DNA of 32,862 nt, from assembly GCA_017453205.1 (NCBI GenBank), contig JAFTKO010000031.1, positions 1 to 32,862 of the forward strand, written 5' to 3'. Shown here one piece after another: positions 1 through 32,862 of this stretch (its first letter is position 1; each line of letters starts with the position of its first letter). Origin of the DNA: Clostridia bacterium. GTDB lineage: Bacteria; Bacillota; Clostridia; Oscillospirales; CAG-272. The position numbers and the translations under genes are program-made. The notes under the pieces are model-generated. The model saw only the letters and a program-made list of their open reading frames with translations, made no database searches and was not told where the DNA came from.

Positions 1-129
1 GGCTATGATTTTCACTCTTTGGATAATGAATCTTTGCAAAATATTGTTTTATCTATTAATTTGAGACCTAAAAAATGCTTGGGCTGGCTTTCTCCCTTTG
101 AAGTGTTTTTTGGTGTTGCACTTGCTTGA
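1..129 (+). CDS. IS30-family transposase, C-terminal fragment (5' end outside window)
   Basis: Frame 1 is open from the first base to a TGA at 127-129 and gives 42 residues. They contain NLRPKKCLGWLSPFEVFF, the signature C-terminal end of IS30-type DDE transposases, where a basic RPRKxLGWxTPxE stretch closes the catalytic domain. The rest of the gene lies to the left of the window, so it cannot be told whether the element is intact. No terminal inverted repeat was recognised between its stop and the repeat that follows. The family call rests on this one motif. The fragment could equally be part of a decayed copy. Confidence 0.75.
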   Translation, partial: GYDFHSLDNESLQNIVLSINLRPKKCLGWLSPFEVFFGVALA

Positions 130-135
130 CATTCT

Positions 136-285
136 GCCGTGGCGAGCAACGCGAGACGGAAGGAGTCCGTTCATAAAAGTTACTTTGCATTGGGAACTCC
201 CTCACCCGCTTCGCGACAGCGTGAAGTCGCTTTAGCGACTGTGGCGCTTGCGCCTTTCCTCTAAGAGGAAGCCTAAAGTTACAAC
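136..285. repeat. Dispersed repeat family A, copy 1 (mosaic)
   Basis: This spacer holds modules that recur in other spacers of the left part. A 26-bp stretch at 140-165 is repeated exactly as its reverse complement at 9517-9542. The modules CGACTGTGGCGCTTGCGCC and TTCCTCTAAGAGG at about 235-272 recur in the same orientation near 9560-9595. A short hairpin AGTCGCTTTAGCGACT lies inside. The small reading frames running through it are products of the repeat and have no gene-like features. Confidence 0.8.
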
Positions 286-315
286 AAAACATAACAAAAC
301 ATAAGGAGACAAAAA

Positions 316-1308
316 ATGGATCAAAATTATCAACCCTATCAAAATGAACAGCAACCCTATCAGCAGGCGCCTGCGGTGAAGAATGCGGCGTATTACCGTG
401 CGCGGGCAAGACAGATACTGCGCCCGTGTTATTGGTACGCCGTCTTGGCGTTTTTACTGGCGGCCCTCCTTGGGGGTATTTCCTCGGGTGGTGTTTCGTT
501 CAATTTTTCCGATACCACAGTCGATTCCAACGGCGTAAAGGTCAACATTTCTGCCGAGGAACTATTGGAAGCCGTGCGAGGCGGCGATGTTTCCGCACTG
601 CTTGGTGAGATCTCTCCCTTTGTGGCGATCATGCTTGGCGCGGTGGTGATTGGAATGGTGTTTTCCATCCTGTTCTCGATTTTTGTCGGCTCGCCGATGA
701 AGCTCGGTTATCAGCGCTACAATCTGAACATGGTAGACGGTAACGGTAAGGATCTCGGTGTGTTGTTCGGCTATTTCAAGCGCGGCTACGGCAAGTCGAT
801 TGCGCTGAACCTGCTTTACGGTGCGATCATGCTCGTCACGTCGCTCCCGATGCTAGCGGTGATGCTGCTTTGGTTCATGCCCGCTGTTTTTGATGCCGCA
901 GTGGCGGGGGGCGATATGACAGGCGGGATGATCGCTTCGCTGCTTTTGTCGGTGTTTGTATTTTTGGCGGTGACGGTTGCAACCGTGGTCGTGCAGATTC
1001 TCATCGAATACCGCTACGCGTTTTGCTTTATGATCCTTGCCGAGTATCCCGAGATGCGTGCGACCGACGCGCTCCGCAACTCCGCGTCTTTGATGAGAGG
1101 GAACAAATGGAGACTGTTCTGCTTGCAGATCAGCTTTATCGGATGGATCCTGCTTGCCGCATGCTGTACTTGCGGTATCGGAATCGTGTTCCTTTCGCCC
1201 TACATGTACGTGGCGCAAGCGGCTTTTTATGACGACATTGCAAACCGTGCCGCCGCGCGTGAGACCGAGTTCCCCAGCCTCAACCCCGATGATTATGTGG
1301 TGGATTGA
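316..1308 (+). CDS. DUF975-family integral membrane protein
   Basis: A 330-residue protein with a Gln/Tyr/Pro-rich N-terminal tail (residues 1-20), then AAYYRARARQIL. The ARxxL motif before the first membrane segment is typical of DUF975 proteins. About five hydrophobic segments are visible, near residues 39-60, 98-125, 161-192, 204-236 and 266-300. The segment ALRNSASLMRGNKWRLF before the last pair of helices is also family-typical. The start is fixed by AAGGAGAC seven bases upstream of ATG. DUF975 proteins are common in Clostridia and lactobacilli; their function is not known to me. The gene stands alone between repeat-rich spacers. Confidence 0.85.
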   Translation: MDQNYQPYQNEQQPYQQAPAVKNAAYYRARARQILRPCYWYAVLAFLLAALLGGISSGGVSFNFSDTTVDSNGVKVNISAEELLEAVRGGDVSALLGEISPFVAIMLGAVVIGMVFSILFSIFVGSPMKLGYQRYNLNMVDGNGKDLGVLFGYFKRGYGKSIALNLLYGAIMLVTSLPMLAVMLLWFMPAVFDAAVAGGDMTGGMIASLLLSVFVFLAVTVATVVVQILIEYRYAFCFMILAEYPEMRATDALRNSASLMRGNKWRLFCLQISFIGWILLAACCTCGIGIVFLSPYMYVAQAAFYDDIANRAAARETEFPSLNPDDYVVD

Positions 1309-1362
1309 AACGATTTCTCGATTAAAATGTCGAATAAAAACTTTAAACGTAAAATATTTTTC

Positions 1363-1408
1363 GTGGGGAAACTTTTAAAAAAGTTTCCCCACACCCTTTC
1401 AAAACTTT
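1363..1408. repeat. Family H hairpin with conserved tail, copy 1
   Basis: Perfect 14-bp inverted repeat GTGGGGAAACTTTT (1363-1376) and AAAAGTTTCCCCAC (1379-1392) with a 2-base loop. It is followed by a tail, CCCTTTCAAAACTTTCAA, related to the tail CCTTTCAAGAACCTT seen after the hairpins at about 6806-6847 and 7888-7930. It lies 55 bp after the DUF975 stop. It may stop transcription, but no T-run follows. Confidence 0.7.
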
Positions 1409-1720
1409 CAACGCATTTTTAAGGAATAGATTTTTAAAATTTGTGCGCCTTACTTTTTCAAAGCTCCCGCAATCCATTACACTTTCTCCATGGGAGAAAG
1501 CGGTTACCACCACCCAAAATGGACTACCGAGAAAGTAACTTGCCGCATTGCGGCAAATTTCACTACGGAGAGGGCGAAAATATAAAGTTTTAAATGTTAC
1601 ATCGTAGTAGGGGCATTTTGCGAACGCCGCAGGCGCACACAATGCACTCTACCAAAAGTTTATTCAATACTTTTAAAGAGGATTTGTATGAGGAAAAATT
1701 TTCATGATGTGAAAAGTATC

Positions 1721-1742
1721 GCCCGCCTTGAAAAAGGCGGGC
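1721..1742. terminator. Possible intrinsic terminator hairpin
   Basis: GCCCGCCTT and AAGGCGGGC form a perfect 9-bp GC-rich stem with a GAAA loop. The downstream sequence GAAATGTTTTGGG is only weakly T-rich, and the nearest upstream gene ends more than 400 bp away. The structure is clear, its role as a terminator is uncertain. Confidence 0.45.
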
Positions 1743-1887
1743 GAAATGTTTTGGGAGTGCTTTGTTGTATTTAAGGTTTATGGGGGAAATAACGCGATGT
1801 GAGACAGGAAAAGGATGCGTGTGTCCCTATTTATACTAATCTCTAATGAAAATGTAGAACATATATTTTCATTCATTCTTTCGGGAG

Positions 1888-1916
1888 CCCGTTTTGGGTG
1901 GTGGTACCAAAACGGG
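1888..1916. repeat. Inverted repeat CCCGTTTTGG / CCAAAACGGG
   Basis: Perfect 10-bp arms at 1888-1897 and 1907-1916 around GTGGTGGTA. The arm plus loop resembles, inverted, the sequence at 1502-1521. No T-run and no nearby gene. Its role is unknown. Confidence 0.6.
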
Positions 1917-2012
1917 TGCGGGAGCTATTGTTGGGATAACGCGATCAAACATTCCTTTCCCGTCAAAAAACTGCGGAACAGCGCACAAGCACCCCACAAT
2001 ATTCACATCATC

Positions 2013-2066
2013 CCTTTTTGAAAGTTCTTGAAGGTGTCGGAAACTTCTTTCAAGAAGTTTCTGACA
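2013..2066. repeat. Family H hairpin, opposite orientation, copy 2
   Basis: TGTCGGAAACTTCTT (2035-2049) pairs with AAGAAGTTTCTGACA (2052-2066) with one mismatch. The family tail, here reverse-complemented as TTTTTGAAAGTTCTTGAAGG, lies on the left side. It sits 32 bp beyond the stop of the dnaC-like gene and could end the rex operon transcript, though no clear T-run follows on that strand. Confidence 0.65.
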
Positions 2067-2098
2067 AAAAATTTGTTTTGAGATTAGTATTACTATTC

Positions 2099-3082
2099 CT
2101 ATTGTATTTTCTGTTTGCGGATATCCACGCCGTAAAACGCGATTACGCGGTACTCGCCGATGAGGCGGCTGGTGATGCGGTCGTTGTAGATCTTGCGCAG
2201 CTCCGTCGATGTGAGATTGGTGCTGATGATGGTCGGCTTTTGCAAATTCAAGCGCGTGTTGAGCACGTGATAAAGGCAGGACAGCGTAAACTGGTTGCTG
2301 ACCTCTGTGCCGAGGTCATCGATGATGAGCAGATCGCACTCGGTGTAGCGCTCGGTGTTGTCACCGTCGCTTTGCGCCAAGCCGTTGCCGAACCGACGGC
2401 ACTCGAAATCCGAGATCATCCCCACCGCGCTGTTGTAAAATACATCATATCCGCGCTCGATCACCACGCGTGCCACCGAGGTGGAAAGATGCGTTTTTCC
2501 CAAGCCCGTCCCGCCCAAAAAGAGCATGCTCTCGGGCATCGGCTTGCCGTTCTCGATGGTAAAATTCTTGGCGTATTGCTCCACGGTTGCAAAATTGTGG
2601 CACATACGGCGGTAATCCTCGGGATTGGATTTGTAATAGTCGAGCGAAAAATTCTCAAACGACTGCTTTTTCATCAGCCCCGAAAGCCCCGAGCTCTCCA
2701 TGCCCGCCTCGGTCAGCCTTTGACGCATGCAACGGCACATTTTAATGCCCACGTAGCCCGTGTCGCGGCAAGCCTCGCACTCGTATTGCGGCTCGCTGTA
2801 ATCGGCGGGATAGCCGTGTCGGCGCAACAGCTCGGCTCTCTCGGCGCGGATCCTTTCATTTTCCTCGCGCAACGCGGCAATGTCCCGCGCGGTGTTCCCG
2901 CCCTTGATCGCCTCGTTCATGATGCGCAATCCAAAGGTCGAAAGCCGCCTGTCCAGCTCCCGCAACGCGGGGATGGCGCCGTAAAGCTCCTCGCGCCTCG
3001 CGTCCGCCTCGGCTTGCGCGCGAAAGGTCTTGGTCTCGTATTCGGCACGGATGCGCTTATAATTCTCTTTGTTGTAACCCAT
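2099..3082 (-). CDS. DnaC/DnaI-type replicative helicase loader (AAA+ ATPase)
   Basis: A 327-residue protein of the DnaC/DnaI/IstB ATPase group. The charged N-terminal half has a CxxC-x9-CxC cluster (C102, C105, C116, C118) that looks zinc-binding. Walker A is GGTGLGKT at 190-197 and Walker B LLIIDD at 251-256. The STN sensor-1 is at 287-289 and an R-finger/sensor region SRLIGE at 305-310. By family knowledge, such proteins load the replicative helicase at origins or restarting forks. It is the last gene of the rex-dnaD-dnaC-like run, 27 bp after the dnaD stop, with AAAGGAG eight bases before ATG. An IstB transposition helper is the alternative, but the zinc cluster, the DnaD neighbour and the absence of a transposase favour a chromosomal loader. 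Confidence 0.87.
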   Translation of the reverse strand: MGYNKENYKRIRAEYETKTFRAQAEADARREELYGAIPALRELDRRLSTFGLRIMNEAIKGGNTARDIAALREENERIRAERAELLRRHGYPADYSEPQYECEACRDTGYVGIKMCRCMRQRLTEAGMESSGLSGLMKKQSFENFSLDYYKSNPEDYRRMCHNFATVEQYAKNFTIENGKPMPESMLFLGGTGLGKTHLSTSVARVVIERGYDVFYNSAVGMISDFECRRFGNGLAQSDGDNTERYTECDLLIIDDLGTEVSNQFTLSCLYHVLNTRLNLQKPTIISTNLTSTELRKIYNDRITSRLIGEYRVIAFYGVDIRKQKIQ

Positions 3083-3109
3083 CGGTGGTCTCCTTTCTCA
3101 AACATGCGA

Positions 3110-4111
3110 TCACTGCTTGTCGGTTGGCTCCGCAAAGCTGCGGCGCAGTGCCGCACTGAAGAAATCATCGGTGTCAAAGCTGTTGCCAAGCGTGGGCTTG
3201 CCGCTCTTTTTGAGATTGGATTTGCCCTCTTTTTTGGCTTGCTGTGCGGCGGTATCGCGGTCGATCTCCTCGGCGGTGCGCAGTCCCTCGGCGTTCCAAC
3301 GCTCTAAGATCGAGTTGGCGTAGGGGAGGGAAGCCTCGCCGGTGGCGTTGACCGTCATCTCATAGGCGCGGCGGACGATCTCGATATCGTAGCCGAAGCT
3401 TACCCATGCGCGGAGCATTTTGCTCTCTTTGGAGGTCAGCGCGCGGCTCTTCATGCCAAACAGTGTGCGCACCTGTCCCTCAAAGCTATGTAGCGCCTCG
3501 GCGGTGCGGATCTCTTCCTCGAGCGAGGCGGGATCGGTGATGTCCCGATCGACCAGTGTGTAGGCATATTTTTCGATCGCGCGTAAATTGGTCTTGCCGA
3601 TCCTCTTGCAGTGTGCCAACAGCATGAGGATGCATTCCTCGTTCATGCCGAGGTAGTCGGTAAGTCCCACCAAAATATTGATGTCGGAGAGGTTAAAGAC
3701 CTTGCCGAGGATGTGCTGTGCCTCGTCGATGAGGATGCGCAGGGTTTCGCGCTTTTCCATCATGTCGGCAAGCTCGACCGAGGTGTATGTGGGGAGCTCG
3801 TCGGCGCGGTGCAGGAGCGCGCGTTTGGAGGCGCTCTCTTTTTTTGCGGGCACTTCGGTCACGGTCGCCATGGCGGGGACTGCGGCGCCGTCCTCTTGCA
3901 TCAGCACGCCGCGCTCACACCAGTAGGTCAGTGCCGCCTCGGCAGATTTGGGCGTGCAGTCCGCCAGCTTTGCCAATTGCTTGAGCTTTTGCGAAAGGCT
4001 CGGATCGGAAGCCACCCACAAAAGAATGCGCAGCTGTGTCGCGTCGGCATCGGTGTGTGAAAGCACCGCCCCCGGTAAATTTAATACGTCTTGTTGAAAA
4101 TTCAGTTTCAT
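3110..4111 (-). CDS. DnaD-domain primosome protein
   Basis: 333 residues. An N-terminal winged-helix-like region (about 1-75, with a TxxSAExALxYWxxxGVL pattern) is followed by an Ala/Glu linker and two DnaD-type repeats, about 137-205 and 210-280. The second ends in YANSILERWNAEG (264-276), the YxxxIxxxW motif used by DnaD/DnaB for DNA binding. A Lys-rich tail with DDFF follows. In Firmicutes, proteins of this family work with DnaI/DnaC at primosome assembly, which matches the next gene. It starts 20 bp after the rex stop with AGAGGAAA before ATG, so the three genes are probably one transcript. Confidence 0.87.
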   Translation of the reverse strand: MKLNFQQDVLNLPGAVLSHTDADATQLRILLWVASDPSLSQKLKQLAKLADCTPKSAEAALTYWCERGVLMQEDGAAVPAMATVTEVPAKKESASKRALLHRADELPTYTSVELADMMEKRETLRILIDEAQHILGKVFNLSDINILVGLTDYLGMNEECILMLLAHCKRIGKTNLRAIEKYAYTLVDRDITDPASLEEEIRTAEALHSFEGQVRTLFGMKSRALTSKESKMLRAWVSFGYDIEIVRRAYEMTVNATGEASLPYANSILERWNAEGLRTAEEIDRDTAAQQAKKEGKSNLKKSGKPTLGNSFDTDDFFSAALRRSFAEPTDKQ

Positions 4112-4131
4112 AGTTTCCTCTGCGCTCCGCG

Positions 4132-4830
4132 TTATTTCTGTTCATTTTCGGTCGGGTGGCAGAGGCGGTAGTTGAGGATCATGAGTGAGTCGCCGAGGTG
4201 GACATTTTCCACGATCGCGCCCTCGTCGCCGAGTGAGAGATCCTTGCCCGTAAAGTTCCAAAGCCCGCGGATGCCGCATGACAGTAAGCGCTCCGAGACC
4301 TCCGCGGCGCGATCCTTCGGCAACGTCAGCACCGCCATGTCCACGGGGAGATCGTTGCAAAAGCTTTCCAGTTCTTTCATGTCACGGATCCGCACGCCGC
4401 CGACCTCTCTGCCGATGAGTGTGGGATCGACATCGAACATCGAGACGATCTCCACCCCGCGTTTTTCAAACATGGGTGCGCGAACCAGTGCGCGTCCGAG
4501 GTCTCCCGCACCGATGATGATGGCACGGAGCCCCGCCTCGACACCAAGCAACTCGCAGATGCGCGAATACAGGTAATTGACGTTATAGCCGTATCCCTGC
4601 TGACCGAAGCCGCCAAAGCAATTGAGGTCCTGTCGGATCTGCGACGCGGTCACGCCCATGAGCGAGGAGAGCTCGCCCGAGCTGATGCGCGCTTTGCCCT
4701 GTCTGATCAGTTGACGTAGGTAACGAAAATAGCGCGGCAGACGGCGGATCACCGCGGGAGATACGTTGGGATTATCCTCCAATGGGAGCATCTCGTCGGC
4801 GGTTGTCCGATTGTTTTTTTTCTGATCCAT
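4132..4830 (-). CDS. rex: Redox-sensing transcriptional repressor Rex
   Basis: 232 residues when started at ATG 4828-4830, which follows GAAAGGAA. The frame stays open upstream but that extension is unlike Rex and runs through the DnaA-box region. The N-terminal winged helix includes SPAVIRRLPRYFRYL and SSGELSSLMGVTASQIRQDL; the latter holds the recognition helix. A Rossmann NAD(H) domain starts with GAGDLGRAL at 107-115. Late motifs GLWNFT and NYRLCH are also Rex-typical. Rex senses the NADH/NAD+ ratio and releases fermentation and respiration genes when NADH rises. It is the first gene of a run with dnaD and the dnaC-like gene. No full Rex operator was seen; only the half-site TTAACAA at 4955-4961 lies upstream. 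Confidence 0.95.
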   Translation of the reverse strand: MDQKKNNRTTADEMLPLEDNPNVSPAVIRRLPRYFRYLRQLIRQGKARISSGELSSLMGVTASQIRQDLNCFGGFGQQGYGYNVNYLYSRICELLGVEAGLRAIIIGAGDLGRALVRAPMFEKRGVEIVSMFDVDPTLIGREVGGVRIRDMKELESFCNDLPVDMAVLTLPKDRAAEVSERLLSCGIRGLWNFTGKDLSLGDEGAIVENVHLGDSLMILNYRLCHPTENEQK

Positions 4831-4870
4831 TATGGTCAATTCCTTTCTTGCTCTTACCGATTTTTGTGTA

Positions 4871-4881
4871 GTTTGACAAAC
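4871..4881. promoter_or_regulatory. Small palindrome upstream of rex
   Basis: GTTTG-A-CAAAC is a perfect 11-bp palindrome about 41 bp upstream of the rex start. It could be an operator for the rex operon, but it is not the standard Rex site and may be chance. Confidence 0.3.
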
Positions 4882-4896
4882 TTTTTTCGGTGCTGT

Positions 4897-5089
4897 TTTT
4901 TCACACTTTATCCGGCTAAAATAGTTTTCCACACCCCGCCAAAGGGGGTATTTTTTAACAAAATCCACAGACTTATCCACATTCAAATGACAAAAATCGG
5001 GTTTTAGGGAGTTTTTTCGGCTTTTTTTGATCGATTTTTTAAGTGCGTTTTATACTTTTTCACAACCTGTGGAAAACCTTTGTGGAAAA
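4897..5089. promoter_or_regulatory. Cluster of six DnaA-box-like sites
   Basis: Within 193 bp there are six matches to the relaxed DnaA box TTWTNCACA. On the plus strand they are 4897-4905 (TTTTTCACA), 4925-4933 (TTTTCCACA), 4973-4981 (TTATCCACA, perfect consensus) and 5056-5064 (TTTTTCACA). On the minus strand they are 5068-5076 and 5081-5089 (both TTTTCCACA), 13 bp apart. The surroundings are AT-rich, unlike the adjacent genes. The region is the rex-dnaD-dnaC upstream region. It may be a DnaA-regulated promoter, a DnaA-titrating cluster or part of an origin. No dnaA or dnaN gene is in the window. Confidence 0.6.
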
Positions 5090-5274
5090 GTGGAAAGGCC
5101 GAAAAACATAATTTGTTTACAAATTTTCGTCAAAAACGACGAAATGAACGGGAGACATTTTTTGAGGGGGCATTCGGGTTACGTGCGGCGCGCAGTCGAA
5201 TTTTTGCAGAGTGAAGAATGAACGGCGCAAAAGCACAAGGCGAAGCCGCAGTGAGATTTCGTTTCAAATCTCAC

Positions 5275-5570
5275 TATCCTGCCAATGGAAGTTACTTTAG
5301 CCTCCCTCTGAGGAGGAAAGACGCAAGCGCCATAGTCGCCAAGGCGACTTTACGGTGGCAAAGGCGTAGCCTTTGACGGAAGGAGTTTTTTCCAAAAGTA
5401 ACTTTATATTGAGGACTCCCTCACCCGCTAACGCGGGAGCTCCCCCAAGGAGGAGCCTAAAGTTACATTCGCTCAAAAAAGGTATGCTTGTTTTGGCACA
5501 GTTACTTTTAGCCTCCCTCTGAGGAGGAAAGACGCAAGCGCCATAGTCGCCAAGGCGACTTTACGGGGCA
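5275..5570. repeat. Dispersed repeat family A, copies 2 and 3 in tandem
   Basis: Two direct copies of the module GCCTCCCTCTGAGGAGGAAA + GACGCAAGCGCCATAGTCGC + CAAGGCGACTTTACGG start near 5299 and 5512. Between them are CCCTCACCCGCTAACGCGGG and GGTATGCTTGTTTTGGCA. The same modules occur reverse-complemented at about 9517-9660 and 10580-10860. AGTCGCCAAGGCGACT is an internal 16-bp inverted repeat (interrupted at its centre). Confidence 0.85.
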
Positions 5571-5597
5571 TTGTGCGGCGGTATAGGTTCGTTTGAA

Positions 5598-5775
5598 TCT
5601 TCGGTGTACTGCCTTACACTCCCCGATAGGTAGACTCGCCGCAGGCTGCCATCGTGGTAGATATTCGTGCAAAGCACTCCTTGATAGGAAACTCTGCCGC
5701 AGATGACCATCGTGGTAGATGTTCGTGCAAACATTCCCCGACAAGTAGCCCCACCGCAGGTGGCGCAGGTGGTGG
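5598..5775. repeat. Repeat family B, tandem 58-bp units ending at the tsaD stop codon
   Basis: Units 5651-5708 and 5709-5766 both begin ATCGTGGTAGAT and share TTCGTGCAAA and the CCGCAG core; a partial unit precedes them at 5598-5650. The last unit runs through ACCGCAGGTGGCGCAGGTGG and reaches the tsaD stop codon (5776-5778 on the minus strand) with no gap. Related copies end the same way at 8125 and 9740. Confidence 0.85.
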
Positions 5776-6792
5776 TTAAACATTGTAATCGTCGTTTGCC
5801 GAGGCGTTGAGGGAGGTGTCGGCAAATTCACGGCGCAGATAACGGAAATAACCGGCGGCGGCGATCATCGCACCGTTGTCCCCGCATAGGGAGCGGTCGG
5901 GCATGCAGAGCTTTACGCCGAGGCGTCGGCAAAGCCCCTCGAGAGAGGCGCGCAGATGCGAGTTTGCCGCCACACCGCCCGCCAGCACCAGTGTTTTCAT
6001 TCCGGTTTCCTTGAGGGCAAGCTCGGCTTTTTGGGTGATCGCTTGCACAATACGGTAGGTATAAGACGCGGCAACGTCGGCGCGGTTGACCTCTTGTCCC
6101 TTTTGTGTCATACCGTTGAGGTAGTTGAGAGTTGCGGTCTTGATGCCGCTGAACGAAAGGTCGAGCGTGTCCTTGCCAAGCGCGGGGGAGGGGAGCGCAA
6201 TCGCCTTTGGATCGCCCTCATAAGCCAGCTTATCGAGTGCCGCGCCGCCGGGATAGGGCAGACCGATCACGCGCCCGATCTTGTCAAATGCCTCGCCCGC
6301 CGCATCGTCGCGTGTTCCGCCGATCTCGCAAAATTCGGTGTAGTCGGTCACGCGGTAAAACGAGGTGTGACCGCCCGAGACCACCAACGCAAGGAAAGGC
6401 GGCTCCAAGTCGGGGTGCGAGAGATACGCCGCCGCCACGTGACCGTGGATGTGGTTGACCGCCACCAGCGGGAGCTTGCGCGAAAACGCCAGTGATTTTG
6501 CAAAATTGACGCCGACGAGCAAAGCGCCGATCAGCCCGGGGAAGGCTGTCACCGCCACCGCCCCGAGGTCTGCGACCGTAATGCCGGCTTCCTCGAGCGC
6601 TTGATAGGTGATGCGCGAGATCGCCTCGATGTGTGCGCGGCTTGCGATCTCGGGAACCACGCCGCCGTAAAGCCGATGTGTCTCGATTTGTGACGCCACG
6701 ATGTTGGATCGAATGGCGCGCACGCCCTCGCCCATTTCCACTACCGCGGCGGACGTCTCGTCGCAGGAGCTTTCCATGCCTAAAATGTACAT
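5776..6792 (-). CDS. tsaD: tRNA N6-adenosine threonylcarbamoyltransferase TsaD
   Basis: 338 residues, full family length. It starts ILGMESSCDETSAAVV, the ASKHA phosphate-binding entry. The metal-binding HxxxH is H114 and H118 in VNHIHGHVAAAYL. SGGHTSFY is at 139-146, AGGVAANSHLR at 271-281 and the closing metal-site CGDNGAM at 303-309. TsaD moves the threonylcarbamoyl group to A37 of ANN-decoding tRNAs, working with TsaB and TsaE. The upstream gene on the same strand is rimI, as in many bacteria. tsaB is not next to it here and must be elsewhere. A family H hairpin separates it from rimI and a family B repeat touches its stop codon. Confidence 0.97.
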   Translation of the reverse strand: MYILGMESSCDETSAAVVEMGEGVRAIRSNIVASQIETHRLYGGVVPEIASRAHIEAISRITYQALEEAGITVADLGAVAVTAFPGLIGALLVGVNFAKSLAFSRKLPLVAVNHIHGHVAAAYLSHPDLEPPFLALVVSGGHTSFYRVTDYTEFCEIGGTRDDAAGEAFDKIGRVIGLPYPGGAALDKLAYEGDPKAIALPSPALGKDTLDLSFSGIKTATLNYLNGMTQKGQEVNRADVAASYTYRIVQAITQKAELALKETGMKTLVLAGGVAANSHLRASLEGLCRRLGVKLCMPDRSLCGDNGAMIAAAGYFRYLRREFADTSLNASANDDYNV

Positions 6793-6800
6793 AATTTTTT

Positions 6801-6875
6801 AAGGTTGCGGGGAAAGAAAAGTTTGAGAAAGAAGCTTTCTTGCCGCCGCACCCCTATCCTTTCAAGAACCTTAAA
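6801..6875. repeat. Family H hairpin with conserved tail, copy 3
   Basis: An imperfect hairpin, GCGGGGAAAGAAAAG against CTTTCTTGCCGC, is followed by the tail CCCCTATCCTTTCAAGAACC. The tail overlaps the rimI stop codon (6871-6873). The whole spacer between rimI and tsaD is this element. It may limit read-through from rimI into tsaD. Confidence 0.65.
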
Positions 6876-7332
6876 TAAAAGCGATCTGTAATTTTTTCAC
6901 CATCACCAATGCGTCCTCGCGGGGGGTACGGTAAAAGTTTTTGCGCCGTCCGACGGTCTCGTAGCCGTCGCTTTCGTATAGCGCGATTGCCGCTCCATTG
7001 GAGGCACGCACCTCCAAGGAGATTTGTTTCGCGCCCCTTGCTTGTGCCGCCTCGGTGAGGGCCGCGAGGAGCTTTCGTCCGCAACCGCATCGCCGCGCGT
7101 CGGGATGGACGGCGACATTGGTGACCTGTCCCTCGTCGGGCGCCCACAGCATTCCGCCGTAAGCGATCACAAGCCCGTCCCGTAAGCAGACGAACCCGAC
7201 CGCCGCGTCGCCGAGCAACAGCTCCAACGATTTCTCGCTCCACGGCTCATGAAAGCAGAGACGTTCGAGCTCTGCCGCCGCCGAGAGGTGCTCCCGCGTC
7301 ATGCGGACAACGGTAAATGCGCGGTCGGTCAT
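6871..7332 (-). CDS. rimI: Ribosomal-protein-alanine/GNAT acetyltransferase RimI
   Basis: 153 residues from ATG 7330-7332, which overlaps the stop of the upstream phosphatase gene as ATGA. The frame is open further upstream but only inside that gene. GNAT features are EPWSEKSLELLL (the EPW motif of RimI), NVAVHPDARRCGCGRKLL (acetyl-CoA loop, variant of RxxGxGxxL), LEVRASNGAAIALYESDGY and RKNFYRTPREDALVM. RimI acetylates the N-terminal alanine of ribosomal protein S18. The pairing with tsaD is widely conserved. A CGCG version of the usual QGxG loop is a small oddity. Confidence 0.9.
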   Translation of the reverse strand: MTDRAFTVVRMTREHLSAAAELERLCFHEPWSEKSLELLLGDAAVGFVCLRDGLVIAYGGMLWAPDEGQVTNVAVHPDARRCGCGRKLLAALTEAAQARGAKQISLEVRASNGAAIALYESDGYETVGRRKNFYRTPREDALVMVKKLQIAFI

Positions 7333-7868
7333 TTTGCATCCGCCGCAAACAACAGCTTGCGGACGCCCGCCGTGATCTCGGCAAGGCACTGCCTGTATCT
7401 TGCAAGGTCACCGCCAAAGGGGTCCGAGACCGCCTCGGGCATACAGGTGATCTTTTGCGCCGCCGCGGGAAAGCGCATGAGCAGCTCCATGGCGTGCGAG
7501 GGCGTCATGGCAACCAACAGGTCGCATTCGTCGACCTCGCTTTCCGTGATCGTATGCGCGGTATGTTCATGATAATTTCTGCCCGACACGGGGGCGACAT
7601 CGGCATCCTCCAGTGCCCGCACCGCGTTTTGGGAGATCGGTTCGCCGTCGTTGGCGTACAGTCCCGCGCTGATGGCGGTCAAATTGGGGGATACCGCGTC
7701 ACGCACCGAAGCGGGGAGTGCGTTCAGTGCCTCCCGTGCCAGCGCATTTGCCACTGCCTCCGCCATCGGGGAGCGGCAGGTGTTGCCCGTGCAAACAAAG
7801 CAGACACGGCGCGCCTCGGCGGGAGTTCGTTCATTTGTTTTTTCTTTTTCTTTGAATGCGGTGATCAT
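7329..7868 (-). CDS. Low-molecular-weight protein (tyrosine or arginine) phosphatase
   Basis: 179 residues. The catalytic P-loop is CTGNTCR at 26-32 (C-x5-R) and the late aspartate lies in VSDPFGGDLARYRQCL. The DPFGG context resembles YwlE-type arginine phosphatases, which also have Thr after the P-loop Gly-Asn; the P-loop here has T30 at that place. This leans towards a protein-arginine phosphatase, but that is inference. The N-terminal 20 residues are an unusual charged extension. The ribosome site is weak. The gene is translationally coupled to rimI by a 4-bp ATGA overlap. Confidence 0.88.
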   Translation of the reverse strand: MITAFKEKEKTNERTPAEARRVCFVCTGNTCRSPMAEAVANALAREALNALPASVRDAVSPNLTAISAGLYANDGEPISQNAVRALEDADVAPVSGRNYHEHTAHTITESEVDECDLLVAMTPSHAMELLMRFPAAAQKITCMPEAVSDPFGGDLARYRQCLAEITAGVRKLLFAADAK

Positions 7869-7887
7869 AGTTGTTTTTTTCTTTTTT

Positions 7888-7957
7888 GGGGGAAGGAGAA
7901 CTTCTTTGAGGAAGAAGTTCTCCTTCCCCCAAGCCCCTATCCTTTCAAGAACCTTTA
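7888..7957. repeat. Family H hairpin with conserved tail, copy 4
   Basis: Perfect 19-bp arms, GGGGGAAGGAGAACTTCTT (7888-7906) and its complement at 7912-7930, with loop TGAGG. The tail CCCCTATCCTTTCAAGAACC follows, as in copy 3. It lies upstream of the phosphatase start. A poly-T tract precedes it on the plus strand, so it is not a normal terminator in either direction and would form a strong hairpin in the phosphatase leader. Confidence 0.8.
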
Positions 7958-8004
7958 CAAAGAGTTTGGGTGATTATATTTTCTGTTCGGTGATCGCACA
8001 AAGG

Positions 8005-8125
8005 GGTGTGCGGCGGTATATGTTTGTTTAAAATTTCGGTGTACTGCCTTACATCCCTGTCGTGGTAGATGTTCGTACAAACATCCCCCGACAAGTAGCC
8101 CCGCCGCAGGCGGCGCAGGCGGTGG
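8005..8125. repeat. Repeat family B, copy ending at the lipoprotein stop codon
   Basis: GTGCGGCGGTATATGTTTGT, then TTCGGTGTACTGCCTTACA, TCGTGGTAGATGTTCGTACA and CGACAAGTAGCCCCGCCGCA match the copy at 5575-5775 in the same order and orientation. The GC-rich end GGCGGCGCAGGCGGTGG abuts the TGA of the lipoprotein gene (8126-8128 on the minus strand) directly. Confidence 0.85.
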
Positions 8126-8869
8126 TCAGCCTAAATATTTGGACACCGTGTTGCCGATGGGGTAGCACTCGCCCGTGGTGCGGTTGTAGAGCAGATTTTT
8201 GCCAAAGTGATACACGGCGTAGGTCTCGCCCTCGTAGTCCTCGTAAGTGACTTCCACACCCGCGTAGGTGGGAGTGGCGCTGTCGGCGTCCTCGATCAGC
8301 TCGTACACCAAGACCTCGGTATCATATTGCCAATAGGTCAGCGTATAGTAAAATGCGGGGTAGACAGACGAGGCAAACTCGAGGTCATAGCGCGCGGGCG
8401 TGAGGTTGACGTCGATCTCATCCTCCGAAAAATGCACGCCGTTTTGGTAGGCGTCGATCAGTGCCGCAATGTCCTCTGCCTCGGTGATCGACACGTTGGC
8501 ATAGCTGATGGTTCCCGTGCGGACGACATTCACCTTGTCCGTCGACATTTCCCACAGCTCGGGGAGCGTGACCGTGGAGGCGTAGAAGAGCTGATAGCTG
8601 TCGTTGGTGAGGTATTTTGCGGTGTCGGCGTTCTCGATCTCATAAAGGATCATGTCGTCCATTTCCGAGTAGGAGATTTTTGCCACCGCATTGGCTTGTA
8701 CCAAGGTCTGCGCCTTGTAGCAGGCGGGCGCGGGGAGGTAGGAGACGCCTGTCTTTTTGTTGGTGAACACGCCGTTGGCATAATCGAGCGCGGGCGTTTT
8801 GGAGCAAGCGGCGAGGAGGAGCACCAACGAGACAAGGAGCAGGACCCCGCGCAATAATTGTTTTTTCAT
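8126..8869 (-). CDS. Secreted lipoprotein of unknown function
   Basis: 247 residues. A clear lipoprotein signal (MKKQLLRGVLLLVSLVLLLAAC) has the lipobox LLAAC with C22 as lipidated residue. The mature part is acidic and Tyr-rich with no domain I recognise; FGKNLLYNRTTGECYPIG near the end suggests a small beta fold. It is probably anchored outside the membrane. It starts 17 bp after the dCMP deaminase stop and is probably co-transcribed with it. Nothing in the sequence points to a substrate. Confidence 0.85.
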   Translation of the reverse strand: MKKQLLRGVLLLVSLVLLLAACSKTPALDYANGVFTNKKTGVSYLPAPACYKAQTLVQANAVAKISYSEMDDMILYEIENADTAKYLTNDSYQLFYASTVTLPELWEMSTDKVNVVRTGTISYANVSITEAEDIAALIDAYQNGVHFSEDEIDVNLTPARYDLEFASSVYPAFYYTLTYWQYDTEVLVYELIEDADSATPTYAGVEVTYEDYEGETYAVYHFGKNLLYNRTTGECYPIGNTVSKYLG

Positions 8870-8886
8870 CTATTCTCAAAATCCTT

Positions 8887-9375
8887 TCAATATCCGAATA
8901 CGCCCGAAAGCGAGTCGTCGTCCTCGATCCAATCGGCAACGTCGATGACGCGGAAGTCGTCCTTGGTGTCGCGCACGATCAGCGTGGAGATGCCCGCGTT
9001 GAGTATCTGGCGCTTGCACATCATACAGGAGGAGGTTCCCGCCACCAGTTCACCTGTTTTTGTGTCGATGCAAGCCATGTAGAGCGTGGCGCCCAGCATC
9101 TGCTCGCGTGAGGCGGCGATGATGGCGTTTGCCTCGGCGTGGACCGAACGGCAAAGCTCGTAGCGCTCCCCGCGGGGAATATTGAGTTTATCGCGCATAC
9201 AGGTGCCGAGATCGGAGCAGTTTTTGCGTCCGCGCGGTGCGCCGTTATAGCCCGTGGAAATGATAGAATCGTTTTTGACGATGATCGCACCGAACATCTT
9301 ACGCAGGCAGGTCGAGCGTTCTGCCACCGTTTGCGCGATGTCCAAATAATAATTGTGCTTGGATACACGTGTCAT
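8887..9375 (-). CDS. dCMP deaminase family protein (ComEB-like)
   Basis: 162 residues from ATG 9373-9375, preceded by GAAAGGAAG. Upstream in-frame codons lie in the promoter. Zinc-site motifs are HAE at 79-81 (H79 ligand, E81 catalytic) and CMMC at 117-120; the usual Pro before the first Cys is Ser here. YNGAPRG and CSDLGTCMR match the nucleotide-binding and extra zinc region of dCMP deaminases and ComEB. The enzyme converts dCMP to dUMP, feeding dTMP synthesis. It has its own good promoter and is followed closely by the lipoprotein gene. Confidence 0.92.
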   Translation of the reverse strand: MTRVSKHNYYLDIAQTVAERSTCLRKMFGAIIVKNDSIISTGYNGAPRGRKNCSDLGTCMRDKLNIPRGERYELCRSVHAEANAIIAASREQMLGATLYMACIDTKTGELVAGTSSCMMCKRQILNAGISTLIVRDTKDDFRVIDVADWIEDDDSLSGVFGY

Positions 9376-9398
9376 ATTCTTTCTTCCTTTCAACTTCA

Positions 9399-9413
9399 TG
9401 AGGGCATACCTCA
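9399..9413. promoter_or_regulatory. Possible operator in the dCMP deaminase leader
   Basis: TGAGG-GCATA-CCTCA is a 15-bp inverted repeat between the -10 box and the start codon of the dCMP deaminase gene. It is placed where a repressor could act. No regulator is identified. Confidence 0.3.
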
Positions 9414-9427
9414 CCATTGTACCTTTA

Positions 9428-9456
9428 ATTATATAACATTTTTGCCGTAAAATCAA
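9428..9456 (-). promoter_or_regulatory. Sigma-A-type promoter of the dCMP deaminase-lipoprotein pair
   Basis: On the minus strand TTGATT (9451-9456) and TATAAT (9428-9433) are separated by exactly 17 bp. It points at the start codon about 53 bp downstream. Confidence 0.75.
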
Positions 9457-9514
9457 TAGGAAGTGAAAAGTTTATGTTTTATTCATGTTTTTGCCGGAAA
9501 AGCGGGCGTCAAAA

Positions 9515-9672
9515 AACTCCTTCCGTCTCGCGTTGCTCGCCATCGTAAAGTCGCCTTGGCGACTGTGGCGCTTGCGCCTTTCCTCTAAGAGGGAGGCTAA
9601 AAGTTGTTTTACCATAACAAGCATACCTTTTTTGAGCGAATGTAACCTTTCCTCCAAGAGGGAGGCTAACAG
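9515..9672. repeat. Dispersed repeat family A, copy 4 (inverted relative to copies 2 and 3)
   Basis: CTCCTTCCGTCTCGCGTTGC at 9517-9536 matches copy 1 inverted. TAAAGTCGCCTTGGCGACTG is the inverse of the core in copies 2 and 3. CATAACAAGCATACCTTTTT is the inverse of the piece near 5480. Two further AGAGGGAGGCTAA modules are present. Confidence 0.8.
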
Positions 9673-9676
9673 TTGT

Positions 9677-9740
9677 TTGCCGGTATATGTTTGTACAAAC
9701 TTTCCCCGATCGGAAGCCCCACCGCAGGTGGCGCAGGCGG
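9677..9740. repeat. Repeat family B, short copy ending at the HD-gene stop codon
   Basis: GCCGGTATATGTTTGTACAA, CCCCGATCGGAAGCCCCACC and GCAGGTGGCGCAGGCGG match the ends of the other family B copies. The last base touches the TAA of the HD-domain gene (9741-9743 on the minus strand). Confidence 0.8.
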
Positions 9741-10400
9741 TTAGAGTACGCTTTGTCCGTTCATTTGCAATTTGAATTTCAGCCCCAGCTTTTCGGCGGC
9801 TTTGCGGCAGAGGATCATGCGGCCGAGAAAAATTTCAAAATAATCCATCACCGAGCCGTATTGCGTGTCGATCTGTAACGAGAGTAAGACCTCCGTTTGT
9901 TCGCGGTTGACGGTCAAGTTTGCCTTGCTGACCGAAAAGTTGACACGGTCGTGAATGTCAAAGGTCGAAATGTCGCGGTTACGCACACGGCTGCGGCGCA
10001 CATCGGATTTGTCGGCTAAGATCAGCGCCGCCGCGACGGCATTCACGGGAACGCCTGTGCCCTCATCGTGGTTGCCGATGGCGGTGACGATGGTGGCGAT
10101 GTCAGCGGGATCTACTCCCAAACGGTCCAACAGACGGAACGCCATGATGGCACCGCTTTGCGAGTGGTCGACACGGTTGATGAGGTTGCCGATGTCGTGC
10201 AGATACGCCGCCATTTGCGCCACCTCGATGTCGTGCGCCGAAAATTGCAGGGTCTCCAGCAGATATTTTACCGTGTCGGCGACCTTGCAGACGTGGGCAA
10301 AGCTGTGTTCGGTGTAGCCCAGTGCCTCCAAGGACTCGTCCGCGCGGATGATATAGGTTCTGATTTCCTCGTTTTGTTTCAATTCTTGATAGGTTAGCAT
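9741..10400 (-). CDS. HD-domain phosphohydrolase
   Basis: 219 residues from ATG 10398-10400, preceded by AAAGGAA; the upstream in-frame ATG lies in the promoter. The metal site is read as H36 (HSFAH), H68-D69 (LHDIGN), H111-D112 (NHDEGTG) and D130 (LADKSD). H79 (DHSQSG) may add a second metal site. HD proteins of this kind hydrolyse nucleotides or cyclic dinucleotides, but the substrate is not visible. The C-terminal third (about 150-219) is alpha/beta and carries no known motif. It has a textbook promoter and seems to be a single-gene unit. Confidence 0.87.
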   Translation of the reverse strand: MLTYQELKQNEEIRTYIIRADESLEALGYTEHSFAHVCKVADTVKYLLETLQFSAHDIEVAQMAAYLHDIGNLINRVDHSQSGAIMAFRLLDRLGVDPADIATIVTAIGNHDEGTGVPVNAVAAALILADKSDVRRSRVRNRDISTFDIHDRVNFSVSKANLTVNREQTEVLLSLQIDTQYGSVMDYFEIFLGRMILCRKAAEKLGLKFKLQMNGQSVL

Positions 10401-10453
10401 GGGCGGTTCCTTTCGTTTGACAATACAAAATGAAAATGGGTTTCGTTTTTTAT

Positions 10454-10482
10454 AGTATACCATCCTTTATCCCAAAAGTCAA
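10454..10482 (-). promoter_or_regulatory. Sigma-A-type promoter of the HD phosphohydrolase gene
   Basis: On the minus strand TTGACT (10477-10482) and TATACT (10454-10459) with a 17-bp spacer. TGG just before the -10 box makes it extended. The start codon is about 54 bp downstream. Confidence 0.8.
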
Positions 10483-10544
10483 TAAATTTGTTTTGGGACG
10501 TTTTGTGGGGACTTTTTGAAGATAAGCTTTGTTAACGTAAGATT

Positions 10545-10870
10545 CCCAAAAGTAACTTCCCGGTTAATAAGATATCAAAATTTTTTGAAACACTCCTTCC
10601 GTCTCGCGTTGATCGCCACCGTAAAGTCGCCTTGGCGACTGAGGGAGTCCTCAATGCAAAGTTGCTTTTTTGAAAGACTCCTTCCGTCAATGGGTATATA
10701 GGATGTAAAAATTTTAAGCTCTATTTTCCCATTGCCACCTCCCTCGAGAGGGAGGCTAAAAAGTTGTTTTGTCATAACAGGCATACCTTTTTTGAGCGTA
10801 TGTAGATTTGGCTTCCTCTGATGAGGGCGCTGTTGCGAAGCGGGTGAGGGAGTTGCCCATTTTGTTGTTC
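10545..10870. repeat. Dispersed repeat family A, copies 5 and 6
   Basis: CACTCCTTCCGTCTCGCGTT and CCGTAAAGTCGCCTTGGCGA occur at about 10581-10637. A second set at about 10736-10860 holds AGAGGGAGGCTAAAAAGTTG, CATAACAGGCATACCTTTTT and CGAAGCGGGTGAGGGAGT. Order and orientation follow copy 4. The rest of the 670-bp spacer between the HD and DUF6809 genes holds no gene I can support. Confidence 0.8.
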
Positions 10871-10988
10871 GTACTCTGCAAATTCCCCGGCGTTCCTGCT
10901 CAGCGATGACGCACAGGGGTAATATGCGGCGGTTTGCAATTTTTTTACATATTATTGTATGTAAATTAAGCACATACATTCATAAATG

Positions 10989-10997
10989 TGATATAAT
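10989..10997 (+). promoter_or_regulatory. Extended -10 promoter of the DUF6809 gene
   Basis: TGATATAAT, an extended -10 preceded by another TG. The 9-mer recurs exactly upstream of typA. No good -35 box is at the right distance. The gene starts about 138 bp downstream, so the transcript has a long leader. Confidence 0.6.
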
Positions 10998-11014
10998 CTA
11001 CTTGTTGTACAAAA

Positions 11015-11078
11015 GTACCTTAAAAATAATAGTTCATATGCGGACTAAAATGAAACAAAATCGGTTTATTTAAGGTAC
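11015..11078 (+). promoter_or_regulatory. Long-range stem in the DUF6809 leader
   Basis: GTACCTTAA (11015-11023) and TTAAGGTAC (11070-11078) are perfect 9-bp arms, extended by AAATAA against TTATT with a bulge. They enclose about 46 bases of AT-rich sequence. The element lies between the -10 box and the ribosome site. It could be a leader RNA structure; it fits no riboswitch I recognise. Confidence 0.4.
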
Positions 11079-11134
11079 AATAAGCACAGTACGCAGAAAT
11101 AGAATGTATTTTTGAATTACAAGGGGAGGCACAC

Positions 11135-11401
11135 ATGAAAAAATTATTGGAAGATTTATGGTATTCATACGAAATGCAAAGCACCGTAAAGCAGAGCGAG
11201 GAAGAGGAGGCGTTGATGGAATTGATCGTTTTACATGAAGAGAAATTACACGCAAGCTTAAACGCGGAACAGCTCGAGCAGCTCAAAAAATACGAGGATT
11301 GTGTGGACGGTCTCCACGACATTGCCGAAAAAGTGGCGTTTGTCAAGGGCGTTCGTTTCGCCGCTGCTTTTTTGATCGAAGCATTGGAAGTGGAAAAATG
11401 A
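11135..11401 (+). CDS. DUF6809-family small protein
   Basis: 88 residues, acidic and almost all helical. It starts MKKLLEDLWY and has EEEEALMELIVLHEEKL, an LNAEQLEQLKKYED helix, and a C-terminal FVKGVRFAAAFLIEAL. This pattern matches DUF6809 proteins, common in Clostridia and in their phages; no function is known to me. GGGGAGG nine bases before ATG is a very strong ribosome site. It stands alone, 168 bp before typA. Confidence 0.8.
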   Translation: MKKLLEDLWYSYEMQSTVKQSEEEEALMELIVLHEEKLHASLNAEQLEQLKKYEDCVDGLHDIAEKVAFVKGVRFAAAFLIEALEVEK

Positions 11402-11498
11402 TCTGATTCTTTCGAATGATAGTCAAAATATATAAAAATTAACCTTAAAATTTGTGAAAAATCGTGAGTTCTTGTTCTTTTCCAAAAGGGGGAAAATG

Positions 11499-11507
11499 TG
11501 ATATAAT
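11499..11507 (+). promoter_or_regulatory. Extended -10 promoter of typA
   Basis: TGATATAAT about 63 bp before the typA start codon, identical to the box before the DUF6809 gene. A -35 box is weak (TTTCCA at 11479-11484). Confidence 0.6.
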
Positions 11508-11569
11508 ATATTGTTAAAATAAATTGGAAATAGAAAAGCAAAGAATTTTGAAAAACGGGAGAAAAAGCT

Positions 11570-13414
11570 GTGATCAGAAATGATTTGAGAAACGTTGCCA
11601 TCATCGCGCACGTTGACCACGGAAAAACCACATTGGTGGACGGACTTTTAAAGCAGGGCGGTATTTACCGCGACAACCAGGAGACTGTGACCTGCGTCAT
11701 GGACTCGGGCGATCTCGAGCGGGAACGCGGCATCACCATCCTTGCAAAAAACACCGCCGTACACTATAAGGATGTTAAAATCAACATCATCGACACCCCC
11801 GGACACGCCGATTTCGGCGGCGAGGTCGAGCGTATTTTGAAGATGGTGAACGGCGTCATTCTGCTTGTGGACGCGGCCGAGGGACCTATGCCCCAAACGC
11901 GCTTCGTTTTGCAAAAGGCGTTGGAGCTCAACCACCGTGTCATCGTTTGTATCAATAAGATCGACAAGCCCGATGCGCGCATCGGTGAGGTCGAGGACGA
12001 GATCCTTGAGCTCTTGATGGATTTGGGCGCCAATGACGAACAGCTTGACAGCCCCATGCTCTACTGCTCGGGACGTTCGGGCACCGCGACCGAGGATCCC
12101 ACCGAGGAGGGCAAGGATCTGACACCTCTGTTTGACAAGATTCTCGATTATATCCCCGCTCCCGAGGGTGACGAGGCGGGAGACCTGCAATTGTTGGTCT
12201 CTTCCATCGACTATAACGACTACGTGGGACGCATCGGTATCGGACGCATCGAGCGTGGAAACATCCGTGTCGGTCAAGAGGTCGCCGTTTGCAATTACCA
12301 CAACCCCGATGTATTCAAAAAGACCAAGGTCGTCTCTCTCTATCAGATCGACGGTCTGGTCCGTAAGCCTGTGGAAACTGCCACCATGGGTGACATTGTT
12401 TGCTTCTCGGGCGCGGGTGACATCACCATCGGAGACACGCTGACGGTGGTCTCTAATCCCCAACCGCTCGAGTTTGTCAAGGTCTCGGAGCCGACCATGG
12501 AAATGACTTTTATGGTCAACAACAGCCCCTTGGCGGGCAAGGAGGGCAAGTTTGTCACCTCCCGTCAGATCCGTGACCGCCTTTATCATGAGCTGCTCAA
12601 GGATGTTTCCCTGCGTGTGACCGACGGTGACACCACCGACGAGTTCCGCGTGGCGGGCAGAGGCGAGATGCACCTCTCAATCCTTCTCGAGACCATGCGC
12701 CGTGAGGGCTTTGAGCTGGCTTGCTCCAACCCGCGCGTGCTCTACAAGGAGATCGACGGTCAAAAATGCGAGCCGATGGAGCGCGTGACATTGGATGTTC
12801 CCATGGATTACGTCGGCGTGGTGGTCGAAAAGCTGGGACAGCGCAAGGGCGATCTGCTCTCCATGAGCCCCGTGGGATCACGCACCCGCATCGAGTATTC
12901 GATCCCCGCGAGATGCCTGTTCGGCTACCGCTCCGAGTTCCTTACCGCAACGCACGGCGAGGGCGTCATCAATACCATTTTTGACGGATATGCACCCTAT
13001 CGCGGTGAGATTGCCATGAAGTTTACGGGCTCACTCATCGCGTCCAACGACGGCGAGACCACGCGCTACGGTCTGTACAAAACACAGGAGCGCGGACAGC
13101 TCTTTGTCGGACCGCAGACACAGGTGTACGAGGGCATGATCGTGGGTGAGAACCCCAAAAACGATGACATTGCCGTCAACCCCTGCCAAAAGAAGCAGCT
13201 GACCGCCATCCGTTCCGCGGGTGCCGACGAAAAACTGTTGCTCACGCCCGCCAAGATCTTTACCTTGGAGGAGGCAATCGAGTATATCACCGACGATGAC
13301 TTGATCGAGGTCACGCCCAAGTCGATCCGTTTGCGTAAAAAGATCCTCAATACCGAAACACGTATGAAAGAAATGATGCGCCGCCGCAGAGCCATGGAAG
13401 CGCAGAAAAAGTGA
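11570..13414 (+). CDS. typA: Translational GTPase TypA/BipA
   Basis: 614 residues, the normal family length. It starts at GTG 11570-11572, with GGGAGA upstream; no in-frame ATG is near. GTPase motifs are G1 AHVDHGKTT (13-21), G2 RGIT (53-56), G3 DTPGH (75-79) and G4 NKID (129-132). Then follow the EF-G-like beta-barrel, domain III, domain V and the BipA-specific C-terminal domain. TypA binds the ribosome and helps assembly and growth under stress. The gene is complete, yet a Tn7-like end begins 1-7 bp after its stop codon. Any native terminator has therefore been displaced, and the next hairpin downstream is at 13556-13598 inside the transposon. Confidence 0.97.
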   Translation: MIRNDLRNVAIIAHVDHGKTTLVDGLLKQGGIYRDNQETVTCVMDSGDLERERGITILAKNTAVHYKDVKINIIDTPGHADFGGEVERILKMVNGVILLVDAAEGPMPQTRFVLQKALELNHRVIVCINKIDKPDARIGEVEDEILELLMDLGANDEQLDSPMLYCSGRSGTATEDPTEEGKDLTPLFDKILDYIPAPEGDEAGDLQLLVSSIDYNDYVGRIGIGRIERGNIRVGQEVAVCNYHNPDVFKKTKVVSLYQIDGLVRKPVETATMGDIVCFSGAGDITIGDTLTVVSNPQPLEFVKVSEPTMEMTFMVNNSPLAGKEGKFVTSRQIRDRLYHELLKDVSLRVTDGDTTDEFRVAGRGEMHLSILLETMRREGFELACSNPRVLYKEIDGQKCEPMERVTLDVPMDYVGVVVEKLGQRKGDLLSMSPVGSRTRIEYSIPARCLFGYRSEFLTATHGEGVINTIFDGYAPYRGEIAMKFTGSLIASNDGETTRYGLYKTQERGQLFVGPQTQVYEGMIVGENPKNDDIAVNPCQKKQLTAIRSAGADEKLLLTPAKIFTLEEAIEYITDDDLIEVTPKSIRLRKKILNTETRMKEMMRRRRAMEAQKK

Positions 13415-13415
13415 T

Positions 13416-13537
13416 TGTTATGTTACAACTCTAATTGAAATATAACAACTCTTTCTGAAATAAGAGAAAATTTTAAAAATCGCAAGTTACAACTCTTTTG
13501 AAATAAGAGATCAAAAGTTACAACTCTATTTGAAACA
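13416..13537. repeat. Tn7-like transposon end with four TnsB-site-like repeats
   Basis: Four direct copies of an ACAACTCTnnnTGAAA-type repeat: TGTTACAACTCTAATTGAAA (13421-13440), TATAACAACTCTTTCTGAAA (13441-13460), AGTTACAACTCTTTTGAAAT (13485-13504) and AGTTACAACTCTATTTGAAA (13516-13535). Two are extended by TAAGAGA. The outer tip is TGTTATGT (13416) or TGTTAC (13421). Both begin with TGT, as Tn7 ends do. The spacing (20, 44 and 31 bp) and the layout, an 8-bp tip followed by repeats, resemble Tn7 ends. If the tip is 13416, the 5-bp target copy would be GTGAT at 13411-13415, overlapping the typA stop. Confidence 0.8.
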
Positions 13538-13555
13538 GATTTTTCAAAAAGAGGA

Positions 13556-13598
13556 AACACAAAAGGAGCCGTCCGACAAGGTTGGCTCCTTTTGTGTT
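13556..13598. terminator. Terminator of the tns operon, probably acting both ways
   Basis: AACACAAAAGGAGCC (13556-13570) and GGCTCCTTTTGTGTT (13584-13598) are perfect 15-bp arms with a 13-base loop. It lies just after the tnsC stop (13607) and also in the path of typA transcripts. On both strands the arm ends in TTTTGTGTT, and T-rich sequence continues on the minus strand. Confidence 0.75.
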
Positions 13599-13606
13599 GT
13601 CTGTTG

Positions 13607-15250
13607 CTATTCCTCTTTCTGTTCGTCAGGCAAGGCGCGATTCAGGATATTTCTCATATCAATGATATTCGCCTCATTTTTGACCGCGGTTTTGGGAACA
13701 TACCTTTTGTCCGAAGCCATGCTTTCAAGACGTTTAAAGGCTTTTTGAGAAAGCTCCAATTCCGAAGCAGGCGCATTTGCTTTGGATTGCATCACATGAT
13801 CCACTGCTTTTTCGATCTTGCTCATATTATAAACCTTATCAAGCGTCGCAAGTGCATTTTGAACATTTTTGATCACGTTGCCTCGGAGGTTGGCACGATC
13901 TATCAAATCGTTACCGGTTGCTTTCTTAGTGTAAAAAGCCGCGGCTTCTTTCTGTTGTTGCATTTGTAAGTCTTGTTCAAGCTCCTGTTTCGCAATTCTC
14001 ATTAAGGCTTGCCTTTGCGCCTCGACCTCCGGATCTCCCAGACGGTCCAACAGGTTTTTCATTTCCGGAAAATACTTTTGTGATACACTGCGGATATAAT
14101 TGGGGGTTATCATTGGCTTGTTTAGTTCTCGCAAATAATCGATTTGCACATACATATACACGGCAATCAATTGATCTACAATTCCGCTTGTAACGTCATA
14201 GAAGGCATCGGCGATTTCTTGGGAATATGGAATATATTGATCAAACCATTGATAGCGCATGAGGTTTTTTACAATTGCCGAAAAATAAGGGCGGTCTTGG
14301 CAATACAGATTGGCGTTGATGTAAGGTCCGGTTCTTCTGCTGGTTCGAAGGTTTGGAAACATTTTTTGGTAAGCATCCTCTGTGCCAACGGCAAACAACG
14401 CCACTTTGGTTTGATTGACGATGGTCAGGAGGCTTTCAAACGTGTTTTCTTTTTGGGATTGAAAGTCGATCAATTGGATCTCATCAAAAATCAGGCATCC
14501 AATTCCAAAGATATCAATCAGTTTACAAACGATTGTTGCTTTTTCGGCTAAGGTACGTTTCTTTTGAATCATTTCCTCGTAGATCGGCGTGATATTTCCA
14601 AGCGCCTTGTCAATCTCAGCTCCAATGCTGTTATACAAGGCGGAAAAATTGGAATTTGCAGGACATACCACCACAAGATAGACGATTTGCGTAAATCGAT
14701 GATATTTTTCGTTCCGGTGCTCGATCACCTGTGGATAATTGGACAACAGTATTTCCAATGCCGAAGACTTGCCGCAGCCCGAATAGCCCAAAAGAGTACA
14801 CCCTGCGTTTGCAGCGGCTGCCACTTTTCCCTGCAATGACAGATGGGTACCTTGCTTTTCGTCATTTTGGACGATCTGCTGTTCGTCATTGAAATATCGA
14901 AAGTGTCGATTGCGATAGGAATTAAGCAAAGCCGTATGGAATTCAACTTCCAGCGTTGGATGAAACGGGAGCATATAACGCAGAGATCGTAATGAAGTTA
15001 CCGATATCTGTTGCTCGATTGGACTCATTGCTTTGATCCTCTCATAATCAAAATCAGTGAGTGGTTTTGTGTAAGCCGCGCATACCTCTTCGAAGTCCCT
15101 TGGGGAAGGCAGTGCTTCAATAAAAGGATTCCCACTATCGGTGGAACAGACAGCCTTGACATAGCGCGCAGGTACACATGTTGTTTCGGTCAGGTCGTAA
15201 TCGTCATACTGCCGTTCTCCCGGGGAGAGTTTTTCGTATTCATAGGTCAT
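13607..15250 (-). CDS. tnsC: TnsC-like AAA+ transposition regulator
   Basis: 547 residues. Walker A is GYSGCGKS at 155-162 and Walker B CLIFDE at 252-257, followed by the TnsC-typical IQLID. VCPANSNFSALYNSIGAEID and the sensor region VNQTKVALFAVGTEDAYQKM match Tn7-group TnsC (TniB/TnsC family). The protein is expected to polymerise on DNA, take the target signal from TnsD/TniQ and activate TnsAB. The long Gln-rich, coiled-coil C-terminal tail (about 400-547) would carry the TnsAB contact. Its ATG overlaps the tnsB end by 11 bp. It is the last gene before the transposon end. Confidence 0.92.
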   Translation of the reverse strand: MTYEYEKLSPGERQYDDYDLTETTCVPARYVKAVCSTDSGNPFIEALPSPRDFEEVCAAYTKPLTDFDYERIKAMSPIEQQISVTSLRSLRYMLPFHPTLEVEFHTALLNSYRNRHFRYFNDEQQIVQNDEKQGTHLSLQGKVAAAANAGCTLLGYSGCGKSSALEILLSNYPQVIEHRNEKYHRFTQIVYLVVVCPANSNFSALYNSIGAEIDKALGNITPIYEEMIQKKRTLAEKATIVCKLIDIFGIGCLIFDEIQLIDFQSQKENTFESLLTIVNQTKVALFAVGTEDAYQKMFPNLRTSRRTGPYINANLYCQDRPYFSAIVKNLMRYQWFDQYIPYSQEIADAFYDVTSGIVDQLIAVYMYVQIDYLRELNKPMITPNYIRSVSQKYFPEMKNLLDRLGDPEVEAQRQALMRIAKQELEQDLQMQQQKEAAAFYTKKATGNDLIDRANLRGNVIKNVQNALATLDKVYNMSKIEKAVDHVMQSKANAPASELELSQKAFKRLESMASDKRYVPKTAVKNEANIIDMRNILNRALPDEQKEE

Positions 15251-17387
15251 GTTTTTTTGCCTCGTTGTTCATAAAATTTTTATAAGCATCTTTCAAATCA
15301 TCCGGTACTTCCAAAGGATCGTGTTGCGTACTTGTGCTATTTTCCGTGATGCTTTTGGGAGTTTCTTCAAATAAAGCCCTTTCCTGAGGAAGCAGAGCTT
15401 GATCCAATTTGTTTTGCTGCCTTGACACCTGTTTTTCTGCCCTTCGCGCATCCTGTATGTGATCTGTGTCGGAAAGCGAAGCCTTTTTTGCGCTGTCCAC
15501 CGTGCTTTGGTTTGCCGCATAGCGCGCAATGGCAATCATCTCGTTGTGTCTTTTGCCTTCTCTTTTTCTGTCGTTTTGTTCTTTTTTATATTCAAGATAT
15601 TGATCGTAGGTCATGTTTCCAAATTCAAGTTGATTCGGATGATTAGGGTTCAAAGGAATAGAAAGCAGTTTGTTTTCGTGTATATAATATATTTTTTCCA
15701 TACTCCTCGGATCCAATAAAATCTCAAATGATTTTCTTTTGTTTCCGCAATCATACATTTGCCGATTCAAATCAAGATCGTTGGGTGCATAATAGTAAAG
15801 ACCTTGAAATTTGACCCCACGTCTTGAAATCTTTGCATTTTTCTTTTCCATCAGACTTGTCATAAATTGAGGTAGGTTTGCAGAAGTGATCAAGGTTGGG
15901 TATCCGTGCTTTTCACAGCCATATTTCCAAAGTTCCGTAGGGATTGCTTGAAAATCGGGGATTTGAAGCATTTCCTTTGTCATTGGGTAATCCAAAATCA
16001 CGCCGGCATTATGAGTGAGAACAAAAGTAAGTACGAGCTTTGTAAAATCTGTTAGTGTAAGCGTTGATTCCCGGTGGTGATTGGAGTTGTAATCCTTGGT
16101 GATCAATCCCGCATGCGTAACATGAGGGTGTAGTTGCGTTTGGAATTGATGAAACTTTTGTTCAACCATGCCCTTCATTGAACCGGTTGCACCTGGTTCA
16201 AGAGTTAGTTTGATCCCGTTTATATGACAGAAGTTGGCAAAATGTTTCCCTGTAAATTCGGATCCTCTGTCACACCGGATTTCGTGAGGAATGAAATTAG
16301 AAGGCCAATGGGCTTCGTTTATTGTGATGTCATACTTGCTACAGTATTGGATTTTATCGAGCGAAAGGTTAAGAAGTAGATTCATAATTCCAAGGGCGGA
16401 ATTTTGCTCAAGTCCTACAGAAAAGGAAACGATTGCACCGGAAAACAGATCAACCATCATATAAACGGTGGTCCGTCCAATACATTGATCGGGATGAATC
16501 GATGAAACCAACGAAACATCAGCCTCTACGGCATCCACCTCCACGATCCACCCGGGACGAATAGCATCCGCGCGGGAGTTTCCAATCAAAAGCCTTTTGG
16601 CGTTTCGCTGCTCTGCTTTCCCCAATTTTGCAATATCGCGTTCTGTTTTTGGCAAGTGCTTGGAACAATAGTAATAAAATTGACGCAGGGTAGGGATTTC
16701 CGATATGGCCGGAAGAATGCATTCTCCACCGGGCGAGAATTTTGTGTAATAGCTGACGATCAACCAACGGTATGCTGCTGCCAACGATTTTGCGTTTCCT
16801 TTTTTAAATTGATTGATCGCTTTGTCAAATTGATCGTATATTTCAGGGGTTAATATGATTCCGGTTTGCATGTTTTCTCCGGTGGGTCTTCCGGTTTTCT
16901 TTTTATAGACAAGTTTCTCTCTACGTGTGTTCTTTTGGCAAAGCGTTCGATTATCTAAAAGTGATGACGGAGCAAATCCGCTTTGCAGATAGTGGCGAAT
17001 ATAACGCCAAATTGTTGGTTGTGTAATGTGATATTGATCGATTAACTCCTTGACTACAGGTTTCGGCTTCTTGTTTGTCAAATCCAAAAACAAAGGTCCG
17101 TATTCGGTTACGATTCTGTCAACAATTTCCTTTTTGAAAAAGAACTTTGCTTTTTGGGTTTCTGTAAAGGACTCCACCTGAACGATTTTCGAGTTTTTTT
17201 CTGGAACGATCAACATCTCCTCTGTTTCTATTTGACAAAAAAGGAGCTTGGCAGAATACAGAAAAATATTGATGGAGGAAATTTCTGTTTCACACAAAAC
17301 AAAAGCATCATTTGTAAAATGAAGCACTCTGTATTTTCCTGTTCCGTTGGAAACAATTTTTCCGACCAGACTTATTTTGTCATTCAT
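15240..17387 (-). CDS. tnsB: TnsB-like DDE transposase
   Basis: 715 residues. Helical DNA-binding domains come first (HTH near 110-135, with ITQPTIWRYIRHYL). The RNase H-fold catalytic core has D285 (VEVDAVEAD), D373 (IRCDRGSEF) and E409 (GSMKGMVEQKF), the D,D35E layout with 35 residues between D373 and E409. A Mu/TnsB-type beta-barrel follows at about 520-600. The charged, unstructured C-terminal tail is probably the TnsC-binding hook. It joins the transposon 3' ends to the target. tnsA overlaps its start by 8 bp. The conserved triad suggests it is active. Confidence 0.95.
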   Translation of the reverse strand: MNDKISLVGKIVSNGTGKYRVLHFTNDAFVLCETEISSINIFLYSAKLLFCQIETEEMLIVPEKNSKIVQVESFTETQKAKFFFKKEIVDRIVTEYGPLFLDLTNKKPKPVVKELIDQYHITQPTIWRYIRHYLQSGFAPSSLLDNRTLCQKNTRREKLVYKKKTGRPTGENMQTGIILTPEIYDQFDKAINQFKKGNAKSLAAAYRWLIVSYYTKFSPGGECILPAISEIPTLRQFYYYCSKHLPKTERDIAKLGKAEQRNAKRLLIGNSRADAIRPGWIVEVDAVEADVSLVSSIHPDQCIGRTTVYMMVDLFSGAIVSFSVGLEQNSALGIMNLLLNLSLDKIQYCSKYDITINEAHWPSNFIPHEIRCDRGSEFTGKHFANFCHINGIKLTLEPGATGSMKGMVEQKFHQFQTQLHPHVTHAGLITKDYNSNHHRESTLTLTDFTKLVLTFVLTHNAGVILDYPMTKEMLQIPDFQAIPTELWKYGCEKHGYPTLITSANLPQFMTSLMEKKNAKISRRGVKFQGLYYYAPNDLDLNRQMYDCGNKRKSFEILLDPRSMEKIYYIHENKLLSIPLNPNHPNQLEFGNMTYDQYLEYKKEQNDRKREGKRHNEMIAIARYAANQSTVDSAKKASLSDTDHIQDARRAEKQVSRQQNKLDQALLPQERALFEETPKSITENSTSTQHDPLEVPDDLKDAYKNFMNNEAKKHDL

Positions 17388-18039
17388 GAGAATGTCCTCT
17401 TTCTAATAAAGACTGTAGCTGAATATAATCCAACAGCTTGCTTTTCATGTCCGGTTGAATTGTTTTGTGAGCGATCTGGTAGCGAATCAGATCTTGGCGT
17501 GTTTGAACGCGCTGGATGTCATAGCATGAAACAACGTCCATGATGTTTTGTACATACGTTTTGTTGACCTCGTCTTTGAAACGGATATAAAAGGCAACAC
17601 CCTGCGTTTCCCAATATGCTTGTTCAAGCCGCAGTTTTTGTATTGTTCTTTCATTCTCCAGCACACTTCGGTCTGTTTTGATGCTATACGCTTCAAGTGT
17701 CCCGTTGGTGCGCGTAATAAGAAGATCTGTCGTCATACGGGTGCTTCGATCGTGTGGGTGCTTGATCCTCAGCTTGTCGGCAATCTCCAACGTCCGATCC
17801 AACTCCAGCGGGAACTGCTCGCGGATGTCCTCGACGGTATCGTCCCAACGAAGGATGTAGTAATAATATACCTCTCCCTGTGACAATAGTTCTACCGGTC
17901 GCCCTGTTTTATAATCTATGACGGTCGAGGCGGTGCCGATGCTGTTCACCTCGCGGATCTTGATCCACGGTTTGTAGTCAGCACCGATTCCGGTCCCGCG
18001 ACCTTCTCGTAATTTGCCATTTTCTGTTTTTCTCGGCAT
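17380..18039 (-). CDS. tnsA: TnsA-like endonuclease
   Basis: 219 residues from ATG 18037-18039, two bases after the stop of the preceding gene and after GGAAAGAGAG; the longer frame lies inside that gene. The restriction-like active site is E56 (SQGEVYYYYILRW), D105 (RMTTDLLI) and K121 (EAYSIKTD), matching the E, D, K pattern of Tn7 TnsA; the Gln found at 130 in Tn7 TnsA is replaced by Ser119. DIREQFPLE and KHPHD are family-typical. TnsA cuts the 5' ends so that transposition is cut-and-paste rather than replicative. The C-terminal part would touch TnsC. Confidence 0.93.
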   Translation of the reverse strand: MPRKTENGKLREGRGTGIGADYKPWIKIREVNSIGTASTVIDYKTGRPVELLSQGEVYYYYILRWDDTVEDIREQFPLELDRTLEIADKLRIKHPHDRSTRMTTDLLITRTNGTLEAYSIKTDRSVLENERTIQKLRLEQAYWETQGVAFYIRFKDEVNKTYVQNIMDVVSCYDIQRVQTRQDLIRYQIAHKTIQPDMKSKLLDYIQLQSLLERGHSHE

Positions 18040-18041
18040 AT

Positions 18042-19115
18042 TTATTTCTCTCTTTCCGGCGGTATCATGTACACGCCATAACTGATTCTTTCTAATTTGT
18101 TTGCACGGTAAAGATTTTGAACCGTTTTTGATAGCTGCTGGTGCTCCATCCCGGGGAGGTCGATCCGTCTGATTGAAAAGGCTTCCCCGGGAGCATAGCA
18201 TTCCGACAGCCACTCCATCACTCGCCTGCTTACCATTGGTGTCAAAGAAACGTTTAAATTGCGTTTTTCCAACGGTAGGATCATGGACGGTTTGAAGCGA
18301 AACAGCTCTTGCATGATACGCACGATCGGGAACTTTCGCGGCTCCCCGGTTTGCGTGTTTCGGATCAATGCGTCGTATTCGCCGATCTGTCGGTCAATGG
18401 TATATACCCCATAGGAAACCTCATTGACGATACGGCAGAAATCTGAATAGATCAGTCGGTGATGACATTTTGCGCAACGGGTTCCCATAAGGAATCTCTG
18501 CGGCTTATAGGTTTGTACGGTATTGCAGGTTTTATGAAGAATCTGAACGTCGGTCTTTCGACCCTTGTATACGCCGATCAACTCATATTCATCTCCTACC
18601 AACCCGTAAATCTCATCCCGAAACTCTTGCTCCGACCGTGCAAGGCTTGCGCAGCGCGTGCAATTCGGATGACGAATAAAACGACTATAATTTACAGTAA
18701 ACTCTGATCCACACTCCGGGTGAAGTATGCGAAGCGGCTTTTTCGTGTTTTGAAAATCGATTAGTTCAAAATTGCCAAGCAGATCGATACGGCGGTATAA
18801 TTCCTCGCGGGAAGACACTTTTCCACACGCGCATCGCGCAGATTCTTCCAGAAAACTGCGAGGGCGGACGGAATACTCTCTTCCGCACGCATGGTGACGG
18901 ATCGTGACCTTATGATTCATATCCGAGAAGGATAATAGCTCATAGTCTCCGCAAGCGGCAGTATCAAAGATGTGCTGAAATAATTCTTGATCCGACAGCT
19001 TAGTGTCACAGTCTGGGCACCCCCAACCGCTTTGTACCCGATGGGGCGTTGTCAAAAAGCAATGATGGCAGGAACGGCATCGAAGCTCGATCAGATCCTC
19101 TCTCCACGGGGACAT
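18042..19115 (-). CDS. Second TnsD, zinc-rich C-terminal half as separate reading frame (tnsD2b)
   Basis: 357 residues from ATG 19113-19115. It matches, in order, the second half of the intact TnsD1 (20052-21863): WREDLIELRC against FREDIVELQC, SGWGCPDCD against SGWGCPSCD, GDEYELI against GDEYKLL, ILPLEKRN in both. At least six CxxC or C/H pairs suggest repeated zinc modules, expected to read the target DNA. After ILPLEKRN it adds about 75 residues not present in TnsD1, a winged-helix-like region ending YRANKLERISYGVYMIP. The stop of the upstream half is two codons earlier in the same frame, in TAGGAGTTGATG. The AGGAG there could serve re-initiation, but it is only 3 bases from ATG. Confidence 0.8.
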   Translation of the reverse strand: MSPWREDLIELRCRSCHHCFLTTPHRVQSGWGCPDCDTKLSDQELFQHIFDTAACGDYELLSFSDMNHKVTIRHHACGREYSVRPRSFLEESARCACGKVSSREELYRRIDLLGNFELIDFQNTKKPLRILHPECGSEFTVNYSRFIRHPNCTRCASLARSEQEFRDEIYGLVGDEYELIGVYKGRKTDVQILHKTCNTVQTYKPQRFLMGTRCAKCHHRLIYSDFCRIVNEVSYGVYTIDRQIGEYDALIRNTQTGEPRKFPIVRIMQELFRFKPSMILPLEKRNLNVSLTPMVSRRVMEWLSECYAPGEAFSIRRIDLPGMEHQQLSKTVQNLYRANKLERISYGVYMIPPEREK

Positions 19116-19121
19116 CAACTC

Positions 19122-20018
19122 CTATTTTTCATCCATCTGTTTTTGATTGTCAGGCAGTGAATTTGGGGACAGATAGACGAGAAGCGTTTTGACGTCCTCG
19201 AACAGATAAAGCAACACGGTAATACAGGTTTGCATATCGCATTGACTTTTTGGTGGAAAGTAGCGAAAGAAGGACTTTAGCGATGTCTTCAACAGATCGG
19301 CATAAGCCCCCATCTCTTGTTGCAGGCGGTCTGCCGTCTGTTTGGAATATCCCCGTTCCTTCATTCGGGAGAGGATCGCCTTGGCAATCGATTCGACGTC
19401 ACATGAAAGATCGGCGATCAATAGCTCATGCGCAAGTACGGCATACTCCAAGCTTTTCTCCTGAATATTCATCTCGATTGATGGCTGATCAGGATCCAAT
19501 TCCGATCCTCTCTTACCTTGATACAGATGTAACGCACACCCATGACGGTGGCAGACGGCAACACCCGGGATCTGATGGGAACGGCGATAGTACCATTCTC
19601 CCATTTCGTTCAAATCCTGCTCTCGACATTGCGGGCAAAACTTCAACTCTTGAAAAACATCAGCAAGCGGTGTGATCAGGCTTGTTCGACCTCGGTCTCG
19701 GGAGAGCATTCCGATCCGATGCGATGCGAGTGCCCGACCACATGTGAGTGACCAAATTGGAAACAACGATGTTTGTCGATATAACTCTGCTACACCTGTT
19801 GTGGGGAGTGCTGCCGCTTGTAGTAAGGGATACAGATCGGAGTGGATGTCATACCGCACAGTGCGATATGTGCTTTTGGGATTTTCATAGAGTGGCAATA
19901 TCTTTGACGTTCCAAGAAAATCACGTGGATCATCAAATCCGTTGGCTTGGGATAGCCTCAACAGATAAGAGTATAATATTTCATTTTCCTTTATTTTTAA
20001 AACAATCGGTAATATCAT
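19122..20018 (-). CDS. tniQ: Second TnsD, TniQ-type N-terminal half (tnsD2a)
   Basis: 298 residues with the TniQ signature: ENEILYSYLLRLSQANGF, CPQC (C128, C131), YYRRSHQIPGVAVCHRHG (C156, H159 complete a CCCH zinc site). The end, TVLLYLFEDVKTLL, corresponds to LLLYLFHDVSGLK in TnsD1, just before the linker. It therefore has about the size of the stand-alone TniQ proteins of CRISPR-associated transposons. AAGGAAG is placed well before the ATG, 33 bp after tnsD1. The next half follows in the same frame after a single TAG. Confidence 0.88.
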   Translation of the reverse strand: MILPIVLKIKENEILYSYLLRLSQANGFDDPRDFLGTSKILPLYENPKSTYRTVRYDIHSDLYPLLQAAALPTTGVAELYRQTSLFPIWSLTCGRALASHRIGMLSRDRGRTSLITPLADVFQELKFCPQCREQDLNEMGEWYYRRSHQIPGVAVCHRHGCALHLYQGKRGSELDPDQPSIEMNIQEKSLEYAVLAHELLIADLSCDVESIAKAILSRMKERGYSKQTADRLQQEMGAYADLLKTSLKSFFRYFPPKSQCDMQTCITVLLYLFEDVKTLLVYLSPNSLPDNQKQMDEK

Positions 20019-20051
20019 TTTTTACTTCCTTTTCATTGATTGTGTCAGTTC

Positions 20052-21863
20052 TTACACGGATTGCCCATTCGTGTTTGGCTTCGGATTACGCTTTTCCAGT
20101 GGGAGTATATCGGATTGCGTTGGACGGCGTAGTTCTTGGAGTGCAAGCTGTCTTCGCAATGTTACCTTCTCATTGGTTGTGGTGTTCAAGAGCGTTGCAT
20201 AATCACCGTGTAATCCTACAACGGTGTATTCTCCGGAGGAGTCATGCCATACGGTTCCAACAAACTCTTTTCCTGACATTCTTGGGTTGCAACGTTTACA
20301 TCGCTGTCCATGGAGAAATTTTTCCCATATATATGATTGGACGGTATTGCAGAGATTGTGACGGATCAGAATTCTTTTTTTAGCCGATTCGGGGATGTTC
20401 AACAGTTTGTACTCATCACCAACCAGATCGGAGAACTTTTGTTTCGTTTCTTCATTTGGCAAATGGCGGTTGTTTCTCAATCGTTGGCAAATACTGCATC
20501 GCGGATCTTTTACGAAAGGGTGATACATCACGCGAAAGGTGTTTCCGCAAGCTTTATGACGTAATAGAATCGGCTGCATGGAGGTTTTGAATGCAAGCAG
20601 TTCAAAACCCCCCAGATTTTCGACCTTCTCCCTTACCGTTTTCTCGATAAGGGTGTATTCGCAACGGCATTTCAAGCGGCGCTTCAGACAGCTTTGCACA
20701 GAAGTATCAAATTCTTTTCCGCATGATAGATGCCGTACACGAATGGGATGACTCTTAGACTGAAAGTCAGAGAGCAATTCAAAGGTTTCTCCTACGCGCG
20801 CCTCAAACAAGCGTCGAAAAAGCGTTGCGTCATCCATTTTACCGTCACAGCTTGGGCATCCCCAACCCGAAAGGATCCGATCCGGTGTAGACAAGAAGCA
20901 TTCACCGCATTCCTTGCACTGCAATTCCACAATGTCTTCCCGAAAGGGAGCGACGAGCGTGTACTTGTTTGCAATGGCTTCCTCGAAAGGTTGTCTGATC
21001 TCGAGCTTTGGCTTCAGATAGGGTTTTAAGCCCGATACATCATGAAACAGATAAAGAAGAAGCGTCAAAAGTGAAGCCATATGAGGGCACGCACTGTTTC
21101 GAATGGATCGGAGAATCTTTTCCGGCGTATCTTTCATCAATTCACCGTAATCTTTCATCTGTTCTGTGAGCGAGTGACCTTCCGGTGAATATCCAAGCTC
21201 ACAGAACTTTTTTAAGATCGCGTCCGTGATTGCCGTGAGATCGCATTCCAACTCTGCCTCGAGAAACGCTTTGCAAAAGATGGCATATTCGTGGCTCTTG
21301 GTATGGAAAGGTAATGAATTTGAGATAAGCGGTAGCTTCATTTCCTCGCCGTGCCTTCCCTCGTACACGTGGAGGGCACATCCGTGCTTGTGGCAAACCG
21401 TTACTCCCGGCATCTGGTGTGCGCGGTGATAGTAAAAGTAACCGTGCCGATCAAGGTCATCCTTTTGACACAGAGGGCAAAAGCGCAGTTCCGAGATCAT
21501 TACATGAGTTGGTGAGAGTAGCTTGGATGGGTTTCGGTACTTGGAAAGCGATCCGACATAACAGGACGTACGGTATGAGGAACATAAGGGCGCGATTCCG
21601 TGAAACAGCGAAGTCTTCAGATAAAATGACAGTGTTTGATTTGGATCCGTATCCCACACGGAAGCGGCAAAACGGTAAAGATCGTCTTGAGCTTCGTACG
21701 AAATTTTAGTGGAAGTTCTTTTTTCATTTTCACCAATTGGAAAAACATAGTGATCCGTGAAGTCTCTGATGTCATCAAATCCGTTTGCGATCGAAAGTCG
21801 CAGCAAATAAGAATAGAGCAATTCGTCCGGCAGAGGAACCGACACAAAAGGAAGTTTGGGCAT
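20052..21863 (-). CDS. tnsD: Intact TnsD/TniQ-family target selector (tnsD1)
   Basis: 603 residues. The N-terminal TniQ domain has PDELLYSYLLRLSIANGF, the CCCH zinc site C129, C132, C157, H160 and YYHRAHQMPGVTVCHKHG. A helical middle part leads to LLYLFHDV, and then zinc-rich repeats follow from about 300 (CKECGECF, GWGCPSC, HLSCGKEF, RHKACGNTF, CSIC, HNLCN, RCKRC). In Tn7, TnsD binds a sequence at the 3' end of glmS and recruits TnsC. Here the natural candidate target is the 3' end of typA, next to which the element sits (inference). It is the first gene of the tns run, with AAAGGATG before its ATG. Confidence 0.92.
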   Translation of the reverse strand: MPKLPFVSVPLPDELLYSYLLRLSIANGFDDIRDFTDHYVFPIGENEKRTSTKISYEAQDDLYRFAASVWDTDPNQTLSFYLKTSLFHGIAPLCSSYRTSCYVGSLSKYRNPSKLLSPTHVMISELRFCPLCQKDDLDRHGYFYYHRAHQMPGVTVCHKHGCALHVYEGRHGEEMKLPLISNSLPFHTKSHEYAIFCKAFLEAELECDLTAITDAILKKFCELGYSPEGHSLTEQMKDYGELMKDTPEKILRSIRNSACPHMASLLTLLLYLFHDVSGLKPYLKPKLEIRQPFEEAIANKYTLVAPFREDIVELQCKECGECFLSTPDRILSGWGCPSCDGKMDDATLFRRLFEARVGETFELLSDFQSKSHPIRVRHLSCGKEFDTSVQSCLKRRLKCRCEYTLIEKTVREKVENLGGFELLAFKTSMQPILLRHKACGNTFRVMYHPFVKDPRCSICQRLRNNRHLPNEETKQKFSDLVGDEYKLLNIPESAKKRILIRHNLCNTVQSYIWEKFLHGQRCKRCNPRMSGKEFVGTVWHDSSGEYTVVGLHGDYATLLNTTTNEKVTLRRQLALQELRRPTQSDILPLEKRNPKPNTNGQSV

Positions 21864-21890
21864 TCAGCATCCTTTCTGCCTGACATCACT

Positions 21891-21896
21891 ATTATA
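21891..21896 (-). promoter_or_regulatory. -10 box of the tns operon
   Basis: TATAAT on the minus strand 28 bp upstream of the tnsD1 start. No clear -35 box. The 180-bp divergent spacer also holds an imperfect inverted repeat, CCCCTTGTGTTT and AAAACAGGGG (about 21935-21962), which could be an operator. Confidence 0.5.
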
Positions 21897-21974
21897 GGAT
21901 ATAAAAAGCAAAAATAAATAGTTTGATTCGGTACCCCTTGTGTTTAGTTCAGAAAACAGGGGGATAATTTTTTA

Positions 21975-22003
21975 TTGACTTTAGGGAAGGAATATGGTAA
22001 AAT
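21975..22003 (+). promoter_or_regulatory. Promoter of the divergent ISL3-like gene
   Basis: TTGACT (21975-21980), 17-bp spacer, TAAAAT (21998-22003) with TGG before it. The ATG follows 39 bp downstream. The -35 lies about 80 bp from the tns -10, so the two promoters face away from one shared control region. Confidence 0.75.
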
Positions 22004-22042
22004 AAATATAGTAAGGACAAAGAAAAAAGGACGAAAAAAAGA

Positions 22043-23326
22043 ATGCATTTTACAGATAATCAAAAAAGGTATAGAATCCTTGAGGAAATTTCTGCGCCGG
22101 CGGATGGGCGAGGTGATTCGATTCCTACACGACGTGTCCTGTATCGTGCGAATCGGAAACGACGATATTGTGACGATCCAAGTGATGGATGCGGTGCTGC
22201 GCTTGAATCTAAAGACACCATCCCGATTCAACCAATCTACGATTATATCAATGGAACCCTTATGCGGATTATTATTTACAAAAAGCGTTTTATTTGCCAA
22301 AACCCGAATTGCAACAAGGTTTATACGGTTTCGAATCCTATTGAAATCAACAAAGGAGAGCGGGCAAGGGATGCGGCGATCAAGTTGGTCACTGATAAAA
22401 CCGCAACAATGCAGGAGTTAGCAAAGCAAGGTGGTTTTTCAAAAGCAACGGGATCAGCTGCTACATCAGCATTGATTTTACAACTTGATGGAGAGGCGGA
22501 CTTGGTTACAAGGAGATATCAAGAATACGAACAGCGAGTGAATGCGCTTCGTAAGCTTATCAAGAGCTTTTGTCTCAAAAGTAATCTCCTGTACATTCCA
22601 TTCAAATATAGGAAACAATGGCGATGTTTGGTGTGCTCTTGTGATTTTATCGAGAATGAGTGCTTTCTTTTAGATATTTTGGAATCCGATGAATTAAAAC
22701 TTATAGAGGAATTTACTGACCGAATTACTAATAAAGCAATTGTGAAAGAAGTGCATTGCAATGCAAACGAGGAGGTTTTTGTTTTTATGAAAAAAGCCTT
22801 TTCAAACGTCGATATTCTGATCCCCAGGCGTTGTATGTTGGATGCATTAAGCCGTTATTACCATGAGATGCGGCAACAAAATGTTGCTATCAGTGAAAGT
22901 GCGTATCAAAGAATGCGCCCTATCATCCGATACCAAAATGCACAGACTTGGGATGCAAAATGGAAAATGTGGATAGATTCACTTGATTGTGAGCAACAGA
23001 GATTTTTTGAGCCTGTTAATGATTTTATCGTGAGAAATCATGATATGATAAACGATTCGTTTGAGTATGAGTTTGAAGCGTCATTTATAGAATTGTTGAA
23101 CGAAATCAAAAATATGCAACGCAATAGCTTCGAGCTGATGCGCGTTAGATTGTTATTTGCCAATCACTCCCATTTTGATAAGAGTTATGAGACTGAATTG
23201 GCAAACGCGGTCAAATATATCCGCGCTCCGCTTCCCAAAACGCCGATACACAATTTTGGTGTCCGTATTTTCGACCTAGTGGCAGAGCTGCGGGCGGAGA
23301 GGGAAAGATTTGAGATTAATAGCTGA
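22043..23326 (+). CDS. ISL3-transposase-like protein, probably catalytically dead, divergent from tnsD
   Basis: 427 residues. C43, C50, C85 and C90 (CDDPSDGC and RFICQNPNC) match the layout of the ISL3-type N-terminal zinc finger. ERARDAAIKLVTDKTATMQE at about 106-125 matches its HTH region. The part from about 182 looks like the ISL3 catalytic fold by spacing, but the expected acidic positions appear to be replaced: IPF (185-187) where IDE is usual, VHCNAN (237-242) where a D is usual, and IPRRCM (260-265) where DRFH is usual. It has its own promoter and terminator. It may be a domesticated DNA-binding protein working with this transposon, for example as a regulator or target-site factor; this is inference. 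The ISL3 link is made by eye only. Confidence 0.55.
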   Translation: MHFTDNQKRYRILEEISAPADGRGDSIPTRRVLYRANRKRRYCDDPSDGCGAALESKDTIPIQPIYDYINGTLMRIIIYKKRFICQNPNCNKVYTVSNPIEINKGERARDAAIKLVTDKTATMQELAKQGGFSKATGSAATSALILQLDGEADLVTRRYQEYEQRVNALRKLIKSFCLKSNLLYIPFKYRKQWRCLVCSCDFIENECFLLDILESDELKLIEEFTDRITNKAIVKEVHCNANEEVFVFMKKAFSNVDILIPRRCMLDALSRYYHEMRQQNVAISESAYQRMRPIIRYQNAQTWDAKWKMWIDSLDCEQQRFFEPVNDFIVRNHDMINDSFEYEFEASFIELLNEIKNMQRNSFELMRVRLLFANHSHFDKSYETELANAVKYIRAPLPKTPIHNFGVRIFDLVAELRAERERFEINS

Positions 23327-23339
23327 TAAATAATAAAAG

Positions 23340-23376
23340 GGTTTGATGGATTTCTCATTCCGTCAAACCTTTTTTA
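23340..23376 (+). terminator. Intrinsic terminator of the ISL3-like gene
   Basis: GGTTTGATGGA (23340-23350) and TCCGTCAAACC (23359-23369), one G-T style mismatch, followed directly by TTTTTTT. It is 13 bp after the stop codon and separates this gene from the next cluster. Confidence 0.85.
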
Positions 23377-23416
23377 TCTTTTATTCTATTATTTGGTATA
23401 AATTTTGACTTTTATA

Positions 23417-23446
23417 TTGACAACTGTATTACAAATGTGGTATAAT
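23417..23446 (+). promoter_or_regulatory. Promoter of the RHH-TIR-SPFH cluster
   Basis: Consensus TTGACA (23417-23422), 18-bp spacer, consensus TATAAT (23441-23446) with TGG before it. The RHH gene starts 36 bp downstream. This is the strongest promoter in the window. The RHH protein may bind here, but no clear short direct or inverted repeat was identified. Confidence 0.85.
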
Positions 23447-23482
23447 GTATTTTGTAAAATAGTAAAGTGAGGTGTATAACAT

Positions 23483-23671
23483 ATGCCGGAGAAAAAACTT
23501 GTCATATCGTCAAAGAAGTTCCGTGGGGACTCTGCCGTGGTGTCGGTGCGACTTCCGAACGAGCTGATCCTCAAGCTTGATGAGATTGCCGAGCGCACGG
23601 GGCGGACGAGAAACGAGATCATGCAGACCTGCATTGAATTTTCGGTGGAAAATCTGGAAATAAACGATTAA
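23483..23671 (+). CDS. Ribbon-helix-helix (CopG/Arc-type) regulator
   Basis: 62 residues. The beta strand is AVVSVRLPNELILKLDEIA, then the turn ERTGRTRNEIMQTCIEFS, the classic RHH pattern with the GRTRNE turn before helix B. GTGAGGTG precedes ATG. The stop is 10 bp before the first TIR gene. It probably autoregulates the cluster. RHH proteins also act as antitoxins, so it may keep a toxic TIR product in check; this is inference. Confidence 0.87.
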   Translation: MPEKKLVISSKKFRGDSAVVSVRLPNELILKLDEIAERTGRTRNEIMQTCIEFSVENLEIND

Positions 23672-23681
23672 GGATGACGAC

Positions 23682-26357
23682 ATGGCAATTTTTAAATGTA
23701 AGATCTGCGGTGGAACGCTTGAAATAGGCGGCGCGCAATCGGTTGCTACCTGCGAATATTGCGGAACGAAGCAGACGCTGCCCAAGCTTGATGATGACCG
23801 CAAGGCAAACCTTTATGACAGAGCCAATCACTTCCGTCGAAACAATGATTTTGACAAAGCGATGGGCATTTATGAGAATATTTTGAACGAGGACAACACC
23901 GATGCCGAGGCATATTGGTCGCTTGTTCTTTGTCGCTACGGTATTGAATACGTAGAAGATCCCGCGACGCATAAGCGTGTTCCTACCGTCAACCGTGCGC
24001 AGTTTACGTCGGTCTTTGATGATGAGGACTACAAGTCTGCTTTGCAGTATGCCGACGGATATCAGCGCGAAATATATGAGGCAGAGGCGACTGCCATCAA
24101 CGAAATTCAAAAAGGCATCCTTGCCATCTCGCAGAAGGAGGAGCCTTTTGACGTATTCGTATGCTATAAGGAGACCGATGCGAACGGGCGCAGAACGCAG
24201 GACAGCGTGCTTGCCACCGAGCTTTATCACGAACTGACGCGCGAGGGATTTAAGGTATTCTTCTCCCGTATCACATTGGAAGATAAGCTTGGAATTGCAT
24301 ATGAGCCTTACATATTCGCCGCGCTGAACTCGGCAAAGGTGATGGTGGTTCTCGGTACTCGCCCCGAACACTTTAATGCTGTTTGGGTCAAGAATGAGTG
24401 GAGCCGTTACCTTGCGCTGATCAAAAACGGCGCAAAGAAAACGCTGATTCCCGCATACAGAGATATGGATCCCTATGACTTGCCCGAAGAGTTTTCGCAT
24501 TTGCAGGCGCAGGATATGTCCAAGCTCGGGTTTATGCAGGACCTTACACGCGGCATCAAGAAGATCGTTGCGGCAGATGCGCCTAAGACAATAGCCAAAG
24601 AAACTGTCATTGCAACGGCTACAACACCCAATATTGCACCCCTTTTGAAACGTGCGTTTATGTTCCTCGAGGATGGAGATTTTGACCGTGCTGATGATTT
24701 CTGTGAGCAGGTTCTGAATCAGGATCCCGAAAATGCGGAGGCTTATCTTGGCAAACTGATGGTTGAATTAAAGGTGAGCCAAAGAAAAAATCTTGGCAAC
24801 CTTGAATTTGCATTTGATAAAGAAAAAAATTATCTGAAAGTTCTCAGATACGGTGATGAAGTAATTCGAACGGAGCTGCAAGGTTACATCAAGACCATTT
24901 ACAAGCGTAACGAAGATAAATTCAGAGAAGAAATATATCAAAAAGCACGAAAAAAGCAATCTAATGCTCTTGATAAAATCTCTTTGGAAGAAGCTGTAGA
25001 ATTATATGATAAGATCATTAATTATAAGGATTCCAGAGAGCAAAAGGAAATTTGCCAAAGTAAAATACAATATATTAAACAACAAGAAGCGGAACGTGAG
25101 GAAAGGCTCAAAGAACAAGTAAAAGCAAGAGAAGAAAAGGATATTCTTCAAACAGATATAAAGTATAAAAAGCATAAAATTTTATTTACCTGTGCAATAG
25201 TGTTTCTTATTGTTTCTCCTCTCCTTTTGATTTTAGCATGTTTTTCTCCTACTCCAACATTGGCGCTAATATTTATATTTTTATTTTTTACAGATCTGTT
25301 ATGTATAGCTGTTCCATTTCAAAAGTACAGGTATGTTAAAGCAAAGAAGTACTATTATGACAAAAAATATTTTAATGCCGCGGACATATTTGAACAGATG
25401 GAAGGTAATCCGCACAATAAGTTTATGGACGTTAGCACATGGAAAAGAAAATCGTTAATCGCAGCAGGAGATACTTCTTATATAGCATATAGTAATTACA
25501 AAAAGAAACAGCGTAGAAAAGAAAAATTTATAATAGCCGGTATCACTGCCGCTGTTATATTGGCGATAGCTTTAGTTTTGGTTATAATTTTTGTGGTGGA
25601 GAGTGTTATTATTCCTAATAAAAAATATAATAAGGCCATTGGTTTACTTGAATCAGGTAATTATGTTGATTCGTATGAAGCTTTAATTGAATTAAACGGA
25701 TATAAAGATAGTGCAGAAAAAGCAAATTCTATTTACGAAACATATAAAACAGAAAAACTAAAGACAGCAAAAGTTGGCGACTGCATTTTATTTGGATCAT
25801 ACGAGCAGGACAATAACACACAAAACGGACGAGAAAACATCGAGTGGCTTGTGCTTGAAACAAAGGATAATAAAGTGCTTGTTGTTAGTAAATATGCACT
25901 CGACCGCCAACCATACAACGAACATAACGCAAAGATTACATGGGAAACTTGTACACTTCGCAAATGGCTGAATAATGAGTTTATTAATACTGCTTTTTCC
26001 GATAGTGAAAAAACAGCTATTCTAACTGTTACTGTCTCTGCAGATAAAAATACTGTCGGCACATCTGATCCTGGGAACGCAACACAAGACAAAGTTTTTT
26101 TGTTGAGTATCACAGAAGCAAACAAGTATTTTAGTTCTGATAGTGATCGTAAATGTGATGTAACAACTTATGCTGAAGCACGGGAAACATACAGTAGCGA
26201 TGGAATGTGGTGGTTGCGATCCCCTGGAGAAATTCAATATGTGGCTTCGACTGTCTACAATAGTGGCTCTGTAAATAAGTTTGGTAAATATGCAGATGAT
26301 TCTCTTGCTATCAGACCTGCTCTTTGGATAGATCTTGAAGGTGAGATGTTCCAATGA
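23682..26357 (+). CDS. Zinc ribbon-TPR-TIR membrane protein with DUF6273 ectodomain (TIR-1)
   Basis: 891 residues. Zinc ribbon C6, C9, C24, C27; TPR-like NLYDRANHFRRNNDFDKAMG (44-62); TIR domain about 155-295, from FDVFVCYKETD through SRITLED and AYEPYIFAAL to VMVVLGT. E208 in AYEPY is a candidate NADase glutamate by position. More TPR-like helices follow from about 325 and a coiled coil around 465-490. A hydrophobic hairpin is near 499-545, a third membrane segment near 616-640. The C-terminal DUF6273 part begins FGSYEQDN (about 705) and has TWETCTLRKWLNNEF, FLLSITEANKYF, WWLRSPG and IRPALWI. The TIR half would be cytoplasmic, DUF6273 probably outside. AAGGATG precedes ATG. Confidence 0.88.
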   Translation: MAIFKCKICGGTLEIGGAQSVATCEYCGTKQTLPKLDDDRKANLYDRANHFRRNNDFDKAMGIYENILNEDNTDAEAYWSLVLCRYGIEYVEDPATHKRVPTVNRAQFTSVFDDEDYKSALQYADGYQREIYEAEATAINEIQKGILAISQKEEPFDVFVCYKETDANGRRTQDSVLATELYHELTREGFKVFFSRITLEDKLGIAYEPYIFAALNSAKVMVVLGTRPEHFNAVWVKNEWSRYLALIKNGAKKTLIPAYRDMDPYDLPEEFSHLQAQDMSKLGFMQDLTRGIKKIVAADAPKTIAKETVIATATTPNIAPLLKRAFMFLEDGDFDRADDFCEQVLNQDPENAEAYLGKLMVELKVSQRKNLGNLEFAFDKEKNYLKVLRYGDEVIRTELQGYIKTIYKRNEDKFREEIYQKARKKQSNALDKISLEEAVELYDKIINYKDSREQKEICQSKIQYIKQQEAEREERLKEQVKAREEKDILQTDIKYKKHKILFTCAIVFLIVSPLLLILACFSPTPTLALIFIFLFFTDLLCIAVPFQKYRYVKAKKYYYDKKYFNAADIFEQMEGNPHNKFMDVSTWKRKSLIAAGDTSYIAYSNYKKKQRRKEKFIIAGITAAVILAIALVLVIIFVVESVIIPNKKYNKAIGLLESGNYVDSYEALIELNGYKDSAEKANSIYETYKTEKLKTAKVGDCILFGSYEQDNNTQNGRENIEWLVLETKDNKVLVVSKYALDRQPYNEHNAKITWETCTLRKWLNNEFINTAFSDSEKTAILTVTVSADKNTVGTSDPGNATQDKVFLLSITEANKYFSSDSDRKCDVTTYAEARETYSSDGMWWLRSPGEIQYVASTVYNSGSVNKFGKYADDSLAIRPALWIDLEGEMFQ

Positions 26358-26363
26358 ACAAAA

Positions 26364-26395
26364 AATATTATTGTTTGCACTTATGAAATAATATT
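26364..26395. repeat. Inverted repeat between TIR-1 and SPFH genes
   Basis: AATATTATT (26364-26372) and AATAATATT (26387-26395) are perfect 9-bp AT-only arms. It lies in the 77-bp spacer. It may be a weak attenuator or a binding site. Confidence 0.45.
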
Positions 26396-26434
26396 CAAAG
26401 CAAATTCATAAAAATTTAGACTGGAGAATTTATT

Positions 26435-27835
26435 ATGGCACAAATAGCAGAAATCATTAAATATGAGGGTGACAACAGCACCTTTATTTGGAAGCATCCC
26501 GTTGAGGATTTTAACTCTTTGACACAACTGATTGTTCATGAAAGTCAAGAGGCGCTATTCTTTATGAATGGTCAGGCGCTTGACCTGTTCGGGGCAGGCC
26601 GCTACACGCTTGAAACACAGAATATTCCCATGATCGGCAAGGTTCTCAACCGTGCTACAGGTGGAGAGTCTCCCTTCCATTGCGAGGTCTATTTCATCAA
26701 CAAGACTGTGCAGATGGCAATCAAATGGGGAACGGACTCCAAGATCAGATTCTTGGAGCCGTCTCTCGGTATTCCGCTTGAGATTGGTGCGTGCGGTGAG
26801 CTGAATCTGACCGTTTCGGATTCACGCAAGCTCCTTGTAAAGCTTGTTGGAACGATGAGAGGTATTGCTTGGGAAGAAAAAGGAATGGGCTTTACAAAGT
26901 CGATTCAAAATTCCTTCCGCCCTTTGATCTCAACTGCCGTAAAGGCACATCTGTCCAATGCGATCAAGTCTAACAACATCAACATTCTGGAGATTGACGA
27001 AAATCTGGAGCGGCTTTCCGATGTTTTGCGCCAAAGTATCGTTCCGGGATTTGAAGAATACGGCTTGACGATTCCACAGTTCTACATCACAAACGTCGCA
27101 CTCCCCGAGAACAATCCCAATTTCAGACGTATGCGCGAATTACACACCGTTTCCTTCCAAACCCGAATGATCCAAGCCGAAGCACTTGTAAAATCCGCGC
27201 AGGCAGATGCCGAGGCGGAAATTACCGCGGCGCGCCGTAAGATTGAACTCGAAAAGCAGTTGACCGAGACCGAAGTTGCAAAACGCGAGGCAGAAAGAGA
27301 TCTGATCCGCGCCCAGGCTGATGCGCAGGCAACGAAGATGGCGGGCTTTGCAGAAGCAGAGGTTATGCGTGCAAAGGGATACGATCAAAAGGATGTTTTG
27401 CAGACCGAGGTACAAAAGGCGTATGCCGAGGGCATTGGCAATATGACTATCAATGGCAGTGGCGGCGGAGTTGCAGGAGACATGATCGGACTTGGTGTTG
27501 GAATGGCTGCGGCAGGGGCTGTCGCTCCCCAGCTTGGCGATATGTTCAAGGGATTTGCACCGAATCCTTCTACGGAAGCTCCTGTCCCCGAAGCTAAATG
27601 TGCAAAGTGTGGTGCGACGCTTCCCGCAAATGCGAAATTCTGCTTGGAATGCGGCGAGAAGGTTGCGCCCGCTATCCCTGCTGATATGGTTGTGTGCCCC
27701 GAATGCGGAAATACCGTTTCAAAGGGTAAATTCTGCCCCGAGTGCGGACATAAATTTGTAACCGTTTGCCCCAAGTGCGGTAAAGATGTAGTCGTGGGTG
27801 CAAAATTCTGCCTTGAATGCGGCGAAAAGCTTTGA
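26435..27835 (+). CDS. SPFH/Band 7-domain protein with three C-terminal zinc ribbons
   Basis: 466 residues. The SPFH-like region is about 30-240, including VHESQEALFFMNGQALDLFG and GRYTLETQNIP, of the group often annotated as virion-core-like or YdjI-like. An Ala/Glu-rich helix follows at about 245-325 (AQADAEAEITAARRKIELEK). A Gly/Ala-rich link leads to three zinc ribbons (CAKC/CLEC, CPEC/CPEC, CPKC/CLEC) at about 387-466. No signal peptide or membrane helix is seen. SPFH proteins form membrane-attached rings or scaffolds, and YdjI works with PspA-type membrane stress proteins. The zinc ribbons echo those starting both TIR proteins and may be a shared docking device (inference). Confidence 0.9.
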   Translation: MAQIAEIIKYEGDNSTFIWKHPVEDFNSLTQLIVHESQEALFFMNGQALDLFGAGRYTLETQNIPMIGKVLNRATGGESPFHCEVYFINKTVQMAIKWGTDSKIRFLEPSLGIPLEIGACGELNLTVSDSRKLLVKLVGTMRGIAWEEKGMGFTKSIQNSFRPLISTAVKAHLSNAIKSNNINILEIDENLERLSDVLRQSIVPGFEEYGLTIPQFYITNVALPENNPNFRRMRELHTVSFQTRMIQAEALVKSAQADAEAEITAARRKIELEKQLTETEVAKREAERDLIRAQADAQATKMAGFAEAEVMRAKGYDQKDVLQTEVQKAYAEGIGNMTINGSGGGVAGDMIGLGVGMAAAGAVAPQLGDMFKGFAPNPSTEAPVPEAKCAKCGATLPANAKFCLECGEKVAPAIPADMVVCPECGNTVSKGKFCPECGHKFVTVCPKCGKDVVVGAKFCLECGEKL

Positions 27836-27849
27836 TGGAGGATAAGAAT

Positions 27850-28548
27850 ATGAAAAAACGGTTTGGCTTATACGTTGCCGCGTGGGCGGTATTGCTTGCG
27901 TTATTTAACGTAATCGCGTTTGTATCGGTTGGATGGATCAATCAAGAAAAATATACATCGTCATTTTGGATTGGATATACGCTGATCACCGCAATGTTTA
28001 TCGGTCAGCTGATCTGCTCCGCTATGGCGTTCAAAGCGGATACCGTACAAAAATTTTTTTATAACATTTCACTTATCAGAAGCAGCTACGTCGGCTTGAT
28101 CGCCTCGTTTATCGTTGGCGGCTTGTGTATGCTGATTTCTCCTCTGCCGTATTGGATCGGTGTAATTGCATGTGCTATTGTACTGGTCGTTAACATGCTT
28201 GCTGTGATCAAGGCAACCGCCGCGATCAGTGAAGTAGAACGAATTGACCACAAGGTCACGGTACAGACTTTCTTTATCAAGTCCTTAATAATTGATGCGG
28301 AAACGTTGATGGCGCAGGCAAAATCAGAGGATGTAAAGACGGAATGCAAAAAGGTTTGTGAAGCCGTTCGTTATTCCGATCCGATGAGCCATGATGCGCT
28401 TGCCTCTGTTGAAGCACAGATCACAATTCAGTTCCACACGCTGTCCGAGGCAGTCGAGTCTGATGATGTTGACCTAGTAAAAGCCGTGGCAAAAAATTTG
28501 CTTGTGTTGGTTGCGGACAGAAGCAAGAAGTGCAAATTGTTGAAGTAA
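27850..28548 (+). CDS. Four-helix membrane protein with cytoplasmic tail
   Basis: 232 residues from ATG 27850-27852, eight bases after GGAGG, which itself overlaps the SPFH stop. Hydrophobic segments are near 7-29, 38-61, 80-98 and 101-123. A helical, charged tail of about 110 residues follows, with evenly spaced acidic residues (EVERIDHKVTVQTFFIKSLI; FHTLSEAVESDDVDLVKAVA). I do not recognise a family. Its place between the SPFH and TIR-2 genes, with tight spacing, suggests it is a membrane partner in the same complex. Confidence 0.8.
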   Translation: MKKRFGLYVAAWAVLLALFNVIAFVSVGWINQEKYTSSFWIGYTLITAMFIGQLICSAMAFKADTVQKFFYNISLIRSSYVGLIASFIVGGLCMLISPLPYWIGVIACAIVLVVNMLAVIKATAAISEVERIDHKVTVQTFFIKSLIIDAETLMAQAKSEDVKTECKKVCEAVRYSDPMSHDALASVEAQITIQFHTLSEAVESDDVDLVKAVAKNLLVLVADRSKKCKLLK

Positions 28549-28587
28549 AAAGATAGCTTTAGGAATATAACATCAAGGAGATTTAAA

Positions 28588-31500
28588 GTGGCACTTTTCA
28601 AATGTAAAATGTGCGGCGGATCGCTGGAGATTGCTGACAACGCTACGGTCGTTGAATGTGATTACTGCGGCACACAACAGACCTTGCCCAAGCTTGATGA
28701 CGAAAAACGCGCGAATCTTTATGACCGCGCGAACCATTTTCGGCGGAACAATGAGTTTGACAAGGCAATGGCTATATACGAACAGATATTGAACGAAGAC
28801 AATACCGATGCGGAAGCATATTGGTCGATCGTTCTTTGTCGCTACGGAATCGAGTACGTAGAGGATCCGTCTACCAAAAGACGGATCCCTACGGTCAATC
28901 GCGCACAATTCACCTCGATTTTGGCAGATGAAGACTATAAATCGGCTCTTGCCAATGCAGATACATATCAAAAAAGCATTTATGAGTTGGAAGCGAAAGC
29001 TATTGATGAGATACAAAAAGGCATTTTGGCAATTTCCAATAAGGAAGAGCCGTTTGATGTCTTTATCTGCTATAAGGAAACCGATAATAGCGGAAAGCGT
29101 ACACAAGATAGTGTGCTTGCACAGGATCTTTATTATGGCTTGAAGAACGAAGGCTTCAAGGTCTTTTTCTCGCGCATCACTCTGGAAGAAAAATTAGGCT
29201 CTGCCTACGAACCCTATATTTTTGCCGCGCTGAATTCGGCAAAGGTTATGGTGGTACTTGGAACAAAAGCCGAACACTTTAACGCCGTATGGGTGAAAAA
29301 CGAGTGGTCGAGATTTTTGGCTCTTATTAAGCAAGGGCAGAAAAAGGTGCTGATTCCCGCCTACAAAAATATGGATCCTTACGACCTTCCTGAAGAATTC
29401 TCTCATTTGCAGGCGCAGGATATGTCCAAACTGGGCTTTATGCAGGATCTGATCCGGGGAATTAAGAAAATCGCCGAAAAAGAAAAAAAGGAGACTGTCA
29501 AAGAAACGGTGATCGTCAATCAAGTCAACCAGGATCATGACACGGCCCCTCTTTTGAAGCGTGCGTTTCTGTTCTTGGAGGATGGAGATTTTGACAGTGC
29601 CGACGAATATGCGGAAAAGGTTTTGGATATTGATCCCGAATGCGCGGAAGCCTATGTTGTAAAATTGCTGATTGGGTTGAAGCTACGCTCTCCTTCCCAA
29701 ATCGGATCGTATGCCTCACCGATTGACCGAAATCCTAATTATATTAAGGCTTTGCGGTTTGCCAAGGGAGACTATCGTAATACGATCGAGGGCTACAATC
29801 AAGCAATCGTTGATCGGATTGATTTAGACAATAAGAATCAACAGTATGCAAACGCTTGTTCCTTGATGAATTGCAGAAGATATAGCGATGCAATTTCGGC
29901 ATTCTCCAAAATTGGATCTTTTAAGGATTCTGCAGCCAAAATTGAAATTTGCAAGCAAAACATAGAAACGGATCGTAAGGAGCGGATCTATGCAGATGCT
30001 TTACGCAACGTTGCTTCTGCTGCGGCAAATGACAAGAATATTTTGAATAGCATCGCCGCTTTACAGTCGATTAAAGGCTACAAGGATGCTGATGCATGGG
30101 TAGAAAAACTTGAAGCGCGCCTTGAAAAGTGGTATGCAGATCAAAAGGCAGCCGAAGAAAAAGAGAGAATCAAGGCCGAGCAGGATAAGCTGGAGGCAAT
30201 TCGGCAAGCCGAGTTGCGCAAGCTCAAGGCTGAACAGAATAAGAAAAAGGCTGTAAAAGCTGCCAAAATCGGCATTCCGAGTTTGATCGCGTTGGTTTTA
30301 GTTGTTGTTTTAACGACCACCTTGCTGATTCCGATGATCCGCTTTCATAAAGCCGATAAGCTGTTTGCGGAAGGCAAGTATGCCGAAGCCGATTCAATAT
30401 ACAAAGAGCTCGATGGCTTTGGAAAGAGCGACCAGCGTATTTCTGCGGTAAAAGCGATCGATCAGGTTGAAGATAAGAAGTTCGAGGAAGGCATCAAAAC
30501 ACTTCTGGCAGCAGGCGTTCCTGTTGAACTGACTTATCAGACGGCAGGCGGCAGTTTGACAGATACGCAAACGATCTCGCTGGGCTATACGCTTTCTTTG
30601 GATGATTCTATCGTGCCCTTAAGCGCGGAAAAATCAACCACATCCGAGCAAACTGTGTTTACATTCACGCAAAGCTCCGATTTTACAGGCTTGAAAACAC
30701 CGGGAAGAAACGGTTATCGGTTTGTAGAATGGGAGTTGGATACCTATGCCTATGATGTAGAATCAAAGGACGCAACCTTTACGCTTTCTCTGAAGGCAAA
30801 ATGGAGCACCAAAGATTATACGGTCGAGTATGATCTTGCGAGCGGATCTGTTCAAGGCAACAATGTCGTAGAATATGACCCCGAGGACGAAGCCTTTACC
30901 TTGATCAATCCTACTCGCACGGGCTATACCTTTGCCGGTTGGATGGGAACCGGTCTTTCTGAGCCGACTATTGAGGTTACCGTACCCACGGGAAGCTATG
31001 GCAACCGAACCTATACGGCTACTTGGAAAGCAAACGAGTATACGGTTACATTGCTACCAAACGGCGGTGAGGTGTCTAACGCACAGTTGACGGTTGTTTA
31101 TGACAAACCTTTTACATTGCCTACCCCGACATGGTTGGGTCATGATTTTTCGGGTTGGTATATTGATGGCAAAAAGGTCACTGATGGTACGTGGAATGAA
31201 ATACAAAATATAACGTTGACCGCCAAATGGGACGCCACCGATTACACGATTACTTATCATCTCGATAATGGTACCAATGCAGCATCTAATCCCAAAACTT
31301 ATACGATATATGATGCCATTGCATTGAAAGAACCTACAAAAACGGGATACACATTCCTCGGCTGGACATATGATGGACAGTCAACTCCCACAAAAACCGT
31401 ATCCATTGCAATAGGCACGACCGGGAATAAGGTTTATACTGCAAATTGGCAAGCAAATGAGTACAAAGTAACGTTTGATGCCAACAATGGCACGGTTTCG

Positions 31501-32862
31501 ATTCCAGAGCTTGACGCAATATATGATTCCAACGTTACTCTGCCCACACCCTCAAGAACAGGTTATTCCTTTGACGGATGGTATAACGGAAATCAAAAAT
31601 ACACATCCGGAGCATGGAAAGAGGCATCTAATGTCACACTTACTGCAAAGTGGACGGCAAATACCTATAAGGTTTCTTATGATGCCAATCAAGGTACGGT
31701 TTCTGCTTCTTCCAAAAATTATGTTTACGATGCAAGCTACACGTTGTTGACCCCTGAAAGAACGGGTTATGAGTTCCTTGGTTGGTATAACGGAAATACG
31801 CCTGTGGTACAAAGTGGAACTTGGTTATTTACCGAAAATCTTTCGCTTGTAGCAAAATGGAAAGCGCTTACATACACCGTAACCTATGATGCGGGTATAG
31901 GAACGTCTTCTGTTACCTCTGCGCAGGCAACCTATGATTCCAATTTTACACTTGCTACAGCCAGCCGAATTGGCTATTCCTTTGACGGTTGGTATTATAA
32001 TGGAACCAAATATGCGGATGGCGCGTGGAAGACCGCGAAAGATATTATGCTGACAGCAAAATGGGTTGCAAATACCGATACCAAGTACGTCGTCAATCAT
32101 TATCAGCAAAACATTACTGATGACGAATATACCTTGGAGTCTTCGCAAAATCTTGAAGGAACGTCGGATGCAACTATCACGCCCGAGGTTAAAACCTTTA
32201 CAGGCTTTACCTCACCGACGGCTCAGACTGTAACGGTTAAACCCGACGGCACGCTTGTCGTTAATTACTATTATACGAGAAATTATTATACTGTAACCGT
32301 TGTTGGAAACGGGGGAACATCAAGTGTTATCAATTTAAAATACCAATCTGTAATTGATACTACAAATTGGACAACAAGAGAAGGCTGTACTCTTGGTGGC
32401 TTGTATACTGATTTGGCTCTATCTAATCTCTATACCGACACCACTATGCCTGCAGAAAATAAAACTGTATATGCATATTGGATAGGAGATAATGCTGTTT
32501 CTGATTTTATTTACACAACATCTGCAAATGGGATTACCATTACCGGATATGTCGGAAATGGCACAATTATTAAAATCCCTGCACAAATAGGCGGTGTAGA
32601 TATTGTTGCAATTTCGGAGGCAGCTTTTGTCGATCAATCAAGCGTTACTTCTATAATTGTACCTGATACCGTCACAAGTATTGGTCTTGGAGCATTCAAG
32701 GGATGCAATGCACTTACCGACATCACCCTTCCGTTTGTAGGAGCAAACGAGGATGCCAAAGGATATGAAGCGGTGTTTGGATATATCTTCGGATATACGT
32801 CGACAAACGGTAACAGCAATCATTATGTATATAGCGGAGCAACAAATGTCAGTATAGGTTCA
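28588..32862 (+). CDS. Zinc ribbon-TPR-TIR-transmembrane receptor-like protein with InlB and LRR ectodomain (TIR-2; 3' end outside window)
   Basis: Starts at GTG 28588-28590, seven bases after AAGGAG, and stays open for 1425 codons to the window end. Residues 1-295 align without gaps to TIR-1: zinc ribbon C6, C9, C24, C27; TPR; TIR 155-295 with E208 in AYEPYIFAAL. Then come TPR-like repeats, a charged coiled coil (about 500-555) and one membrane helix near 561-583. Outside are about eight InlB/Listeria-Bacteroides repeats (about 645-1305), each with a GY-F-GW core such as TGYTFAGW and SFDGWY and ending in A-KW. A MucBP-like unit lies at about 1165-1234, and a BspA-type leucine-rich repeat starts near 1342 (VTSIIVPDTVTSIGLGAFKG). 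The topology is cytoplasmic TIR, single helix, adhesin-like outside. Confidence 0.9.
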   Translation, partial: MALFKCKMCGGSLEIADNATVVECDYCGTQQTLPKLDDEKRANLYDRANHFRRNNEFDKAMAIYEQILNEDNTDAEAYWSIVLCRYGIEYVEDPSTKRRIPTVNRAQFTSILADEDYKSALANADTYQKSIYELEAKAIDEIQKGILAISNKEEPFDVFICYKETDNSGKRTQDSVLAQDLYYGLKNEGFKVFFSRITLEEKLGSAYEPYIFAALNSAKVMVVLGTKAEHFNAVWVKNEWSRFLALIKQGQKKVLIPAYKNMDPYDLPEEFSHLQAQDMSKLGFMQDLIRGIKKIAEKEKKETVKETVIVNQVNQDHDTAPLLKRAFLFLEDGDFDSADEYAEKVLDIDPECAEAYVVKLLIGLKLRSPSQIGSYASPIDRNPNYIKALRFAKGDYRNTIEGYNQAIVDRIDLDNKNQQYANACSLMNCRRYSDAISAFSKIGSFKDSAAKIEICKQNIETDRKERIYADALRNVASAAANDKNILNSIAALQSIKGYKDADAWVEKLEARLEKWYADQKAAEEKERIKAEQDKLEAIRQAELRKLKAEQNKKKAVKAAKIGIPSLIALVLVVVLTTTLLIPMIRFHKADKLFAEGKYAEADSIYKELDGFGKSDQRISAVKAIDQVEDKKFEEGIKTLLAAGVPVELTYQTAGGSLTDTQTISLGYTLSLDDSIVPLSAEKSTTSEQTVFTFTQSSDFTGLKTPGRNGYRFVEWELDTYAYDVESKDATFTLSLKAKWSTKDYTVEYDLASGSVQGNNVVEYDPEDEAFTLINPTRTGYTFAGWMGTGLSEPTIEVTVPTGSYGNRTYTATWKANEYTVTLLPNGGEVSNAQLTVVYDKPFTLPTPTWLGHDFSGWYIDGKKVTDGTWNEIQNITLTAKWDATDYTITYHLDNGTNAASNPKTYTIYDAIALKEPTKTGYTFLGWTYDGQSTPTKTVSIAIGTTGNKVYTANWQANEYKVTFDANNGTVSIPELDAIYDSNVTLPTPSRTGYSFDGWYNGNQKYTSGAWKEASNVTLTAKWTANTYKVSYDANQGTVSASSKNYVYDASYTLLTPERTGYEFLGWYNGNTPVVQSGTWLFTENLSLVAKWKALTYTVTYDAGIGTSSVTSAQATYDSNFTLATASRIGYSFDGWYYNGTKYADGAWKTAKDIMLTAKWVANTDTKYVVNHYQQNITDDEYTLESSQNLEGTSDATITPEVKTFTGFTSPTAQTVTVKPDGTLVVNYYYTRNYYTVTVVGNGGTSSVINLKYQSVIDTTNWTTREGCTLGGLYTDLALSNLYTDTTMPAENKTVYAYWIGDNAVSDFIYTTSANGITITGYVGNGTIIKIPAQIGGVDIVAISEAAFVDQSSVTSIIVPDTVTSIGLGAFKGCNALTDITLPFVGANEDAKGYEAVFGYIFGYTSTNGNSNHYVYSGATNVSIGS

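Follow-up and report, generated by a model that had tools for sequence, protein, structure and literature searches.

Within the window, meaning the whole stretch of 32,862 nucleotides analysed here, we found an open reading frame that probably encodes a single-pass surface receptor with a TIR domain. It is laid out like a Toll-like receptor and belongs to what is probably a horizontally spread family, some members of which would carry ligand domains diversified by a retroelement. From the comparison of sequences we show the domain order, the likely topology, the gene set, the exchange of outer domains, the mark that a retroelement has left in relatives and the patchy spread; the ligand, the clustering, NAD+ cleavage, the outcome and the immune role we infer.

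Features of the receptor frame and of the surrounding genes (positions in the window)
Feature	Position	Strand	Basis or remark
Four TnsB-site-like repeats behind typA	13422..13535	+	candidate end of a Tn7-like element
Tn7-like genes: TniB/TnsC-like, TnsB-like, TnsA-like, two TniQ	13607..21863	-	
Ribbon-helix-helix regulator, 62 aa, head of gene set	23483..23671	+	homologues in 11/77 loci
Paralogous receptor: three membrane helices, DUF6273	23682..26357	+	N-terminal module as in receptor 28588..32862, 79-81% identity
SPFH (Band_7_1) protein, C-terminal zinc ribbons	26435..27835	+	Pfam and relatives
4TM membrane protein, four apparent helices (by eye)	27817..28548	+	no Pfam family
TIR receptor with InlB/LRR outer part	28588..32862	+	1425 aa; frame cut by contig end
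Zinc ribbon, CxxC at residues 6-9 and 24-27	28603..28668	+	motif; no Pfam family
First TPR, residues 43-78	28714..28821	+	Pfam match
TIR domain, residues 158-281	29059..29430	+	TIR_2 (Pfam, own-genome search); TLR TIR by profile
Codon of E208, candidate catalytic glutamate	29209..29211	+	alignment and motif YEP
Second TPR, residues 323-351	29554..29640	+	Pfam match
Membrane helix, residues 566-584	30283..30339	+	hydropathy
InlB-type repeats, about eight	30700..32480 (approximate limits)	+	Pfam
Start of BspA-type LRR, residues 1342-1382	32611..32733	+	LRR_5 and PDB profile

The frame begins with a GTG codon at 28588, with AAGGAG immediately 5' of it (read by eye), and stays open up to the contig end at position 32862. 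The initial annotation had placed a zinc ribbon, TPR, TIR domain, membrane helix, InlB repeats and LRR in this order on a single frame, which is borne out by Pfam and motif matches. As for the eight InlB-type repeats it counted, the number is about right, with seven stretches matching Flg_new/InlB (E 2.6e-63) and one divergent InlB repeat. The BspA-type LRR is also present, with its beginning inside the window. LRR_5 reaches 27.6 bits on the whole protein against a cut-off of 27.7, and 28.4 on the outer part alone. The same region matches the cell surface LRR protein of PDB 4gt6 (E 3.6e-16). Given both matches we take the LRR to be real, the window holding just its first turns.

In terms of the TIR domain, TIR_2 scores 42.3 bits, clearing its curated cut-off of 28. 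This agrees with the TIR fold proposed earlier for residues 155-295, as checked by profiles only. The sole PDB profile matched by this part is the TIR of a Toll-like receptor, of animal origin, in which the enzymatic glutamate is not aligned. E208 lies in a YEP motif and is the candidate catalytic residue, a glutamate having this role in other TIR enzymes. Both E208 and the CxxC pairs of the zinc ribbon are invariant across 30 aligned sequences (28 of the 77 relatives, hand-picked for spread, plus two; alignments A3 and A5).

The bacterial TIR proteins that have been studied to date mostly work, and do their sensing, within the cell. Thoeris TIR proteins share the domain with the receptor, and the profile matches are weak: the TIR part alone gives ThsB at E 0.006 and PDC-S66 at E 2e-4, while the ThcB4 profile gives E 1e-4, far under its own cut-off. 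At E 0.01, none of the four window proteins tested matched a PADLOC-DB component as a whole protein. Unlike Thoeris, the receptors described here have a membrane receptor build, and no ThsA-like gene recurs beside them.

The most hydrophobic 19-mer of the receptor is at residues 566-584, with a mean hydropathy of 2.8, close to the helix expected at about 561-583. There are 8 K/R residues in the 20 positions before it and 4 in the 20 after. Because this excess is on the TIR side, it suggests that the TIR half lies on the cytoplasmic side. Among the relatives used for the topology count (71 of 77), 61 have a single predicted helix, and in 61/61 of these the positive-inside rule puts the TIR inside. 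Together with the domain matches and the same order in relatives, this agrees with the earlier proposal of a cytoplasmic TIR and an external InlB/LRR part, joined by a single helix.

By sequence, the receptor has the layout of animal Toll-like receptors, with LRR outside (only begun in the window), one membrane helix and TIR inside, as well as the TIR profile match. However, the order along the chain is reversed, with the TIR first rather than an N-terminal LRR and a C-terminal TIR. The InlB spacer, zinc ribbon, TPR, E208 and the bacterial gene set are further differences. We take the whole-protein likeness as one of layout, not of descent.

The first 310 residues of the receptor are shared by 77 relatives, with 74-85% identity. 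The inner half is conserved and the outer half is variable across the family (70 of the 77 relatives plus two window proteins, short or masked ones being omitted). The C-terminal regions of 69 relatives were scanned for domains, and 41 have DUF6273, 7 LRR, 7 RCC1 and 5 InlB. The order TIR, helix, LRR was sought in relatives and found: a single frame in L019 and in L072 encodes TIR, predicted helix, InlB and LRR, and L043 and L057 have TIR, helix and LRR. Furthermore, L025 and L050 have TIR, helix and InlB, and L040 has TIR and LRR without a clear helix. This is a family, found here in Clostridia, with a conserved, predicted cytoplasmic half and exchangeable outer domains. The TIR module is 76-85% identical across families, compared with 54-66% for TypA, and with the patchy distribution these are signs of horizontal spread. 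The initial annotation had covered neither these signs nor the exchange of outer parts, nor the gene set (regulator, paralogous receptor, SPFH and 4TM). Two further alignments cover 67 of the 77 relatives plus two (A1) and 39 of 48 plus one (A4).

In one relative, L011, a complete diversity-generating retroelement follows the TIR receptor. All mismatches between its template and variable region (21/21) are at template adenines, as are 16/17 in L020 and 23/24 in G077. The retroelement came to light through a motif scan and a trimmed comparison. All three have reverse transcriptase (RT) and bAvd-like genes alongside and show the signature of a retroelement target, with the L020 set split over two contigs and the TIR half of G077 not on the RT contig. 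Beyond L011, the tally is two genomes with the signature and two more with remnants. Compared with the L011 template, the three variable regions of L013 show differences at 18-21 adenines as well as at 8-9 other places. For the statistics on variable regions, the window paralogue was taken together with 21 relatives that have LRSPG, a set that leans to intact members.

No RT of the L011 type was found in the window's own genome, the assembly being 73% complete in 44 contigs. Most tested DUF6273 carriers (50 of the 77 loci and 27 genomes of the G series) have no RT of the L011 clade, near or far; in this set, G141 and G476 look like a single genome that was counted twice. Some sort of L011-like RT is present in 34 of 391 genomes of the class, mostly far relatives, and in 4 of the 21 TIR carriers of that sample (G077, G141, G316 and G360). 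We make no claim that such RTs are generally linked to TIR carriers. The RTs of L100-L102 were set aside, as they contain a QGxxxSP motif, presumably group-II- or retron-like.

The best phage matches of the L011 RT, at 45.6%, are phage nd12, which belongs to the study in PMC10743442, and another phage record. DUF6273 is described there as a C-type-lectin fold. The tentaclins of gut phages likewise have a DUF6273 domain with a retroelement-mutated loop, but in that account they are receptor-binding proteins of phages, with Ig domains and no TIR. A ligand-binding role of the outer half gains support from the sister receptors, because these have DUF6273 with a loop that is mutated by a retroelement in some genomes.

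As for a possible mechanism, the signalling module would be the half that is conserved and cytoplasmic, with its zinc ribbon, TPR, TIR and second TPR. The outer half would bind the ligand, the InlB repeats holding the BspA-type LRR away from the cell. In sister receptors it is swapped for the lectin-like DUF6273 domain, which a retroelement would keep mutating in some genomes. An external ligand, such as a phage particle, a competitor cell or a host or mucus glycan, may cluster the receptors on a membrane platform formed by the co-encoded SPFH and 4TM proteins. The clustered TIR domains might then cleave NAD+ through E208, and the cell could be stopped, killed or made to signal.

The SPFH gene is found at 50/77 loci and the 4TM gene at 48/77, never on the opposite strand, with SPFH preceding 4TM in 45/45 loci having both. 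These counts vary with the query, another one giving 52 and 46. Among loci with at least 4.5 kb of upstream sequence, 17/57 lack SPFH. An SPFH protein with zinc ribbons next to a membrane protein gene would also fit an envelope-stress sensor, in which the TIR receptor reports damage to wall or membrane. The model would be B. subtilis YdjI, described in PMC8581546 as an SPFH domain with a zinc finger that requires the co-encoded membrane proteins YdjG and YdjH. The likeness to YdjI is one of description, and the partner named in that source is PspA, whose place is taken here by a TIR receptor. Among the neighbours of the receptors no PspA-like family recurs, and such a sensor would have no need for a retroelement-mutated lectin loop or for many different outer domains. 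Overall, we regard it as unlikely.

Surface adhesins often contain InlB and BspA-type repeats. With C-terminal regions of up to 1372 residues beyond the helix, the outer parts could instead serve mainly for attachment to mucus, plant fibre or neighbouring cells, the TIR being a scaffold and not an enzyme. However, the most conserved part of the relatives is the inner half, together with E208 and the residues around it, a pattern more in keeping with active signalling than with passive anchoring. An adhesin is quite improbable.

Another alternative is an intracellular conflict sensor whose C-terminal domain stays inside, as for many retroelement targets of multicellular bacteria. Six complete relatives among the 71 scanned have no clear membrane helix, and several targets in PMC10907252 are predicted to be cytoplasmic. 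This is very improbable for the present family, given the single helix and the K/R excess in most relatives and the strong helix in the window. The systems described in PMC10907252 and PMC7159879 also join a C-type-lectin variable domain to immune-type domains, including TIR. They are based on STAND or MoxR/vWA and, as reported there, some are membrane-bound or secreted. The receptors found here differ in having TIR, helix and DUF6273 on a single chain, with SPFH and 4TM as neighbours.

Lastly, an assembly error that fused two genes, one for a TIR and one for an adhesin, is scarcely credible, even for a gene running off a contig of a fragmented, incomplete assembly, because the order recurs in L019 and L072, which were assembled independently, related orders are seen in L025, L043, L050 and L057, and TIR-helix-DUF6273 is found in records not labelled MAG (e.g. 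L023 and L051).

If the reading as surface receptors is extended, gut Clostridia might have a horizontally moving Toll-like receptor family, with a constant TIR half and a library of outer parts, either fixed (LRR, InlB, RCC1) or rewritten by a retroelement in the living cell. We put this forward tentatively, with rather less than even confidence. If true, single-celled organisms would have on one chassis a counterpart both of innate (LRR) recognition and of recognition by self-diversifying receptors, and the diversifying machinery would be related to the one that gut phages use to vary the proteins by which they bind receptors. Receptors that pair an inner candidate TIR enzyme with an exchangeable outer recognition domain would imply that a Toll-like layout serves bacteria, too, in reading their surroundings. 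With the retroelement-linked relatives (L011, L020, L013 and L014), one could ask directly whether immune-type receptors on the bacterial surface become diversified within a single population.

In terms of the wider neighbourhood, the Tn7-like element may carry the receptor gene set; the repeats mark one candidate end only, and searches of the window and of the assembly found no second end. An effector beside the receptors was considered and rejected, as no gene recurs in that role among 785 neighbour ORFs of at least 90 aa. The neighbour cluster that ranks behind SPFH and 4TM is ABC-transporter-like (by eye) and occurs in 5 loci. Only L003 and L103 have a HEPN-like gene, which matches pEK499_p136 below the cut-off of that profile.

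An earlier reading of a TIR domain, one membrane helix, InlB repeats and leucine-rich repeats (LRRs) in a single frame at the end of the window is borne out, with the LRR part merely begun. The frame encodes 1425 residues and has no stop before the contig end. Pfam assigns to it TPRs, TIR_2 (residues 158-281), InlB-type matches in seven stretches, a further InlB repeat that is divergent, and the start of a BspA-type LRR, of which the contig holds the opening part only. In the PDB, chains from LRR surface proteins match residues from about 1290 to 1382. A single strong hydrophobic helix spans 566-584; the 20 residues preceding it include eight Lys/Arg, and the 20 following it four.

In terms of the family, residues 1-310 (the TIR module) were scanned against 84,980 species genomes, giving at least 594 stretches, of which at least 563 are relatives. 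The 80 top-ranking stretches yielded 77 loci, 74-85% identical to the window module and titled Clostridia, Oscillospiraceae, Lachnospiraceae or similar, in one case planctomycete. Across 72 sequences, the mean share of the commonest residue per 20-residue block is 0.71-0.97 up to residue 300, versus 0.35-0.60 past residue 360. We scanned the C-terminal regions of 67 relatives and of both window proteins (69 in all), where several families may match one region, and found DUF6273 in 41, LRR_5 in 7, RCC1_2 in 7 and Flg_new in 5. The order TIR-helix-InlB-LRR recurs at L019 and L072, TIR-helix-LRR is seen at L043 and L057, TIR-helix-InlB at L025 and L050, and L040 combines TIR and LRR but lacks a clear helix. 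Exactly one helix, at position 428-627, is present in 61 of 71 proteins of at least 500 residues, all 61 with more Lys/Arg on its N side. The remaining ten comprise six complete and two cut proteins with no helix, and two with two or three. Judged by sequence, the family appears to combine a constant inner half with an exchangeable outer half.

DUF6273 has a C-type-lectin fold and is a target of diversity-generating retroelements in gut phages, according to passages of PMC10743442. Across 22 DUF6273 receptors, 16 high-entropy columns lie inside an invariant frame, WLRSPG...G...G...VRPALW. Codons ending in C or T reach 0.884 in these columns, where amino-acid use would predict 0.765 and the other variable columns show 0.45, and the share of K/E/Q/M/W is 0.069 versus 0.291. 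This is the pattern that AAY-template mutagenesis leaves behind, but it is suggestive only, because the C/T share is likewise high, at 0.848, in the conserved columns of that stretch.

We regard L011, from a metagenome-assembled uncultured Eubacterium sp., as the decisive case, at sequence level, for a retroelement behind a receptor. A single contig carries, in this order, the receptor, a bAvd-like gene, a template and a reverse transcriptase (RT) with LGNQTSQ and YMDD; the LGxxxSQ motif marks retroelement RTs. Of the 123 bases compared between template and variable region, 21 differ, and 21 of 21 differences fall at template adenines (34 adenines, P 4e-15). Furthermore, contig C105 of genome G077 (L118) carries a DUF6273 end, Avd, template and RT, with 23 of 24 mismatches at adenines; the TIR half is absent from C105, and a TIR frame on C35 reaches the end of that contig. 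The contig of L020 stops within avd, and L107, on another contig of the same genome, begins within avd and continues with a template that accounts for 16 of 17 mismatches of the L020 receptor. The fit is far poorer for templates from other systems (adenine mismatches 18/43, P 0.009, and 32/78, P 0.003). An RT piece is retained at L013, which has three receptors in tandem, and RT and Avd pieces at L014.

Among 77 genomes surveyed for RTs (50 of the 77 loci and 27 other genomes), the L011-type clade has an intact frame in 3 and remnants in 2. RT matches occur in 13 genomes, the eight beyond these cases having distant RTs only (at most 43% identity). Within the class sample, only G077, which is TIR-positive, has an RT above 56%, and a search of the window's own genome found none of the L011 type. 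Further L011-like RTs in TIR-carrying genomes (L120, L122, L123 and L128) have Asn-rich templates that differ from the WLRSPG type. RT ORFs bearing the motifs PQGAPTSP and YCDD, by which we take them to be retron-like, occur in genomes having the TIR module (L101 and L102), and L102 shares contig C72 with a TIR copy.

Features of the window and of related loci
Record	Feature	Position	Strand	Remark
Window	Tn7-like transposition module	13422-21863		TniB/TnsC-like, TnsB-like, TnsA-like, two TniQ; end-like repeats behind typA
Window	427-aa ORF	22043-23326		No Pfam family; weak ISL3-transposase similarity below cut-off; between Tn7-like module and receptor set
Window	Ribbon-helix-helix regulator, 62 aa	23483-23671	+	Upstream of TIR-InlB-LRR receptor, same strand
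Window	Paralogous receptor	23682-26357	+	Same N-terminal module, three membrane helices, DUF6273 outer domain
Window	SPFH protein	26435-27835	+	Zinc ribbons
Window	Membrane protein (4TM)	27817-28548	+	Four apparent helices
Window	TIR-InlB-LRR receptor	28588-32862	+	
L011	Receptor	334-2823		
L011	bAvd-like gene	2958-3347		
L011	Template	3384-3506		
L011	RT	3667-4761		
L103	HEPN-like small gene	5528-5989		Between 4TM and receptor
L003	HEPN-like small gene	7528-7986		Between 4TM and receptor

As for the neighbouring genes, 50 of the 77 loci have an SPFH homologue and 48 a 4TM homologue, with no case on the opposite strand; both occur in 45, with SPFH before 4TM in every one. Where at least 4.5 kb of upstream sequence is available (57 loci), SPFH lies within 4.5 kb upstream in 34 and is absent altogether from 17. 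Clustering of 785 neighbour ORFs gave no third recurrent family in more than five loci. The two receptors are the only TIR_2 genes in the window's own genome, and several loci have two to four in tandem; within the arrays at L013, L064, L069, L072 and L078, the receptors differ in their C-terminal regions. The HEPN-like gene (pEK499_p136, below its cut-off) is limited to L103 and L003 among the loci.

In Bacillus subtilis, the zinc-finger SPFH protein YdjI is required for PspA recruitment, with the membrane proteins YdjG/YdjH (passages of PMC8581546), and by analogy SPFH/4TM may serve as a platform. We propose that the outer domain would bind a ligand, that receptors would gather on this platform, and that packed TIR domains might then cleave NAD+ through the candidate residue E208, which is invariant in 30 sequences. 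Because no effector gene recurs beside the receptors, NAD+ loss could be the output itself, or the 4TM protein could be the effector.

Searched against PDB with E up to 1, the TIR profile has a Toll-like receptor TIR as its sole match. The whole receptor resembles Toll-like receptors in layout only, because its domains run in the reverse order along the chain. Multicellular bacteria are already known to have retroelement-diversified sensors with TIR parts; as described in passages of PMC10907252 and PMC7159879, these differ in being NTPase-based, several predicted cytoplasmic and some membrane-bound or secreted. The literature searched holds papers joining "TIR domain" and "diversity-generating retroelement", and none with "TIR domain" and "DUF6273" together. 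A membrane TIR receptor built in this way is absent from the excerpts of the literature matches listed by this limited search.

The TIR module is carried by 21 of 391 genomes of the window's class (window genome counted), and in a phylum sample of 398 genomes only by the window genome and one other of its class. It has no match in plasmid or phage records and one in IMG/VR. The planctomycete-titled TIR-LRR member, L040, is 78% identical to a Clostridia family and is either a mislabelled bin or a transfer.

Comparison with 11 genomes of other families gives, in all 11, an identity of 76-85% for the best TIR module and of 54-66% for TypA, while the two congeners compared show the reverse (TIR 76-77%, TypA 90-93%). 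This contrast suggests horizontal spread of the module; old paralogues under strong constraint could explain part of it. The receptor set adjoins the Tn7-like genes, and four TnsB-site-like repeats lie immediately behind typA, with a fifth match, at three mismatches, within it. The set is only a candidate Tn7-like cargo, because neither the window nor, in an exact-pattern search, the assembly yielded an opposite end. Finally, in the IMG/VR record L103, the same receptor set is preceded by a resolvase and by a gene that looks lysozyme-like by eye.
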